From Glycomyces albidus (lineage in GTDB: Bacteria; Actinomycetota; Actinomycetes; Mycobacteriales; Micromonosporaceae): DNA of 64,000 nt. This document shows positions 1-64,000 of this stretch, piece by piece (within the stretch, counting starts at the first letter, position 1; every line of letters begins with the position of its first letter). The translations under genes and the position numbers were made by a program. The stretch lies in NCBI RefSeq assembly GCF_009451885.1, contig NZ_WIAO01000006.1:124001-188000 (forward strand), given 5' to 3'. The notes below the pieces were generated by a model, which was not told the DNA's origin, searched no databases, and worked only from the letters and a program-made list of their open reading frames with translations.

Positions 1-2
1 AC

Positions 3-266
3 CCGCGGCACACGCTGCGGACGCTCCGGCCCGTCGTCGACCACCTGCTCCACCTGTGGGCCGCGGGCGCCCGGACCTCGCGGGACCTCGAGTTCATGTG
101 GGACTCGCTGGAGCGGCGCCCGGGCCTGACCCGGCAGTGGACCACGATGACCGAGCGGGTCCGCTCCCAGATCGACTACGGCGCGGCCGATCTCGCCGCG
201 AAGATGCTCGACATGATGGAGCAGAGCGAGCGGCGGCAGGCCGGCCCGGACCAGTTCCGGCGCTAG
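3..266 (+). CDS. Unidentified protein, C-terminal fragment
   Basis: An open frame enters from the left edge and ends at TAG 264-266, leaving 87 visible residues. The fragment looks alpha-helical and is rich in Arg, Glu, Leu and Met, for example FMWDSLERR and MLDMMEQSE. There is no signal peptide, membrane segment or recognisable catalytic motif. It ends 2 bp before the stop codon of the oppositely oriented cassette, so the two converge. The codon pattern fits a real gene, but the family is unknown to me because the N-terminal part is missing. Confidence 0.45.
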   Translation, partial: PRHTLRTLRPVVDHLLHLWAAGARTSRDLEFMWDSLERRPGLTRQWTTMTERVRSQIDYGAADLAAKMLDMMEQSERRQAGPDQFRR

Positions 267-268
267 CG

Positions 269-1267
269 CTACAGCGGCCCCTGGAAGATGTAGGTGAGCC
301 GGTCGACGAGCTCGGCCGGCAGCGTCATCCCTTCACGCTCGGCGGACTTGCGGATCGACTCGACCGCGCCCGCGTCGGGGCGGACGCTGCCGCAGATCAC
401 CCGCACCGCGTGCTCCACTTCCAGAAAGTCCACCGACAGGACCGACACGGTCCGGTACGCCGGGAACGGGAACGCCCTCGGGTTCAGTTGCAGGATCGGC
501 GGCATCTCGGCCCACGTGTCCGGGAAGCGGCTCCCCGACAGGCGCTGCCCGGGCGCGTGCCCGTGCTCAGCGGGCACGAGCGACTCCACCGGCTCGGGCA
601 CGCCGATGCGCCGGCCCTGGTCGCGCAGCACCCCCAGGCGCAGGAGCTGCCAGACCGCGGCGAGCATCGGGCACGACCAGCGCCGGCCCTTCGCGGTCTC
701 GTTCCACAGCTCGACGTCGAGGAACACCGAATGCTCGCGCCGCGCGTTCTGGCTCGGCGGCGTCCACCGCAGCGGCGCGCCCATCGCGATGCCGCGCGGC
801 TTCGGCGTCGGCACGCCGTTGGGGAGCCAGCCGAGGTCGGACACCTGCGGACGCGACCCGTTGGTGCCCGGCGGCGGTTCGAACACGATCCGGTCGGCGA
901 CCAGCCCGGCCAGGTTCAGCGACCCCATGCGGTCGCACGAGGACTCGCGGGCGAGGTAGTCGATGCGCAGCCCCGCGTCCGCGGCGGCCTCCGAGACCGT
1001 CGCGATGAGCTGCTCGGGATCGGGCAGGTCCTGGTGGAAGTAGTCGTCGACGAGGTAGCAGGTGCTGACCCGCGGCGTGCGGCCGCCGAGGCGCTTGGTG
1101 AGCGCCTCCGTGGTGCCGTGCACCCACGCGGCCGCCGAGGCCATCTCCTCCTTCAGCGCGTCCGGACGGGCGAGGTCGTCGGCGTAGAGGTGCCCGACCT
1201 CGATCGACAGGTGGGACATGCCGAACCGCTCGGTGCGCTGCTTCGCGCTGGTCTCCTCGTACGTCAT
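269..1267 (-). CDS. SCO2522-family protein of unknown function
   Basis: The protein has 332 residues from an ATG that overlaps the TGA of the preceding P-loop gene (ATGA), so translation is probably coupled. The N-terminal part contains the conserved-looking runs SHLSIEVGHLYADD and STCYLVDDYF, and a middle part contains RWTPPSQNARR. There is no signal peptide, membrane helix or known catalytic signature, so a soluble cytoplasmic protein is expected. It is the third gene of a cassette matching my recollection of the Streptomyces SCO2522-SCO2524 set, which is conserved across actinomycetes without an assigned role. The family call rests on recalled similarity and gene order, not on a search. 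Confidence 0.6.
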   Translation of the reverse strand: MTYEETSAKQRTERFGMSHLSIEVGHLYADDLARPDALKEEMASAAAWVHGTTEALTKRLGGRTPRVSTCYLVDDYFHQDLPDPEQLIATVSEAAADAGLRIDYLARESSCDRMGSLNLAGLVADRIVFEPPPGTNGSRPQVSDLGWLPNGVPTPKPRGIAMGAPLRWTPPSQNARREHSVFLDVELWNETAKGRRWSCPMLAAVWQLLRLGVLRDQGRRIGVPEPVESLVPAEHGHAPGQRLSGSRFPDTWAEMPPILQLNPRAFPFPAYRTVSVLSVDFLEVEHAVRVICGSVRPDAGAVESIRKSAEREGMTLPAELVDRLTYIFQGPL

Positions 1268-2208
1268 TCGATCCCCCGCACGCTCGCTTCGAGTCCGGGC
1301 TGGAACAGCTCCTCCGCCGAGCGGGCGGCCAGGTCCGAGAAGGCCCGGACGGTCTCCAGGTTGGCGATCCTGAGGGTGACCGTGTCGGCGTCGGTGATGA
1401 CCTGCTCGCGCCATTGCAGGACCGGGTCGAGCGGGACCGACCCGAGGAGGTTCATGCGGCCGAGCTTCAGGCGCGCGGCCATCTGGTGCAGGTCGGCGTC
1501 GATCTTCCGCAGCCACCGGATCTGCGTGGCCTCCAGGCCCGACAGGTCCGCGCCGTCGGGGTCGACCACGGCGGTGCGCACGTACCGGATCGAGGCGAGC
1601 AGCTTGCGCTGGTACTCCTCGCCGTACGCCTTTGCGGTCTCGACCAGGCCGCGCTCGCCGTGGACGAGCGAGTGCGCGGCGATGACGTGCTGCTTCGTCC
1701 AGCGGTGGTAGACGATCCACCGCCACGGCAGGTTCGCGAGCTCGGGCCGGGCGGTCGCGGCCATGACCATGTCGGTGGCGTGGGAGCGGCCCGCGGACAG
1801 GTCGACGATGACGAGGTCGTACTCGCGCGAGAGCTCCTGGAGGAGCTTGACGCACCGGTCGACGGTGTTCTCGTCGCCGGGGAACTCCGAGCCGTCCGCA
1901 TCGCCGGGGCACAGGACGAGCTCGCCGGCGCCGTCGGGGCGGGCCTGGAGTTCGGCGCGGTCGCTCACGGCCCACACCGAGTGCCGCTCGGGCTCGGAGG
2001 CGAGGTCCTGCAGGTACTCGTGGACGCCGTTGCCGTAGGTGCCGTGCTCGAGGTCGTCGATCCCGAAGATCGCGCCGGCCGTCGGCGAACCGAAGTCGAA
2101 GTCCACATAGCACACGTTGGCGCCCTGGAGCGCGCGGCGGTACGCGAGGTTGCACGAGGAGACCGACCGGCCCGTCCCGCCCTTGTCCGAGGTCGCGAAC
2201 AGCAGCAT
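1264..2208 (-). CDS. SCO2523-family variant P-loop ATPase (ParA/MinD-like)
   Basis: The protein has 314 residues. The N-terminus carries a ParA/MinD-type deviant Walker A, KGGTGRS (residues 9-15). The signature Lys9 is kept, but the usual P-loop Lys is Arg14. A Walker B-like strand, YDLVIVDLSAG, follows. ParA-family proteins bind ATP, dimerise and organise cargo such as DNA or membrane machinery. Whether this variant hydrolyses ATP is unclear. The ATG at 2208 is chosen because GGAG lies 5 bases upstream. A GTG at 2214 overlapping the upstream TGA is possible but has its ribosome site too close. It overlaps the downstream gene by ATGA. Its place between SCO2524- and SCO2522-like genes suggests a shared complex of unknown role. 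Confidence 0.7.
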   Translation of the reverse strand: MLLFATSDKGGTGRSVSSCNLAYRRALQGANVCYVDFDFGSPTAGAIFGIDDLEHGTYGNGVHEYLQDLASEPERHSVWAVSDRAELQARPDGAGELVLCPGDADGSEFPGDENTVDRCVKLLQELSREYDLVIVDLSAGRSHATDMVMAATARPELANLPWRWIVYHRWTKQHVIAAHSLVHGERGLVETAKAYGEEYQRKLLASIRYVRTAVVDPDGADLSGLEATQIRWLRKIDADLHQMAARLKLGRMNLLGSVPLDPVLQWREQVITDADTVTLRIANLETVRAFSDLAARSAEELFQPGLEASVRGIE

Positions 2209-2210
2209 CG

Positions 2211-4076
2211 TCACACTCCGGTCTCGGCGTCGCGGCCGGCCGCGATGAGCCGGTCGAGATCGATGAGGGCCTTGACCCCCAAGGAGAACGCCGTGCCCGG
2301 CCGCTCGTCGACGACCTCCTTGGCGTGGCGGATCGTCAGCCCCACCGAGCGGATCTCCTGCGCCAGCGCCGGACCGGCGTTCGCCGAGCCGCGCAGCAGC
2401 TCCTGGTCGTAGATGTGCTCGGCCTCCACGAGCAGCTCGTGCGCGAGGTCCTCCAGGCTGCGGGAGCGGGCGGGCTCGGACCCGGCGAACTGGGCGGCGA
2501 TGACCATGGCCTCGACGACGCGGATCGTGAAGTGCCAGGACGGGTCCTCGAACCAGTTCGGCAGCTCGGCGTACACCTGCTTGGGCTGGTCCCACAGGCG
2601 CGCGGCGAGGCCCTCGCGGATGCGCCGCCGCGACAGGTGGTCCCACACCAGGTCGGCGACTTCGAGGAGTTCGGCGCGGGCGTCGATGGTGACCAGGAGC
2701 CCGGCGGCGTCGTAGAGGCGCTTGAGCAGGAGCGGCGCGAAGTCGACCATGTTCCAGATCATCGCCGGGCCGTCGAGCTTCTCGATGCCGGCGAGTTCGG
2801 CCTTGACGCCCGGGAAGTGCATCTCGATCGCGCGGTCGCCGACGAGCGGGCGGCGGGTGATGCGGCCGCGGTTGGCGAGTTCGACCAGGACGTCGGCGAG
2901 GCGGATGAGGTCGTCGTCGCCGCCGCGCTGGGAGCCGAAGGTCTCGGTGGCGACGGCGCAGACCAGGAGCGTGTAGTAGTCGTACTCGAGGCCGTCGGTG
3001 GTCCGCCAGGGGACGTCTTCGAGGGGCCACTTGGAGCCGCCGCCGAAGGACGCGACCATGGCCCAGTAGCGGCGGGTGACGTCGAGCCGGATCTGGAGCG
3101 ACTGGGCGAGGCGCCGCTCCTCCTCGGTGAGGAGGTTGCGGCGCATGACCCGGTCGGAGAACAGGGTCGCGATGGCCTCGAGCGCGACCACGGTGAAGTA
3201 CAGGTACGGGGCGTCCTCGGCGCGGCCGGTGCGCTGGGTCGAGGTGTCGGAGACGTCGGGGATCTCGGGGGCCTTCTCGACGACCGACCAGGACCAGCCG
3301 ATCTCGAACAGCTTCGTGGGCGCCTCGACGCCCGCGGTGCCGCCGGAGCCGACGGTGATGGTGCGCAGGGTCGCGATGATCTCCTCGGCCGCTTCGCGGA
3401 AGCGGCGCACGATCTTCCGGTCGGGCTGGCCGTCGACGTTGATGAGGGCGATGAGCTGGCGGCCGAAGTCGTCGTCGGCGTCGAAGGTGGACACCGCGAA
3501 GGAGCGGAGGAGGCCGGTGATGGCGCCGAGGAGGCGGCGGTGGACGATCTGCTCGATGTGGTCGAGCTCCTTGACGAGGTCCTCGCGGCCCATGCGGTCG
3601 ACCGTGGGCGAGAAGTCGCTGAGGAAGGTGAGCGCGGTGAGGCTCAGCGGGATCGCGAGCGCGAAGCCCTCCGTCACGTCGATGGCGCGCTGCTCGGCCG
3701 TGGCCTCCCGGGTGCGGTCGACCCGGTGCATGTTGGAGCCGCCGGAGTAGACGGGCACGCCGTCGGCGTCGACGTGCTTCTCCATGTACTCCTTGATGAG
3801 CCGCATGATCCGGATGGGGATCTCGACGGCGTCGCCGAGGCCGGAGAGGGCGTCGAGGACCGCGTCGCTGGTGGCGTCGGGGTCGGCGTAGCGCAGGTCC
3901 GGGAGTTCCTGGGCGGGGAAGAGCAGGCACAGGAGCTGCTGGGCGTCGCCGACGGCGTCGGAGTCGTTGCGCCCGCCCCAGTACCACTCGCGGCGCTTGG
4001 AGCCGTCCTCGGCGGGGCGCCAGCTGTAGGCCACCTGGGCCTTCCAGATGTCGAGGAGCTGTTGCCGAGGCTGCAT
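2211..4076 (-). CDS. SCO2524-family protein of unknown function
   Basis: A 621-residue soluble protein and the first gene of the cassette. It begins with a Trp-rich stretch (QQLLDIWKAQVAYSWRP) and is mostly alpha-helical, with Trp/Tyr-rich patches such as FEIGWSW and PWRTTDGLEYDYY. No enzymatic motif, signal peptide or clear membrane helix is visible. The ATG at 4076 was taken as the start. A GTG 6 bases upstream is possible, and neither has a strong ribosome site. Only 2 bases separate its stop from the next ATG, and the stop falls inside the ribosome-binding spacer of the ATPase gene, so coupling is likely. Family name is by recalled similarity to SCO2524; function unknown. Confidence 0.6.
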   Translation of the reverse strand: MQPRQQLLDIWKAQVAYSWRPAEDGSKRREWYWGGRNDSDAVGDAQQLLCLLFPAQELPDLRYADPDATSDAVLDALSGLGDAVEIPIRIMRLIKEYMEKHVDADGVPVYSGGSNMHRVDRTREATAEQRAIDVTEGFALAIPLSLTALTFLSDFSPTVDRMGREDLVKELDHIEQIVHRRLLGAITGLLRSFAVSTFDADDDFGRQLIALINVDGQPDRKIVRRFREAAEEIIATLRTITVGSGGTAGVEAPTKLFEIGWSWSVVEKAPEIPDVSDTSTQRTGRAEDAPYLYFTVVALEAIATLFSDRVMRRNLLTEEERRLAQSLQIRLDVTRRYWAMVASFGGGSKWPLEDVPWRTTDGLEYDYYTLLVCAVATETFGSQRGGDDDLIRLADVLVELANRGRITRRPLVGDRAIEMHFPGVKAELAGIEKLDGPAMIWNMVDFAPLLLKRLYDAAGLLVTIDARAELLEVADLVWDHLSRRRIREGLAARLWDQPKQVYAELPNWFEDPSWHFTIRVVEAMVIAAQFAGSEPARSRSLEDLAHELLVEAEHIYDQELLRGSANAGPALAQEIRSVGLTIRHAKEVVDERPGTAFSLGVKALIDLDRLIAAGRDAETGV

Positions 4077-4280
4077 CTTCACTGGGGACCACCGCCGTGC
4101 GCTCTGGGCCGAAACGGACAGGTTCACTATGGCATGCCGATGCGTCGCAAACGGACTCGCAGAACGCGTTTTGTCGGTTACCCGACACTTCAGTCGCGTC
4201 CGCGGCGGGCCCCTCGAACGTCCTATCAGTATGGTCGGCGGGACGACGCCCCCGGACCGCCCCTGACACGAGGAGTCGAG

Positions 4281-4493
4281 ATGGTCGAGATGATCCTGGC
4301 CGGCGTGATCGTCGGGGCGGTGGCCGCGGCCGCCGTCATCACCGGAACGCGCGACCGCCGCCGCCGCAAGGCGCTCGACGGGCTGGACGGCGCCGCCGGG
4401 CACCCCGAGCCGATCCCGGGCGGCTGGCACGCCTCCTCCGCGCAGAACGCGGGCGTCACCATGGGCATGGACTCCGGCGGCGACGGCTTCTGA
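4281..4493 (+). CDS. Small single-pass membrane protein
   Basis: A 70-residue ORF with a good ribosome site (GAGGAG) 7-8 bases before ATG. Residues 3-20 are a hydrophobic helix (MILAGVIVGAVAAAAVI), followed by a very basic stretch (RDRRRRK) typical of a cytoplasmic positive flank. A Gly/Ser-rich tail ends in GGDGF. It diverges from the SCO2524-like gene and converges on a GNAT gene whose stop abuts it. Topology suggests N-out/C-in anchoring. I do not recognise the family. Confidence 0.6.
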   Translation: MVEMILAGVIVGAVAAAAVITGTRDRRRRKALDGLDGAAGHPEPIPGGWHASSAQNAGVTMGMDSGGDGF

Positions 4494-5015
4494 TCAGGCC
4501 GTGCGCTCGTAGACGCGGCACGGGACCGCGAACCCGGGCACGGTCGTCTCGCGTTCGAGGACCATGCCGAGCTTCTCGGCGACGCGGATCGAGGCGGCGT
4601 TCTGCGAATGGATGCAGGAGACGAGCCGGTCGAGGCCGAGCTCGCCGAACGCGAACCCCATCACCGCGCGGGCGGCCTCGGGCGCGTAGCCGCGGCCCCA
4701 CCGGTCCCTCCTGACGCGCCAGCCCAGCTCGGTCGCCGGGAGGATCTCCGGCAGGAAGTGCGGGGTCGCCAGCGCCGACCAGCCGACGAGGGTGCCGGTG
4801 GCGGTCTCGACGGCGGCGAAGACGCCCCAGCCGTGCGCGTCCCAGTGCGCCTCGGCCTTGGCGGTGCGGGCCCGGGTGTCCTCGATGGCGAGCGGTGCGC
4901 CGCTGCCGATGAAGCGCATGACCTCGGGGTCGGCGTTGAGGACGTGCATGGCGTCGGCGTCGCCGGCGGTCAGCGGGCGCAGCAGGAGCCGCTCGGTCCG
5001 CAGTTCGACGGTCAT
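4494..5015 (-). CDS. GNAT-family N-acetyltransferase (RimJ/RimL-like)
   Basis: 173 residues. The start LRTERLLLRPLTAGDADAM is the hallmark opening of the RimJ/RimL branch of GNAT enzymes. The acetyl-CoA loop lies at RWGRGYAPEAARAV, followed by the typical C-terminal NAASIRVAEKLGM. Such enzymes transfer acetyl from acetyl-CoA to protein N-termini or small amines; the substrate here is unknown. The ATG overlaps the TGA of the DUF4233 gene (ATGA), so it is the last gene of a valS-folC-DUF4233 transcription group. Whether the acetyltransferase is functionally linked to folate or tRNA charging is not shown. Confidence 0.85.
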   Translation of the reverse strand: MTVELRTERLLLRPLTAGDADAMHVLNADPEVMRFIGSGAPLAIEDTRARTAKAEAHWDAHGWGVFAAVETATGTLVGWSALATPHFLPEILPATELGWRVRRDRWGRGYAPEAARAVMGFAFGELGLDRLVSCIHSQNAASIRVAEKLGMVLERETTVPGFAVPCRVYERTA

Positions 5016-5428
5016 CGCTTCGGCGGCCTTCCGAGGGCGGTCTTCACGGACCAGCAGTAGCCCCACACGAGCGCGAACACGATCCCGGCGACGCCGAGGG
5101 ACCAGTGGATCGGCCAGCAGGCGATCACCGCGACCTGCAGGACCGCGCCGGCGGGCCAGACCCACGGGCGCTTCGCCATGCCCGCCAGGACGATCGAGGC
5201 GAGGACCAGGGCGGCGATCGCGATGGTCGCGGGAGCGGGGTCGTCGAGGATCATCCGCATCGGGACGATCGCGAGCAGCAGCGCGAGCGCTTCGAACGCG
5301 AGCGCCAGCGCGGCGAGGCTGCGGGCGGCGCGGGCCGGGTCGCGCAGGCCGGAGCGGTCGGCGTCCGGCTCCTCCCAGGGGGCCTCGGCCTCCTCGGGCT
5401 CCTCGGGGTGCTCGTGGCGGTCAGCCAC
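5012..5428 (-). CDS. DUF4233 membrane protein
   Basis: 138 residues. An acidic N-terminal tail (EEPEEAEAPWEEPDAD) is followed by four hydrophobic segments, the last around IVFALVWGYCW, and a basic end (GRPPKR). The GTG start overlaps the end of folC by 8 bases. DUF4233 proteins sit directly after folC in many actinobacteria, including mycobacteria, which supports the call. No function has been assigned to the family. Integral membrane location is expected. Confidence 0.8.
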   Translation of the reverse strand: MADRHEHPEEPEEAEAPWEEPDADRSGLRDPARAARSLAALALAFEALALLLAIVPMRMILDDPAPATIAIAALVLASIVLAGMAKRPWVWPAGAVLQVAVIACWPIHWSLGVAGIVFALVWGYCWSVKTALGRPPKR

Positions 5429-6758
5429 GGCGGCCGACCAGGATGCGGCGCGCGTCGGCGACGGTGAAGACCGAGCCGGTGACGAGGACGCCGCCGCCGG
5501 ATTCGTACAGGTCGTCGGCCTCTTCGGCGAGCTCGATGCCGCGGGCGATCGCGTCCCGCATGTGCGGATACACGTGGACCCGCTCCTCGCCGAAGACCTC
5601 CGCGGCGAGCTTCGCGAGGGTCGCGGCGGGCATCGCCCGGTCCGACGTGGACTTGGTGACCACGATCTCGTCGAGGATCGGCTCCAGGAGCTCGAGCATG
5701 TGGTCGACCTCCTTGTCGGCGAGCATCCCGACGACGCCGACGAGCTTGCGGAAGTTGAACCCCTCGTCGACGGCCTTCGCCATGGCCTCCATGCCGGCCG
5801 GGTTGTGCGCGGCGTCGAGGATCACCGCCGGCTCGGTCCGGACGACCTCGAGGCGGCCCGGGGACGTGAACTCCGCGAACGCCTGCCCGACGACCTCCGC
5901 GTCGAGCGCCTTCGGCTCGCCCGCGCCGAGGAGCACCTCGACCGCCGCGAGCGCCAGCGCCGCGTTGTGGGCCTGGTACTCGCCGTGCAGGGGCAGGAAC
6001 AGGTCCTGGTAGCGGGCGGCCCGCGTCTCGATCGTCAGGAGCTGGCCGCCGACGGCGACCTCGCGGGCGGTCACCTCGAAGCCGCGGCCCTCGGCGACGA
6101 GCTTCGCGCCGACCGCGCTGACGCGGCGCAGCAGCGGCTCCATCGCCGAGCGCTCCTGGACGGAGGTCACGAGCGTCGAGCCCTCGTGGACGATCCCGGC
6201 CTTCATGGTCGCGATCTCGGCGATGGTCTCGCCGAGCCACTTGGTGTGGTCGATCCCGATCGGGGTGATGACCGCGACCTCGGCGTTGAGGACATTGGTG
6301 GAGTCGGTCTCGCCGCCGAGGCCGACCTCGACGACGCCGACGTCGATCGGGGTGTCCGCGAACGCGCCCATGGCGAGCGCGACGGTCATCTCGAAGTAGG
6401 TGAGCGACTCGCTGGCCTCGCGGTCGACGAGCTCGGCCAGGGGCGCGATCTCGTAGTACTGCTGGGCGAGCCGCTCGGGGCTGATCGGTTCGCCGTCGAC
6501 GCAGATCCGCTCGGTGACGTCGTTGAGGTGCGGCGAGGTGAACATGCCGGTGCGCAGGCCGTGGCCGCGCAGAAGCCGCTCGATCATGCGGGTGGTCGAG
6601 GTCTTGCCGTTCGTCCCGGTGACGTGGACGGACCGGAACGAGCGCTGCGGGTCGCCCATGAGGTCGAGGAGCTGCTTGATGCGGTCGAGCGTGAAGTCCC
6701 AGCGGGAGAACCCGCGGGACTCAAGCGCCGCTTCGACTTGCGCCAGTTCGGCGTTCAA
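5421..6758 (-). CDS. folC: Bifunctional dihydrofolate / folylpolyglutamate synthase
   Basis: A Mur-ligase-family enzyme of 445 residues. It adds glutamate to dihydropteroate and then extends the polyglutamate tail of reduced folates, using ATP. The P-loop GTNGKTST is at residues 48-55, followed by the folate/Mg loop TSPHLNDVTERI, the central motif EVGLGGETDSTNV and DAAHNPAGM in the C-terminal domain. The central motif is usually GLGGRLDATN-like, so Glu in place of the basic residue is slightly unusual. TTG at 6758 is the likely start because no better in-frame ATG lies before the first conserved residues. It lies 84 bp after valS and overlaps the DUF4233 gene, forming one transcription unit. 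Confidence 0.95.
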   Translation of the reverse strand: MNAELAQVEAALESRGFSRWDFTLDRIKQLLDLMGDPQRSFRSVHVTGTNGKTSTTRMIERLLRGHGLRTGMFTSPHLNDVTERICVDGEPISPERLAQQYYEIAPLAELVDREASESLTYFEMTVALAMGAFADTPIDVGVVEVGLGGETDSTNVLNAEVAVITPIGIDHTKWLGETIAEIATMKAGIVHEGSTLVTSVQERSAMEPLLRRVSAVGAKLVAEGRGFEVTAREVAVGGQLLTIETRAARYQDLFLPLHGEYQAHNAALALAAVEVLLGAGEPKALDAEVVGQAFAEFTSPGRLEVVRTEPAVILDAAHNPAGMEAMAKAVDEGFNFRKLVGVVGMLADKEVDHMLELLEPILDEIVVTKSTSDRAMPAATLAKLAAEVFGEERVHVYPHMRDAIARGIELAEEADDLYESGGGVLVTGSVFTVADARRILVGRRG

Positions 6759-6842
6759 TGTGGTCGTCCCCCATGGTCGTCGACGAGACGTGCGTTGTCG
6801 ATCGGTTGTGGCGGCCGGGGCCGCACGCGGCCCCGGCCTCGG

Positions 6843-9461
6843 TCACGCGAGCCGCTGGAGCTGCGCGGTGATGCGGGCGATGTCGGCCTCGGCGGTCGCC
6901 TTGCGCGCCTTGATCTTGTCGACCACGGCGTCGGGGGCCTTCGCGAGGAACGCCTCGTTGCCGAGCTTCGCGGCCGTCCCGGCCAGCTCCTTGTCGGCGA
7001 CCTTGAGGGCCTTCTCCAGGCGCGCCCGCTCGGCGGCGACGTCGATCGTCCCCGACGTGTCGAGCGCGACCGCGGCCTGGTCCGACACCGCGAGTTCGGC
7101 GGTCGGCGCGAAGTCCTCCCCAGGGGCCTCGAGCCGCACCAGGGACCGGATCAGCGGCTCCTGGTCGGCCAGGCCCGCCGCGTCCAGGCCCGTGAACCGC
7201 GCCGGCACCGGCTGGCTCGGCTTCACGCCCTGGTCGCTGCGGAAGCGCCGCACCTCGGTCACCAGGTGCTGGAGGGCGCCCACGAGCCGCTCGGCCTCGT
7301 CGTCGGCGCCGGCCGGCCGCGGCCAGGCGGCCACGGTCAGCGAGTCCCCTCGGTCCTCAGTGCCGGTGAGCGTCAGCCACAGCTCCTCGGTCACGAACGG
7401 GATCACCGGGTGCAGCAGGCGCAGGAGCTGGTCGAAGACGTGGCCGATCACCCGGCGGGTGTCGTCGGCGCGCGGCCCGCCCTCGGCGAGCACCGGCTTG
7501 GTCAGCTCGAGGTACCAGTCGAAGACGTCGTCCCACGCGAAGTGGTACAGCGCGTCCATGGCCTTCGCGAACTCGTACTGCTCGAGGTGCCGGTCGACGT
7601 CCTCGATCGTGCGCGAGAGCCGCGAGAGCACCCACCGGTCGATCAGCGACAGGTCGACGGGCAGGTCCCCCTCGACCGTGGCGCCGGACATGAGCGCGAA
7701 CCGGGTGCCGTTCCACAGCTTGTTGCAGAAGTTCCGGGCGACCTCGGCCAGCTCGGTCGACGCGATCGCGTCGGCGCCGGGGTTGGCGTCCCGGGCGAGC
7801 ATGAACCGCAGCGCGTCGGCGCCGTACTGGTCCACCACGTCGAGCGGGTCGATGCCGTTCCCGGAGGACTTCGACATCTTCTTGCCGTGCTTGTCGCGCA
7901 GGAGCCCGTGCAGGAACACCTCGCCGAACGGGGCCTTCCCCATGGCGTAGGTCCCGAACATCATCATCCGGACCACCCAGAAGAAGATGATGTCCCAGCC
8001 GGTCACGAGCACCGCGGTCGGATAGAACTTGTCGAGCGCCGGAGTCTGCTCGGGCCAGCCGAACGTCGAGAACGGCCACAGGCCCGAGGAGAACCACGTG
8101 TCGAGCACGTCCGGGTCCTGCACGTAGCCGTCGGGCGCGGTCTCGCCCGGGCCCACGCACACCTCTTCCCCGTTCGGCCCGTACCAGATCGGGATCCGGT
8201 GGCCCCACCACAGCTGGCGCGAGATGCACCAGTCGAGGAGGTTGTCGACCCACGAGAAGTAGCGCTTCTCCATCTCCGGCGGGTGGATCTTGGTCTCGCC
8301 GCTGCGCACGGCGTCGCCGGCCATCTTCGCGAGGCGCTCCACCTTCACGAACCACTGCTTCGACAGGCGCGGCTCCACCGTCGTGTCGCACCGCTCGCAG
8401 TGCCCGACCGCGTGCATGTACGGGCGCTTCTCCGCGGTGATGCGGCCCTCGGCCCGCAGCGCGGCGGCGATGGCCGAGCGCGCCTCGAACCGGTCGAGCC
8501 CCTGGAACGGGCCGTGCGCGGTGATCACGCCGCGCTCGTCCATGATCAGGATCGACTCCAGGCCGTGGCGCTGGCCGATCGCGAAGTCGTTCGGGTCGTG
8601 CGCCGGGGTCACCTTGACCGCGCCGGTCCCGAACGCGGGGTCGACGTGCGAGTCGGCCACGATCGGGATGCGCCGGCCGGTGAAGGGGACCTCCACGGTC
8701 TTCCCCAGCAGGTGCCGGTAGCGCTCGTCGTCGGGGTGCACGGCCACCGCGGTGTCGCCGAGCATCGTCTCGAGCCGGGTCGTGGCCACCACGATCGACT
8801 CGTCGCCGTCGCCGTAGCGCATGGACACGAGCTCGCCCGCGTCCTCCTGGTGCTCGACCTCGATGTCCGACAGGGCGGTCATGCAGCGCGGGCACCAGTT
8901 GATGATGCGCTCGGCGCGGTAGATCATGCCGTCGTCGTACATGCGCTTGAACATGGTCTGCACGGCGGCCGAGAGCCCGTCGTCGAGGGTGAACCGCTCG
9001 CGGTCCCAGTCGACGCCGTCGCCGATCTTCTTCATCTGCGAGGTGATGCGCTCGTGGTAGACGTCCTTCCACTCCCACACCTTGTCCACGAACGCCTCGC
9101 GGCCGAGGTCGTGACGGGACAGGCCCTCCTTGTCGGCGAGCTGGCGCTCCACCACGTTCTGGGTGGAGATGCCGGCGTGGTCGGTGCCGGGGAGGAACAG
9201 GGCCTCCTTGCCGCGCATGCGCTCGCGCCGCACCAGCGTGTCGATGAGGGTGTGGTCGAGCGCGTGCCCGAGGTGGAGCTGCCCCGTCACGTTCGGCGGG
9301 GGGATCACGATCGCGTAGGGCTCGCGGTCGGAGTCGTCGGCAGCCTTGAAGCGGCCGTCGGCTACCCATTTCGCGTAGCGTCGCGCCTCTACCTCTACGG
9401 GCGCGTACGTCTTCGGCAGTTGGGTTTCCGGGGCCGGCGTCTTCTCTGCTGCGTCTGTCAC
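6843..9461 (-). CDS. valS: Valine--tRNA ligase
   Basis: 872 residues, class Ia aminoacyl-tRNA synthetase. The HIGH motif is HLGH at residues 63-66 within [20 protein letters not shown] is at 528-532. The editing (CP1) domain lies between them and includes the [12 protein letters not shown] and [15 protein letters not shown] motifs. The C-terminal coiled coil (about the last 65 residues, ending AQLQRLA) is typical of bacterial ValRS. The enzyme charges tRNA-Val in the cytoplasm and edits mischarged Thr. Start is GTG with a short GGAA ribosome site. It leads the valS-folC-DUF4233-GNAT group and lies 42 bp downstream of meaB. Confidence 0.97.
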
Positions 9462-9503
9462 CGTTCCAGTCTACGAAGCCGCATGGTGAGAAGGCGAAGA
9501 GGT

Positions 9504-10433
9504 TTAGCCGGTGTCGCCGAGAACGCTCCTCGCGGCCGAGGCGACGTCGGTCTCGCCGTTCGCGACGGCCGCCGCCAGCTCGTCGGTGACCCGGAACCGC
9601 TCGCGCAGGGCCGCGTCGACCCGGGCGCGGATCTCGGCCGCCGCCCGGCGGCGGCGCTTGTCGGCGAGGTGGTCGCCCTCGGAGAGCCAGTCGCGGTGCT
9701 TCGCGATCGCGGCGACGAGGTCGTCGATCCCCTTCGCCTCGGAGGCGACGGTGGTGCAGATCGGCTGGCGCCACTCGCCGGGTTCGCGGCGGACCAGGCT
9801 CATCATGGCGCGCAGGTCGCGGACGGCGCCGTCGGCGCCGGGCCGGTCGGCCTTGTTGACGACGTAGACGTCGGCGATCTCGACGACCCCGGCCTTGACC
9901 GCCTGGATGCCGTCGCCCATGCCGGGGGCGAGCAGCAGCAGGGTGGTGTCGGCCAGGGAGGCGATCTCGACCTCGGCCTGGCCGACGCCGACGGTCTCGA
10001 CGATGACCACGTCGAAGCCGAGCCCTTCGAGGAGGCGCACGCCCGCGCCGGTGGTGGCCGCGAGCCCGCCGAGGTGGCCGCGGGTGGCGACCGAGCGGAT
10101 GTAGACGCCGGGGTCGAGGGCGTGGTCGGCCATGCGGACGCGGTCGCCGAGGATCGCGCCGCCGCTGAACGGGCTCGACGGGTCGACGGCGAGGACGCCG
10201 ACGCGCAGGTCCTGCTCGCGCCACGCGGCGATGAGCGCGGAGACGAGCGTGGACTTGCCGACGCCGGGCGAGCCGGTGATCCCCACGATCAGGGCGTCGC
10301 CGCCCTTGGTGAGTCCGGCGAGCTCGGCGCTCTCGGCGCTGCCGGTGCCCTGGTTCTCGACGACGGTGATGAGGCGGGCGGTGGCCCGGCGGTCTCCCGC
10401 GCGGGCCGCCGCCACCAGGTCTGGCAGACCCAT
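9504..10433 (-). CDS. meaB: Methylmalonyl-CoA mutase-associated GTPase MeaB
   Basis: 309 residues of the MeaB/ArgK G3E GTPase family, which protects and reloads the B12-dependent methylmalonyl-CoA mutase. The P-loop GSPGVGKST is at residues 54-62. DPSSPFSGGAILGDRVRM, the family signature, follows, then ETVGVGQ (switch region) and VVNKAD (guanine specificity). Its ATG overlaps the TGA of the thiolase gene by one base (TGATG). The epimerase of the same propionyl-CoA pathway lies divergently upstream of the thiolase, so the local set serves propionate/methylmalonyl-CoA metabolism. The mutase itself is not in the window. Confidence 0.95.
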   Translation of the reverse strand: MGLPDLVAAARAGDRRATARLITVVENQGTGSAESAELAGLTKGGDALIVGITGSPGVGKSTLVSALIAAWREQDLRVGVLAVDPSSPFSGGAILGDRVRMADHALDPGVYIRSVATRGHLGGLAATTGAGVRLLEGLGFDVVIVETVGVGQAEVEIASLADTTLLLLAPGMGDGIQAVKAGVVEIADVYVVNKADRPGADGAVRDLRAMMSLVRREPGEWRQPICTTVASEAKGIDDLVAAIAKHRDWLSEGDHLADKRRRRAAAEIRARVDAALRERFRVTDELAAAVANGETDVASAARSVLGDTG

Positions 10434-11590
10434 CAGGCTCCCTTGAGGACGATCGCGTCGCCCTGGCCGCCGCCGCCGCAGAGGCCGGCGGCCCCGAGCC
10501 GCCCGGGGGCGAGCTGGCGGGCGAGGGTCTGGGCGAGGCGGGCGCCGGAGGCCCCGATCGGGTGGCCGAGGGCGATCGCGCCGCCGTCGGGGTTGACCCG
10601 GTCGAGCCCGACGCCGAGGGTCTCGGCGGAGGCGAGCACGACCGCGGCGAACGCCTCGTTCATCTCGACCACGTCGAGGTCGGCGACCGAGGCGCCGGCC
10701 ATGCCGAGGGCCCTGGCGATCGCGTTGGCGGGCTGGTCGAGCAGCGAGTTGTCGGGCCCGGCGACCGTCGCGTAGGCGAGGACCTCGGCGGTCCAGGCCC
10801 AGCCGTTGGCCTCGGCGAGCGACTTGCGGGTCAGCACGAGCGCGGAGGCGCCGTCGGAGATCTGCGACGCGGAGGCGGCGGTGATGGTGCCGTTCTCGGT
10901 GAACGCCGGGCGGAGCTGCGCGAGGCTCTCCGGCGTCGACTCGGGGCGGACCCCCTCGTCGGCGTCGACGTAGCCGCGCCGGGTCTCGACCGGGGTGATC
11001 TCCTCGGCGAGGCGCTCGGCGGCCTTGGCGGCCCGCTGGTGCGAGTCGGCGGCGAACGCGTCCTGCTGCTCTCGGGTGAGCGACCGGCCCTTGAGGTGGC
11101 GCTCGGTGGACTCGCCCATGGAGATGCCGTCGTAGGCGTCGGTGAGCCCGTCGTGCGCGAGGTGGTCGAGGAGGACGGCGTCGCCGTACTTAAAGCCGCG
11201 GCGCGAGCCCGTCAGCAGGTGCGGGGCGCGGCTCATCGACTCCATCCCGCCGGCGACGACCACGTCGGCGGCGCCGCCGCGGATGAGCTGGTCGGCGAGC
11301 CCGACGGCGGTGAGGCCGGAGAGGCACACCTTGTTGATCGCCAACGACGGGATGCGCATGGGCAGCCCGGCGGCCACGGCGGCCTGGCGGGCGGGGTTCT
11401 GTCCGCACCCCGCGGGCAGGACCTGCCCGAGGAGGACCTGGTCGACCAGGTCCGGGCTGACGCCCGCGCGTTCGATGGCGGCTCTGATCGCGGTCCCGGC
11501 CAGATCGGTGGCGGGGATGTCGGCGAGCGCGCCGTTGAAACGCCCGATGGGTGTCCGGGCGGCGGCGAGGATGACGGTTGCGTCGTTCAT
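10433..11590 (-). CDS. Acetyl-CoA C-acetyltransferase (thiolase)
   Basis: 385 residues, thiolase superfamily. The nucleophilic Cys89 lies in NKVCLSGL, with GGMESMS, MNEAFA, GHPIGASGAR and the second catalytic Cys in CGGGGQGDA near the C-terminus. It condenses two acetyl-CoA or cleaves acetoacetyl-CoA. Start ATG at 11590 is 42 bp from the divergent epimerase start, so the two promoters overlap in a very short spacer. The downstream meaB is translationally coupled. In Streptomyces the same neighbours (thiolase, epimerase, Scy/FilP) occur together, so this is conserved chromosomal order rather than a recent arrival. Confidence 0.93.
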   Translation of the reverse strand: MNDATVILAAARTPIGRFNGALADIPATDLAGTAIRAAIERAGVSPDLVDQVLLGQVLPAGCGQNPARQAAVAAGLPMRIPSLAINKVCLSGLTAVGLADQLIRGGAADVVVAGGMESMSRAPHLLTGSRRGFKYGDAVLLDHLAHDGLTDAYDGISMGESTERHLKGRSLTREQQDAFAADSHQRAAKAAERLAEEITPVETRRGYVDADEGVRPESTPESLAQLRPAFTENGTITAASASQISDGASALVLTRKSLAEANGWAWTAEVLAYATVAGPDNSLLDQPANAIARALGMAGASVADLDVVEMNEAFAAVVLASAETLGVGLDRVNPDGGAIALGHPIGASGARLAQTLARQLAPGRLGAAGLCGGGGQGDAIVLKGA

Positions 11591-11632
11591 GGCGGACCTC
11601 CGTTGGTCTGTTCGCTCGATACGCTCGATCGT

Positions 11633-12061
11633 ATGACGTTCACGGACGGAATCGGATTGCGGCGCATCGATCACGTCGGCATCGCGGTGCCCGACCTCGA
11701 CGCGGCCCTGGAATGGTACGAGGGCGCGCTCGGCGGCCGGGCCGTGCACCGCGAGGTCAACGAGGCGCAAGGGGTGGTCGAGGTGATGGTCGCGTGGCCC
11801 GAGGGCGGCGCGCAGGTGCAGCTCCTCGCGCCGCTGACGGACGACTCGCCGATCGCGAAGTTCCTGGGGACCAAGGGCCCGGGGCTCCAGCAGCTCGCGT
11901 TCACCGTGGACGACGTCGCGGCCGCCGCGGACGCGCTCCGCGCGAGGGGCGCGCGGCTCCTGTACGACGAGGCGCGGCAGGGCACCGCCGGGTCGAGGAT
12001 CAACTTCGTGCACCCCAAGGACGCCGGGGGCGTGCTGGTCGAACTCGTCGAACCCGCTTAG
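11633..12061 (+). CDS. mce: Methylmalonyl-CoA epimerase
   Basis: 142 residues of the vicinal-oxygen-chelate (glyoxalase) fold. Two repeated beta-alpha-beta halves begin with RRIDHVGIAVPDLDAAL and QQLAFTVDDVAAAADAL. Metal ligands are expected at His in DHVGIAV, Gln in AQVQLL and Glu in VLVELVEP, and each is present. The enzyme interconverts (S)- and (R)-methylmalonyl-CoA between propionyl-CoA carboxylase and the mutase. It diverges from the thiolase-meaB pair. The length fits the family. Confidence 0.93.
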   Translation: MTFTDGIGLRRIDHVGIAVPDLDAALEWYEGALGGRAVHREVNEAQGVVEVMVAWPEGGAQVQLLAPLTDDSPIAKFLGTKGPGLQQLAFTVDDVAAAADALRARGARLLYDEARQGTAGSRINFVHPKDAGGVLVELVEPA

Positions 12062-12274
12062 TGCGCTGGGGCCCTTGCAGGTCAGGGCCCGCTCTGTCGG
12101 ATAGGCGACGCCTTCCGGGTGACACCTGGAGGACACCGGAACTTCACCTGTTTCGACATCCGTGTCATTCCAAGGGATTCGCCCGATTTGCGGCTAGTGT
12201 TGCGGGTGATCCGGCGGGCACAAACCCCTGACCTTGCTGTCGACATTCCCCTTGGCGTCTGCAAGTATTGGTCC

Positions 12275-13474
12275 ATGTCGCAGCAGCCCTCCAGCAGTAC
12301 CTTTTTCGACAACGACCAATCGGTGCCGGAATTCCCCGTGCAGTTGCGGGGTTACGACCGGCACCAGGTGGATGACTTCATCCAGAAGAACCTCGCCAAG
12401 CTGACCCAGACCGAGCAGCAGCGCACCGAGGCCGAGCAGCGGATGACCGACGCCCAGCGTCGTCTGCGCCAAGCCGAGCAGCGCATCCAGGGCCTCGAGC
12501 AGCGCCTCGCCGAGCAGCAGAAGCAGCTCGAGGAGAACACGCGCCCGACCCTGTCCGGTCTCGGCACCCGCGTCGAGCAGATCCTGCGGCTGGCCGAGGA
12601 GCAGGCCAACGAGCACCGCGCCGAGGCGAAGCGCGAGACCGAGGGCATCCTCTCGGCCGCCCGCCTGGAGTCGCGCGAGATCACCGACGCCGCCCGCGGC
12701 GAGGCCGGCAGCCTGAAGCAGAACGCCGAGCGCGAGGCCAACGCCCTGCGCACCCAGGTGGAGCGCGAGGTCGCGGAGCTGCGGACCAACGCCCGCCGCG
12801 AGTGCGAGACCCTCCGCGCCGACGCCGAGCGCGAGACCAAGCAGCTGCGCACCGCCACCGGCCACGAAGTCGCCGAACTGAAGGCATCCGTCGAGCGCGA
12901 GGTCGCGACCCTCCGCGCCACGGCGGACCGCGAGATCACCCAGCTGCGTGCCAAGGCCGCCCGCGAGGCCGAGGAGAAGCGCGCCGAGGCCGCGAAGCTC
13001 TTCGCCGAGGCGAAGGAGAAGCGCGACAAGGACCTCCAGGCCCTCGACCTCGAACTGGCCGAGCGTAAGGAGAAGGCCGAGCGCGAGGAGTCCGAGCGCC
13101 ACACCCGCGCCGTCGCCGAGACGCAGAAGCTCGTGTCCGACGCCGAGAACCGCGCCCGCGACGCCGAGGAGCGCGCCAAGGCCGCCGAGACCCGCGGCGA
13201 GGAGAAGCGCAGCGAGGCCGACAAGTACGCCGAGGAGACCACCTCGAAGGCGAAGAAGGACGCGCACAAGCTCGTCAGCGACGCCAAGGCCGAGGCCGAG
13301 CGCCTCCTGGCCGACGCGAAGTCCGATGCGGAGCGTGTCACCAAGGACGCCGAGTCCAAGGTGGCCGAGCTCACCGCGAAGCGCGACCAGGTCCAGGAGA
13401 CGCTGCGGAACCTCAGCGGTCTGGTCAGCGGCGCCCTCGGTGGGGCGCTGGGGCAGCAGGACGGCGACAAGTAG
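12275..13474 (+). CDS. DivIVA-like coiled-coil cytoskeletal protein (Scy/FilP type)
   Basis: 399 residues. A short N-terminal DivIVA-like motif, FPVQLRGYDRHQVDDFI, is followed by an almost continuous coiled coil of Ala/Glu/Arg heptads from about residue 45 to 380, then a Gly-rich tail (SGALGGALGQQDGDK). It resembles the Streptomyces Scy/FilP proteins that build filaments and position polarity complexes at hyphal tips. As with scy in Streptomyces, it stands next to the methylmalonyl-CoA epimerase gene. It is far shorter than Scy (over 1,000 residues) and a little longer than FilP. ATG at 12275 is chosen because the DivIVA motif follows directly. A structural role in polar growth is inferred. 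Confidence 0.75.
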   Translation: MSQQPSSSTFFDNDQSVPEFPVQLRGYDRHQVDDFIQKNLAKLTQTEQQRTEAEQRMTDAQRRLRQAEQRIQGLEQRLAEQQKQLEENTRPTLSGLGTRVEQILRLAEEQANEHRAEAKRETEGILSAARLESREITDAARGEAGSLKQNAEREANALRTQVEREVAELRTNARRECETLRADAERETKQLRTATGHEVAELKASVEREVATLRATADREITQLRAKAAREAEEKRAEAAKLFAEAKEKRDKDLQALDLELAERKEKAEREESERHTRAVAETQKLVSDAENRARDAEERAKAAETRGEEKRSEADKYAEETTSKAKKDAHKLVSDAKAEAERLLADAKSDAERVTKDAESKVAELTAKRDQVQETLRNLSGLVSGALGGALGQQDGDK

Positions 13475-13648
13475 AAAAATCAGACGAACAAGTAAACCTG
13501 GCGAATCCGCGTTACCGTCGAGACCTACGACAGTGAAGAATGATCGTAGGCGTTGGTCGACGGTGGAGGAACCACAGCTCGGCCGCGTCCCGTCACATCC
13601 GGTCCCTATCCGGAGGTGGCGGGACGCGGCTTACGTGAGGATGAGGGC

Positions 13649-15457
13649 ATGGCGCGTGAAGACAGACTCGACGATTCCGAACTCCTGACCGGATTCGATG
13701 AGGGCGGACCCATCGACCGGGGATTCGAGACCGCCCTGCGCGGCTACGACAAGCGGCAGGTGGACCGGTACCTCCAGCAGATGCAGCTCCAGATGGACAC
13801 GCTCGCTGGGGAACGCGCCGAGGCACTCGCGCAGATCGACCGGCTCGTCGTGCAGATCCAGCAGTTGCAGGCCCAGATCCAGGAGCTGCGCCGGCGCAGC
13901 GCCGCCGGCGACAACGCCTCCTACCGGCACCTCGGCGTGCGCATCGAGCACATGCTGACGCTCGCCGAGGAGCAGGCCGAGGAGATCAAGGCCAAGGCGC
14001 ACGCGCAGACCCAGCACCTGCACCAGCGCGCCGACCAGCGCCTGCGCGAGGCCGAGGCGCAGATCGAGCAGGCGCGCAAGGATTTCGAGACGACGTTGAA
14101 GGCCCGGCGGGCCGCCGCCGAGAAGGCCGAGGCCGACCGGCGCGCGATCATCGACGCCGAGATCAACAAGCGGGCCCGCGAGGCCCAGGCGATGCTGGAC
14201 CAGGCGAAGGAGCGCGCCGCGGCGCTGGTGGCCGAGGCGGAGCAGGACGCCGAGAACAAACGGGCCGCCGCTGACGAGCAGACCCGGCAGCTGGTCGCTC
14301 ACGTCGAGCGCCTGCGCGCCGAGGCCCAGCAGCTCAAGGACGACGCCGCGGTGGCCGCCGAGCAGGCGATCGCCGAGGCCCGCGAGAAGGCCGACCGCAT
14401 CGCCGCCGAGGCCGAGGCGGAGGCCGAGCGCAAGCGCGCCGAGCACGAGGCCGAACTGCGGGACCTGCGCACCGAGGCCGTCGAGAACCTCGAGCGGTTC
14501 AAGCAGGAGACCGAGACGTTCGCGCAGTCGGTCCGCACCGAGGCCGAGAACGAGGCGACGCGCCTGCGCGCCGAGGCTGCCGACAACGCGACCCTGACGC
14601 GCACCGAGGCCGCCGACGAGGCCAAGCGGCTCCGCCAGGAGGCCCAGCGCCGCCTGGAGGAGGCCGAGGCCGAGTCGCAGCGGCTCACGGCCGAGACCGA
14701 GCAGAAGGTCGCGGCGCTGACCGCGGAGGCCGAGGAGACCGCCCGGGCGCAGCGGGAGGCCGCCGAGGCGCTCGCGCAGCGCCTCACGGAGGAGACCGAG
14801 CGGGAGACGCGGCGCATGCGCGAGGAGGTCGCCGCGGCGACCCTCCAGGAGCGGCAGGAAGCCGAGACCGCCGCGCGTGCGCTGAGCGAGGCGGCCGCCG
14901 AGGAGAGCGAGCGGCTTCGCGCCGAGGCCGCGGCGGAGGCCGAGCGGATCACCGCCGAAGCGGCCTCCGAGGCCGCCCGGCTCCGCGAGCACGCCGACCG
15001 GGCCAAGGCCGAGGCCGAGGCCGACGTCGAGCGCGCCCGCGCCCAGCTGGCCGAGATCGAGGCCGAGCGCGAGCGCCTGCTCGCCGACGCGAAGGCCGAG
15101 GCGCAGCGGATCCTCGAGCAGGCCGGCCTGGAGGCCGAGCAGGTCCGGGCCGACCGGGACCAGTACATCGCCGAGGCCGAGAAGAAGGCCGAGAACGCCA
15201 AGCGCCGCGCCGAGGAGCTCTCCAAGTCCGCCAAGCAGACCGCGCGGCGCGACTCCGAGGCCATCCTCGCCACCGCGCGGGCGCAGGCGAAGAAGCTCAT
15301 CGAGGAGGCCCGCCGCGGCCGCGGCGAGGCGGCCGAGGAGCCGGCCCCGGCCGGCGACGGCGCGGTGAACAAGTCCGCGGCCGCCCGCAAGCGCGCGCAG
15401 AGCGGCGGCAAGCAGGCCAGCAGCAGCGAGTCGGCCGAGAAGGTCTCGTACTCCTGA
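13649..15457 (+). CDS. Long DivIVA-like coiled-coil protein (Scy/FilP type)
   Basis: 602 residues with the same design as its upstream neighbour. The DivIVA-like motif is ALRGYDKRQVDRYLQQM (about residues 29-45). A long Ala/Glu/Arg coiled coil runs to about residue 560, with runs such as EAEAEAERKRAEHEAELRD, and the tail is basic and Ser-rich. The start ATG at 13649 has an AGGATGAGGG ribosome site. The 174 bp gap to the upstream gene probably holds its own promoter. The pair probably arose by duplication and matches the scy-filP arrangement of Streptomyces, where the products assemble with DivIVA at growing poles. A strong terminator follows the gene. Confidence 0.75.
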   Translation: MAREDRLDDSELLTGFDEGGPIDRGFETALRGYDKRQVDRYLQQMQLQMDTLAGERAEALAQIDRLVVQIQQLQAQIQELRRRSAAGDNASYRHLGVRIEHMLTLAEEQAEEIKAKAHAQTQHLHQRADQRLREAEAQIEQARKDFETTLKARRAAAEKAEADRRAIIDAEINKRAREAQAMLDQAKERAAALVAEAEQDAENKRAAADEQTRQLVAHVERLRAEAQQLKDDAAVAAEQAIAEAREKADRIAAEAEAEAERKRAEHEAELRDLRTEAVENLERFKQETETFAQSVRTEAENEATRLRAEAADNATLTRTEAADEAKRLRQEAQRRLEEAEAESQRLTAETEQKVAALTAEAEETARAQREAAEALAQRLTEETERETRRMREEVAAATLQERQEAETAARALSEAAAEESERLRAEAAAEAERITAEAASEAARLREHADRAKAEAEADVERARAQLAEIEAERERLLADAKAEAQRILEQAGLEAEQVRADRDQYIAEAEKKAENAKRRAEELSKSAKQTARRDSEAILATARAQAKKLIEEARRGRGEAAEEPAPAGDGAVNKSAAARKRAQSGGKQASSSESAEKVSYS

Positions 15458-15470
15458 GCAACGCGACACG

Positions 15471-15499
15471 GAGGGCCCGGCGCTGAGCGCCGGGCCCTC
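15471..15499 (+). terminator. Hairpin terminator after coiled-coil gene
   Basis: A perfect 13-bp inverted repeat (GAGGGCCCGGCGC) with a 3-base loop, beginning 14 bases after the stop codon of the coiled-coil gene. No long T-run follows, as is usual in high-GC actinobacteria. Confidence 0.85.
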
Positions 15500-15575
15500 G
15501 TCGTTCCAGCGCATCCGGCCGTTCCGGTCGTCCTGGTCCTTGAATCGCCGTCGACGGCCGGCCTCGGCGACGCGG

Positions 15576-15607
15576 AAGGGCCCGCAGCGGTCTCGCTGCG
15601 GGCCCTT
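15576..15607 (-). terminator. Hairpin terminator of sugar ABC operon
   Basis: A perfect 14-bp stem (AAGGGCCCGCAGCG) with a 4-base loop, located 31 bases after the permease stop codon on the minus strand. It separates this operon from the convergent coiled-coil genes, which have their own hairpin. Confidence 0.85.
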
Positions 15608-15638
15608 CGTCAGGAAGCGGGGTTCGCCGTCCGGCGCG

Positions 15639-16946
15639 CTACTTGGCGCCGGCCTTGGTCTCCTCAGAGGATTCCTCGGTCTGCTTGCCCTTGCTCTTGG
15701 CGTCCCCGGAGCCGCCCGGGGTGGTGCCGACGATCGGCGGCATGAGGCCGCCGCCGCCGGTGGCGCGCTTCTTGTTCCACACGTCGAACAGGACCGCGGC
15801 GAGGACGACCAGGCCGAGGATGATCTGCACGGTGTCGGTCGCGATGCCGAGGACCTGCATCCCCTGGCGCAGGACGCCCATCACGAGACCGCCGATGACG
15901 GCGCCGATGATGGTGCCGACGCCGCCGGTGACGGAGGCGCCGCCGATGAACGAGGCGGCGATGGCGTCGAGCTCGAACGCGTTGCCCGCGCCCGGGGTGG
16001 CCGCGTGCAGGCGGGCGGTGACGATAACGCCGGCGAGGCCGGACAGCGCGCCCATGTTCACGAAGACCCAGAAGGTGGTCTTCTTGGTCTTCACGCCCGA
16101 GAGCAGCGCGGCCTTCTCGTTCCCGCCGCCCGCGTAGACGTGGCGGCCGAAGACGGTCCGGTTGGCGATGAACGTGTACAGCAGGACCAGGCCCAGCAGG
16201 ATCCAGCCGATGATCGGCAGGCCCTTGTAGGAGTAGAAGACGTACGCGGCGGCGACGATCACCGCGGCGACGGCGACGACCTGGGCGAGCCACGCGAGCT
16301 GCGAGCGTCCGGCGATGCCGGCCTTGACCTGGCGCCTGCGGCTGCGCACCTGGAAGAACACGTACAGGGCCGCGCCGAGCACGCCGACGACGAGCGTCGG
16401 GAGCCGCAGGTCCACGCCGAGGAAGGCGTAACCGGAGGCCAGCTCGTTGAAGGTGCCGGTGGTGCCGATGGTCTCGGCGTCGAGGACCTTCAGGGTCAGG
16501 CCGCGGAAGATGAGCATGCCCGCGAGGGTGACGATGAAGGCCGGGATGCGCACGTACGCGATCCAGAAGGCCTGCCAGACGCCGATGAGGGCGCCGAGGG
16601 CGATGGCGAAGAGCACCGCGGTGTACCAGGGCCAGTCCCAGTGCGAGAGCGCGATCGCCGACATGGCGCCGCAGAACGCCAGGACCGAGCCGACCGACAG
16701 GTCGATGTGGCCGTTGACGATCACCAGCATCATCCCGACCGCGAGGATCAGGATGTACGAGTTCTGCAGGATCACGTTCGTCAGGTTCAACGGCGTGATG
16801 AAGTTCTCGTTCTGCAGCGTCACGTTGAGGACCTGGAACAGCAGCATGATCAGCACGAGGGCGATGATCATGCCGTAGGAGCGCAGGTTGATGTTCTTCA
16901 GGGCCGAGATGAGGCTCGGCCGCGGTGTGGTCTGGACGGTGCTCAT
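15639..16946 (-). CDS. mmsB: Multiple-monosaccharide ABC transporter permease
   Basis: 435 residues with about ten hydrophobic segments. The opening [19 protein letters not shown] and the loop [15 protein letters not shown] are characteristic of the RbsC/XylH/MmsB permease family. [12 protein letters not shown] is the cytoplasmic coupling segment that contacts the ATPase. A Lys/Glu/Ser-rich C-terminal tail (about the last 45 residues) is not part of the transport fold. ATG overlaps the TGA of the ATPase gene (ATGA). It is the last gene of a three-gene operon importing a pentose or hexose; the exact sugar cannot be read from the sequence. Confidence 0.9.
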
Positions 16947-18496
16947 TGGCGTAGTTCTTCTCCCCCGGATGCGGTCTCAAGCGTCATGAGTCGCATCAGT
17001 TCTTCCTGTGTGGCGTTCTCGCGGTCGACCTGGCCGGTGATGTGCCCGGCGCTCATCGCGTAGATGCGGTCGCACATGCCGAGCAGCTCGGGCAGTTCGG
17101 AGGAGATCATGAGGACCCCCTTGCCCTGGTCGACCAGCTTCTGGATCAGCTCGTAGATCTCGTACTTGGCGCCGACGTCGATGCCTCGGGTCGGCTCGTC
17201 GAGGATGAGCAGCTCGGGTTCGGTGAAGACCCACTTGCCGAGCACGATCTTCTGCTGGTTGCCGCCGGAGAGGTTCCCGGCGAGCTGGTAGACCGACGGG
17301 GCCTTGACGCCGAACTCCTTGCGCAGGCGCTCGGAGACGGTGTTGATGCCGTCCTGGTCGACGACGCCGCGCTTGGAGAGCTTGCCCAGGCCGGGCAGGG
17401 TGAAGTTCTCGCGCAGGTCGTACTCGAGGTGCAGGCCGTAGTGCTTGCGGTCCTCGGTCGCGTACGCGAGGCCGGCGTCGATGGCCTCGGGGACATTGCG
17501 CAGGCGCAGCGGCTTGCCGTCCATGAGGGCCGTGCCGGAGATGTTCGAGCCCCAGCTGCGGCCGAACAGGCTCATGGCGAACTCGGTGCGGCCGGCGCCC
17601 ATGAGGCCCGCGAGGCCGACGATCTCGCCGCGGGCGACGTTCAGGGACGCGCCGTTGACGATGACGCGGTCGCGCTGCTCGGGATGGTGGACCGTCCAGT
17701 CCTTGACCTCGAAGAAGACCTCGCCGATCTTGGGCTCGTGCGGCGGGAACAGGTGCTCGAGGTCGCGGCCGACCATGGACTTGATGAGCCGGTCCTCGGT
17801 GACGGCGTCGGCCTCGGTGTCGAGCGTCTCGATCGACTGGCCGTCGCGGAGCACGGTGATCCGGTCGGCGACCGCCAGTACCTCGCCCAGCTTGTGGGAG
17901 ATGATGATGCTGGTGACGCCCTCGTCGCGGAGCGTGCGGAGCAGCTCCAGGAGGTTCTCGGAGTCGGTGTCGTTGAGCGCGGCGGTCGGCTCGTCGAGGA
18001 TCAGGAGCTTGACGTTCTTGGACAGCGCCTTGGCGATCTCGACGAGCTGCTGCTTGCCGACGCCGATCTTCTCGACCAGGGTGGCCGGGTTGTCGTGGAG
18101 GCCGACCTGCCGCATGAGGCGGGCGGCCTCGGTGTTGGTCCGGTCCCAGGAGATGACGCCGCGGTTCTTCTGCTCGTTGCCGAGGAAGATGTTCTCCGCG
18201 ATCGAGAGTTCGCCGACGAGGGCCAGCTCCTGGTGGATGATGACGACGCCCGCGGCTTCGGAGTCGCGGATGTTCTTGAACTGGGCGGGCTCGCCGTCGA
18301 ACTCGATCTCGCCTTCGAAGTCGCCGTAGGCGTAGACGCCCGAAAGGATCTTCATGAGCGTCGACTTGCCGGCGCCGTTCTCGCCGACGAGCGCGTGGAT
18401 CGTCGCCCGCTTGACCCCCAAGTCGACCCCGGAGAGCGCGAGCACGCCCGGGAACCGCTTGGTGATCCCCCGCATACGGAGGATTTCTTCAGTCAT
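16943..18496 (-). CDS. mmsA: Multiple-monosaccharide ABC transporter ATP-binding protein
   Basis: 517 residues with two fused ABC ATPase domains, typical of sugar (CUT2) importers. The first domain has Walker [10 protein letters not shown] and Walker [12 protein letters not shown]. The second has the degenerate P-loop region MGAGRTEF, the signature LSGGNQQKI and Walker [13 protein letters not shown]. The phrase [17 protein letters not shown] matches the MmsA/GguA subgroup. It energises sugar uptake through the MmsB permease. It lies between the binding-protein gene (100 bp upstream, with a stem-loop between) and mmsB (overlapping). Confidence 0.92.
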
Positions 18497-18544
18497 TGCT
18501 TCGTCCTATTTGGAATGAATGGACAGCTCTGGGGAGAGAGGTTC

Positions 18545-18575
18545 GGGGACGCCCGTGGCGGGCATGGGCGTCCCC
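18545..18575 (-). terminator. Intercistronic stem-loop between chvE and mmsA
   Basis: A 10-bp perfect inverted repeat (GGGGACGCCC) around an 11-base loop, in the spacer after the binding-protein gene. In ABC importers such hairpins commonly stabilise or partly terminate the transcript so that binding protein is made in excess. That role is inferred here from position. Confidence 0.65.
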
Positions 18576-18596
18576 GAGGAAGAGGTCCAGCGGAAC

Positions 18597-19679
18597 CTAC
18601 GCGAGGTCTTCTTCGGCGATGTAGCCGGAGTCGACGACGACTTCCTGGTAGTTGTTCACGTCGACGCTCACCGGCTCCAGCAGGTAGGCCGGGACGACCT
18701 TGTTGCCGTTGTCGTAGGTGGAGTCGTCGTTGATCTCGGGCTCGTTGCCGTCGAGGACCGCCACGACCATGTCGACCGTGGTGGCCGCGAGCTCGCGGGT
18801 GTCCTTGTACACGGTCATCGACTGCAGGCCGTCGATGATGTACTTCACGGACTCGACCTCGGCGTCCTGGCCGGTGATGACCGGCATGGTGGTGTAGCCG
18901 TTGCCCTGGAGCGAGGCGATGATGCCGCGGCTGATGCCGTCGTAGGGCGCGAGCACCGCGTCGACGACCGAACCGTCGTTGTAGAAGTTCGACAGGATGT
19001 TGTCCATGCGCTCCTGCGCGACGGCGCCGTCCCAGTTCTCGGTCGCGATCTGCTCGAGCGTGGTCTGGCCCGACTTGACGACGAGCTTGCCCTCGGTCAC
19101 GAACGGTTCGAGCACGGCCCAGGCGCCGTCGAAGAAGTACTTGGTGTTGTTATCGGTCAACGCGCCGGCGAAGAGCTCGATGTTGAACGGGCCGGCCTGG
19201 TTCGCGAGGTCGAGCGCCTCGACGATGTAGGTCCCCTGCAGGGTGCCGACCTGGGTGTTGTCGAAGCTCGCGTAGTAGTCGACGTCCGGCGTGTCCAGGA
19301 TGAGGCGGTCGTAGGCGATGACCGTGATGTCCTGGCCCTTCGCCTGGGCGAGCACACCGCTGAGCGACTTGTTGTCGATCGCGGCGATGACGAGCACGTC
19401 GACGTTCTGCCCGACCATGGTCTCGATCTGGCTCACCTGGTCGGCGGCCACGTCGTTCGCGTACTGCAGGCTGACCTCGTAGCCCTCCTCCTCGAACGCC
19501 TTCTTGAGGTTGTCGCCGTCGAGGATCCACCGCTCGGAGGTCTTCGTGGGCATCGCGATGCCGACCTTGCCGCCGCCGCCCTCACCGCCGCCGTCCTCGG
19601 AGGCGCATGCGGAGGCGACCATGGCGACCGCGGCCGCGCCGATGGTGCCGGTCATCAGTTGACGTCGATTGACGTTCAT
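18597..19679 (-). CDS. chvE: Multiple-monosaccharide ABC transporter substrate-binding lipoprotein
   Basis: 360 residues. A lipoprotein signal ends at VASACAS (lipobox Cys about residue 25), preceded by NRRQLM. A Gly-rich linker follows, then the periplasmic-binding fold type I. KVGIAMPTKTSERWILDGDN and VLVIAAIDNKSL match ChvE-type multiple-sugar binding proteins. The protein is anchored outside the membrane and delivers sugar to MmsB/MmsA. ATG at 19679 is set by an AAGGAG ribosome site 5 bases upstream. It is the first gene of the operon, with a 335-bp promoter region shared with the divergent pseudokinase gene. Confidence 0.92.
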   Translation of the reverse strand: MNVNRRQLMTGTIGAAAVAMVASACASEDGGGEGGGGKVGIAMPTKTSERWILDGDNLKKAFEEEGYEVSLQYANDVAADQVSQIETMVGQNVDVLVIAAIDNKSLSGVLAQAKGQDITVIAYDRLILDTPDVDYYASFDNTQVGTLQGTYIVEALDLANQAGPFNIELFAGALTDNNTKYFFDGAWAVLEPFVTEGKLVVKSGQTTLEQIATENWDGAVAQERMDNILSNFYNDGSVVDAVLAPYDGISRGIIASLQGNGYTTMPVITGQDAEVESVKYIIDGLQSMTVYKDTRELAATTVDMVVAVLDGNEPEINDDSTYDNGNKVVPAYLLEPVSVDVNNYQEVVVDSGYIAEEDLA

Positions 19680-20014
19680 TAGTACTCCTTCGTACCGGGC
19701 GGTGCCGGGGCATGACCGACGTCGCCCTGGGGTCAAGACGGATTCGATAGTTCAACGTTTTTCCACAACCGTCAACAGCGGATGCGTCTCGTGTCCGAAT
19801 CGTTGCTTTTCCAGTTCACCGAATTCCGACACTCGATCCCCACAGGGCACATCGGACTTCGGCTCACTTCATGGAAATGACCGTGCGTATTGACTTGGTC
19901 ACCTGATCGTGCCACATCCCTACGGCCGACTACCGCTCGACCGATCGGATGGGATAGCCTCACATTTAGTGCCAAATCACGACACCGTTCAGCTGACCCC
20001 CTGAGGAGGTGAGG
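19680..20014. other. Intergenic region, divergent promoters
   Basis: Separates chvE (leftward) from the pseudokinase gene (rightward). It is less GC-rich than the flanking genes, with short A/T runs around 19757-19765 and 19800-19810. No ORF, RNA gene or strong dyad is visible. It probably contains both promoters, but no convincing -35/-10 pair could be assigned. Confidence 0.5.
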
Positions 20015-21322
20015 ATGTCGAGCACGACGACCGTCGGACCCGCAGCCGTCCACCGTTTACTGCACCGGGACGCGGTGTGCAGCGTCTTCAGCGGCACCGT
20101 CGCGGCCGACCCCACGGACCTCCTGTGCGTCACGGTCGCGCACGAGCGCGTCGACGGCTCCCGCCGCGAAGTCTTCCTCGAATGGGCCGCGAAGCTCACC
20201 GGCCTCGCCGCCCACCCCCATCTGTCCCCCTGCAGCGCGGTCGGCCTCACCGAGAACGGACGCCCGTACCTGGCGGTGGGCACCGCCAGGCGCACCCTCG
20301 CCGACCTCCTCGCCGAGCAGGGGCCCATGCCTCCCGGGCAGGTGCGCGCCCTCGGCGTGGCCTTGAGCGACGCCGTGACCGTCTACCACCGCGCCGGCCT
20401 CATCCACGGCGCCATCCAGCCCTCGCACATCCTCGTCGGCCAGGGGCACCACCTCCAGCTCACCGCCTACGACGTCACCGCCCCCGTCCTGGCCGCCCCC
20501 CTACCCCCCTCCCCCTACACCGCCCCCGAGCACCTCGACGCCGCCGTCGCGGGCGAGGTCGCCGCCAGCCCCGCCGGCGACGTGTACGCCCTCGCCACCG
20601 TCCTCTACGCCGCCCTCGGCGGGCGGCTGCCGTGGGTGCGCCACGCCCGCGAGGACGCCGCCGACCCGCTGCTGCGCGCCGCCCCCGTGCCGCACGTCCC
20701 CGGCGTCGACGCCGAACTGACCGACCTCATCGGGGCCGCCCTCAGCCCCGACCCCCGGCGGCGCCCCACCGCCGACGTCTTCCGCGAGCACCTCACCCGC
20801 ATCAGCCTCGCCGGGCCCTTCGCCCCCGGCCAGCGCCCCGACTCAGTGGCCTCCGGCCTCCTCCCCCGCCGCGGCCTCCGCCCCGTGACCGTGGCCGTCT
20901 CGACCGAGCTGGCGCCGTACCGGGCCCGCCGCGAGCGGGTCGGGCTGCGCCCGCGGCTGCGGTCCATCGCCACCGCGACCGCCGGCATCGCGCTCACGGG
21001 AGCGCTCCTCGGGGGCGCCGCGCTGGCGACCTACGCCGCGACCAACCCGGAGAGCACCGGCACCGTCTGCACCGACCCGGCCGTGCTCGGCGGGCGGATC
21101 AGCGAGCAGCTCGACGAGGGCGAGATCATCGAGAGCTGGTGCGCCGACGGCGGCGGCTATGTCGCGGCCGAGGTGGACTACCCGGGCGGCTCGGGCGGCG
21201 ACGGCGACGGCTCGACCGAGCGCCGCGTCTGGCGCATCGAGGGCGACGACCTCGTGGCCGTCACCGGCTGCGCCGACACCGCGATGCCGCCCAGCATCAT
21301 CGAATTCCTCGACTGCCCCTGA
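20015..21322 (+). CDS. Membrane-anchored pseudokinase (Ser/Thr kinase-like)
   Basis: 435 residues. Residues 1 to about 260 follow a Pkn-type kinase fold, but every catalytic landmark is altered. The glycine loop is missing. The beta-3 strand VTVAHE lacks the VAIK Lys. HRD is HGA (131-133, in LIHGAIQPSHILV), and DFG is AYD (151-153). The later TAPEHL and GDVYALATVLYAAL parts of the C-lobe are kept. One transmembrane helix (GIALTGALLGGAALATYA) is followed by an extracellular domain of about 95 residues with several Cys. A signalling or scaffold role without phosphotransfer is inferred. AGGAGG 5 bases before ATG 20015 fixes the start. Confidence 0.75.
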   Translation: MSSTTTVGPAAVHRLLHRDAVCSVFSGTVAADPTDLLCVTVAHERVDGSRREVFLEWAAKLTGLAAHPHLSPCSAVGLTENGRPYLAVGTARRTLADLLAEQGPMPPGQVRALGVALSDAVTVYHRAGLIHGAIQPSHILVGQGHHLQLTAYDVTAPVLAAPLPPSPYTAPEHLDAAVAGEVAASPAGDVYALATVLYAALGGRLPWVRHAREDAADPLLRAAPVPHVPGVDAELTDLIGAALSPDPRRRPTADVFREHLTRISLAGPFAPGQRPDSVASGLLPRRGLRPVTVAVSTELAPYRARRERVGLRPRLRSIATATAGIALTGALLGGAALATYAATNPESTGTVCTDPAVLGGRISEQLDEGEIIESWCADGGGYVAAEVDYPGGSGGDGDGSTERRVWRIEGDDLVAVTGCADTAMPPSIIEFLDCP

Positions 21323-21535
21323 GCCCCGGGACCCGTGGTCGGTCCGCGGCCGCATGGCCGGGTCGGCCCGCGCTGCGACCGCCGCCGGCGCGTGCGGCCG
21401 CCCGTCCTGTCGCCGCCGGGCACGGCCGTTTCAGGCTCGTGTCGCTCATATCGTTGGGCCCCAAGGTGTTCCATGACCGCCTCCTTCGCTGCGCCGGCCG
21501 TGCGCCGGGGCTGGAGGCAATGGTGCTGGGGTGCA

Positions 21536-21554
21536 GCTGAAGGGGACCTGAAGC
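21536..21554. repeat. CTGAAG-type dispersed repeat, copy 1
   Basis: Reads GCTGAAGGGGACCTGAAGC. The reverse complement of the enolase-spacer copies contains CCTGAAGGGGAGCTGAAGC, differing by C/G swaps at the two positions before CTGAAG. It lies in non-coding sequence and overlaps the left arm of the terminator hairpin. Confidence 0.4.
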
Positions 21555-21577
21555 CGCCTTCAGGCGGCTTCAGGTCC
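21544..21577. terminator. Bidirectional hairpin terminator
   Basis: A perfect 15-bp inverted repeat (GGACCTGAAGCCGCC) with loop TTCA, between two convergent genes. Its left arm overlaps a CTGAAG-type repeat also seen in the enolase spacer. Confidence 0.8.
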
Positions 21578-21618
21578 GCGGGTCCGCCCCTTTCGGGCTC
21601 GGGCGGGGCGGTCCGGCG

Positions 21619-22407
21619 CTATCCGGCCTCGGGCGGGCGCTGCTCGTCTCCCGGCTTCGGGAGGAAGCCGCCGAAGGCGGCGACGGTCTTGTTCGCGTAG
21701 GCGGAGGTGTCGCCGCGCTCCATGGGACCGTCCCAAGTGGTCGGCAGCGGGGCGTGCGCGGGGAGGATGCGGGAGACGATGCGGTCCAGGGCCTCTTCGG
21801 CCTTGCCGACCCAGAGGTGGCCGCCGCCGGCGATCTCCTCGACCTCGGCCTGCGGGATCGCGGCGAAGCGCTGCTTCGCCTCGGGGTACTGGAGGTAGTC
21901 GTCCTGCTCGGGGATGAGCGCCAGGAGCGGGCGGCCGTCGTCGGCCCACCGCTCGAGGTCGTCCTCTTTCGAGTAGCGGAGGGGCGGGGAGAGGAGGATC
22001 GCGCCCTCGACGCCCGGCTCCAGGCCGTACTTGAGGGTGAGGTCGGTGCCGAAGGACCAGCCGACCAGCCACAGCCGCGGCAGCTCCGCGAACTCGGCGT
22101 ACTCGACCGCGGCGGCGAGGTCGAAGCGCTCGCCCACGCCGTTGTCGAACGCGCCCTGGCTCTTGCCCTGCTGCGATTCGGTGCCGCGGGTGTTGAAGCG
22201 CAGCACCGCCGTGTTCGCCAGCGCAGGGAGCCGCCAGGCGGCCTTGCGGAAGATGTGCGAGTCCATCATGCCGCCGTGGGTGGGCAGCGGGTGGACGCAC
22301 ACGATGGTCGCCTCGGGCTCGCGGTCGGCGGGCAGGGCGAGTTCGCCGACGAGTTCGAGCCCGTCGGCGGTGTGGAGCGTGAGCGCCTCGCGTCTGGCGG
22401 GGAGCAT
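21619..22407 (-). CDS. Alpha/beta hydrolase
   Basis: 262 residues from ATG 22407. The fold is recognisable from the oxyanion region VCVHPLPTHGGMMDS, the nucleophile elbow VGWSFG (GxSxG) and the catalytic His region GGGHLWVG. The family covers cytoplasmic serine hydrolases often annotated as dienelactone-like or CocE-like; no substrate can be inferred. There is no signal peptide. A GTG at 22431 is an alternative start adding 8 residues. It is convergent with the pseudokinase gene, with a terminator between. Confidence 0.8.
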   Translation of the reverse strand: MLPARREALTLHTADGLELVGELALPADREPEATIVCVHPLPTHGGMMDSHIFRKAAWRLPALANTAVLRFNTRGTESQQGKSQGAFDNGVGERFDLAAAVEYAEFAELPRLWLVGWSFGTDLTLKYGLEPGVEGAILLSPPLRYSKEDDLERWADDGRPLLALIPEQDDYLQYPEAKQRFAAIPQAEVEEIAGGGHLWVGKAEEALDRIVSRILPAHAPLPTTWDGPMERGDTSAYANKTVAAFGGFLPKPGDEQRPPEAG

Positions 22408-22629
22408 GCTCGCGGATCTGATGACAGCCACGCCGGAATTATCCCCGCCGGGGCGGGCGCGAAACCAGCCGCTGTGTCGCAGCACTCGCGGCCGGCCGGG
22501 CCGGTGCCGTCCCGAGCCCCCACCCGCCCGGGGAGAAGGTAGTCCGATCTTTCCGTGCGGGTGCGACAGGAAGGCGGCCCCGCGGCGGGCCTGTCACCCG
22601 GAAGGGCTCGGTTCGGTGCGCGCCGGCGG

Positions 22630-22911
22630 TCAGCGCCAGCGGCCGGGGCGGCGGCGGTCGCGGGCGTTCCAGCAGCCGGTGTGCCAGTGGCGGCGGTCGT
22701 CGCCGTCGCCGCCGTCGGCCCAGGCGACGACGTGCGGGGTGCCCGGCTGGATCTCGAGGTCGCAGCCGGGGCACCGGTAGACCTTGTCGGCGCCCGCGCC
22801 GGGGATGCGGCGCACCCGCAGCGGACCGCCGGGTCCGTCGACGAGGGTCGGGTCCTGGGCGCCGGAGGTCGGCCGCCGGGGTTCGTCCCGGCGGCGGTTC
22901 TTGCGGGGCAC
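22630..22911 (-). CDS. Small zinc-ribbon-like protein
   Basis: 93 residues from GTG 22911. A basic N-terminus (PRKNRRR) precedes a Cys/His cluster: CPGC, then GTPHVVAW, then HWHTGCW. This CxxC...H...HxxxCW spacing suggests one bound zinc. The C-terminus is basic (RDRRRPGRWR). I recall similar short proteins across actinobacteria, sometimes labelled ATP/GTP-binding without evidence; the role is unknown. The start is 8 bp after the stop of the small membrane protein gene, so the two are cotranscribed. Confidence 0.7.
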   Translation of the reverse strand: MPRKNRRRDEPRRPTSGAQDPTLVDGPGGPLRVRRIPGAGADKVYRCPGCDLEIQPGTPHVVAWADGGDGDDRRHWHTGCWNARDRRRPGRWR

Positions 22912-22919
22912 GGTCGGGC

Positions 22920-23141
22920 CTAGGTGCGCGGGGTGTCGTCTTCGGCGGGCCGGGCGGCGGCCTCGGCGGCCGCGGCTTCGCGCGCGACGCGCTCGTTGAG
23001 CCGCCTGACGTGCTTGTTCATCCCGCGGATGAGGAAGATCGTCACGACGACGAGGAAGACGGTCACGAACAGCCCGAGCGGTCCGGCCATCGCCTGGTCG
23101 CGTTCCGGCCCGAACTCTTGTGCCAGCATCTCGATTCCCAC
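22920..23141 (-). CDS. Small single-pass membrane protein
   Basis: 73 residues. One hydrophobic helix (PLGLFVTVFLVVVTIFLI) is followed by a basic amphipathic coil (RGMNKHVRRLNERVAREA) and an Ala/Glu-rich tail. The tail is probably cytoplasmic by the positive-inside rule. It lies immediately downstream of ung and upstream of the zinc-ribbon gene on the same strand. Function unknown; conserved architecture suggests a real gene. Confidence 0.7.
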   Translation of the reverse strand: MGIEMLAQEFGPERDQAMAGPLGLFVTVFLVVVTIFLIRGMNKHVRRLNERVAREAAAAEAAARPAEDDTPRT

Positions 23142-23163
23142 GCCTCAACCGTAGCCCGGCCGC

Positions 23164-23853
23164 TCAGGCGTCCTGCAGGGCCGGGAGCCTCCAGTCGACC
23201 GGCTCACCGCCCTGTTCGGCGAGGAGCGCGTTGACGCGGCTGAAGGGCTTGGAGCCGAAGAAGCCGCGGCGGGCGCTCAGCGGGGACGGGTGCGCGGACT
23301 CGATCGCGGGGATCGGGCCGAGGAGGTCCTTGAGCTTGCGGGCGTCGGCGCCCCAGAGGACGGCGACGGCGGGGCCGCCGCGCTCGGCGAGGGCGCGGAT
23401 GGCCTGCTCGGTGACGGGCTCCCAGCCCTTGCCGCGGTGGGAGGCGGGGGTGCCGGGGGCGACGCTGAGGGAGCGGTTGAGCAGGAGAACGCCCTGCTCG
23501 GCCCAGGGGGTGAGGTCGCCGTTGGCGGGGAGGGGGTGGCCGAGGTCGTCGCGGTACTCGTTGAAGATGTTGACGAGGCTCTTGGGGAGGGGGCGCACGT
23601 CGGGGGCGACGGCGAAGGAGAGGCCGATGGCGTGGCCGGGGGTGGGGTAGGGGTCCTGGCCGACGATGATCACCTTGACGTCGTCGAAGGGCTGCTGGAA
23701 GGCGCGGAGGATGTGCTCGGCGGCGGGGAGGTACTTGCGTCCGGCGGCGACTTCGGCGCGGAGGAACTCCCCCATCTTGGCGACGTCGTCGGCGACGGGG
23801 GCGAGGGCCTTGGCCCAGCCGGGTTCCATGAGTTCATCAAGGGTCTTGTTCAT
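23164..23853 (-). CDS. ung: Uracil-DNA glycosylase (family 1)
   Basis: 229 residues. The catalytic water-activating motif [16 protein letters not shown] includes Asp67, and the DNA-intercalation motif [18 protein letters not shown] is near the C-terminus. The enzyme removes uracil from DNA as the first step of base excision repair. Length and both motifs fit family 1 UNG, with nothing missing. The ATG lies only 3 bp after the ilvA stop codon, so ung is probably expressed from the ilvA transcript. Confidence 0.97.
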
Positions 23854-23856
23854 GAC

Positions 23857-25071
23857 TCAGATGCTAGGACCCTCCACCGACACGAAGTACCCCGCGTCGC
23901 GCAGGGCCGCAACGATTTCGGTCGCGTGTTCGGAACCGCGGGTCTCGATCGAGAGGTCCACTGAGACCTCGCCGACGGACAGGCGCGGGTCGGAGCGCTG
24001 GTGGTAGACGTCGACGATGTTGCCGCCGTAGGAGCCGACGAGTCTGAGCACGGAGGCGAGGGCGCCGGGGCGGTCGGCGCAGCGGAGGCTGGCGCGCATG
24101 AAGCGGCCGGAGGCGCCGAGGCCGTGTTCGATGAGGCGCATCAGCAGGAGCGGGTCGATGTTGCCTCCGGAGAGGACGGCGACGCACGGTTCGTCGTAGG
24201 CGACGGAGTAGTTGAGGAGCGCGGCGTAGGCGGTGGCGCCGGCGGGTTCGACGACGAGCTTGTTGCGTTCGAGGAGGGACAGGAGCGCGCGGCTGATGTC
24301 CTCTTCGGTCACGGTGACGACTTCGTCGACGAGGCGCGCGACGTGTGCGAAGGGGACGTCGCCGGGGCGGCCGACGGCGATGCCGTCGGCGATGGTGTGC
24401 ATCTTGTCGAGCTTGACGGGACGGCCGGCGGCGAGCGAGTGCGGGTAGGAGGCGGCGCCTTCGGCCTGGACGCCGATGATCCTGATGCCGGGTTTGAGCT
24501 GCTTGGCTGCGGCGGCGATGCCGGCGACGAGCCCGCCGCCGCCGACGGAGGCGACGATGGTCGCGGTCTCGGGGAGCTGCTCGAGGATCTCGAGGGCGAT
24601 GGTGCCCTGGCCGGCGACGATGTCGCGGTGGTCGAAGGGGTGGATGAGGACGGCGCCGGTCTCGTCGGCGAAGCGGTGCGCGGATTCGAGGGCGTCGTCG
24701 ACGGTGAGGCCGCCGAGGATGACCTCGGCGCCGTATCCCTTGGTGGCGGCGACCTTCGGGAGGGGCGCGGATTCGGGCATGAAGACGGTGGAGCGGATGC
24801 CGAGGGTGGAGGCGGCGAGGGCGACGCCCTGGGCGTGGTTGCCGGCGGAGGCGGCGACGACGCCGTGCTCGCGCTCGTCTTCGCTGAGGCCCGAGACGCG
24901 CATGTAGGCGCCGCGGATCTTGAAGGAGCCGGCCCGCTGGAGGTTCTCGCATTTGAGGTGGACGCCGCCGAGGACGGGGTCCCGGGAGGGTTCCAGCGGG
25001 GTGCGCCGGACGATCCCGTCGAGTGCTTCCGCGGCTTTGCGGACTTCCGAAAGTGTCACCAGCTCCGTCAC
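23857..25071 (-). CDS. ilvA: Threonine ammonia-lyase (threonine dehydratase)
   Basis: 404 residues, fold-type II PLP enzyme. It converts threonine to 2-oxobutanoate, the entry to isoleucine synthesis. The PLP Lys51 is in GSFKIRGA. SAGNHAQG, SVGGGGLVAG (phosphate loop) and SGGNIDP follow. A C-terminal ACT-type regulatory domain (about residues 325-404, SLRCADRPGALASVL) suggests allosteric control. The single ACT domain and 400-residue length match the shorter IlvA/TdcB-like form of actinobacteria. The GTG start at 25071 is followed by TELVTLSEVRKAAEAL. Downstream ung is cotranscribed. Confidence 0.93.
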   Translation of the reverse strand: MTELVTLSEVRKAAEALDGIVRRTPLEPSRDPVLGGVHLKCENLQRAGSFKIRGAYMRVSGLSEDEREHGVVAASAGNHAQGVALAASTLGIRSTVFMPESAPLPKVAATKGYGAEVILGGLTVDDALESAHRFADETGAVLIHPFDHRDIVAGQGTIALEILEQLPETATIVASVGGGGLVAGIAAAAKQLKPGIRIIGVQAEGAASYPHSLAAGRPVKLDKMHTIADGIAVGRPGDVPFAHVARLVDEVVTVTEEDISRALLSLLERNKLVVEPAGATAYAALLNYSVAYDEPCVAVLSGGNIDPLLLMRLIEHGLGASGRFMRASLRCADRPGALASVLRLVGSYGGNIVDVYHQRSDPRLSVGEVSVDLSIETRGSEHATEIVAALRDAGYFVSVEGPSI

Positions 25072-25434
25072 GCCTCGATCGTAGTGCGCGTGCCGCCGGG
25101 GATCGCCGCACACCGTTGCGGGGCGGGTCGCGGACTGCTCCGAAACCTCCCGATAACGGTTGCCGGAGCCCGAAATGTCGACCCCGCGCACCCTTGGGGC
25201 TCGCTCCCCGGATTCGAAACCGCAGGTGGCACCGAGTGAACCTGAGTTCACTTCATGCGACTGCGCCTGATGAAACAGCGGGTGACCCCCGTTACTCAAT
25301 GAGCCCGGAAGGCTTAAGCTACGAACAGTCATCTCTTAACCCTGGCGAAGCTCGCGAGTCATCCACCGGCAACGCCCGCCCAGCGCCGCCGCCGAACCCA
25401 ACCGTCCATCCCCTTGAAACCCCTGGAGTCAACG
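25072..25434. promoter_or_regulatory. Divergent promoter region with a palindromic operator candidate
   Basis: Non-coding spacer between ilvA and the MalK-type ATPase gene. At 25235-25252 there is a perfect dyad AGTGAAC-ctga-GTTCACT (7-bp arms, 4-base spacer), the shape of a binding site for a dimeric regulator. No other strong dyad, RNA or ORF was found. Confidence 0.45.
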
Positions 25435-26709
25435 GTGACTGCTGTCACGCTGAAGAACGTCTCGAAGGTGTTCCCCGGCGACACCCTGGCCGTGGACTCG
25501 CTCAGCATGGAGGTCAACCACGGCGAGTTCCTCGTCCTGCTCGGCCCGTCCGGCTGCGGCAAGTCCACGGTGCTCCGCATGGTCGCCGGACTCGAGACGC
25601 CCTCCGACGGCGAGATCCTCCTGGACGGCGAGTACGCCAACGACCTGCCCCCGCGCGAGCGCAACGCCGCCATGATCTTCCAGACCTTCGCGCTCTACCC
25701 GCACATGTCCGTGGGCGACAACATCGGCTTCCCGCTCAAGCTCGGCAAGCAGAACGGCGCCCAGTCGGTGCCCGACGCGGTCGGCGACATGGCCGGCGCC
25801 CTCGGCATCTCGGACCTGATCGACCGCAAGCCCAGCCAGCTCTCCGGCGGCCAGCAGCAGCGCGTGGCCATGGGCCGGGCCCTGGTGCGCCGCCCGAAGC
25901 TGTTCCTCATGGACGAGCCGCTGTCGAACCTCGACGTGGGCCTGCGCGCCGAGCTGCGCACCGAGATCTCCTCGCTGGTGCGCCGCCACGACGCGACGAC
26001 CCTGTACGTCACGCACGACCAGACCGAGGCCCTGACGATGGCCGACCGGGTCGCGGTCATGCGCAAGGGCGTCCTGCAGGACGTCGGCACCCCCGACGAG
26101 GTGTACGAGCGGCCCGCGACGATGTACGTCGCGGCGTTCCTCGGGACCCCGCGCATGAACCTCATCGAGGCCCGCGTCAACGTGTTCCTCGACCGGTACG
26201 TCGCGCTCGACTTCGGCGAGCAGGAGCTGCGGCTGCCCTGGCACGACCTGCGCGGCCGGGCCGTCGCCCGCTACCACGGGGAGAACATCGTGGTCGGGAT
26301 GCGGGCCGAGGCGCTCGCGCCCGTCGCCGAGGGCCACCCGGGCCAGTCGATCCAGGGCCGGGTCCGGTTCTACGAGCACCACGGCCACGAGACGCTCGTG
26401 TTCCTCGACATCGGCGCGACCGCGGTCGTGCCCGACGGCATCGGCGACAAGCCGGACCTGGCGCGCGGCGGCTCCAAGCCGCGGCGGCGCCTCGGCGGCC
26501 TGTTCTCCGGGTTCGGGCAGTCCCCGGCCGAGCGCCGCGAGGCCGACTCGGGACCGATCCGCAAACCCGCCGACCTCGTGTTCCGGCTCCCCCCGCACAT
26601 CCCGGTGTCCGCGGGGCAGCCGATCACCGTGGCCGTCCACATGGACGCCCTGCACTACTTCGACAAGTACGGCAAGCGGATCGACGTCGGCTGGACGCAG
26701 CGGGCCTAG
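25435..26709 (+). CDS. Orphan sugar ABC transporter ATPase (MalK/UgpC/MsiK-like)
   Basis: 424 residues. The N-terminal ABC domain has Walker A GPSGCGKST (37-45), Q-loop FQTFALYPHM, signature LSGGQQQRVAMGRAL, Walker B LFLMDEPLSNLD and switch His in THDQTEALTMAD. From about residue 240 come the OB-fold (TOBE) domains of MalK-type proteins, with a Pro/Arg-rich insert near LARGGSKPRRRLGG. Such ATPases drive oligosaccharide importers of the CUT1 type. No permease or binding-protein gene is adjacent, so it may serve several importers, as MsiK does in Streptomyces. GTG 25435 has GGAG 6 bases upstream. Confidence 0.85.
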   Translation: MTAVTLKNVSKVFPGDTLAVDSLSMEVNHGEFLVLLGPSGCGKSTVLRMVAGLETPSDGEILLDGEYANDLPPRERNAAMIFQTFALYPHMSVGDNIGFPLKLGKQNGAQSVPDAVGDMAGALGISDLIDRKPSQLSGGQQQRVAMGRALVRRPKLFLMDEPLSNLDVGLRAELRTEISSLVRRHDATTLYVTHDQTEALTMADRVAVMRKGVLQDVGTPDEVYERPATMYVAAFLGTPRMNLIEARVNVFLDRYVALDFGEQELRLPWHDLRGRAVARYHGENIVVGMRAEALAPVAEGHPGQSIQGRVRFYEHHGHETLVFLDIGATAVVPDGIGDKPDLARGGSKPRRRLGGLFSGFGQSPAERREADSGPIRKPADLVFRLPPHIPVSAGQPITVAVHMDALHYFDKYGKRIDVGWTQRA

Positions 26710-26717
26710 AACGCCCG

Positions 26718-26745
26718 AAGGGGGCCCTCCGCGGAGGGCCCCCTT
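26718..26745. terminator. Bidirectional terminator
   Basis: A perfect 28-base palindrome centred on CCGCGG between the convergent ATPase and greA genes, ending in a short T-run on the plus strand (CCCTTTCG) and an A-run on the other side. It can terminate both transcripts. Confidence 0.85.
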
Positions 26746-26755
26746 TCGCGCGGTC

Positions 26756-27250
26756 CTAACCCAGGAACTTCTCGGCCTCGATGATCTTCACGGAGATCTC
26801 GAGTCCCTTCGGGGTCTTGTAGGAGACGGTGTCGCCGACCTTGTGCCCGAGGATCGCCGAGCCCAGCGCCGAGTCCGGGCTGTACACCGTCAGCTCGGTG
26901 GTCGCGGCGATCTCGCGGGAGCCCAGCAGGAACTTCTCGGTGTCGTCGGGGTCGCCGTCGAAGGCGATGGTGACGACGGTGCCGATCTGGATCTCGTCGC
27001 TCTCCTTCGCCTCGCCCACTTTCGCGTTCCGCAGCAGGTCCTGGAGCTGGCGGATGCGGCCCTCCTGCTTGCCCTGCTCGTCGCGGGCGGCGTGGTAGCC
27101 GCCGTTCTCGCGCAGGTCGCCCTCTTCGCGGCGGGCGTTGATCTCCGCGGCGATGACCGGCCGGTTCGCGATGAGCTCGTCGAGCTCGTTCTTGAGGCGG
27201 TCGTATGCCTCCTGGGTCAGCCAGGTGCCCTGGTTAGCGTCGGTAGCCAT
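26756..27250 (-). CDS. greA: Transcription elongation factor GreA
   Basis: 164 residues. The N-terminal coiled-coil finger (about residues 10-78) contains the acidic tip segment [20 protein letters not shown], which reaches the RNA polymerase active site to promote cleavage of backtracked RNA. The C-terminal FKBP-like domain contains [18 protein letters not shown]. Size and motifs are standard. It is followed on the same strand side by DUF4307, as in Streptomyces where greA, DUF4307 and mca are neighbours. Confidence 0.96.
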
Positions 27251-27381
27251 GTCTTCTCAATCCTCCGATAGTGCGATCCGTAGTGTGGAGTCCCGCATCA
27301 GCGCACCGCGCCCTGGACGCGGCCCCGGATAGCGAAAGGCCCGCCGACCGGGATGCGGTGCGACGGGCCGTAAGTCTGCGT

Positions 27382-27825
27382 TCAGTCGGCCTGCCAGCAC
27401 CTCAGTACTTCACCGGTATTGACGTCGCCCTCCACGGGGAGGACGTAGGTCATCTCGACGTGGGTGGAAGCGTCGGCCGGGACCTCCACCTCGGCGTAGC
27501 CGATCTCGGCTCCGGCGAGGTCGCGGGACCGGACGGCGCACGTGGCGCCCTCACCGGCCGGCTTGTAGACCTCGAACGTGATCTCGACCTGCCCGGGGAC
27601 GGAGTCGTCGTAGGCGAGCAGGCGCTCGGAGAGCTCGTCCTGGCCGTACGACTCGGTCAGGAGCCATGCGGCGACGGCGCCGGCCGCGATGACGCCGGCC
27701 GTGAAGGCGGCGGTCACCGCCGGGCGGCGCCGGGAGGGTTCGCGGCGGCGACCGTAGCGACCGTCGGGGAAGGACACGGCAGCCGTTTCAGGCACGCGTC
27801 CGTCCGTGGTCTGCGTCTCAGTCAT
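27382..27825 (-). CDS. DUF4307 membrane protein
   Basis: 147 residues. A basic N-terminal tail (YGRRREPSRRRP) is followed by one transmembrane helix (VTAAFTAGVIAAGAVAAWLL) and an extracytoplasmic beta-rich domain with two Cys (GATCAVRSRD and VLRCWQAD) that may pair. DUF4307 is an actinobacterial family without a known function. It sits between greA and mca, its usual location. It diverges from mca with about 180 bp between the starts. Confidence 0.85.
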   Translation of the reverse strand: MTETQTTDGRVPETAAVSFPDGRYGRRREPSRRRPAVTAAFTAGVIAAGAVAAWLLTESYGQDELSERLLAYDDSVPGQVEITFEVYKPAGEGATCAVRSRDLAGAEIGYAEVEVPADASTHVEMTYVLPVEGDVNTGEVLRCWQAD

Positions 27826-28006
27826 TGGCGCGGCTTTCCTTCGCGATCAGCGGCTTCGCCGCCGGGAGTCCGGATTCCGGGAGGAACCGGGAAGCAATGA
27901 TTATCGAGTATCGTTGCACAGAATGCCGGAGCCGACAACTACCGCTGCGCGCGAGTCGGTCCGAGCCCTATGGATCCCTGTTTACCAGCCAGCGAGGTCG
28001 ACTGCT

Positions 28007-28885
28007 GTGACGAATCGAAGCACACTGCGCCTGATGTGCGTGCACGCCCACCCCGACGACGAGTCGAGCAAGGGCGCCGGGACGATGGCGCGCTATGTGC
28101 GCGAAGGCATCGAGGTCCTGGTCGTCACGTGCACCGGGGGCGAGCGCGGCGACGTCCTCAACCCGAAGATGGACCGGCCGGAGGTGCAGGAGAACCTGCC
28201 GCGGATCCGCAGCGAGGAGATGGCCCGGGCCCGCGAGATCCTCGGCGTCGAGCAGCACTGGCTCGGCTTCACCGACTCCGGCCTCCCCGACGGGTGGCTC
28301 CCCGACTCGGGCATCGAGCTCCCCGAGGACGCGTTCTACCTGGTGCCCACCGAGGAGGCGGCCGCGCCGCTGGTCGAGGTCATGCGCTCGTTCAAGCCGC
28401 ACGTGGTGACCACGTACGACGAGGAGGGCGGCTACCCGCACCCGGACCACGTCAAGACCCACGAGGTCGCGGTCGCGGCGTTCGCCGCCGCCGGCGACCC
28501 CGGGCGCTACCCGGACCGCGGCGAGCCGTGGCAGCCGCTGAAGCTCTACTACAACCACTCGTTCGGCAAGGCCCGCATCGAGGCCCTGCACTACGCGATG
28601 ACCGACGCCGGCCTCGACTCCCCGTACAAGGAGTGGATGGACGCCGGGGACTGGACCCGCGACAAGAGCGAGCGGGTGACCACCCGGGTCGAGTGCGCCG
28701 AGTACTTCGAGATCCGGGACGCGGCGCTGAAGGCGCATGCGACCCAGGTCGACCCGGACGGGTTCTGGTTCGCCGTGCCGCGCGCGATCCAGGAGAAGGC
28801 GTGGCCGACGGAGGACTTCGAGCTCGTCGAGTCCCGGATCGAGACCCGCCTGCCCGAGGACGACCTCTTCGCCGGTCTCCGGTAA
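28007..28885 (+). CDS. mca: Mycothiol S-conjugate amidase
   Basis: 292 residues of the PIG-L/MshB deacetylase family. The zinc motif HAHPDDE lies at residues 13-19, and the second zinc-ligand region is YPHPDHV. The enzyme cleaves mycothiol S-conjugates to release mercapturic acids for export, a detoxification route specific to actinobacteria. ELPEDAFYLVPTEEA and the Trp-rich C-terminus (DGFWFAVPRAIQEKAWP) separate Mca from MshB. The GTG start at 28007 has a GAGG site 9 bases upstream; nothing in-frame further upstream looks coding. Confidence 0.93.
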   Translation: MTNRSTLRLMCVHAHPDDESSKGAGTMARYVREGIEVLVVTCTGGERGDVLNPKMDRPEVQENLPRIRSEEMARAREILGVEQHWLGFTDSGLPDGWLPDSGIELPEDAFYLVPTEEAAAPLVEVMRSFKPHVVTTYDEEGGYPHPDHVKTHEVAVAAFAAAGDPGRYPDRGEPWQPLKLYYNHSFGKARIEALHYAMTDAGLDSPYKEWMDAGDWTRDKSERVTTRVECAEYFEIRDAALKAHATQVDPDGFWFAVPRAIQEKAWPTEDFELVESRIETRLPEDDLFAGLR

Positions 28886-28906
28886 CAGCGTTCCATCGCT
28901 TCACTT

Positions 28907-28928
28907 GGGCCCCAGGGAGACCTGGGGC
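28907..28928 (+). terminator. Hairpin terminator after mca
   Basis: A 9-bp stem GGCCCCAGG / CCTGGGGCC with a 4-base loop, about 20 bases after the mca stop codon. Confidence 0.75.
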
Positions 28929-29155
28929 CTCTTGCTCCACTTGCGAGGGCGGTCGCGACGGCGGATCGTCCCGCTCCGCGCACCCTCAGTGAGGAAACAA
29001 CTGTCGGGCTCCCGACACCACCGTGTATTTCGCCGGAAAGTGCGGGAACCTTGCTGCAAGCGCGCTCCCGCGGGATACCGTGCGGGAGAAACCGGGCCGC
29101 ACCCAGGCCACGAAGCATTCTCACGCGGAGGCGGGCGCAGAACGGAGGTGGAGCC

Positions 29156-29740
29156 ATGGTCAGTCGTGAAACTTCGCCGGCTCGAACGAAGTCGTTCGTC
29201 GGCAGTCTCCTCGTCGCCACGCCCACGCTGCAGGACCCCAACTTCGACCGCACCGTCGTCATCGGCGTCGGACACGAGTCCGACGGCGTGCTCGGCGTGG
29301 TCCTCAACCGCGCCACCGAACGGAAGGTCGCCCACTACCTCGACCAGTGGGCCGTCCTCGCCGGCCACCCCGCCGTCCTGTTCGAGGGCGGGCCGGTCCA
29401 GCCGGACGCCGCGATCGGACTCGGCTGGCGCAAGGCCGACGCGCCGTTCTCTGACGCGTTCCGGCCCGTGCTCGGACGGCTCGGCACCCTCGACCTGTCC
29501 CGGGAGCCCGACGAGGTCGCACCGCTCCTGGAGGGCATGCGCGTCTTCACCGGGTACGCCGGATGGGCGCCGGGTCAGCTCGAGTCGGAGATCGAGGCGG
29601 GCGCGTGGATGGTCTTCGACGCCCTCCCCGCGGACCCGTTCTCGACCAGCCCCGAGGACCTGTGGTCGATGGTGTGGAAGCGCCAGGGCGGCATGCTCTC
29701 GGCCGTCGCGCACTACCCGGCCGACCCGTCGCTGAACTGA
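29156..29740 (+). CDS. YqgE/AlgH family protein
   Basis: 194 residues. The opening GSLLVATPTLQDPNFDRTVV, then GVLGVVLNRATE, FEGGPVQPDA and the C-terminal FTGYAGWAPGQLESEIEAGAW are the defining blocks of the YqgE/AlgH (DUF179) family. The fold is known but the biochemical role is not; a link to alginate regulation was proposed in Pseudomonas only. It is cytoplasmic, with no signal peptide. ATG 29156 has a GGAGG ribosome site. It converges with the following membrane-protein gene, stops 9 bp apart. Confidence 0.9.
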   Translation: MVSRETSPARTKSFVGSLLVATPTLQDPNFDRTVVIGVGHESDGVLGVVLNRATERKVAHYLDQWAVLAGHPAVLFEGGPVQPDAAIGLGWRKADAPFSDAFRPVLGRLGTLDLSREPDEVAPLLEGMRVFTGYAGWAPGQLESEIEAGAWMVFDALPADPFSTSPEDLWSMVWKRQGGMLSAVAHYPADPSLN

Positions 29741-29749
29741 GCCGGCCCC

Positions 29750-30211
29750 TCACGCCCCGGGCCGCCAGGCCATCAGGACGATCACCAGGGTGTAGAAGAC
29801 CAGGTTGAGCCCGGCGAGGGCGAGGAGCCTGCCGCGGTGCTGCTCGAGCAGCTCGCTGTCAAGTGCGCTGTCGAGTGCGCCGTGGGCGTCCTGGAGCTCC
29901 TTGCCGATGCGGGCGAGCACCCCGGGGATGACGGCCGCGCCGTTGACGACCGCGATGACGTAGAGCGTGGAGGCGATGACGAGCCAGGCGTCGCCGAACG
30001 AGTAGCGGTCGCTGGTCACGGTCGCGACCGCCCCGAACAGGGCCGCGATGAGCGTCAGCGCGTTGAAGAGCATGCAGCGGCGCCCGGCCTGGTGCACCCG
30101 GTCGCCGTCGCGTTCGCGCAGGGCGCGCTCGCCGAGCAGGGGCAGGAGCATGGCCGGGCCGACGAAGATCACCGCCGTGAGCACGTGCAGGACGACCAGG
30201 AACGTGTGCAT
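29750..30211 (-). CDS. Integral membrane protein (DUF2269-like)
   Basis: 153 residues with four hydrophobic helices: LVVLHVLTAVIFVGPAMLLPL, MLFNALTLIAALFGAVATV, WLVIASTLYVIAVVNGAAVIP and LALAGLNLVFYTLVIVLMA. The HVLTAVIFVGPAM opening resembles DUF2269/CopD-like membrane proteins with a conserved His in the first helix. The role is unknown. It converges with the YqgE gene and lies about 135 bp from the ssrA terminator. Confidence 0.7.
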   Translation of the reverse strand: MHTFLVVLHVLTAVIFVGPAMLLPLLGERALRERDGDRVHQAGRRCMLFNALTLIAALFGAVATVTSDRYSFGDAWLVIASTLYVIAVVNGAAVIPGVLARIGKELQDAHGALDSALDSELLEQHRGRLLALAGLNLVFYTLVIVLMAWRPGA

Positions 30212-30345
30212 AGGACGATGTTACGGACATATCAGGCGCAGTGCGGGCGGAACGGCGGGGACGAGCCGGCCCGGGACGAGCTATGCCCAGGGTCGATCGC
30301 GGACGCCATACGGCCGCCCGCAGGGGGTCGCACGGGCCCGAAACG

Positions 30346-30375
30346 CCGCATGGGCCCCTTTCGGGGCCCATGCGG
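30346..30375 (-). terminator. Terminator of tmRNA gene
   Basis: A 13-bp perfect stem (CCGCATGGGCCCC on the plus strand) with loop TTTC, starting 3 bases after the CCA end of tmRNA on the minus strand. Confidence 0.85.
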
Positions 30376-30378
30376 GTG

Positions 30379-30756
30379 TGGTGGAGCTGCAGGGAATCGA
30401 ACCCTGGTCCTCCGCGGCCTTCGTGAGGCTTCTCCGGGTGCAGTCCGCTGTGCCTTTTATCGAGCCCCACCGATCACGCGGACGAGTCGGTGAGACGGGC
30501 TCTAATCGCCGAAAGTCTCGGACGACGTCCCAGCGATCAAGACGTCGGCCACAGCATCCTTAAATGATGCCGCTGGACCAGGGCGGATGCGCCCCTGGAG
30601 CGGCAAACTTCACTGTCGCTTAAGCAGCGAGGGCGAAGTCAGTGCGTTGCTTTGCGTTGGCACTTATTGGTTTCCAACATCGGTTTACGAGACGGCGTTG
30701 GCTTCCTCGACCCGCTTCCCTCACGTCAACGTACGGAGTCGAAACCGATCAGCCCC
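30379..30756 (-). ncRNA. ssrA: Transfer-messenger RNA
   Basis: 378 nt. The RNA begins GGGGCTGATCGGTTTCGAC, the standard actinobacterial tmRNA 5' end, and finishes GATTCCCTGCAGCTCCACCA. The 5' GGGGCUG pairs with 3' CAGCUCC (one G-U) to form the acceptor stem, and GGTTCGATTCC is the T-loop. It carries Ala, enters stalled ribosomes and supplies a tag-encoding frame. smpB, its protein partner, lies 138 bp upstream on the same strand. The internal tag reading frame is listed separately. Confidence 0.95.
30620..30661 (-). other. tmRNA proteolysis-tag reading frame
   Basis: Inside tmRNA the sequence encodes ANAKQRTDFALAA followed by TAA. The ending ALAA is the ClpXP-recognised terminus common to bacterial tags. 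The resume codon is most likely the GCC just after AAGT, by analogy with other actinobacterial tmRNAs whose tags start with Ala. Confidence 0.85.
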
Positions 30757-30893
30757 TGGATCGCGCCAGAAGCAACGTCGAGTGAGTGTTCATCACCCTG
30801 TTGAGTTGTGCTGTGGAATTCTACCCCGGTTCAACGAGCGGCGTCGAACCGATATTCCGGTACGGCCGGCGTGACGCGCCGGTCACACCGCCG

Positions 30894-31400
30894 CTAGCGG
30901 CCGCCGCGCTTGGCGGCGCGGCCGACGGCCCGCTCGATCTCGCGGTCGGCCTCGCGCTTGGCGATCGCCTGCCGCTTGTCGTAGTTCTTGCGGCCGCGGC
31001 CGAGCCCGAGCTCCATCTTGGCGTACCCGTTCTGGAAGTACACCGACAGCGGGATCAGCGTGAGACCGGCCTCGTCGAGCTTCGGCGAGAGCTTGTCGAT
31101 CTCCGAGCGGTGCAGCAGGAGCTTGCGGATGCGCCGCGGCGGGTGGTTCGTCCACGTCCCGTAGTCGTACTCGGGGATGTGGAAGTTGTGGACGCGGGCC
31201 TCGCCGTTGTGGATCTCGGCGTACGCGTCGACGATGTTCCCCCGGCCCTGGCGCAGGGCCTTGACCTCGGTCCCGGACAGGACCATGCCGGCCTCGTAGG
31301 TGTCCAGGATCTCGTAGTCGTGGCGGGCCTTCCGGTTGGTGGTCACCACTGAGCGCTCGGAACCCGAGTGCTTGACCTTCTCCTGCTTCTTCTTGGACAC
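30894..31400 (-). CDS. smpB: tmRNA-binding protein SmpB
   Basis: 168 residues from GTG 31400. The OB-fold core includes [36 protein letters not shown] and FHIPEYDYG. The C-terminal tail [21 protein letters not shown] is basic and inserts into the ribosomal mRNA channel during trans-translation. It binds the tRNA-like domain of ssrA, encoded just downstream. Placement after ftsX and an M23 peptidase gene is common in actinobacteria. Confidence 0.96.
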
Positions 31401-31463
31401 CAGGCAAGCTTAACGATCGAACATCTGTATGGCCAAGCACATTTCCGGCTTCGCATGCTGCGC

Positions 31464-32693
31464 TCATCGGCACAGGCACGCGGGCAGGTATCCGAGCGGG
31501 TTCACACGCTCGCCGTGGACGCGCACTTCGAAGTGGAGGTGCGGGCCGGTGCTGGCGCCGGTGGTGCCGACCGCGCCGATGCCCTCGTCGCGGTCGACGT
31601 GCTCGCCGTACGACACCCAGATGCTCGACTGGTGCGCGTAGCAGGAGGTGACGCCGCCGCCGTGGGAGATGCAGGTGAGCTTCCCGTAGCCGGCGTTCCA
31701 GCCCGCGTAGACGACCCTGCCGGAGTCGACGGCGTGGATCGTGGTGCCCGAGCCGGCCGCGAAGTCGGTGCCGCCGTGGAAGCGGGAGCTTCCGTAGATC
31801 GGGTGGATCCGCCAGCCGAAGTCCGAGGACTTCCAGCCGTCGACCGGCACGACCCAGTCGCCGCCACCGCCGCCGCCCGAGGACGGGCCGCCCCCGCCCG
31901 AGTCGTCGTCGTCCTGGCGGCGCAGCTCGTCGGCGAGGCGCTCGGACTCGGCCTCGAGCTCGTCGTACTCGGACTGGGCGTCGGCGCGCTCGGCCTCGGC
32001 GACGGCGAGCGCGGCCTCCTGGTCGGCCTGGAGCCGCTGGACCGCGAGCTGCGCGGCCTCGGCCTCGGCGACGCGGACCTGGGCGTCGGCGAGGGCCTGC
32101 GCGGCGGCGGCCTCGGCGGCCTCCGCCTCGGCCTCGGCGACCGCGGCCGTGTTCTCGGCGTTGGCCGCCTCGCGGCGGGCGAGGGTCACCTCCTCGACGG
32201 CCTGGTCCTTGCCCTCCATGAGGAACTCCAGGTAGGTCAGGCCGTCGATGGCCTCGGCGGGGTCTTCGGAGGCGAGGATCGCGTCGACGGTGAGCAGTTC
32301 GGCGCCGCGCGCGGTCGCGTTGAACATCGCGGCGCGGGACTCGCGGGCCTCCTCGACGACCGCCGCGGCGGCCTCGTACTCGGCCTCGGCGGCGGCGAGC
32401 GCCTCGCGGGCGGCGTCGGCCTCGCGTTCGGCCTGGGCGGCCTCGGACTCGGCGGCGGCGACCCTGCCGCGGGCGACGTCGACCGCATGCTCGGCCTCGG
32501 GGAGCCGGGCCCGGGTGTCGGCGAGGACCGCGCCGGCGGCGCGCACCTCGTCCGAGGCGTCCTCGAGTTCGGCGGCCATCCGCGCCTTCTCGCGCTCGAC
32601 GGCGTCGAGCTCGGACTGGGAGACCCCGAACGCGGGACTGCTCGCGGTCCCTGCCAGGAGCAGGGCCGCGAGCAGCCATCCGATGCGCCTCAT
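31464..32693 (-). CDS. M23 peptidase with coiled coil (FtsEX-linked peptidoglycan hydrolase)
   Basis: 409 residues. A signal peptide (WLLAALLLAGTASSPAFG) leads into a long Ala/Glu coiled coil (about residues 28-265), an Asp/Gly/Ser-rich linker, and a LytM/M23 domain. Zinc ligands are visible in FHGGTDF (HxxxD) and GPHLHFEV (HxH). The architecture matches EnvC-like or actinobacterial proteins controlled by FtsEX, in which the coiled coil contacts the FtsX extracellular loop. Here all zinc ligands are present, so it should cut peptidoglycan itself, unlike the inactive EnvC. It follows ftsX by 71 bp in the same orientation. The role in septal cell-wall splitting is inferred from this context. 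Confidence 0.88.
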   Translation of the reverse strand: MRRIGWLLAALLLAGTASSPAFGVSQSELDAVEREKARMAAELEDASDEVRAAGAVLADTRARLPEAEHAVDVARGRVAAAESEAAQAEREADAAREALAAAEAEYEAAAAVVEEARESRAAMFNATARGAELLTVDAILASEDPAEAIDGLTYLEFLMEGKDQAVEEVTLARREAANAENTAAVAEAEAEAAEAAAAQALADAQVRVAEAEAAQLAVQRLQADQEAALAVAEAERADAQSEYDELEAESERLADELRRQDDDDSGGGGPSSGGGGGGDWVVPVDGWKSSDFGWRIHPIYGSSRFHGGTDFAAGSGTTIHAVDSGRVVYAGWNAGYGKLTCISHGGGVTSCYAHQSSIWVSYGEHVDRDEGIGAVGTTGASTGPHLHFEVRVHGERVNPLGYLPACLCR

Positions 32694-32764
32694 AGCGCCC
32701 GAATCTAGTCCATCTGCGACAGATGTTCAGGCCAATCGGGACACTCGCCCCGAACGGGTGAGCC

Positions 32765-33640
32765 TTACACCTTGATGTTGAACCGCAACGTGATCCACGC
32801 GGTGATCGCGGAGATGACGGCGGAGATGCCGGTGAGGATCGGCAGGAGCAGCAGGATCGACTGCATGCTGATCGGCGGCATCAGGCTGAAGAGGTCCTTG
32901 AACTGGCCGTCGATGACCAGGAACTTCGCGGCGATGAGCGTCGCGAAGGCGAAGATCGCGCCGATGACGCCGGCGAAGACCGCCTCAAGGACGAACGGGG
33001 CCTGGACGAACCAGTTCGGGGCGCCGACGAGCTTCATGATCGCGACCTCGCGGCGCCGCGAGTAGGCGGCGACCTGGATCGTGTTCGCGACCAGCATCAG
33101 GGCGGCGACGCCCTGGACGAGCGCGACGATCAGGGTGAGGCGCTGGGCCCCGCCGAGGATGTCGAAGACCTGCTGGAGGATGTCGCGCTGGTTGGTGACC
33201 TGGTAGACGCCCTCGCGCTCGCTGAAGTCGGCGATGAGCTTGTCGGCGTCGCCGATGTCCTTCATCTTGATGCGGAAGGCGGCCGGGAGGACGCTCGGGT
33301 CGACGGAGCTGACCAGGTCCTCGGACTCCTCGAAGGTGTCCTTGAAGCGCTCGTACGCCTCGTCCTGCGACTCGTACTGGACCTGCTCGGCGTAGCCGCT
33401 GTCCTCGAGTTCGTTCTGGATCTGGTCGGTCAGGGTCTGGTCGATGCCGCGGTCGAGGTAGACGACCACTTCGAGGTTGGTCTGGTAGTACTCCTCGATC
33501 ACGTCGACCTGGTTGTACAGCAGCAGCCCCGCGCCGAGCATCGTCAGCGAGACGGCCATGGTGATGATCATGGCGACGGTCATGGAGATATTGCGCCACA
33601 GTCCGAGGAAGACCTCGGACATCACGTACTTCGCGCGCAT
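32765..33640 (-). CDS. ftsX: Cell division protein FtsX
   Basis: 291 residues with four transmembrane helices. The first is at about residues 20-42 (SMTVAMIITMAVSLTMLGAGLL). A large extracytoplasmic loop of about 120 residues follows, containing VVYLDRGIDQTLTDQIQNEL, then three C-terminal helices with SRRREVAIMKLVGAPNWFV between helices 2 and 3, the coupling segment for the FtsE ATPase. FtsEX transmits ATP hydrolysis to extracellular peptidoglycan hydrolases at the septum. ftsE lies 22 bp upstream. Confidence 0.95.
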   Translation of the reverse strand: MRAKYVMSEVFLGLWRNISMTVAMIITMAVSLTMLGAGLLLYNQVDVIEEYYQTNLEVVVYLDRGIDQTLTDQIQNELEDSGYAEQVQYESQDEAYERFKDTFEESEDLVSSVDPSVLPAAFRIKMKDIGDADKLIADFSEREGVYQVTNQRDILQQVFDILGGAQRLTLIVALVQGVAALMLVANTIQVAAYSRRREVAIMKLVGAPNWFVQAPFVLEAVFAGVIGAIFAFATLIAAKFLVIDGQFKDLFSLMPPISMQSILLLLPILTGISAVISAITAWITLRFNIKV

Positions 33641-33662
33641 GTGCTCTGGTTCTGCCTTTCGC

Positions 33663-34343
33663 TCAGCCGTAGACGCCGCGCGCCTGGTCGCGGACGATCT
33701 GGCCGTTCTCGATCTCGATGACGCGGCGGCGCATCTGGTTCACGATGTTGGAGTCGTGGGTGACCATCAGGATGGTGGTGCCGGTCCGGCTGATCCGGTC
33801 GAGAAGCCGCATGATCTCGATCGAGGTGTCGGGGTCCAGGTTGCCGGTGGGCTCGTCCGCCAGCAGGAGCAGGGGCCGGTTGACGAAGGCGCGGGCCACG
33901 GCCACGCGCTGCTGCTCGCCGCCGGAGAGTTCGTGCGGGTAGCGGTGCTCCTTGCCGCCGAGGCCGACGAGCTCGAGGACCTCGGGCACGACGCGGCGGG
34001 CCACGGACTTGGGCTTGCCGATGACCTCGAGCGCGAACGCCACGTTCTCGGCGGCGGTGCGGTTCGGCAGCAGCCGGAAGTCTTGGAACACGCACCCGAT
34101 GCTGCGCCGGTAGGCCGGGGTCTTCCAGCGGCGCAGGCGGGTCACGTCGGTGTCCCCGACGGTGATCTTGCCCTTGTCGGGGACCTCTTCCCGCAGCAGG
34201 AGCTTGATGATCGTCGACTTCCCCGCACCGGTGGGGCCGATGAAGAACACGAACTCCCCCTTGTCGATGAAGACGTTCATGTCCTCCACCGAGGGGCGGT
34301 TCGACCGGGGGTAGTGCTTGGTTACACCCTCAAGCTGAATCAC
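33663..34343 (-). CDS. ftsE: Cell division ATP-binding protein FtsE
   Basis: 226 residues. Walker [10 protein letters not shown] (36-44), Q-loop [11 protein letters not shown], signature [15 protein letters not shown], Walker [14 protein letters not shown] and switch His VTHDS are all intact. It is the cytoplasmic ATPase of FtsEX. The GTG at 34343 gives [14 protein letters not shown], the usual FtsE beginning; no clear ribosome site precedes it, so weak or leaderless initiation is possible. It lies about 220 bp downstream of prfB, with a symmetric dyad structure in the spacer. Confidence 0.94.
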
Positions 34344-34423
34344 GAGGCGGAGTCTATCCGCCGTTTCGGCGGGCCGGTCCGGCGGCTCCAGTACAAGCGT
34401 GGCATATTCCGGTATTTCGGACC

Positions 34424-34483
34424 CATATGTCCCGCCCGTTCGGGGGTAACGGCGTGATTTCGCCCGAACGGGGGAAGCATATG
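34424..34483. repeat. Nested symmetric dyad between prfB and ftsE
   Basis: CATATG at 34424-34429, five bases, CCCGTTCGGG at 34435-34444, 18 bases, CCCGAACGGG at 34463-34472, five bases, CATATG at 34478-34483. The arrangement is exactly mirror-symmetric around 34453.5. It could be the prfB terminator, an operator region upstream of ftsE, or both. Confidence 0.7.
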
Positions 34484-34567
34484 TGGTCAGGAGGCCCATG
34501 CCGGCGCCGCGAAGGGTCACGGGGCCGCCACGAGCCGTCCACAGCGGAGCCCGGATCCTATAGGAAC

Positions 34568-35692
<1,125 letters not shown>

Positions 35693-35730
35693 AACAGATC
35701 AGGGTACGCCTGTATTCGGGCTCATACGAA

Positions 35731-35764
35731 ACGGGACGCGAGCCCTGTGGGGGCCGCGTCCCGT
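35731..35764 (-). terminator. Hairpin terminator after PadR gene
   Basis: A 10-bp perfect stem ACGGGACGCG / CGCGTCCCGT with extra pairing inside, 47 bases past the stop of the PadR gene and just upstream of prfB. Confidence 0.75.
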
Positions 35765-35811
35765 TCCGTGCTTGATGTCGTGCGACCGGCGTCGGCGCCG
35801 GGTCTCTCCGT

Positions 35812-36315
35812 CTACCGCTTCTTCAGCCAGCTGAGCGCCGCCCGGTGGTACCCGATCGCGAACTCCATCGCGATCGCGGCGTTCGGGTCTTCGTCGGCGT
35901 AGTCCTTCGCGGCGGCACGGGCCTCTGCCAAGGCCTCCTGGTGCTGCTCGACCGCGTCGGCGAACATCTCGTCGGCGGTGTCCTTCGAGAGGTAGTCGAG
36001 GAAGGCCGTGCGCAGCGCGACGGGGTCGCGCAGCTGGCCGATCCGGGCCGGCTCGTTGAGCCAGCGGGTGAACGCCCGCTTGCCGTTGGCGCTGATCGTG
36101 TAGGGCACCGAGGCGCGCGGCCCCGGCTTCCCCACGCGGACGAGGCCGCCCTCGGCCAGCGCGGGGAGTTCGCGGTAGACCTGCGAGCGCGTCATGGTCC
36201 AGTACGGACCGAGGCGACGGGTCGCCTCCGCCATGAGTTGTCCGCCGGTCATCGGTCCTTCGTGCAGCAAGCCCAGCAATGCTGCTGAGGTCGCGTTGAG
36301 TTCTTTTCCTGCCAT
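35812..36315 (-). CDS. PadR-family transcriptional regulator
   Basis: 167 residues from ATG 36315. The N-terminal winged helix includes [20 protein letters not shown] and the recognition part [22 protein letters not shown], typical PadR. The C-terminal helical dimerisation arm contains Trp/Ala-rich repeats and ends AALSWLKKR. PadR proteins are usually repressors, often of membrane transport or stress genes next to them; here no clear target is adjacent. An in-frame extension to 36417 exists but would add non-conserved sequence, so the shorter start is preferred. Confidence 0.85.
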
Positions 36316-36545
36316 GCCCGACAGGATGCCATGTGGATGCCGCTCTGACAAGTGGACAGCTCCAATGTGTCGATAGACCTCGACCGATGGTTCATCCTGC
36401 GTGACCATGGAAAGCACTGCAAGCCTTGTGAATCCGTCGGGGGTCGATCCGGGATTGCAACGCCTGATCGGAGAATTCCAATCGTGTGATCCCCATCGCC
36501 CTCATCGGTTCGGACGATGCGGGGTCACTCGGCGCTCATGGATCA

Positions 36546-37889
36546 TTATCGACTGTCGCCGCCGATTTCAGTTGTCGGCATGGGCGAACCGATGAGGTCC
36601 GATCCGGGCGAGTCATCGTCGGAACCGCCCTCTGTGGAGCCTCCGTCGCCCTCATCCGACTCGGACATTTCAGTAGATTCCACCCCGGCGTCGGGGCTCT
36701 CCGACTCCGGCCCTTGAGGACTGGCGGACTCCTCGCCGGGAGACCCGGAGCCGCTCGGTGCCGGTTCCGTTGGGTCCGCTGAGGACTCGCCCTCGGCGGG
36801 CGCCGACGAGCCGGCCTCTTCGGACGGACCGTCCGCATCCTCCGCATTCGGGACGTCCGGGCCCGTCAGGGCCGCGAAGGCCCAGACCGCTCCGGCCGCG
36901 AGCGCGACCAGTGCCAGGGCGGCCGCCACGAACCGGCCGCGGCGAGGCGACTCCGCGGGCGCCGACTCGGCGGCGAGCATCGCGCAGAGGGCGCCGGCGC
37001 CGATCTCCGGCCGGTGGGGCGTGACGGGCGCGTAGTCGAAGGAGCGCGTCGCGTCCCGTTCGCGCAGTTCGGGTTGGATCGGGGCGGTCGCCTGCCGCGA
37101 CAGGCGCGGGGCGAGTCGGCGCAGCTCGGCGGCGACCGCGTCGAGGTCTCCGCGGGCGCGCGGGTCGAGCGACAGGAGCATCTCGACGACCTGCCACAGC
37201 TCGCCGTCGACGGCGGCCGGCTTGACGGGAATGCGGGTCAGGTGGCGCTCGACCACGTCCGTGATGGACCCGCCGCGGTAGGCGCTGTGCGCGGTCAGCG
37301 CCTCGTAGAGGACCAGCCCGAGCGCGTAGTTGTCGACCCCGGTGCTCGCCGAGTCGCCGGAGGCCACCTCCGGGGCGATGTACTCGGGGGTGCCGTGCGA
37401 GGGGGCGGTGCGGGAGGCGGCGGCGCGGGCGATCCCGAAGTCGACGAACTTGACGCCGTCGGAGCCGTGGAGCATGAGGTTGCCGGGCTTGACGTCGCTG
37501 TGGCGGTACCCGGAGCGGTGGATCGCGGCCAGGGTCTCGGCGGCGCTGGCGCACCGCAGCGCGGCCTCGGACGCCGGGAGCGGCCCGTGCACGCGCAGGT
37601 GCTCGCGCAGGTCCAGGCCCTCGATGAACTCCAGGACCACGGCGCAGACCGTCTCGGTGACGATGAAGTCCTTGACGCCCACGACGCCCGGGTGGTCGAT
37701 CGTCCGCAGGATCTCGGCCTCGGCGCGGAAGGACTCGAAGATCTCCGCCTCGTCGCGCAGCTCCTCCCGGAGCACCTTGACGGCCACCCGGTCCCCGGTG
37801 ATCCGGTCGAGCGCGCGCCACACGATGCCGACCGCGCCGCGCGCGATCTCCTGCTCGAGGACGTAGCGGTCGGCCAGAACCGTGTGCAT
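36546..37889 (-). CDS. Membrane Ser/Thr protein kinase (Pkn-like)
   Basis: 447 residues. The kinase domain covers about 1-265. The Gly loop is weak (IARGAVGIVW), and VAVKVL carries the ATP Lys. The catalytic loop is HSDVKPGN (130-137, Ser for Arg in HRD but Asp132 kept). DFG is intact in VDFGIAR, and APE follows in YIAPEVA. One transmembrane helix (FVAAALALVALAAGAVWAF) is followed by about 115 extracellular residues rich in Ser, Glu, Asp, Gly and Pro with no obvious sensor fold. It is divergent from a PP2C phosphatase gene, so the two probably form a phosphorylation/dephosphorylation pair. ATG 37889 is the natural start before LADRYVLEQEI. Confidence 0.88.
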   Translation of the reverse strand: MHTVLADRYVLEQEIARGAVGIVWRALDRITGDRVAVKVLREELRDEAEIFESFRAEAEILRTIDHPGVVGVKDFIVTETVCAVVLEFIEGLDLREHLRVHGPLPASEAALRCASAAETLAAIHRSGYRHSDVKPGNLMLHGSDGVKFVDFGIARAAASRTAPSHGTPEYIAPEVASGDSASTGVDNYALGLVLYEALTAHSAYRGGSITDVVERHLTRIPVKPAAVDGELWQVVEMLLSLDPRARGDLDAVAAELRRLAPRLSRQATAPIQPELRERDATRSFDYAPVTPHRPEIGAGALCAMLAAESAPAESPRRGRFVAAALALVALAAGAVWAFAALTGPDVPNAEDADGPSEEAGSSAPAEGESSADPTEPAPSGSGSPGEESASPQGPESESPDAGVESTEMSESDEGDGGSTEGGSDDDSPGSDLIGSPMPTTEIGGDSR

Positions 37890-38136
37890 GGCAGCTCCCG
37901 GGGGTGGCGGCGGGCGGGCTGAGTCCAGCGTAATCGGGGTGTCACCGCAGCTCAGCGGCGGGATCACAGGCTGGCACGAACGGGGGATACAGCGCCGGTC
38001 CGGCCCGGTGCCCCGACCGGGGTTCAACGGTCGCGTGCTGTGAGTGCCGGACCACTACACTTGCGCCCATGTCCCTCGAACGGCCAAGCTTTGAACAGAC
38101 AGCCGAAACTCAGTGCCGAATCAGTGGTGATCGCCT

Positions 38137-38943
38137 GTGACCGAATTGCGCTGGCGCTACGGCGCCGCCACCGACGTGGGCAAAGTCCGCGACCTGAATG
38201 AGGACTCCCACCTCGCGTCGCGGCGACTGCTCGCGGTCGCCGACGGCGTGGGGGGCGCCGCTGCGGGCGAGGTCGCCAGCGGGGTGACCATCGCCGAGGT
38301 GACGCGCCTGGCCCGCCGCTCCCCCGCCGACGCGCACGCGGAGCTGGGCGAGGTCGTCGAGGCCGCCCGCGACCGCATCCGCGCCGCGGTGGCCGAGAAC
38401 CCCGAGTCCGAGGGCATGGCGACGACGCTGACGGGCCTGTGGCTCGGCGACGACGCCGTCGACATCGTCCACATCGGGGACTCGCGCGCCTACCAGATCC
38501 GCGGCGAGGACTTCGTCCAGGTGACCGTGGACGACTCGTACGTGCAGCACCTGGTCGACGAGGGCGCCATCACGCCCGCCGAGGCCCAGGACCACCCCTA
38601 CAAGTCCGTCGTGACGCGCGTGCTCCAGGCCAACCCCGCGCCGGCGCACTTCGAGACCCGTCCCGCGCAGATCGGCGACCGGTACATGCTCTGCTCCGAC
38701 GGGCTCAGCGACGTCGTGGACGACGCCGTGATCGAGAACGTCCTCCGCGACTTCGCCGACCCTCAGGCGGCCGCGGACGAACTGGTCCGCCTGGCCCTCG
38801 AGGGCGGCGGCCCCGACAACGTCACCGTGGTCGTCGGCGACGTGTCCGAGCACCGGCCGCGCCGGCGCCGGCCCTGGATCCTCGCCGCGGCGGCCGTCGT
38901 GCTGCTCGTGGCCGCGATCGCGCTGGGGCTGTACTTCTTCTGA
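38137..38943 (+). CDS. PP2C-family Ser/Thr protein phosphatase, membrane-anchored
   Basis: 268 residues. The metal-binding motifs of PPM phosphatases are present in order: RDLNEDSHL, VADGVGG, IGDSRAY, CSDGLSDVV and GGGPDNVTVVV. A C-terminal transmembrane helix (ILAAAAVVLLVAAIALGLYFF) after RRRRP anchors the catalytic domain on the cytoplasmic side. It would remove phosphate from Ser/Thr targets, likely including those of the divergent kinase. GTG 38137 is the start; the ribosome site is weak. A strong terminator follows. Confidence 0.92.
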   Translation: MTELRWRYGAATDVGKVRDLNEDSHLASRRLLAVADGVGGAAAGEVASGVTIAEVTRLARRSPADAHAELGEVVEAARDRIRAAVAENPESEGMATTLTGLWLGDDAVDIVHIGDSRAYQIRGEDFVQVTVDDSYVQHLVDEGAITPAEAQDHPYKSVVTRVLQANPAPAHFETRPAQIGDRYMLCSDGLSDVVDDAVIENVLRDFADPQAAADELVRLALEGGGPDNVTVVVGDVSEHRPRRRRPWILAAAAVVLLVAAIALGLYFF

Positions 38944-38952
38944 GACTCGAGC

Positions 38953-38982
38953 CAGGGCCGCCCGGTCGCCCGGGCGGCCCTG
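38953..38982 (+). terminator. Hairpin terminator after PP2C gene
   Basis: A 13-bp perfect stem (CAGGGCCGCCCGG) with loop TCGC, 10 bases after the phosphatase stop codon. Confidence 0.85.
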
Positions 38983-39059
38983 TCCGCTGCCGTGCGCGCG
39001 GATCCGGCTCTCGCCGTCCCGGTGACGCGTGACCGGTGCCCGATCCGGTTCGCGCGCGC

Positions 39060-39752
39060 TCAGTCGAAGGCGAGGCCCAGGTTCGCGCCCTCGGCGCGGG
39101 CCGTGTACTCGAAGAACAGGGCGTCGTCGGCGGTCACGTTCTTGAGGTGGCCGTGGAGTTCGTAGCCGATGACGGCCACGAGGCGGTTCCAGGCCAGGAT
39201 CAGCCGGGCGGTCTCCTCGACGGTGAAGTCGCCGTCCGCGAGCAGGTCGAGCATCGCCGGCTCGATGGCGGCCGGGTCGCACACCGGGCCGGTGTAGGGC
39301 CGAAGACCGACGGAGCGCTTGGCGTCGGCGACGATGCGCGCGAGCGTGAGCGGCATCCGGGCGGCGATCTCGGTCGTGAGATGGGGGGCGGCGTAGCCGG
39401 GGACCGGGGTGCCGAACAGCAGCGCGTACTCATGGCGGTTGGCCAGGCACCAGGCGCGGACGGCGCGCCAGACCGAGAGCCAGCGCTCCTCCGGGGCGGC
39501 GTCGGGGAGGTCGCCGGCGATCGCGGCGTCGCCGATCTCGCCGTAGGACTCGACGAGGAGCGCGGTCAGGAGCTCGTCGCGGCTGGCGAAGTAGCGGTAC
39601 ACGGCCGAGGAGGCCATGCCGAGGTCGCGGGCGACCGAGCGCAGGGACAGGCCGGGGGCGCCCACGTCGCCGAGCTGGCGGCGGGCGGAGGTCAGGATCT
39701 CCTTGGTGAGCTCGGCTCGGGCGCGTTCTCTGGCGGTTCTCGGCGCGTTCAT
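39060..39752 (-). CDS. TetR-family transcriptional regulator
   Basis: 230 residues from ATG 39752. The N-terminal helix-turn-helix is LTKEILTSARRQLGDVGAPG, then LSLRSVARDLGMASSAVYRYF, a textbook TetR DNA-binding domain. The C-terminal ligand domain has the WHG-like type, with AVRAWCLANRHEYALLFGTPVP. It diverges from a membrane-protein gene. The 121-bp spacer holds matching palindromes, so it most likely represses that gene and itself until a small ligand binds. Confidence 0.9.
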   Translation of the reverse strand: MNAPRTARERARAELTKEILTSARRQLGDVGAPGLSLRSVARDLGMASSAVYRYFASRDELLTALLVESYGEIGDAAIAGDLPDAAPEERWLSVWRAVRAWCLANRHEYALLFGTPVPGYAAPHLTTEIAARMPLTLARIVADAKRSVGLRPYTGPVCDPAAIEPAMLDLLADGDFTVEETARLILAWNRLVAVIGYELHGHLKNVTADDALFFEYTARAEGANLGLAFD

Positions 39753-39772
39753 CAGGCCAGTGTACAGAAACG

Positions 39773-39785
39773 AGAGCACTGCTCT
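39773..39785. promoter_or_regulatory. TetR operator candidate, proximal
   Basis: Palindrome AGAGCA-C-TGCTCT, 21 bases before the tetR start. It shares the half-site AGAGC with the second site in the same spacer. Confidence 0.6.
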
Positions 39786-39815
39786 TGCGTTGCCGACCAG
39801 GGATGTGCAATCATT

Positions 39816-39840
39816 GCTCTCAACAGAGAGCGCCGCTCTC
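39816..39840. promoter_or_regulatory. TetR operator candidate, distal (overlapping palindromes)
   Basis: GCTCTC-aaca-GAGAGC (39816-39831) overlaps GAGAGCG-c-CGCTCTC (39826-39840), giving three half-sites in 25 bp, 34 bases before the membrane-protein start. It matches the AGAGC half-site of the proximal palindrome. Confidence 0.6.
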
Positions 39841-39873
39841 GACTTCGAGCGGCGAACCCACAAGGAGCACCCC

Positions 39874-40560
39874 GTGTCAGGCACCCCAGACCCCCGCACC
39901 GGCGCCGTCGCGTTCGGCCTCGCCGGCGTCCTGTTCGTCCTCTACGAGGCGGCCGCGCCGCGCCTCGACCAGACCACGCTCGAAGGCGCCGAGTCCTGGA
40001 CGAGCGCCGGCTGGGCCGTCGCCCACATCGCCGCGATCGTCGGGCTCATCCTCATCCCGCTCGCCTACGGGTCCCTGCGCGGCCACCTCGAAGGCACCCG
40101 CAACGAGAAGACCGCGTTCCTCGCCGCGACCGCCGGCTACATCGGATCGGCGCTGACGATCTCGTACTACGGCGCGGAGGTCTACGGCCTCAAGGCGATC
40201 GGCGAGCGCGCCGTGGCCGACGCCGACCCGACGATGACCGAGGTCGCCGACGCCTTCCGGTTCGATCCCGTCGCCATGGCGGTGTTCGCGACCGGCCTCG
40301 CGCTCATCGCGCTCGCGGCCGTCATCGCGGCGGTCGCGGTGTGGCGCTCGGGGACGCTCAACCGGTGGAGCGGCGTCCCGCTCGCCGTCCTCATGGCGAC
40401 GTACCTGCCGCAGTTCTTCCTGCCCCACGCGGGTCGGATCGCCTGGGGCGCCGCGGTGGCCGCGGCGGCGCTGTGGCTCGCGGCCGAGATGTGGCGCGCC
40501 GCCGCGAAGACGCCCGTGAAGGAGCCGCAGGCGCGGACGAAGGATCTCCAAGCGGCGTAA
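39874..40560 (+). CDS. Integral membrane protein, probable TetR target
   Basis: 228 residues with six hydrophobic helices, including AVAFGLAGVLFVLYEAAAP, AVAHIAAIVGLILIPLAYGSL, MAVFATGLALIALAAVIAAV and a final pair after FFLPHAGRIAWG. I do not recognise the family. GTG 39874 has an AAGGAG ribosome site 6 bases upstream. It is preceded by overlapping palindromes probably bound by the divergent TetR protein, so it is probably induced by the same ligand. The function could be transport or membrane protection; neither is shown. Confidence 0.75.
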   Translation: MSGTPDPRTGAVAFGLAGVLFVLYEAAAPRLDQTTLEGAESWTSAGWAVAHIAAIVGLILIPLAYGSLRGHLEGTRNEKTAFLAATAGYIGSALTISYYGAEVYGLKAIGERAVADADPTMTEVADAFRFDPVAMAVFATGLALIALAAVIAAVAVWRSGTLNRWSGVPLAVLMATYLPQFFLPHAGRIAWGAAVAAAALWLAAEMWRAAAKTPVKEPQARTKDLQAA

Positions 40561-40566
40561 TCGGAT

Positions 40567-40602
40567 ACGACGGCGGCCCCGCGATCGCGGGGCCGCCGTC
40601 GT
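40567..40602. terminator. Bidirectional terminator
   Basis: A perfect 36-base palindrome (18-bp stem, ACGACGGCGGCCCCGCGA as the left arm) between convergent membrane-protein and exopolyphosphatase genes. Confidence 0.9.
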
Positions 40603-40607
40603 TCGTC

Positions 40608-41531
40608 CTAAGCAGACAGTGCGATGCCGTCGAGGATGTCGTGCTCGCTGATGAGGACCGAGTCGATCCCGCTGCGCTCCATGACGGTGCGCAGCACCAG
40701 CGCGCCGCCGACGATGACGTCGGCCCGGCCCGGATGCATCACCGGGATCGCGAGCCGCGCGGCGTGGTCGGCCGCGGCCAGGTCGGCGGTCACCTTCGCG
40801 ACCTGCTCGTACGAGAGGCGGCTGCCGTCGATCGCGTCCGCGTCGTAGGCCGGCAGGCCCAGGGCGATCCCGGCGATCGTCGTCGCGGTCCCGGCGACGG
40901 CCACGAGCTCGGTGGCGTCACGGTCGGCGTCGGCGACGGCGAGCCCGCGGTCGACGAGGGCGGTGACGTCGGCGACCGCGGCGTCGATCTCGTCAGGGCG
41001 CGGCGGGTCGGAGCGGAGGTGCCGCTCGGTCATGCGCACGCAGCCGACGTCCATGGAGATCGCGGCGAGCACCTCGGAGCCGGTGCCGCGCACGAACTCG
41101 GTGGAGCCGCCGCCGATGTCGATGAGCATCCGCTGCCCGGCGTGGGCGGGCAGGGTGGCGACCGCGCCGGTGAAGGAGAGCCGGGCCTCTTCGTCGCCGG
41201 TGATGACCTCGGGGGCCTGGCCGAGGACGGTCTCGACCATGGCCGTGAAGTCGTCGGCGTTCGCGGCGTCGCGGCTGGCGGAGGTGGCGACCATGCGGAC
41301 CGCTTCGGCGCCTTCTCTGCGGATCTGCGCGGTGTAGTCGGCGAGGGCGGTGCGGGTGCGCTCCAGGGCGGCGTCGGCGAGGCGCCCGGTCCGGTCGACG
41401 CCTTCGCCGAGGCGCACGACCTCCATGCGGCGCACGACGTCGCGGAGGCGGCCGTCGTCGCCGATGTCGGCGATGAGCAGGCGGATCGAGTTGGTGCCGC
41501 AGTCGATGCCGGCGACGCGCCGGGTGCTCAT
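40608..41531 (-). CDS. ppx: Ppx/GppA family exopolyphosphatase
   Basis: 307 residues of the actin-like ATPase fold. The phosphate-1 loop GIDCGTNSIRLLI is at the N-terminus, STSASRDA and DIGGGSTEFV (phosphate-2) in the middle, and GTATTIAGI later. The enzyme shortens inorganic polyphosphate or hydrolyses pppGpp. The short length (about 300) matches the mycobacterial Ppx1/Ppx2 class rather than E. coli Ppx. ATG overlaps the TGA of the DUF501 gene (ATGA). The order eno, ftsB, DUF501, ppx is conserved in actinobacteria. Confidence 0.92.
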   Translation of the reverse strand: MSTRRVAGIDCGTNSIRLLIADIGDDGRLRDVVRRMEVVRLGEGVDRTGRLADAALERTRTALADYTAQIRREGAEAVRMVATSASRDAANADDFTAMVETVLGQAPEVITGDEEARLSFTGAVATLPAHAGQRMLIDIGGGSTEFVRGTGSEVLAAISMDVGCVRMTERHLRSDPPRPDEIDAAVADVTALVDRGLAVADADRDATELVAVAGTATTIAGIALGLPAYDADAIDGSRLSYEQVAKVTADLAAADHAARLAIPVMHPGRADVIVGGALVLRTVMERSGIDSVLISEHDILDGIALSA

Positions 41532-42058
41532 TCGCTCTCCTCGCGGTGTGCGCAGCTTGCGTTCCGCCACCACTCGGGCAGCATCTCGATGGCCTCGTCG
41601 CCGATCGGGCTCACGCCGGGCCCGGCTGCGAGCGCGTGGCCGACGAGGGCGTGCAGGCATTTGACGCGGTCGGGCAGGCCCCCGGCGGAGACCCCGGCGA
41701 TCTCGGGGACGTCGCCGAGACGGGCCCGGCGGGCCAGGTAGTCCTCGTGGGCGCGCCGGTGGTGCGCGGCCAGTTCGGGGTCGGCGGCGAGCCGTTCGTT
41801 CATGTCCTTCATGACGCCGCCGCCTTCGAGGCGGCCGATGGCGGACGCGGCCTTGGGGCAGGTCAGGTAGTACGTGGTGGGGAACGGCGAGCCGTCGGGC
41901 AGGCGCGGTTCGGTCTCGACGACGGCCGGCTGGCCGCAGGGGCAGCGCCAGGCGACGGCGTGGGCGCCGCGGATGGGGCGTCCGAGCTGCGCGGAGACGG
42001 CGGCCGCGTCGGCCTCGGTCACCGCTTGGGGCGCTTGGGGCCACGCTTCCGGCTTCAC
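41528..42058 (-). CDS. DUF501 domain protein
   Basis: 176 residues from GTG 42058, with GGAG 7 bases upstream inside the end of ftsB. The DUF501 core is AVAWRCPCGQPAVVETEPRL, then FPTTYYLTCP, LEGGGVMKDMN and DRVKCLHALVGHALA. Conserved Cys and His residues suggest a bound metal, but no biochemical role is known. It lies 4 bp after ftsB and overlaps ppx by ATGA, so all three are coupled. Confidence 0.88.
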   Translation of the reverse strand: MKPEAWPQAPQAVTEADAAAVSAQLGRPIRGAHAVAWRCPCGQPAVVETEPRLPDGSPFPTTYYLTCPKAASAIGRLEGGGVMKDMNERLAADPELAAHHRRAHEDYLARRARLGDVPEIAGVSAGGLPDRVKCLHALVGHALAAGPGVSPIGDEAIEMLPEWWRNASCAHREESE

Positions 42059-42062
42059 TGCA

Positions 42063-42590
42063 TCACTCCGCTGGTTCCTCGGTTTCCTCTGGGTCGAGCT
42101 GGTCGGCGTCTTCAAAGGTAGCGGTCAGCTCGTCGTACCAGGCCTGGTCGGAGGCGGTCTCGTCGTCCTCGTCACCGGTGTGCCTTGGTTCGTCCTCGTC
42201 GATGACGATGACGAGGTCCTCGCCCGGGGGGACGAGCAGGAGGCTGGAGCGGATCTGCGCCTCGACGTACTCGGGGTCCTCCCATTTGAGGCGCTCGGCC
42301 TCGAGCTCCTCGATGCGCTCCATCTGCGCGGACTGCTCGGCTTCGAGGCGGTTGATCTCGATGCGCTGCTCGATGTAGGTGCGCAGCGGGTACGCGTATG
42401 CGAGGGCGAGCGCGGAGAGGACGAGTGCGAGGACGGCGGCGCGGCGCGAGACCTTCCGGGCGGGGCGGTAGCGGACCCGCTTGACCTCGGCCCGGCCGGC
42501 GGCGCCGGGCGCGGGGCGCCGGGCGGCGCGGGTGCGGCCGGGACCGGTGGATCGTCCTCCGGGGCGGCTGGGTCGGCGGCTCGCGTTCAC
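42063..42590 (-). CDS. ftsB: Septum formation initiator (FtsB/DivIC-like)
   Basis: 175 residues. A basic, Pro/Arg-rich cytoplasmic tail (about 1-48) leads to one transmembrane helix (AAVLALVLSALALAYAYPL) and an extracytoplasmic coiled coil (IEQRIEINRLEAEQSAQMERI). The conserved LKWEDPEYVEAQIRSSLLLVPPGE block, typical of actinobacterial FtsB, follows, and the tail is acidic. FtsB joins FtsL and FtsQ in the divisome. GTG 42590 is used. A hairpin 43 bp upstream separates it from eno, so it probably has its own promoter. Confidence 0.9.
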   Translation of the reverse strand: MNASRRPSRPGGRSTGPGRTRAARRPAPGAAGRAEVKRVRYRPARKVSRRAAVLALVLSALALAYAYPLRTYIEQRIEINRLEAEQSAQMERIEELEAERLKWEDPEYVEAQIRSSLLLVPPGEDLVIVIDEDEPRHTGDEDDETASDQAWYDELTATFEDADQLDPEETEEPAE

Positions 42591-42632
42591 GGGCCCCAGC
42601 CTAGTCGATGCCGCCGGGGGCCGCTGCGTTCG

Positions 42633-42664
42633 AAGGCCCCCGCGCCACGGGGCGCGGGGGCCTT
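42633..42664 (-). terminator. Hairpin terminator downstream of eno
   Basis: A perfect 14-bp stem AAGGCCCCCGCGCC / GGCGCGGGGGCCTT with a 4-base loop, about 330 bases past the eno stop. Confidence 0.8.
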
Positions 42665-42670
42665 GCGATC

Positions 42671-42695
42671 CGCTTCAGCTCTCCTTCAGGTTCGC
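42671..42695 (-). repeat. 25-bp direct repeat, copy A
   Basis: CGCTTCAGCTCT-CCTTCAGGTTCGC. It is identical to copy B at 42771 except for one base (42682), with start positions exactly 100 bp apart. Confidence 0.8.
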
Positions 42696-42770
42696 GCCGC
42701 TGCGGTTGCGACCGGGGGCCCTTTCCCAGCCGGAGGCCGTGCCTCCGGTGTGCGTCCGGACCGGTTGCGC

Positions 42771-42795
42771 CGCTTCAGCTCCCCTTCAGGTTCGC
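42771..42795 (-). repeat. 25-bp direct repeat, copy B
   Basis: CGCTTCAGCTCC-CCTTCAGGTTCGC. Its reverse complement shares the CTGAAGGGGA plus CTGAAGC layout with the element at 21536-21554. Confidence 0.8.
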
Positions 42796-42873
42796 CGAGC
42801 TACGGTCGTGCTCGCCGAACCTCGGCGGTGATGCCGCAATCGACGCCGTGAACCCGCGAAGCTGCCGCCTCAC

Positions 42874-44613
<1,740 letters not shown>

Positions 44614-45246
44614 ATGATCGTGCAGAACCCTCTTCGCCGCTGCGCCGTGCTCGGCGCGGCGGCGCTGCTGGCGCTCGCCGGCTGCTCCCTCAGAGGAGGA
44701 ACCGAGGAGCCGGCTTCGGAGGACCAGGCCGCGCTCACGGAACTGAGCGAGCGCCTGGCCGCCGGAGAGGACCACGCCTACACCGCCGAGTACCTCATGG
44801 AGGACTCGGAGGAGGCGCTCCTCGTGGCCGTCGACCCCGAGGCCGAGACGGCCGCGGTCGTCGTCGGCGACCGCCCCTCCCTGTGGTCGGGCGGGGACGG
44901 CACCGAGCTCACCGTCTGGCTCGGGCAGAAGCTGGAAGGCATGCTGCCGACCGAGGACGACGTCGCGGCCTGGCTCGCCGCCGCCGCGGCCGACGCCGCC
45001 GCCAGCGCCGAGTTCTCCGACACCACCCTCGCCGGGGAACTCGCCGACTGCGTGGACGTCCAGGGCGCCGCGGACGCCCCCGTCGGCTCGTTCGAAGTGT
45101 GCGTGACCACGGTCGGCGTCATCGCCAGCATCACCGCCAAGGTCGGGGACACCGCGTACACCGCGAAGCTCGTGAACTACCACGACGGGGTCGACACCGC
45201 CTGGCTCGACGACATCACCGGACAAGCGAACACGAGCAACCAGTGA
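44614..45246 (+). CDS. Hypothetical lipoprotein
   Basis: 210 residues. The signal peptide RRCAVLGAAALLALAGC ends at lipobox Cys24, after which the chain should be lipid-anchored outside the membrane. The mature part has an acidic linker (EEPASEDQAALTELSERL) and an alpha/beta domain with two Cys (LADCVDVQG and FEVCVTTVG), about 30 residues apart, that may form a disulfide. I do not recognise the family. It is monocistronic between eno and tRNA-Glu. Confidence 0.75.
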   Translation: MIVQNPLRRCAVLGAAALLALAGCSLRGGTEEPASEDQAALTELSERLAAGEDHAYTAEYLMEDSEEALLVAVDPEAETAAVVVGDRPSLWSGGDGTELTVWLGQKLEGMLPTEDDVAAWLAAAAADAAASAEFSDTTLAGELADCVDVQGAADAPVGSFEVCVTTVGVIASITAKVGDTAYTAKLVNYHDGVDTAWLDDITGQANTSNQ

Positions 45247-45473
45247 GAATCACCCCTTGTCCGTGACCGCCACGCGTTAGAGTCACTCGGCGGGCCGGGG
45301 ACCGGGCGCTACGGGGGTGCACCTCAAGAGGTGCCGGCCCGACCCGGCCCGCCACTCCCGACCAGGCGCCCGACGTACGCCACATCACATGCGACATCCC
45401 GCTTGTGCACCCCCGGCGAGTACCGTGTAATGTTGTCGTCGTTGCCGCGGCAAGCCCGCGAAAACAAAGGCAA

Positions 45474-45546
45474 GCTCCCGTCGTCCAGGGGCCTAGGACG
45501 CCGCCCTCTCAAGGCGGAAACGGCGGTTCGAATCCGCTCGGGAGTA
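45474..45546 (+). tRNA. tRNA-Glu (anticodon CTC)
   Basis: 73 nt without encoded CCA. Acceptor stem GCTCCCG pairs with CGGGAGT (one G-U), discriminator A. The anticodon arm is CCGCC-CTCTCAA-GGCGG with anticodon CTC reading GAG. The T arm contains GGTTCGAATCC. GAG is a heavily used Glu codon in this genome. A terminator with a T-run follows. Confidence 0.95.
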
Positions 45547-45561
45547 CATAGAGATACGCAC

Positions 45562-45591
45562 CTCAGGGGTCGACTTCGGTCGGCCCCTGAG
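45562..45591 (+). terminator. Terminator of tRNA-Glu
   Basis: CTCAGGGG-TCGAC-TTCG-GTCG-G-CCCCTGAG forms a 13-bp stem with one U-G pair and a UUCG tetraloop, followed by TTTT. It is the only canonical hairpin plus T-run in the window. Confidence 0.9.
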
Positions 45592-45775
45592 TTTTGTCGT
45601 GGGTGCCTTCGGGCGCTCGGGCCGGAGGGCGATTCCTCAGGGTGCTGCGGCCGGTGGTCGGCGCGGCCGGCGTTTCGAGGGCGATGAACGACCCGAGGGT
45701 CGGTGAGGTCGTGCGGGCCCGGGCGACGGGGTCGCACCGCCCGGATCGGCGGGTTCACATTGCGCCGCCTGCGGC

Positions 45776-46969
45776 TTACTCGGGGGCGGTGCGGATGTGG
45801 AGGAGGTCGGCGGCGGTCTTCACGGCGCGTTCGAGGGCGTCCGTGTCGGGGGCGGTGAGGAGGACTGCGGCGACGCGGTCGCGAGAGGACCGGGTCGGGT
45901 GGACGCGGTCGCCGGGGGCCACGTCGATTTCGAGGTCGGCGACCTCGGGGAGGCGGCGGGTGGCCGGGACGCCTTCGATGCGGGTGACGACGCCGGGCTC
46001 CGCGGCGGGGAAGCGGATCGCGGCCGCGCCGGAGCGGGTCCGGCGGATCCCGGGGTCCTCGCCGAGGGCGACCTTGATCGCGGCGGCGAACAGGTCGGTG
46101 CCGTGCGCGAGGGCGTGGAGTTCGAAGATGCGGTCGCCGGGGGTGCGGACCGCCACTTCCATGAGGTGCGGGCCGGAGTCCTCGAGGCGGAATTCGAGGT
46201 GCATGAGGCCGTCGCGCATGCCCATCGCCCCGGCGACGGCGGCCGCGAGCGCGCGCGCCGGGCCGGGGTCGGGGAGCCCTGCGGGGACGGTGTGGCCGAG
46301 TTCGACGTAGAACGGCGGCTCGGTGGTGGTCTTCCTCGTCGGCTCCGCCCACACGAGGCGGCCGCCCTGGACGACGCATTCGAGGCTGTACTCGGGCCCT
46401 TCGAGGTACTGCTCGACGAGGAAGGGGGCGCCGGCGTTCGCGGCGTGCCAGTCGCGCAGTCCGGTCTCGTCGGCGACGAGGCGGACGCCGCGGCTGCCGG
46501 TGCCGTCGGCGGGTTTGGCGATGACCGGGTACCGGGAGGCCGCCCACATCGCGGCGGTGTCCAGGTCGGACGGTGCCAGCGCGGCGGGCTGGGCGATGCC
46601 GTGGCGGGCGAACAGGCTCCGCTGGAGGGCCTTGTCCTGCGAGACGGCCGCGGCGCGCAGGCCCGGCCCGGGCAGGCCGAGCTCGTCGGCGATGAGGGCC
46701 GCCGCGGTGACGTGCGGTTCGCCGAACGCGACCACGCCGTGGACCTCGCCCGCCGCGAGCACCTCTGGGAGTGCCGAGTACCATGCGGCCGTAGAGGTTC
46801 CGAGCACCGGACGGCCCGCCTGGTCGTCGTCGAGGAACCCGCGGGCCCTGGCGAACTTCAGCGACGCCGGGTGGTCGAGCACCGCGAGGTCGACGCCGAG
46901 TTCGCGGGCGGCCTTCGCGTACGGCCGGCCGACCCGGCCCATGCCGATGAGCAGCACGCGCCGCCTCAT
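45776..46969 (-). CDS. ATP-grasp ligase (amino-acid ligase-like), leftward
   Basis: 397 residues. A Rossmann-like N-terminal domain starts RRRVLLIGMGRVGRPYAKAA. The ATP-grasp fold contains YPVIAKPADGTGSRGVRLV (ATP Lys and Gly-rich loop), FLVEQYLEGPEYSLECVV, and the metal-binding block HLEFRLEDSGPHLMEVAVR. Such enzymes activate a carboxylate as acyl phosphate and join it to an amine. AAGGAAG 8 bases upstream sets ATG 46969. It diverges from a second ATP-grasp gene that leads an NRPS operon, so it probably tailors or caps the same peptide. Substrates cannot be read from sequence. Confidence 0.85.
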   Translation of the reverse strand: MRRRVLLIGMGRVGRPYAKAARELGVDLAVLDHPASLKFARARGFLDDDQAGRPVLGTSTAAWYSALPEVLAAGEVHGVVAFGEPHVTAAALIADELGLPGPGLRAAAVSQDKALQRSLFARHGIAQPAALAPSDLDTAAMWAASRYPVIAKPADGTGSRGVRLVADETGLRDWHAANAGAPFLVEQYLEGPEYSLECVVQGGRLVWAEPTRKTTTEPPFYVELGHTVPAGLPDPGPARALAAAVAGAMGMRDGLMHLEFRLEDSGPHLMEVAVRTPGDRIFELHALAHGTDLFAAAIKVALGEDPGIRRTRSGAAAIRFPAAEPGVVTRIEGVPATRRLPEVADLEIDVAPGDRVHPTRSSRDRVAAVLLTAPDTDALERAVKTAADLLHIRTAPE

Positions 46970-47516
46970 CGGGAGCACTTCCTTTGCGGCGCTTGCGATT
47001 CGCGCATCGGTCCGGTCTCCTCTCGTCGAGCCGTCGGAGCGAAGCTACCGCATTTCCCGGGCCGGCGTAACGCCGCGACAAGGCGGGGCAGTTCCGGATA
47101 TCGCACGATATATTCAGAAATAGAATGACGGATATTTCACTTATTTTGGACTTATACCGTCGAATATTTCTTTGCACTCAATTGCCACTCTGCATTATTC
47201 GCGCAATTCAGATCGCTGTTCGTTGCAATGCCGATTCGGTTGCCTCGCCACTCCGACTTTTTCAAGATCATTCTCAGTGATCTTGGTATATCGTTTCGTT
47301 ATAGTTTGTATATACTACTGTTATCGTCGAGTACCTAGGGTGGTTCACTGTTGCGCTACCGTTATCTCGGGACGCATCAAGATCCACTTTGCATCTACCA
47401 TCGAAGCGACACCCACCACCCACCGATTGCTCGACCCTTTGATTCGGCGTGCCGTCCGGACGACTGCGCCGCATCTCGGCCATGGGCTGAATCAATACCC
47501 CCAAGGTGTTCTCATA
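46970..47516. promoter_or_regulatory. AT-rich divergent control region of the NRPS locus
   Basis: A 547-bp spacer between the two ATP-grasp genes. From about 47090 to 47340 it is much more AT-rich than anywhere else in the window, with several TATA-like segments such as TTATAGT and TATACT near 47299-47316. A dyad ATATCG-ca-CGATAT is at 47098-47111. An upstream in-frame extension of the rightward gene has atypical codon use and Cys/Tyr-rich translation, so it is treated as non-coding. Confidence 0.65.
47098..47111. promoter_or_regulatory. Dyad ATATCG-ca-CGATAT
   Basis: A 6-bp inverted repeat with a 2-base spacer in the AT-rich control region, 129 bases before the leftward ATP-grasp start. Possible regulator site. 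Confidence 0.4.
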
Positions 47517-48770
47517 ATGAAACATCAACTCGTGGTCGTCTACGACGTCGGCGCTGCCGGACCCGTGGACATAGCCACTGCTGCGCATGGAACCTGCGAC
47601 ATCGTATTCGTGTGCGATCCTGCGAATCCGAATGCCGCACGACACCTCGACCAGATGCACCAATCCGGAACCGTGGTCGCCATTTCCGATCCGAGCCCCG
47701 CCGACATCAGCAGAGTCGTCCAGGTCATCGGAGCGGACGGGATCACCACCTTCAGCGAATTCCAACTCGAATTGACCGCCGCCGCAGCCGCGGAATGCGG
47801 ACTCCGATTCCACGATCCGTCGGTGATACGACTGCTCACCGACAAGTCGGCGCAGCGGAGTGCACTGCGCGCCGCCGGAGTCGACGCCACCCGCAATGCC
47901 GCGGTGGATTCGCTCGGCGATCTCGAATCAGCCGTCCGGGAGGTCGGACTCCCGGCCGTGCTCAAACCGAGAAAGGGTGCGGCCAGCGCCGAAACCCACC
48001 TCGTACCGACCATTGAGGACGCCGAGCGCGTGCTCCGCGACGCCGGCGGCCGCTTCGTCCTCGAAGAACTGCTCGTCGGCGACCCCGCCGCGGCCGGCCA
48101 GGGCTGGGGCGATTTCGTCTCCGTCGAGTCCGTCGTCGCCGACGGGACGGTCAAGGCCTCGTACGTGACCGGGAAGCTCCCGCTCGCGCCGCCGTTCCGC
48201 GAGACCGGGCAGTTCGCACCCTCGACCCTCGACGGCGCGGTGCGGGACCGGGTCGCGGCGTACGCCGAGGCCGCGGTCGCCGCGCTCGGAGTGCGCTGGG
48301 GCGCCGTCCACACCGAGGTGAAGCTGACGCCGCAGGGGCCGCGGATCGTCGAGGTCAACGGGCGGCTCGGCGGCTACGTCGGCGACGTCCACCTGCGGGC
48401 CGGCGGCCCCGACCTGCTGCGCGACACGATCGCGGTCGCCCTCGGCCTGCCGGTCGAGGAGCGCGCGCCGGCGTACCGGCAGGTCGCGTTCCGGCACTAC
48501 CTCGCCGCGCCGCCGTACCGGGCCCGGCTGGAGCGGCTCGACGGGATCGACGACCTGCTGCGACTGCCCGGAGTGACCCACGTGGACCTGCGGGCCGAAC
48601 CGGGCCGGGTCCTGGACTGGCGCAAGGGGACCCAGGAGTGCCTGGCCGTCGTGTACGGCACCGCCCCCGACCACCGCGCGCTCGCGCGGACGATCCGCCG
48701 GATCGCCGCGACGGTGCGGCCCCGGTACGCGTCCGCGCAGCGACAGCCGAGTGAGGAGATCCGATCATGA
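47517..48770 (+). CDS. ATP-grasp ligase, first gene of the NRPS operon
   Basis: 417 residues from ATG 47517 (AAGGTG 9 bases upstream). The ATP-grasp domain contains LPAVLKPRKGAASAETHLV, RFVLEELLVGD, GDFVSVESVV and the Mg-binding block HTEVKLTPQGPRIVEVNGRLGG. The N-terminal about 110 residues are a carbamoyl-phosphate-synthase-like pre-ATP-grasp domain (TTFSEFQLELTAAAAAECGL). Its TGA overlaps the NRPS start (ATGA), so ligase and NRPS are made together. It may add an amino acid or acyl group to the NRPS product, or make a dipeptide precursor. It differs clearly from the leftward ATP-grasp enzyme, so the two should do different steps. Confidence 0.88.
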   Translation: MKHQLVVVYDVGAAGPVDIATAAHGTCDIVFVCDPANPNAARHLDQMHQSGTVVAISDPSPADISRVVQVIGADGITTFSEFQLELTAAAAAECGLRFHDPSVIRLLTDKSAQRSALRAAGVDATRNAAVDSLGDLESAVREVGLPAVLKPRKGAASAETHLVPTIEDAERVLRDAGGRFVLEELLVGDPAAAGQGWGDFVSVESVVADGTVKASYVTGKLPLAPPFRETGQFAPSTLDGAVRDRVAAYAEAAVAALGVRWGAVHTEVKLTPQGPRIVEVNGRLGGYVGDVHLRAGGPDLLRDTIAVALGLPVEERAPAYRQVAFRHYLAAPPYRARLERLDGIDDLLRLPGVTHVDLRAEPGRVLDWRKGTQECLAVVYGTAPDHRALARTIRRIAATVRPRYASAQRQPSEEIRS

Positions 48771-51700
48771 ACGCCGACTTCGACATGGACCACCTGGACC
48801 GGGCGCTGGCCCTCCACGGCGAATGCGGTCCGGACGGCTGCGCGCCGGTCCGCGAGACCGCCGGCCTGCGGCTGCGGGCGGACGACCCCGAATCGCTCCT
48901 GGTTTCGGCGGTGCTGCTGCTCGGCGCCAGGTACAGCGGCAGCGACTCCTATGCCGTCGCGGTGGCCGGAGCCGACGGCTCCCTGCGGGCGGTCGGCGTC
49001 GACGCCGCACCCGCGGCCGCGATCGGCGACTGCGTCCCGCGGGACGCGGCGGTCGACCCCGCGACGTGCGCGCTCGCCGTCGACCTGCTCGGCAAGGCCG
49101 ACGAGCCCGGCCGGCACGGCCTCGTGTTCGGTTGCAGCGCGAGCGAATCGGAACTGACGCTGACCGCGGTCGGGCACTCGCACGGGGACGACCCGGGCTG
49201 GACCGCCCGCGTGCTCGGGCACCTCGGCGAAGTGGTCCGGGCGCTGGTCGAGGCGCCGCGGACCCCGGTCGGGCGGCTCGAGATCCTCACCGGGCCCGAG
49301 CGTGAGGCGGTCTTCGGGCGGTTCAACCCGCCGCCGACGGACTACCCGCGCGGCGCGAACCTGATCGAGCTGTTCAAGACGCAGGTCGCGGCGGGCCCCG
49401 ACCGGCCCGCGGTGCTGCGCGACGGCGAGGAGCTGACCTACCGGGACCTGGACGAGCGCTCGGACGCGCTGGCGCGCACGCTGATGCGCCGCGGCGTGCG
49501 GCCCGGGGACCGGGTGGCGCTGCTGGCGGACAAGTCGCCGCACATGGTCGTCGCGACCGTGGCGATCCTCAAGTGCGGGGCGGCGTACGTCCCCGTGGAC
49601 CCCGCCTATCCGGCGGAGCGGCGCGCGTTCCTGCTGTCGGACTGCGCGATCTCGGTCCTGGTGGCGGCGGGCGTCGACGTCCCCGAGACGCCGGGCGTCG
49701 CCGTGGTCGACGCGGCCGGGCCGCACGAGGCCGGCCCGGTGCCGGTCCCGGCCACCGGGCCCGCCGACACCGCGTACGTCATCTACACCTCCGGCTCCAC
49801 CGGAAACCCGAAGGGCGTGGTGGTCCCCCACCGCGGAGTGGTGCGCCTGGCGACCTCCTGCGACTACCTGGACCTGTCGCCGCGGACGCGGCTGCTCCAG
49901 ACCTGCGCGATCGTCTTCGACGTCACCACGATGGAGCTGTGGGGGCCGCTGCTCAACGGCGGGTCGATCACGCTGGTGCCGGACGAGACGCTCCTCGACG
50001 CCGCGGCGCTCGGCGAGCAGATCGCGCGGCACCGGATCACGACCATGTGGCTGACGGCGCCGCTGCTGCACCTCCTGGTCGACCAGGATCCGGCGATCTT
50101 CGCCCCGCTGCGGCAGGTCATCGCCGGAGGCGACGTGCTCTCGGGGCCGCACATCGCGGCGCTCATGGCCGCCTGCCCGGACCTGGAGGTGATCAACGGG
50201 TACGGCCCCACCGAGAACACGACGTTCTCGACCGCGCACCGGATCGCGGCGGCCCCCGAGGGCCGGGTCCCGATCGGGCGGCCGATCCCGAACTCGACCG
50301 CGTACGTCCTCGACGCCGCGATGCGGCCGCAGCCGGTCGGCCTGCCCGGCGAGCTGTACACCGGCGGCGACGGCGTCGCCGACGGGTACCGGAACCGGCC
50401 CGACCTGACCGCGCGCGCGTTCGGCGACGACCCGTTCGCGCCCGGCGGCCGGCTCTACCGGACCGGCGACCTGGTGCGGTGGCTCCCCGACGGGACGATC
50501 GACTTCCTCGGCAGGGTCGACAACCAGGTGAAGATCCGCGGCTACCGGATCGAGCCGGGCGAGATCGAGCAGCACCTCAACGCGCTCGACGGCGTGCTCC
50601 AGTCGGCGGTGCTGGTGCGGACCCGCCGGGGCGAGAAGTACCTGCGCGCGCACTACACCAGCGACCGGGGCCTGTCCCCGGACCGCATCCGCGAGGAACT
50701 GGCCCGGACGCTCCCGGAGTACATGGTCCCGGCCGTGTTCATGGAGCTCGACGCCATGCCGCTCAACCGGAGCGGGAAGATCGACCGGGCCGCGCTCGCC
50801 CGCCTGGAGACCCCGGACGGAAGCGCCGCGCCCGAGGACGGCGCGGCCGGCGGCGAAGCGGCGGGAGACGCCGTGGAGTGGGCGGTCGCCGCGATGTGGA
50901 GCGACGCCCTCGGCACGGCCGTCGGCCTGGACGACGACCTGTTCGGACTCGGCGTCTCGTCGCTGACCTCCGCGGTCGTGTCCGGCCGGATCCAGCGCGA
51001 GCTCGGCGTGCGCCTCCCGGCGGCGCGACTCCTCTCCCACCCGACCGCCCGCCGCATCGCGGCCCTGGTGCGCGGCGCCGGCTCGGGCGCTCTGCCGCCG
51101 GTGGCCCCGGCGCCGGACCGCGCGGTATACCCCGTCTCGGCCCAGCAGCGGCGCATCATCGTCGAGCAGGCCAAGGACGAGACCGCGACCCACTACAACC
51201 TGCCGGTGCAGATCCGGCTCCCCGAGCCGGTCGACCACGGGCGGCTGGAGACGGCGCTCCAGGCCCTCACCGCCCGGCACGAGGCGCTGCGGACCGGGTT
51301 CGTGCAGATGGGCAACGAAACGTACCAGCGGATCCACGAGGAGGCCGCGGTCGCCGTGGCGGTCCTCGACGACCCGGAGTCGTGGCGGCCGCGGCCGTTC
51401 GACCTGGCCTCGCCGCCGCTGCTGCGCGCGTTCCGCTCGGCCGACGGACGACTCGTGGTCCTCGACTTCCACCACGCCGCCGTCGACGGCCGGTCCCTGG
51501 AGCTGCTCCTGGACGACCTGGACCGGCTCTACCGCGGCGAGGCGCTCCCGGACCTGCCGCTGCGCTACCGCGACTACGCCGTGTGGCAGCAGGGCGAGGG
51601 CGGCGCGGCCGTGCGCGAGCAGCAGGAGGCGTTCTGGCTGCGGGCCTTCGCCGACCGGCCCGAGCCGCTCGAACTGCCGACCGACCGGCCCCGCGGCCCG

Positions 51701-52396
51701 GTCCGCGAGTACGACGGCGCCCGGCTCGCCTTCGAACTCGGCACCGCCCGCACCGCGGGCCTGGCCGCCCTCGCGAGGCGGGAGGGGGCGACCCTCTTCC
51801 ACGCGCTCGCGGCCGCGTACTTCGTGTTCCTGCACCGCATCACGGGCCAGACGGACCTGACGGCGGGCCTGCCGGTGGACGGGCGCGGCGTCGGCGACGT
51901 CGACGAGGTGGCCGGGATGTTCGCGAACACGCTGTGCCTGCGGGCCCGCATCCGCCCGGGCCAGGCGTTCACGGCGCTCCTGCGGGAGGTCCGCGACGAC
52001 GTGATCGCGGCCTTCACCAACGCGGACTACCAGTTCGACGAGTTGGTCGCCAAGGCCGGCGGCGAACGCGACTTCAGCCGCAACCCGCTGTTCGACACGA
52101 TGCTGGCCTACAGCGAGGCCGCGGGCGCGGGGCGGCCGTGCCTGGGCGGGCTCGCCCGCCAGGACGACTCCGCCAGCGCCGCCAGCATGTTCGACCTCAA
52201 CCTCCAGTTCGCCGGGACCGGGAACCTGACGGCGACCTGGGCGTACAACTCGCGGCTGTTCCACGAGCGGACGGCGAAGTCCTTCGTGGACGCCTTCCTG
52301 GAGGCGGTGGACGCGGTCCTCGCCGCGCCCGAGGCGCCGCCGCTCCCCGCGCCCGACGCGACCGCGGCCGGCGACGGCCCCGCGTTCGACTTCTGA
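48767..52396 (+). CDS. NRPS 1: [C-lobe remnant]-A(Val-like)-PCP-C
   Basis: 1209 residues. Residues 1-165 are a shrunken second lobe of a condensation domain without HHxxxDG. The A domain (about 195-680) has A3 YTSGSTGNPKG near 340, A4 FDVTTMELW at 384 and A5 NGYGPTEN at 477. Mapping the GrsA specificity positions gives DVMWIGGTFK, two differences from the common Val code DAFWIGGTFK. The PCP attachment Ser732 is in FGLGVSSL, a variant of LGGxS. The C-terminal condensation domain (about 785-1190) keeps HHAAVDG (902-908). It probably loads Val and condenses it with the residue carried by NRPS 2. GAGGAG precedes ATG, which overlaps the ATP-grasp stop. Confidence 0.92.
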   Translation: MNADFDMDHLDRALALHGECGPDGCAPVRETAGLRLRADDPESLLVSAVLLLGARYSGSDSYAVAVAGADGSLRAVGVDAAPAAAIGDCVPRDAAVDPATCALAVDLLGKADEPGRHGLVFGCSASESELTLTAVGHSHGDDPGWTARVLGHLGEVVRALVEAPRTPVGRLEILTGPEREAVFGRFNPPPTDYPRGANLIELFKTQVAAGPDRPAVLRDGEELTYRDLDERSDALARTLMRRGVRPGDRVALLADKSPHMVVATVAILKCGAAYVPVDPAYPAERRAFLLSDCAISVLVAAGVDVPETPGVAVVDAAGPHEAGPVPVPATGPADTAYVIYTSGSTGNPKGVVVPHRGVVRLATSCDYLDLSPRTRLLQTCAIVFDVTTMELWGPLLNGGSITLVPDETLLDAAALGEQIARHRITTMWLTAPLLHLLVDQDPAIFAPLRQVIAGGDVLSGPHIAALMAACPDLEVINGYGPTENTTFSTAHRIAAAPEGRVPIGRPIPNSTAYVLDAAMRPQPVGLPGELYTGGDGVADGYRNRPDLTARAFGDDPFAPGGRLYRTGDLVRWLPDGTIDFLGRVDNQVKIRGYRIEPGEIEQHLNALDGVLQSAVLVRTRRGEKYLRAHYTSDRGLSPDRIREELARTLPEYMVPAVFMELDAMPLNRSGKIDRAALARLETPDGSAAPEDGAAGGEAAGDAVEWAVAAMWSDALGTAVGLDDDLFGLGVSSLTSAVVSGRIQRELGVRLPAARLLSHPTARRIAALVRGAGSGALPPVAPAPDRAVYPVSAQQRRIIVEQAKDETATHYNLPVQIRLPEPVDHGRLETALQALTARHEALRTGFVQMGNETYQRIHEEAAVAVAVLDDPESWRPRPFDLASPPLLRAFRSADGRLVVLDFHHAAVDGRSLELLLDDLDRLYRGEALPDLPLRYRDYAVWQQGEGGAAVREQQEAFWLRAFADRPEPLELPTDRPRGPVREYDGARLAFELGTARTAGLAALARREGATLFHALAAAYFVFLHRITGQTDLTAGLPVDGRGVGDVDEVAGMFANTLCLRARIRPGQAFTALLREVRDDVIAAFTNADYQFDELVAKAGGERDFSRNPLFDTMLAYSEAAGAGRPCLGGLARQDDSASAASMFDLNLQFAGTGNLTATWAYNSRLFHERTAKSFVDAFLEAVDAVLAAPEAPPLPAPDATAAGDGPAFDF

Positions 52397-52427
52397 CCCC
52401 CTGGCACGCACCCTGAAGGGACCCACT

Positions 52428-55400
52428 GTGAAGACACTCGGACAGTTGAAGATCGAGGCGGCCCGCCGCCCGTACGCGACCGCCTTCTGGCACAAGCAGT
52501 TCCCCGCCGGCTGGGAGAAGACCGGGTTCCGCGGCGACCGCGGTGAGGGGACCGGCCGCGGCCGGGTCGAGCTCGCGATCGGCGCGGCGACCTCTGACGC
52601 GCTCGACCGGTTCGGCCACGGCGACGCGACCGCGCTGCACTCGCTGCTGACGGCCGCGGTCGCGGCCCTGCTGCACCGGTACACGGGCGCCGGGCGGGTC
52701 GCCGTCGGGCAGCCGCTCACGCTCGACCCCGACCGGGCGGCCGAGCCGCTCGCGTCGGCCGTGCCGGTGCTGTGCGCGGTGGACGGCGGCGCGTCGCTGC
52801 GGTCGCTGACCCCGCCGATTGCGGCGGCGGTCGCGGAGGCCGAGAAGTACCACGACTACCCGTTCGAGGTCCTCGCCGACCATCTGGGCCTGGCCCGGCC
52901 GGCGGGCGCGAGCCCGTTCTTCGACGTGGGCGTGCGGCTCGAGGGCCTGCACGAGGCGTTCGCCGAGCCGCCGGCGGCGGTGTTCGACTTCGCGCGCGCC
53001 GACGCGGGGCTGCTGCTGCGGTTCGGGTACGACCGGGCCGTGTTCAGCGCGGCCGCGGCCGGGCGGCTGGCCGCGCACTTCGGGCTGCTGCTCGACGCGA
53101 TGTGCGCCGAACCGGAACTCGCCTCGGCGGACGTCTCGCTGCTCGGCGGGGACGACCGGCGGCTGCTCGACGCAGTCAACGACACCGGCCGGGAGCTGGA
53201 CGACTCGGTGCGGTTCCACGAGATGTTCGCGCGGCGGGCCGCGGCGGCGCCGGACGCGGTCGCACTCCGGTGCGCTGGCGTCGCGCACACGTACGCCGAA
53301 CTCGACGCGGCCGCGAACCGGCTGGCGTGGACGCTGCGGGAGCGCGGCGTCGGCCGCGAGTCGGTCGTCGCGGTGATGGCGGACCGATCGTTCGCGATGA
53401 TGGCCGCGATCCTGGCGGTGCTCAAGGCCGGCGGTGCGTACCTGCCGGTCGACCCGGCGCACCCGGCAGCGCGGATCGAGTACGTGCTGCGCGATTCGCG
53501 GGCGGCGCTGGTGTGCGCGCAGCGCGCCCACGCCGGGAAGGTCCCGGCGGGGGTCGACGCGGTCGACCTCGACGATTCGGCGTCGTTCGACGCCCGGAGC
53601 GAGGCGCCGCCGGCGGTCGGGGACGCCGCCGATCTGATGTACGTGATCTACACGTCCGGATCGACGGGGAACCCGAAGGGCGCGGCGGTCGAGCACCGGG
53701 CGGCGCTCAACCGGATCGCGTGGATGCAGCACGCCTACCCGATCGGGGCGGGCGACGCGATCCTTCAGAAGACCCCGATCGCGTTCGACGTGTCGGTGTG
53801 GGAGCTGTTCTGGTGGATGCGCGAGGGCGCGTCGCTGTCGCTGCTGGGGCCCGGGGACGCCGGGAACCCGGAGGCGATCATCGCCGCGGTCGAGTCGACC
53901 GGGGTGACGACGATGCACTTCGTGCCGTCGATGCTCGCGGTGTTCCTCGAGTACGTGGCGTCCGCGGGCGCGGCGGGGCGGCTCGCGGGGCTGCGGCAGG
54001 TCTTCGCCAGCGGCGAGGCCCTGAGCGCGAGCCTGGTCCGGGAGTTCCACCGGCTGCTGGCCCCGAACGGGACCCGGCTGGTCAACCTCTACGGCCCCAC
54101 CGAAGCCACAGTGGACGTCTCGCACTTCCCGTGCGACGACCCCGATCCGGAGGCCGTGCCGATCGGGCGGCCGATCGAGAACCTGCGGCTGTACGTGGTG
54201 GACGAGCGGCTGCGGCCGCTCCCGCCCGGGATCCCCGGCGAGCTGTGCATCGCGGGCACCGGCCTGGCCCGCGGCTACCTGCACCGTCCGGAGCTGACCG
54301 CCGAGAAGTTCGTCGAGGCGCCGTTCCCCGGGGAGGACCGGGTGTACCGGACCGGGGACCTCGCGCAGTGGCTGCCCGACGGGAACGTCGAGTACCTGGG
54401 GCGCATCGACCACCAGGTGAAGATCCGCGGCTACCGGATCGAACTCGGCGAGATCGAGGCGGCCCTCGCCGACCACCCCCTGGTCCGGGAGGCGGCGGTG
54501 GTCGTGCGGACCGCCGGCGACGGGCAGGTGCTCCACGGGTACGTCACCGGCGGTGCCGCCGAAGCGGACCTGGCGGCGTACCTGCGCGAGCGGCTGCCCG
54601 AGTACATGGTGCCGTCGCGGATCGCCGTCATCGACGCGATGCCGCTGTCCCCCAACGGGAAGCTCGACCGGAAGGCGCTGCCGGAGATCCGGCGCGCCGG
54701 CGCCCGGCGGGACGCCGCCGCCCCGCGCGAGGGCACCGAGCGGGTGCTGGCCGGGATCTGGTGCGAGGCGCTCGGGATCGAGCGGGTCGGGACGGGCGAC
54801 AACTTCTTCTCGGTGGGCGGCGACTCGATCCACTTCGTGGTGGTCCTCGCGAAGGCCCGCCGGGCCGGGCTGAACTTCACGTTCCAGGAGTTCTTCGCGC
54901 ACCCCACGATCGGCGAGCTCGCGGCGTACCTCGACGCGCGGTCCGAGGAGGCCGCGGTCCCCGAGTCGCTCGAGTTCGCGCCGTTCGCGCTCGTGGCCGA
55001 GGAGGACCGGGACCGGCTCCCCGAGGACGCCGAGGACGCCTACCCGCTGTCGATGCTCCAGGCCGGCCTCATCTTCCAGAGCGAGATGATCCGCGGCACC
55101 GCCGAGTACCACGACATCATCACCTACCTCATCCAGGCGCCGTTCGACCGCGAGCGGTTCGAGCAGGCCGTCGCCCTCGCCGTGGAGCGCAACCCGATGC
55201 TGCGCACCACCTACCACCTGGACGGCTTCCGCGACTACCTCCAGGTGGTGCACCGGACCGCGCCCGCGCCGCTCGTGGTCGTCGACCAGCGCGGCATGGA
55301 CACGGCCGCGCAGCAAACGTGGTTCGAGGAGTGGTCCGCGGCCGAGAAGGCCCGAGAGTTCGACTGGTCGCGGCCGGGGAGCCTCCTCACGCTGCACGTC

Positions 55401-57674
55401 CAGATCCTCGGGCCGGAGCTGTACCGCTACAACATCAGCCTCCACAACTCCTGTGTGGACGGATGGAGCATCAACCGGGTGCACGCCGAGGTCTTCGACA
55501 TCTACCACCGGCTCCGCTCCGGCCAGGAGGTCGAGCCGGCGACGGGCGCGAACCACCAGCGCGACTACGTGGGCCTCGAACTGCGGTCGCTGGCCTCGGC
55601 CGAGGACCGGGAGTTCTGGGCCGGCCGGCTGCGGGAGCACCCGTTCACCGAGATCCCCGCGCTCGCGCCGCCCGGCACCCCGAACGAGGTGGTGCTCAGC
55701 CACTTCGACATCCCCCTGGAGCTGTCCGACGCGATCCAGGCGCTCGCCGACGAGCTCGCCGTCCCCGTCAAGAACGTGCTCATGGCCGCGCACCTGCGGG
55801 TCATGGCCGTCATCAGCGGCGACGACGACGCGGCCACCGGGTACGAGCACTCGGGCCGCCCGGAGGCCGAGGGGGCCGAGCGGGCGATCGGGATGTTCCT
55901 CAACACCATCCCGTTCCGGGTCGACCAGGGCCCCGGCTCGTGGGCCGACCTCGTCCGGGCCGTGTACCGGGCCGAGACCGACCTGCTCCCCCACCGGCGC
56001 TACCCGATGGCGAAGATGAAGCAGGACTTGGGGACCCAGCGGACCCTCTTCGAGTCCACGTTCAACTTCACCCACTTCTACCTGCTCAAGGACCTGAAGC
56101 GGCTGCCCGAGTTCGACCTGCTGAACGTGCTGGTGCAGGCCGAGACCGAGTTCCCGCTGCGCTGCGAGGTCTCGCGGCACTTCTTCCACGACAACGTGCG
56201 GCTGAGCCTGCACTACCACGCGGACCGGATCAGCGAGGAGCAGATCAGGCGCATCGGCGGCTACTACGTGCGCGCCCTCGAACTGATGACCGGGGACCCG
56301 GGCGGCGAGTACACGGCCCTGTCGCTTCTTGACGGCGCCGAGCTGGCGCTCGTCGAGGACCGGTTCCCGCGCGCGGCCGCCGGCCGGTTCGCGCCGGGCG
56401 CGGCCGTCCGGGTGGTCGACGCGCACGGCATGCCGTCCCCGGTCGGGACCCCGGGCCGGATCGTCGTCCTCGACGGTCCCGTCCCGGACGGCACGTCCGA
56501 CGGGGCCGCCGACGGCGGCAGCGCCTCCCACGAGCGCGCCTTCACCGGCCGCGCCTTCACCGACACCGGCGAGCGCGGGCGATGGACGCCCGCAGGGGAA
56601 CTCGAAGTCCTCGAGGCGCCCGCCGAGGCGCCCGCCGCGGCCCCGGAGGCGTTCGCGCCGCCGGCCGGCGAGGCGGAGGAGCGCGTCGCCGCCGCCTGGG
56701 AGAAGGTCCTCGGCATCCCCGCCGAGGAGATCGGCCGCAGCGACGACTTCTTCGACCTCGGCGGCAACTCGCTCACCGCGATGCGCGTGACCATGGGCCT
56801 CGACGGGGCCGTGAGCCTCATCGACGTCATGGAGCACCCGCGGCTGCTCGACCTCGCCGCGATCCTCGGCAGCCGGTCCGCCGAGGAGGGCGTGCTGCGG
56901 CCGCTCACGGCCGCGGCGGGCCCGCCGTCGGCGACGCTCGTGTGCTTCCCGTACGCCGCCGGCCACCCGTCGAACTTCCTCGACCTGGCCAAGGCGGTCG
57001 CCGCGGCGGCGCCCGACATCGCGGTGCACGCCGTCGAGTTCCCCGGCCACGACCCGCGGTTCCCCGGCGAGCCGCTCACCACCATCGCCGAGACCGGCCG
57101 GCTCGTCGCCGACGACATCGCCGCGCGCATCGACGGCCCGGTCATCCTGTGGGGCCACTGCTTCGGCGCCGCCGCAGCCGTGGAGACCTGCCGTCTGCTC
57201 GAGGAGCGCGGCACCGACGTGCGCCGCCTCTACCTGGGCGCCAAGCTCCTCAACGACGCCGACTACCTGCGGGAGGCCATCGAGGTCGCCGAGGGCCTCA
57301 CCGACGACGAGATCATCGCCTGGCTCATCGACCGCACCGGCTTCACCGAGGCCGACGGGCTCGAACCCGACCAGCGCGACTTCATCTGCCGCATGTTCAA
57401 GCACGACAGCGCCTCCGGGCACCGGTACTTCATCGACGCCCGGGAGCGGCCCGAACCGGTGCGCCTGCGCACCCCGGTCACCTTCGTGGGCACCGGCGAC
57501 GACCGCCTCGTCGCCGGCTACCGCGAAGCCCACCGCGACTGGACCCAGATCGCGGCCGACGTCTCCCTCCGCGAACTCGACGCGGGCGGCCACTACTTCG
57601 CACGCACCAGGGCCCGCGACGTCGCCGCGTTCGTCGCCGCGGACCACCGATCGACCGACACGCCCAGAAGGTAG
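52428..57674 (+). CDS. NRPS 2: [C-lobe remnant]-A(Ser)-PCP-C*-[A remnant]-PCP-TE
   Basis: 1748 residues from GTG 52428. Residues 1-240 are the second lobe of a C domain without HHxxxDG. The A domain (about 255-760; A4 FDVSVWELF at 453, A5 NLYGPTEA at 553, Lys745) reads DVWHFSLVDK, the classic Ser code. PCP-1 carries Ser800 in GGDS. The next C domain (about 870-1290) has HNSCVDG (1006-1012): Asn1007 replaces the catalytic His. About 1298-1410 only the end of an A domain remains (VGTPGRIVV, RGRWTPAGELEVLE). PCP-2 has Ser1448 in GGNS. The TE (about 1495-1740) has GHCFG with Cys1578 instead of Ser, Asp1691 or 1692, and His1722. It probably releases a short Ser-containing peptide. Confidence 0.92.
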   Translation: MKTLGQLKIEAARRPYATAFWHKQFPAGWEKTGFRGDRGEGTGRGRVELAIGAATSDALDRFGHGDATALHSLLTAAVAALLHRYTGAGRVAVGQPLTLDPDRAAEPLASAVPVLCAVDGGASLRSLTPPIAAAVAEAEKYHDYPFEVLADHLGLARPAGASPFFDVGVRLEGLHEAFAEPPAAVFDFARADAGLLLRFGYDRAVFSAAAAGRLAAHFGLLLDAMCAEPELASADVSLLGGDDRRLLDAVNDTGRELDDSVRFHEMFARRAAAAPDAVALRCAGVAHTYAELDAAANRLAWTLRERGVGRESVVAVMADRSFAMMAAILAVLKAGGAYLPVDPAHPAARIEYVLRDSRAALVCAQRAHAGKVPAGVDAVDLDDSASFDARSEAPPAVGDAADLMYVIYTSGSTGNPKGAAVEHRAALNRIAWMQHAYPIGAGDAILQKTPIAFDVSVWELFWWMREGASLSLLGPGDAGNPEAIIAAVESTGVTTMHFVPSMLAVFLEYVASAGAAGRLAGLRQVFASGEALSASLVREFHRLLAPNGTRLVNLYGPTEATVDVSHFPCDDPDPEAVPIGRPIENLRLYVVDERLRPLPPGIPGELCIAGTGLARGYLHRPELTAEKFVEAPFPGEDRVYRTGDLAQWLPDGNVEYLGRIDHQVKIRGYRIELGEIEAALADHPLVREAAVVVRTAGDGQVLHGYVTGGAAEADLAAYLRERLPEYMVPSRIAVIDAMPLSPNGKLDRKALPEIRRAGARRDAAAPREGTERVLAGIWCEALGIERVGTGDNFFSVGGDSIHFVVVLAKARRAGLNFTFQEFFAHPTIGELAAYLDARSEEAAVPESLEFAPFALVAEEDRDRLPEDAEDAYPLSMLQAGLIFQSEMIRGTAEYHDIITYLIQAPFDRERFEQAVALAVERNPMLRTTYHLDGFRDYLQVVHRTAPAPLVVVDQRGMDTAAQQTWFEEWSAAEKAREFDWSRPGSLLTLHVQILGPELYRYNISLHNSCVDGWSINRVHAEVFDIYHRLRSGQEVEPATGANHQRDYVGLELRSLASAEDREFWAGRLREHPFTEIPALAPPGTPNEVVLSHFDIPLELSDAIQALADELAVPVKNVLMAAHLRVMAVISGDDDAATGYEHSGRPEAEGAERAIGMFLNTIPFRVDQGPGSWADLVRAVYRAETDLLPHRRYPMAKMKQDLGTQRTLFESTFNFTHFYLLKDLKRLPEFDLLNVLVQAETEFPLRCEVSRHFFHDNVRLSLHYHADRISEEQIRRIGGYYVRALELMTGDPGGEYTALSLLDGAELALVEDRFPRAAAGRFAPGAAVRVVDAHGMPSPVGTPGRIVVLDGPVPDGTSDGAADGGSASHERAFTGRAFTDTGERGRWTPAGELEVLEAPAEAPAAAPEAFAPPAGEAEERVAAAWEKVLGIPAEEIGRSDDFFDLGGNSLTAMRVTMGLDGAVSLIDVMEHPRLLDLAAILGSRSAEEGVLRPLTAAAGPPSATLVCFPYAAGHPSNFLDLAKAVAAAAPDIAVHAVEFPGHDPRFPGEPLTTIAETGRLVADDIAARIDGPVILWGHCFGAAAAVETCRLLEERGTDVRRLYLGAKLLNDADYLREAIEVAEGLTDDEIIAWLIDRTGFTEADGLEPDQRDFICRMFKHDSASGHRYFIDARERPEPVRLRTPVTFVGTGDDRLVAGYREAHRDWTQIAADVSLRELDAGGHYFARTRARDVAAFVAADHRSTDTPRR

Positions 57675-57682
57675 GACCCCCT

Positions 57683-58951
57683 GTGAAAGAACTCATCTCC
57701 GTCCTGAAGAACCGCGACTACCGATTGCTGTGGTCCGGTTCCGTCGTCAGCCTCATCGGCGACGGCGCCACCTGGACCGCCCTGGCCTGGCTCGCCATCA
57801 CCATCGGCAACGCGGGCTCGGTCGCCGTCATGGCGGTCTGCTACACGATGCCGATCATCCTGGGCGGCACCGTGATCGGCCCGCTCATGGACCGGCTCTC
57901 GCGGCGGTTCCTGCTCGTCGCCGACTCGCTGCTGCGCGCCGTGGTGATCGGCATCGTCCCGGTCTTCGCGCTCACCGGGAACCTCGAGCTGTGGCACCTG
58001 TACGTCACGGCCGGCGTCTACGGCCTGCTCAAGATCGTGCCGCTCGCCGTCGTCCCGACGCTCGTCCCCGAGCTGGTCGAGAAGCGCGCGCTGCACTCTG
58101 CGACCGCGCTCGAGTCGATAGCGTACGGCGCGGCCGGCATGGCCGGGCCCGCGATCGGCGGCGTGCTCATCGCCGTCTTCGACGCGCCCACGGTGCTCAT
58201 CCTCGACGCCCTCACCTATCTGGTGTTCGCCGGCTGCGTCCTCGCGATCAAGGCGCCGCTGGCCGCTCCCGAGGGCAACACCAGCATGAGCCTCAAGCAG
58301 AGCTTCGGCTGGAAACCCGTGTTCGCCCTGTTCAAACGCGACGACGTCCTCGTGTGGACCACCGTCAGCTTCGCGCTGTTCAACGCCACGGTCGGCATGA
58401 TCCGGGTGGTCATACCCTGGCTGGTCGTCGAGCAGCTCCACGCCGGGGCCGGGACGCTCGGCATCGTCCTCGGCATCGCCAACAGCGGCGCGCTCATCGG
58501 CGCGTTCCTCTCCGGCGTCGTCAAACCCACCGACCGGCAGATGCTGCGCGTCGGCGTCCTCCAGCTCATCGGCGGACTCGGCCTGCTGTTCCTGTTCGGA
58601 CCGCAGGTCTGGATGATCCTGCTGGGCCTGATGATCCTCGAGTTCGTGTCCACGCCGATGACCGTCTCGGCGCAGGTGCTGCGCCTGGCGCGCATCCCCG
58701 CCGACATCCGCGGCCGCACGATGACGTTCATGCGGACGCTCCTGCAGTCGACATCGCCGGCCGGTTCGGCGCTGGCCGGGCCGATGCTGCTGGCGGGCCT
58801 GTTCGCGCCGCTGCTGGTCATCGCGGCCCTGTCGACGTCGGCCCCGGCCGCGTTCGTGGCCTGGAAGTACCGCCGCCGCTCCTTCGCCGACGAACTGGGG
58901 CTCAACGACCCCGTGCCGGAGAAGGAGGAGGCGAAGGCGGCCGCGTCCTAA
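57683..58951 (+). CDS. MFS exporter of the NRPS operon
   Basis: 422 residues with about twelve hydrophobic helices. The beginning LKNRDYRLLWSGSVVSLIGDGATW is typical of MFS drug-efflux permeases of the MFS_3/enterobactin-exporter type. The loop MDRLSRRFLLVADSLLRAV between helices 2 and 3 is the MFS motif A equivalent. The C-terminus is charged (EKEEAKAAAS). GTG 57683 is 8 bp after the NRPS stop, so it is in the same operon. It probably exports the peptide product and gives self-protection. Its stop overlaps the convergent hydrolase stop. Confidence 0.88.
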   Translation: MKELISVLKNRDYRLLWSGSVVSLIGDGATWTALAWLAITIGNAGSVAVMAVCYTMPIILGGTVIGPLMDRLSRRFLLVADSLLRAVVIGIVPVFALTGNLELWHLYVTAGVYGLLKIVPLAVVPTLVPELVEKRALHSATALESIAYGAAGMAGPAIGGVLIAVFDAPTVLILDALTYLVFAGCVLAIKAPLAAPEGNTSMSLKQSFGWKPVFALFKRDDVLVWTTVSFALFNATVGMIRVVIPWLVVEQLHAGAGTLGIVLGIANSGALIGAFLSGVVKPTDRQMLRVGVLQLIGGLGLLFLFGPQVWMILLGLMILEFVSTPMTVSAQVLRLARIPADIRGRTMTFMRTLLQSTSPAGSALAGPMLLAGLFAPLLVIAALSTSAPAAFVAWKYRRRSFADELGLNDPVPEKEEAKAAAS

Positions 58952-59460
58952 CCGAACTCGAGTTCGTCGGAGGCGCACACCGTGCCGATGGAGGGGAACA
59001 CGACCTTCTCGGCGAAGGTGTGCGCCTCCGCGCTGAACGCGGCCATCGCGTCGGTCGGGAGCACCACCTCGTAGCCGTAGTCGGCGGCCGTGCGGGCGGT
59101 CGACTCGACGCCGAACGTCGTCACCAGGCCCGCGATCACCACGGTCGCGACGCCCCGCGCGGTGAGGAGCGCATGGAGCCCGGTCTCGTGGAAGGCGCTC
59201 AGCGCGCGCTTGACGACCACCGGCTCGCCCTCGAGCGGCGCGCACGCCTCGTCGAGCCCGCTGCCGGGCGGCTGCTCGTCCACATTGGGGCGTTCGACGC
59301 GGACCCAGACCACGGACGCCCCGGCGGCGCGGGCGCGGTCGGCGAGCGCGAGGCACCGGTCCCTGACGTCGGCGCCGGTGCGCGGGGCGGTGTCCAGGGC
59401 GATGATGCGCGGCATGAGGTCGATGAGGATCAGTGCGCCGCTGCGGGAGTCGATCTGCAT
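58948..59460 (-). CDS. Isochorismatase-fold hydrolase lacking the Cys nucleophile
   Basis: 170 residues. The family blocks are ALILIDLMPRI (catalytic Asp), VVVKRALSAFHETGL (Lys) and GLVTTFGVESTARTAADYGYEV. Members such as nicotinamidase have Cys in the last block (TxxCVxxTA); here Gly occupies that place, as in true isochorismatases such as EntB. It may thus hydrolyse a vinyl ether or act by a non-Cys mechanism; no isochorismate pathway gene is nearby. It is convergent with the exporter (stops overlap) and divergent from the PPTase. Whether it belongs to the NRPS cluster is uncertain. Confidence 0.8.
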   Translation of the reverse strand: MQIDSRSGALILIDLMPRIIALDTAPRTGADVRDRCLALADRARAAGASVVWVRVERPNVDEQPPGSGLDEACAPLEGEPVVVKRALSAFHETGLHALLTARGVATVVIAGLVTTFGVESTARTAADYGYEVVLPTDAMAAFSAEAHTFAEKVVFPSIGTVCASDELEFG

Positions 59461-59709
59461 GCCCCCATCGTGCCTTAGCGCCCGTCCTGCGAAACAGAAC
59501 GGTCGTCATTCACCCGCTCGCCGGGTTGCCGGGGTTCCCAGACACCTACCGGTGCATCGAGGCCCCAGCCTCGCGAACGAACCGACTCGGATACCGCCCC
59601 GCCCTGACGCACAGGACAAGCCCTGGCGGGCTCGTGCGGGTCCCGCGGCCCGCCCCTGCGGGCGCATCGGCTCTGGACGGCCGCGCGGCGGCCCCGGTAC
59701 GGTGTCCCG

Positions 59710-60482
59710 ATGGGCGGCAAGGCGATTCCGGTGCGGTTCGGCGGCACGGCCCCGGCAGGGACGGTCCGCCCGGCGCCCGGCGCCGTCGCGGTGTTCCTGG
59801 CGGAGCGCACGACCGAGGTCGATGCGTCGGTGCTCAGCGCGGCCGAGGCGGCGCGCGCCGCTGGATTCGCCCGCGTCGAGGACCGCGAGCGGTACACGGT
59901 CGCGCACGTCATGCTGCGGCTGCTGCTCGCGTCGTACCTCGACTGCGAACCCGCGGACCTGCGGCTGTTCAACGAGACCTGCCCGGTCTGCGGCGGGCCG
60001 CACGGCCGCCCCGCGGTCGCCGGGGTGCCGCGGCTGCACTTCTCGATCTCGCACGGCGGCGCGTTCGCGTTGGCGGCGTTCGCATCCGAGCCGGTCGGCG
60101 TCGACGTGGAGCCCGTCCCGGGCGAGACGGCGGTCCACGACCTCCTCGGGTGCCTCACCGCCGGCGAGCGCCGCGAGTTCGACGCGCTCGACCCCGCCGC
60201 GCGCCCCGCGGCGTTCGCTCGGGCCTGGGTGCGGAAGGAGGCGCGGCTCAAGGCGGACGGCACCGGCCTGGCGGCCGACCCGGCCGGCGTCCACGCGGGG
60301 CTCGGCCCCGACCCGGGCCCCGGATTCCTCGATCTCGAAGTGCCGCAAGGGCATGCGGCGGCACTGGCGTTCGCGGCCCCGCAAGGCTCCGCGCTCGGGA
60401 CGGCCCGCCGGTTATCATCGGCTACCGCGGCATCGGGACGGGCGATCCGCCCGCGGCGGGAGAAGGGCTGGTGGGACCGTGA
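59710..60482 (+). CDS. Sfp-type 4'-phosphopantetheinyl transferase, 3' end frame-disturbed
   Basis: It loads CoA-derived phosphopantetheine onto carrier-protein Ser residues, here presumably Ser732, Ser800 and Ser1448 of the NRPSs. Motifs in frame from ATG 59710 are FSISHGGAFALAAF, GVDVEP (Mg ligands Asp and Glu) and WVRKEARLKADGTGLA, followed by the usual end near GSALGTARRL (about 60413). No stop occurs in that frame; it stays open to 61302 through the next gene. A shift by one frame after 60413 gives a TGA at 60480-60482 that overlaps the kinase GTG (GTGA), so a one-base indel or assembly error near the 3' end is likely. The end coordinate assumes this. The catalytic part is complete. Confidence 0.8.
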
Positions 60483-61396
60483 TCGGGGTGGTCGGGGAGG
60501 CGCTGATCGACCTGGAGGTCGCGGCGGACGACGCGCGGCATCCGGTGGCGCATCCGGGCGGGAGCCCGATGAACGCGGCCGTCACCTTGGGCCGCTTGGG
60601 AACCGAGACGGCGTTCCTGGGGCGGCTGTCGTCGGACGCGTTCGGGAAGCTGCTGCGGACGCACCTGGCCGAGTCCGATGTGAACCTGCGGTGGATCGTC
60701 GACGCCGAGGAGCCGACGAGCCTGGCGATCGTCTCGGTCGACCCGGGCGGATCCGCGGCCTACGCGTTCCACACCGGCGGCACCGCCGACTGGCAGTGGA
60801 GCACCGACGAGCTGCCGCGCGACCCGGGGGTGGACGCCGTCCACACCGGGTCGCTCGCGCTGGCGCTGGAACCGGGCGGGCCCGTGCTGGAGCGGTGGCT
60901 CGCGGGGCTGAGCACGCGCACGACGATCAGCCTGGACCCGAACGTGCGCCCCGCGCTGCTGGGCGAGCGGGCGGCGTACCGCGACCGCCTGGAGCGGTGG
61001 CTCGCGTTCGCGTCGATCGTGAAGGTCTCGGACGAGGACCTCGCGTGGGTGTGGCCGGGCGAGGCCCCGGAGACGCTCGCGGAGCGGTGGATCACGAAGG
61101 GCCGCAAACTGGTCGTGGTGACGCGGGGCGAGGGCGGCTCGCTCGTGTGGGCCGGCGGCGAGTCGTTCGCGGTGGAGGCCGTGCCGGTCGACGTGGTCGA
61201 CACGGTCGGCGCCGGGGACGCCTTCAGCGGGGGCCTGCTGGACTGGCTCGACCGCCACGGGCGGCTGCGTCTCGGCGACCTCGACCGGCTGACGGCCGGT
61301 GAAGCGCGCGAGGCGGTCGGGTTCGCGTCGCGGGTCGCGGCGGTGACGTGCTCGCGCGCGGGCGCGAATCCGCCCCGGCGCTCCGAGCTGGACTGA
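60479..61396 (+). CDS. PfkB-family carbohydrate kinase
   Basis: 305 residues, ribokinase fold. Substrate-binding GEALIDL and HPGGSPMNAAVTLGRLG at the N-terminus, the lid region around YAFHTGGTADWQW, and the C-terminal DTVGAGDAFSGGLL with the catalytic Asp and anion hole are all present. It would phosphorylate a sugar such as fructose or a related ketose; the substrate is not defined. GTG 60479 overlaps a TGA in the shifted frame of the upstream PPTase gene, suggesting the two are coupled. No sugar operon is adjacent, so it may be housekeeping. Confidence 0.9.
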   Translation: MIGVVGEALIDLEVAADDARHPVAHPGGSPMNAAVTLGRLGTETAFLGRLSSDAFGKLLRTHLAESDVNLRWIVDAEEPTSLAIVSVDPGGSAAYAFHTGGTADWQWSTDELPRDPGVDAVHTGSLALALEPGGPVLERWLAGLSTRTTISLDPNVRPALLGERAAYRDRLERWLAFASIVKVSDEDLAWVWPGEAPETLAERWITKGRKLVVVTRGEGGSLVWAGGESFAVEAVPVDVVDTVGAGDAFSGGLLDWLDRHGRLRLGDLDRLTAGEAREAVGFASRVAAVTCSRAGANPPRRSELD

Positions 61397-61450
61397 ACGG
61401 AACGGCGTCCCGAACGGCGTCCTTCCGGGCCGGTTCCTCTCGCATTGCAC

Positions 61451-61474
61451 GGGCCCGGCCCGCGGGCCGGGCCC
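61451..61474. terminator. Bidirectional terminator
   Basis: A perfect 24-base palindrome (GGGCCCGGCCCG as the left arm) between the convergent kinase gene and the 136-residue hypothetical gene. Confidence 0.85.
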
Positions 61475-61479
61475 GGTTG

Positions 61480-61890
61480 CTACGGGCGCCGGGTGATCGA
61501 GGCGGCGACCGCCCTGACGACCTGGACGCCCTGGCGGCCGAACGGGTCGCGGACCTCGACCGCGAAGCCGGGAGCGAGGAGTCGGGCGACTTCGCGTTCG
61601 CTCGCCAGGCCGTCGCCGCCGAGCGGTTCGGGCTTCCAGTCGTCGCCGCGCTCGTGGTACTCGGCGAGGAACGCGCGGAGGCCGTCGAGGTCGCCGAGGG
61701 ACTCGCCGCGCATCGCCTGGATTTGGAGGTCGACCCTCCAGGCGCCGTCGTCGGCCCGGGTCTCCCAGACCCGCTGGACGAACGCGACGCCGCCCCATTC
61801 GAACTCGAAGTCGGAGGCGACGCCGAGCCGGTCGGGCAGGTACCCGACCGCGAGGCCGCCGATGTGCGTTTCCTTGCTGCTCACAGTCAT
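61480..61890 (-). CDS. Conserved-looking hypothetical protein
   Basis: 136 residues, no signal peptide or membrane helix. Visible runs are GGLAVGYLPDRLG, SDFEFEWGGVAFVQRVWE and WRVDLQIQAMRGE, suggesting a compact beta-rich domain, and EVRDPFGRQGVQVVRAV at the end. I do not recognise the family. ATG 61890 follows GGAG by only 2 bases, so initiation may be weak. The stop lies beside the kinase terminator. Its upstream spacer (61891-62123) is shared with the divergent secreted nuclease gene. Confidence 0.6.
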   Translation of the reverse strand: MTVSSKETHIGGLAVGYLPDRLGVASDFEFEWGGVAFVQRVWETRADDGAWRVDLQIQAMRGESLGDLDGLRAFLAEYHERGDDWKPEPLGGDGLASEREVARLLAPGFAVEVRDPFGRQGVQVVRAVAASITRRP

Positions 61891-62123
61891 GTCTCCATTG
61901 TAGGCATTTGTCCGTCTCGGGTCCGGAAGTCGGTTGATCCGGCTTGTCCTCGAATCAACGGTTGCGTAAGTTCGCCATGTCTTGTGGGTAAAAGATCGGA
62001 TTCACCCCTTGCGGTGCCACGACATCCCATGATTCGATGACCCCGACCGATGGGGCATTCGCGCCCGTCGATCGGTGTACCCCGTCAGCCGCACTCTTCC
62101 CCCCTTCCCCCACAGGAGTCACC

Positions 62124-62771
62124 ATGCAAGCATGCAAGCGCGCCGTCGCCGCGGTCGCGGCGGCCGCGGTCGCCCTCCTCGCGGTCCTCGTCCTCGACTC
62201 GGCCCCGGCGCAGGCCGTCCGGCCGCCGGGCATCCCGTCCCTCTCCACCGCGCAGGCCGAGCTGAACGCGCTGACCGTGGCCGCCGAGTCCCACGGCTCC
62301 AGCTACGACCGGGACCTGTTCCCGCACTGGTCGAGCGTCGGCGGCGGGTGCACCGCGCGGCAGTACGTGCTCAAGCGCGACGGCCGCGACGTCGTGACCG
62401 GCTCGGACTGCCAGCCCGACTCGGGCTCGTGGCAGTCGGACTTCGACAACGTCTGGACCAGCACGGTCTCGAACGCCACGGTCGACCACGTGGTGGCGCT
62501 CTCCGAGGCGTGGGCCTCCGGCGCCTGGGCGTGGACCACCGCCGAGCGCCAGGCGTTCGCGAACGACGTCGACTCGCCCCAGCTCTGGATCGCGACCACG
62601 TCGGCGAACTCGTCCAAGAGCGACTACGACCCGGCCGAGTGGATGCCGTCGAACTCGTCGGTGCGCTGCGACTACGTCAAGGCGTGGACCCATGTGAAGT
62701 ACCTGTACGACCTGACCGTCGACGCCGCCGAGAAGTCGGCGATCCAGTCGCACCTGAACACCTACTGCTAG
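62124..62771 (+). CDS. Secreted HNH-family endonuclease (DUF1524-like)
   Basis: 215 residues. A signal peptide (RAVAAVAAAAVALLAVLVLDSAPAQA) is followed by a mature domain with VDHVVALSEAWASGAW (DHxxxL, the catalytic His core) and SANSSKSDYDPAEWMPSN (Asn and Lys of the HNH-type site). Cys pairs GGCTARQ, GSDCQPD and VRCDYV/NTYC may form disulfides. It probably degrades extracellular DNA for nutrient gain or defence. ATG 62124 has AGGAG 5 bases upstream. A terminator follows. Confidence 0.88.
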   Translation: MQACKRAVAAVAAAAVALLAVLVLDSAPAQAVRPPGIPSLSTAQAELNALTVAAESHGSSYDRDLFPHWSSVGGGCTARQYVLKRDGRDVVTGSDCQPDSGSWQSDFDNVWTSTVSNATVDHVVALSEAWASGAWAWTTAERQAFANDVDSPQLWIATTSANSSKSDYDPAEWMPSNSSVRCDYVKAWTHVKYLYDLTVDAAEKSAIQSHLNTYC

Positions 62772-62780
62772 CGGCTGAAA

Positions 62781-62807
62781 CGGCGGCGCCCTTCGCGGGC
62801 GCCGCCG
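62781..62807. terminator. Hairpin terminator
   Basis: An 11-bp stem CGGCGGCGCCC / GGGCGCCGCCG with a 5-base loop between the convergent nuclease and membrane-protein genes. Confidence 0.8.
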
Positions 62808-62810
62808 CTC

Positions 62811-63320
62811 TCACATGGTCGAGACGAGGACTATCAGGCCGACCAGCGCCGCCAGGCCGAGCGCGATGATCGCCAGGACGAGGCCGGTGAGCGCGAGGCC
62901 CTTGCCGGAGACGCCGCCCTGGGCGGTGCGGATCTGGCGGCGCGCGGAGATCGCCAGGAAGAGCGCGCCGAGGCCGAACAGGGCCGCGGACATGAAGAAG
63001 GTGAGCCCGGCGAGCGGGCTCAGGGCCGCGACGATGAGGCCCGGGAGCGCGGCGAGGACGGCGCCGATGCCGGCGATCAGGGATCCGATCGCCGGCCCGG
63101 ACGGGATCGGCTTGAGGCGCGGCTGCACGATGGCGAAGCCGTCGATGGTCACCGGTGCCGGGGCGGACCAGTACGGATGGGCCGGGTAGAAGTACTGGGC
63201 CTGCGGGTGCTGCGGCGGATGGCCGTGGACCGGCGGGCCCGGCTGGACGGGCTGCATCCGGGGCTGGTTCATGGGTCCCGGGGGCGGCTGGAGATGAGGA
63301 TGGTACGGATCCGCGGTCAC
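62811..63320 (-). CDS. Pro-rich DUF4190-like membrane protein
   Basis: 169 residues from GTG 63320. The first about 60 residues are Pro/Gln/His-rich (PYHPHLQPPPGPM, GHPPQHPQAQYFYP). Three hydrophobic segments follow: GSLIAGIGAVLAALPGLIV, AGLTFFMSAALFGLGALFLAI and GLALTGLVLAIIALGLAALVGLIVLV, with a basic loop SARRQIRTAQGGVSGKG between. The DUF4190-type pattern is common in actinobacteria without a known role. It lies 9 bp after a DivIVA-like gene on the same strand. Confidence 0.75.
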   Translation of the reverse strand: MTADPYHPHLQPPPGPMNQPRMQPVQPGPPVHGHPPQHPQAQYFYPAHPYWSAPAPVTIDGFAIVQPRLKPIPSGPAIGSLIAGIGAVLAALPGLIVAALSPLAGLTFFMSAALFGLGALFLAISARRQIRTAQGGVSGKGLALTGLVLAIIALGLAALVGLIVLVSTM

Positions 63321-63329
63321 GTCCCCAGA

Positions 63330-63545
63330 TTAGCCGCCTCGGAGCGTCCGGGCGACCTCGGCGAAGTACTCGTCCACCTCCGCGGTGTCGTAGCCGCGCA
63401 GCGTGAGCTGGAAGCCGAGATTGGTGAGGGAATCGGGGTGGGGCGGGGCGCCGGCGTCCGTGGCGGTTCGGATGCGGGCGACCGCACGGTCGACTTGGGC
63501 GCGGTCGTATCCGCGGAAACGGACAGAGAAGAAGGGGTTCTCCAT
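63330..63545 (-). CDS. Double-motif DivIVA-like mini-protein
   Basis: 71 residues containing two copies of the DivIVA lipid-binding motif: VRFRGYDRAQVDRAV (residues 8-22) and LTLRGYDTAEVDEYF (residues 48-62). No coiled coil follows. DivIVA normally has one such motif followed by a long coiled coil that forms polar scaffolds. A protein consisting of only two motifs could bind membrane or cap DivIVA-type filaments. ATG 63545 is the start. It is upstream of the Pro-rich membrane protein gene by 9 bp. Confidence 0.75.
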   Translation of the reverse strand: MENPFFSVRFRGYDRAQVDRAVARIRTATDAGAPPHPDSLTNLGFQLTLRGYDTAEVDEYFAEVARTLRGG

Positions 63546-63637
63546 ACGTCACAGTCTGCCAGGTGAGCGCCACGTACCGGGATCGGCCTACCGGCTGATG
63601 AATTTGCGGGGAAATATCAACTTCTAACGGGCACAGG

Positions 63638-64000
63638 CTAAGTGAGGAAGCGTTTCCACCTTTTCACCTGCTGTCGGATCGTCCGCGGATATTCCGATGC
63701 GATCGCCGCAGCGGCGACGGCGTCCTCTTCGGAAACCGCTTGGGGAGCGAATGCCGCGGCATTGACCAGACGCGGCAAAGGGCCGATATCGGCTTCAAGC
63801 GTCGAAAGCCGCGCCGCCGACTCCTCCGCGTTCGCGTGGTCGGGGACCTTCACTCCCGCGCGGGCGGCGGCGGCGAGCACCTCGGCCCAGGCGCCGGCGA
63901 CCCGCTCGGCCGGGCCGCCGCGCGTGAGCCTGCGGCGGCGCCGCAGGGCCCTGCGGGCCTTGAGCACGAGCGGCACGCAGGCCACGAGGACCGCGGCGAG
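63638..64000 (-). CDS. TgpA-like transglutaminase protein, C-terminal fragment
   Basis: Open to the right edge of the window; 120 residues visible. A transmembrane end (LAAVLVACVPLVLKARR) is followed by a very basic run (RRALRRRRRLTR) and the block GPAERVAGAWAEVLAAAARAGVKVPDH. This is the usual cytoplasmic tail of actinobacterial TgpA/DUF3488 transglutaminase-domain membrane proteins. The catalytic domain would lie beyond 64000. Tail identity is by recalled similarity only. Stop TAA-strand end at 63638. Confidence 0.65.
   Translation of the reverse strand, partial: LAAVLVACVPLVLKARRALRRRRRLTRGGPAERVAGAWAEVLAAAARAGVKVPDHANAEESAARLSTLEADIGPLPRLVNAAAFAPQAVSEEDAVAAAAIASEYPRTIRQQVKRWKRFLT

Follow-up and report, generated by a model that had tools for sequence, protein, structure and literature searches.

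Several described enzymes resemble parts of the locus analyzed here. LAL-type ligases normally join to amines, the E-x-N-x-R motif of ATP-grasp ligases is metal-binding, and BtrJ of the butirosin pathway is an ATP-grasp enzyme that loads a carrier protein. The syringomycin enzymes SyrE and SyrB1 have a terminal C-T-TE that lacks an adenylation (A) domain and, apart from it, a Thr A-T. PMC11298585 names ObiF1 and SulM as the only solved nonribosomal peptide synthetase (NRPS) thioesterases (TEs) with Asp at position II (Asp-II), describes Type II TEs with Asp-II as proofreading enzymes, and gives a Gln-Cys-Asn motif as the criterion for a SulM-type beta-lactam TE. For condensation (C) domains, replacing the second His of HHxxxDG by Ala or Val is reported to have abolished condensation in AmbB, EntF, TycB1, and SrfA-A (PMC8968710), and the change of H1497 to Ala in AmbE-C2 is described as causing product to be significantly lost or abolished (PMC10880069). 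The latter source also reports a GGDSI motif in the donor carrier (T) domain of E and DCL domains, NocB C5 included, and provides a precedent for chain passing from T1 to T2 in AmbE (PMC10880069). According to PMC5490192, beta-lactones occur infrequently in nature and are often potent.

Here we describe a compact NRPS locus of Glycomyces albidus that lies in a stretch of 64,000 nucleotides, referred to as the window. The Glycomyces locus is not a singleton but a member of a widespread NRPS family, whose common core is [ATP-grasp]-A(Val)-T-C // c-A(Ser)-T-C*-T-TE. We tentatively favor a product in which an ATP-grasp-extended Val-Ser peptide is released as a Ser beta-lactone, a reading to which we give somewhat less than an even chance.

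Gene content and boundaries

The first-pass annotation had reported divergent ATP-grasp genes, an ATGA-coupled two-protein NRPS, an MFS exporter, and a nearby phosphopantetheinyl transferase (PPTase), and all of these were borne out by open reading frames and Pfam matches. The span it had given, 45776-60482, holds for gene content but not for its end: position 60482 closes another reading frame (59433-60482), and the frame of the PPTase (59710..60380, plus strand, ACPS domain by Pfam) is open to a stop at 61302. ATPg1 (45776..46978, minus strand) is separated by an intergenic region (46979..47516) from the divergent, BacD-like ATPg2 (47517..48770, plus strand), which by sequence starts at ATG 47517 rather than at the TTG of the long reading frame and encodes 417 amino acids. 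NRPS1 starts at ATG 48767, giving an ATGA overlap with ATPg2 at 48767-48770. LAL_C2 is above the Pfam cutoff in both ligases, and ATP-grasp_4 is above it in ATPg1 and just below it in ATPg2.

NRPS1 (48767..52396, plus strand) begins with a stretch that by eye resembles the end of a C domain, followed in Pfam scans by A1 (49373..50779), T1 (50882..51070), and C1 (51122..52342), an ordinary condensation domain with HHAAVDG. NRPS2 (52428..57674, plus strand) carries near its N terminus a C domain of which only the C-terminal half is present (52479..53159; profile positions 195-452, without the HHxxxDG lobe), then A2 (53226..54662), T2 (54744..54932), the domain that we call C* (55032..56342), the scar of a deleted third A domain, A3 (56343..56678), T3 (56679..56864), and the TE (56883..57674). 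We take the A1 code, DVMWIGGTFK, to be a Val-like signature and the A2 code, DVW(H/T)FSLVDK, to be a Ser-like one; position 278 of the latter is alignment dependent, with T in two alignments and H for the sibling, described below, in another. These codes support the earlier proposal of a short peptide with Val-like and Ser residues. No other A domain found in the genome has an NRPS-type code, so that Ser is its sole predicted residue with a beta-nucleophile, and a profile search found Condensation domains of the genome only in the NRPS1/NRPS2 cluster.

Downstream lie the predicted MFS exporter (57683..58951, plus strand) and an isochorismatase-family hydrolase gene (58948..59460, minus strand) that is probably a boundary gene. 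All seven genes are kept in the sibling Glycomyces amatae (G151) at 75 to 94% identity, an arrangement conserved far beyond chance. As a cluster enzyme, the isochorismatase was down-weighted by its homologues (48 to 70% identity) in eight Glycomyces genomes without an intact cluster and by its occurrence in only 1 of 56 related loci, the sibling L077; the PPTase was down-weighted because it is still present at a cluster scar in G154. Siderophore or enterobactin logic, which the adjoining isochorismatase gene might suggest, was rejected, since Pfam scans found no other aryl-acid gene and the TE groups elsewhere. The isochorismatase-family gene, the TE type, the kinship with AmbE and McyA, and the wide spread of the family all go beyond the first-pass annotation.

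Related loci and their coupled ligases

A genome scan that used two peptides other than C* as queries and retained the best 80 matches named at least 79 related loci. Our counts rest on the 56 closest among the matches listed (L074-L129), which range from Clostridium and Paenibacillus to Streptomyces and Hahella (Firmicutes, Actinobacteria, and Proteobacteria); the 23 outside these counts (L130-L152) are distant and mostly longer assembly lines, whose C domains were still placed in the tree. Genes at related loci were called by a simple script as uncurated annotation. Absences of partner genes refer to 10-kb flanks rather than whole genomes and mean little at L092, L094, and L112, which end close to the NRPS, and at the degraded L076. 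Some genomes or species supply more than one locus, so the locus counts are not independent events. The mostly open-access literature that we compared yielded no described member with a product.

An ATPg2-type gene is found in 19 of the 56 loci and lies immediately 5' of NRPS1 in 17 of those 19, with spacing that runs from an 11-base overlap to a 29-base gap. The identical 4-base overlap recurs in seven loci (L074, L075, L077, L089, L093, L097, and L098), and at L110 the two genes are 556 bases apart as called. L101 encodes a natural fusion, ATP-grasp::A(Val)-T-C, that matches ATPg2 at 43% (408 amino acids) and then NRPS1 at 40% (1038 amino acids), and a separate operon pairs an ATPg2 relative with an A(Val)-T-R protein that has no C domain. 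Two or more ATP-grasp genes are present in 9 of the 56 loci. The fusion and the conserved translational coupling lend support to the suggestion, made in the first pass, that the ligases may extend or cap the peptide. The nearest PDB chain is BacD for ATPg2 and BL00235 for ATPg1, and both of these L-amino acid ligases share the combination of ATP-grasp with LAL_C2. Here, unlike for BacD and BL00235, the ligase is joined to an NRPS by coupling or fusion, and its acceptor may therefore be carrier bound. A fusion of this kind would add to NRPS logic a first peptide bond made without a C domain.

The C* domain and the third adenylation domain

By sequence and predicted fold, C* groups with McyA and with the dehydrating domain AmbE-C2, while C1 of NRPS1, run as a control, finds TycC first as its nearest PDB chain. 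In a midpoint-rooted tree, McyA-type domains form the sister group of the C* clade with a support of 0.936, and C* follows the A2 module, whose Ser-like signature is what would be expected upstream of a CmodAA domain. The second His of HHxxxDG is absent from all 60 members of the clade (HN in 41, HD in 12, and HA in 7); although C* sequences were collected first via a downstream TE or the motif pattern H[NDA], this count rests on the tree clade, including three domains collected without the pattern. The window domain reads HNSCVDG (HNSCVDGW with the next residue), with the change from His to Asn at bases 55446-55448. The best reading of these sequence relationships is that C* descended from dehydrating (CmodAA) domains and lost the catalytic base. 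The domain defects that the first-pass annotation mentioned are real but not peculiar to this locus, since C* domains lack the His throughout the clade and, of 54 judgeable loci, 16 have an intact third A domain and 38 have lost it or keep a scar, as the window does.

C* might still turn Ser into dehydroalanine (Dha), the reaction shown or presumed for McyA/AmbE-type domains; the TE would then release a Val-Dha product. The sister relationship to McyA-type domains, the preceding Ser module, and the GGDSI motif of T2, upstream of C*, are all consistent with this, and domains of this kind are described as building albopeptide from Val, Ser, and Thr (PMC10880069). Nevertheless, we consider dehydration decidedly unlikely, given that the His is missing in every clade member, that its loss in the AmbE-C2 H1497 mutant is reported to have harmed or abolished product (PMC10880069), and that a Dha terminus would leave a TE of the ring-closing type without a nucleophile.

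T3 (GGNSL) has no A domain in cis, and a further residue may be loaded on it in trans. An SbnB-type gene accompanies 9 of the 16 loci with A3 versus 0 of the 40 without an A3 code (p 1.5e-6), where the 40 include L076 and L102, which were not judgeable for the domain itself. A separate Thr A-T gene occurs in 33 of the 40 versus 1 of the 16, and L074 and L075 carry an Asx-type A-T together with TauD. The predicted third residues (Dap, Thr, and the Asx-type with TauD) bear a beta-nucleophile or would do so after hydroxylation. Seven stretches with weaker A-like matches, in four proteins of the genome, were considered as T3 loaders; a check of all but C53 showed no NRPS-type code (L160-L162).

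Loading in trans could also be the work of A1, which would place Val on T3 for C* to condense, after which the TE would hydrolyze a Val-Ser-Val peptide that protects a modified central residue. Such an AMB-like route has the same architecture, A-T-C // (N-terminal domain)-A-T-C-T-TE, draws on the reported trans-loading of Ala onto AmbE T2 by AmbB (PMC4357302), and is in keeping with the finding of no further A domain with an NRPS-type code in the genome. We regard it as unlikely: C* lacks the second His, whose mutation abolished condensation in AmbB, EntF, TycB1, and SrfA-A (PMC8968710); later AMB work drops support for the tripeptide (PMC10880069, PMC8968710); and a scan of cluster genes turned up no modifying oxygenase.

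It is highly improbable, in our estimation, that ATPg1 charges T3 with a free acid in place of the lost A domain. T3 has no A domain of its own, no spare NRPS-type code was found in the genome, and, among loci neither cut by contig ends nor degraded, only the Glycomyces ones are without a third-residue A domain, and those carry ATPg1. Within a set of 22 Glycomyces genomes, ATPg1 has its only close copy (84%) in G151, and other long matches do not exceed 41%. BtrJ would be a precedent, but LAL-type ligases normally join to amines, and ATPg1-like second ATP-grasps also stand beside Thr A-T genes in L079-L081. Moreover, at the E-x-N-x-R position ATPg2 has EVNGR and ATPg1 has EVAVR, with Ala for the usual Asn, which makes the activity of ATPg1 uncertain.

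Thioesterase, release, and known systems

The catalytic residues of the TE, which is of the ObiF1/SulM type, are a Cys nucleophile (GHCFG, codon at 57159-57161), Asp-II, and His. Its nearest PDB chains are SulM and ObiF1 by sequence and ObiF1 and SulM by predicted structure, with Z scores of 32.5 and 31.5 versus 26.6 for the next chain. Among the 52 family TEs that extend to the nucleophile, alignment with both shows Asp-II and His in all 52 and Cys at the nucleophile in 49, the window included; three related TEs (L121, L122, and L126) have Ser instead, and one further TE is truncated. The Gln-Cys-Asn motif is absent from the window TE, which has His-Cys-Phe. Together, sequence and model suggest that the TE may be of the beta-lactone/beta-lactam type, with ring closure as its predicted reaction.

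Asp-II is also common to Type II hydrolytic TEs, so hydrolysis is possible. Release by plain hydrolysis or as a diketopiperazine, with the ATP-grasps merely capping a free peptide, would suit the small product and the proofreading role described for Asp-II Type II TEs (PMC11298585). This outcome seems quite unlikely to us when set against the Cys nucleophile in 49 of 52 TEs, the ring-forming activity of the nearest solved TEs, and the tie between ATPg2 and NRPS1.

For the favored Ser beta-lactone we infer the following steps. Val would be loaded on T1 and Ser on T2, C1 would couple them to Val-Ser-S-T2, and ATPg2 would attach a free amino acid at the N terminus, on the Val side. C*, lacking its catalytic base, would leave the Ser hydroxyl intact and pass the chain to T3; to our knowledge, such a transfer from T2 to T3 has no direct precedent for a C domain that lacks the second His. 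The Cys/Asp-II TE would then close a four-membered ring via the Ser beta-hydroxyl, giving an aminoacyl-Val-Ser beta-lactone, ATPg1 would act as a second ligase on the product or an intermediate, and the MFS protein would export the product. An SDR gene in 26 of the 40 loci without an A3 code counts against the beta-lactone model, which gives it no role.

A broader proposal covers the window and the 56 related loci as makers of undescribed strained-ring short peptides. A dehydrating C domain would have been disarmed by loss of its base, and A3 would have been deleted or would have given way to trans loaders. In every member the last residue would bear a beta-nucleophile (Dap, Thr, probably beta-hydroxy-Asx, or Ser), an ObiF/SulM-type Cys TE would close a beta-lactone or beta-lactam, and the N-terminal residue would come from ATP-grasps rather than from a C domain. 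As a whole this remains doubtful. If it is true, peptides with a beta-lactone or beta-lactam are the products of a widespread NRPS family that so far has no name; their four-membered ring, if formed, would be reactive, like those in some antibiotics. The family would also form a natural series that records the loss of the base from a dehydrating C domain and the stepwise deletion of a neighboring A domain, so that what the second His and trans-loading do could be tested directly.

The azaserine pathway, which likewise involves Ser, an NRPS, an ATP-grasp, and an MFS gene, was rejected as a model, since its NRPS is described as Cy-A-CP beside triacsin-like genes (PMC10445470). The TEs of ObiF1 (obafluorin) and SulM (sulfazecin) share with the window TE the Cys nucleophile, Asp-II, and small products, but their upstream modules differ, and no sulfotransferase is among the cluster genes scanned. 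The SyrE/SyrB1 plan matches most relatives, whereas the window has no separate A-T. Albopeptide AlbA/AlbB shares Val, Ser, and Thr (Thr as a separate A-T in most relatives) and has, like the window, a C domain of the CmodAA group behind the Ser module; AlbB is described as having two dehydrating C domains (C2 and C3), whereas the window has one His-less C*, a deleted A3, a Cys TE, and ATP-grasps (PMC10880069). Pfam matches to the AmbE-type MT domain and to the two alpha-ketoglutarate oxygenases are absent from NRPS2 and the neighboring genes scanned. AmbB/AmbE of Pseudomonas aeruginosa share with the window A-T-C followed by A-T-C-T-TE with a last T without an A domain, a C domain of the CmodAA/dehydrating group, a very small product, and a transporter in the cluster; they use Ala and Glu where the window codes for Val and Ser, and the window differs further in its C* without the second His, its Cys TE, and its ATP-grasp ligases.

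Layout and relatives of the locus

The locus runs in the order ATPg1 (an ATP-grasp ligase gene, minus strand), ATPg2 (a second ligase gene, plus strand, ATG at 47517), NRPS1, NRPS2, an MFS exporter, an isochorismatase-family gene (minus strand) and a PPTase; the ATPg2 stop codon and NRPS1 start overlap as ATGA (48767-48770). NRPS1 comprises a short C-like remnant, adenylation domain A1, carrier domain T1 and condensation domain C1, and NRPS2 comprises a half C domain, A2, T2, a further C domain that we call C*, a short linker, T3 and a thioesterase (TE). Outside the cluster, we found no further Condensation domains in the genome. A generic A-domain query of the genome returned nine stretches, two in the cluster (49-50% identity) and seven in four other proteins (31-38%), of which the three inspected lack an NRPS-type code. 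All seven genes are retained in the sibling Glycomyces amatae at 75-94% identity, and among 22 Glycomyces genomes only this one has a close ATPg1 copy (84%). Another Glycomyces genome keeps the PPTase and isochorismatase genes, together with an MFS fragment (residues 11-286, 85%) adjoined by a 61-residue ATPg1 remnant (61% identical). Because this remnant sits beside the MFS fragment, everything from ATPg1 up to the beginning of the MFS gene has probably been deleted there, leaving L178 6479-10438 as a scar, which suggests that ATPg1 and the MFS gene are the cluster limits and that the isochorismatase and PPTase genes are neighbors. Other NRPS-type matches are present elsewhere in that genome. 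In the window, the PPTase frame (59710-61302) has no stop where its G. amatae relative ends (223 aa) and continues under the next gene; a frameshift or sequence error near 60380-60480 is possible. Two neighboring genes at 12275-15457, in a stretch of strong AT skew (0.28-0.34), encode by eye DivIVA-like coiled-coil proteins, and 62037-62771 encodes a protein with a GmrSD_C nuclease domain.

A search profile built from seven C* domains gave 79 named loci among the matches listed (best 80); 56 (L074-L129) were used in our counts, and L130-L152 were set aside as distant. The usual architecture is A-T-C followed by A-T-C-(A)-T-TE; the first A domain is missing in L108 and L113, and contig ends cut a few loci. 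With residues that we take each specificity code to denote from its signature, A1 is Val-like in most of the 56 loci (DAWLLGAVI in L082, L088, L094, L102 and L114; variants in L085 and L103), and A2 is Ser-like wherever readable (variant in L076). A literature search, with subscription papers mostly outside its reach, found no described member of this NRPS family. A P450-like gene lies directly 3' of NRPS2 in L079-L081 (about 12690-13934; relatives from Kitasatospora phosalacinea and S. xanthophaeus, with L080 as the copy tested), and 13 loci carry a nitrilase/amidase-family gene (L104 12588-13427 being the one tested).

The ATP-grasp ligases

The nearest PDB chain is BacD for ATPg2 and the ligase BL00235 for ATPg1. 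In the ATP-grasp tree, ATPg2 groups with genes immediately 5' of NRPS1 in other phyla and also with genes of an A(Val)-T-reductase operon in genomes of the same family. An ATPg2-type gene occurs in 19 loci, directly upstream of NRPS1 in 17; it is farther off as called in L110 and fused in L101 (2928-7451, an actinomycete MAG), a natural ATP-grasp::A(Val)-T-C protein of 1507 residues. A Val-like code stands beside an ATPg2-clade gene in 10 of the 20 loci retrieved, and the A(Val)-T-reductase pairs with an ATPg2-clade gene as a compact two-gene operon in L027, L028, L029, L031, L032, L033, L035, L037, L038 and L041 (L029 being the one case with a Pfam-tested reductase). We found no C domain in the L029 protein, and the ligase may therefore form the peptide bond in that system; the operon is probably a dipeptide aldehyde maker. 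Genes resembling, by eye, sensor kinases and response regulators lie 3' of it in L027, L029 and L032.

In the mechanism that we propose, Val would be loaded on T1 and ATPg2 would attach an amino acid to it. The activity of ATPg1 is less sure, because EVAVR stands in it at the place of EVNGR in ATPg2. Two or more ATP-grasps occur in 9 of the 56 loci. In L117 (16584-18776) and L125 (16743-19013), loci with an intact third A domain (A3) of the 2,3-diaminopropionate (Dap) type, another domain of about 340-420 residues precedes the ATP-grasp domain.

C* and the third residue

The C* profile matched the PDB chains McyA (393 bits) and AmbE-C2 (251 bits) ahead of PvdL (180), whereas the control, NRPS1 C1, had TycC as its top match, with McyA reaching just 1e-11. 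The AlphaFold model of C* (pLDDT 88.3) again has McyA and AmbE as nearest folds (Z 43.9 and 42.1 against 39.4 for the next one; rmsd 2.5 A across 442 and 414 residues). We built a midpoint-rooted tree from 57 C*, the 58 remaining C domains of these 56 loci, the L130-L152 C domains and three references. In it, the C* group with three more domains in a single clade (support 1.0) containing none of the 58, which McyA joins at support 0.936 and AmbE at 0.915. None of the 60 clade members has the second His of HHxxxDG (Asn 41, Asp 12, Ala 7 in its place); it is kept in 57 of the 58 other C domains (HH 55, SH 2, HD 1) and in McyA and AmbE. This His is required for condensation in AmbB and others, according to the accessible text of PMC8968710, and H1497 to Ala in AmbE-C2 is among the product-losing changes in that of PMC10880069. 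The latter also gives GGDSI as the donor motif for E and DCL domains, with NocB C5 among them; T2 carries the terminal motif GG[N/D/T]SI in 52 of 52 loci, GGDSI in the window. Ser would be loaded on T2, C1 would form the peptide bond, and C* would pass the chain to T3 without dehydration, a main rival being that C* dehydrates Ser. We know of no direct precedent for hand-over by a His-less C domain, which counts against the proposed mechanism.

Of the 56 loci, 16 show an A3 code and 40 do not; with L076 and L102 (among the 40) not judgeable, A3 is missing from 38 of the remaining 54. The C*-to-T3 distance, measurable in 52 loci, splits them into three groups: A3 is intact at 529-556 residues (15 loci), a conserved scar that still resembles A-domain motifs remains at 86-134 (16 loci; the window is of this type), and no recognizable remnant is left at 42-63 (21 loci). 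SbnA and SbnB together make Dap. The substrate of A3 is probably Dap, because SbnB-type genes (9/16 loci with A3 versus 0/40 without, p 1.5e-6, 56 loci) and SbnA-type genes (8/16 versus 0/40) occur only with A3, and the one pair tested, in L122, scores above the NCBIfam equivalog cutoffs. A freestanding A-T whose code reads as Thr is present in 33 of the 40 loci without an A3 code. In L074 and L075 its place is taken by an A-T with an Asx-like code, accompanied by a TauD-family oxygenase divergent from the cluster (Pfam-tested in L026, the L075 locus; the L074 copy is 65% identical), a gene not found within the flanks of the other loci of the 56. The rest are L076, L092, L094, L112 and the G. 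amatae locus. Since L076 is degraded and L092, L094 and L112 lie at contig ends, Glycomyces (the G. amatae locus and the window) is the only uncut, undegraded case without a third-residue A domain. In every readable case, the third residue bears a beta-nucleophile or would after hydroxylation. Loading of Val in trans on T3 is a main rival here, for which AmbB is a precedent in the accessible text of PMC4357302. An SDR gene occurs in 26 of the 40 relatives without an A3 code; the proposed mechanism does not account for it, which counts against that mechanism.

Thioesterase and release

In the last steps, whose chemistry like that of the others we infer, the Cys TE would close a beta-lactone and the MFS protein would export the product. 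The TE nucleophile is Cys in 49 of the 52 family TEs reaching it, the window included (L085 is cut off), and all 52 also have the His and an Asp at position II. Three further points count against the proposed mechanism: Asp at position II is common to type II TEs, three related TEs (L121, L122 and L126) have a Ser nucleophile, and the SulM-specific Gln-Cys-Asn motif is absent from the window TE. Release by hydrolysis or as a diketopiperazine is a main rival here. The cluster follows NRPS logic with an unusual, conserved set of changes. The nearest PDB chains of the TE are SulM (1.8e-25) and ObiF1 (8e-25; for obafluorin, see the accessible text of PMC6668435), and its model (pLDDT 93.6) resembles ObiF1 most (Z 32.5, 2.0 A across 245), followed by SulM (Z 31.5, 2.2 A across 246) and then by type II TEs (26.6). 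Among solved NRPS TEs, according to the accessible text of PMC11298585, Asp at position II occurs only in ObiF1 and SulM, whose products are under 370 Da.
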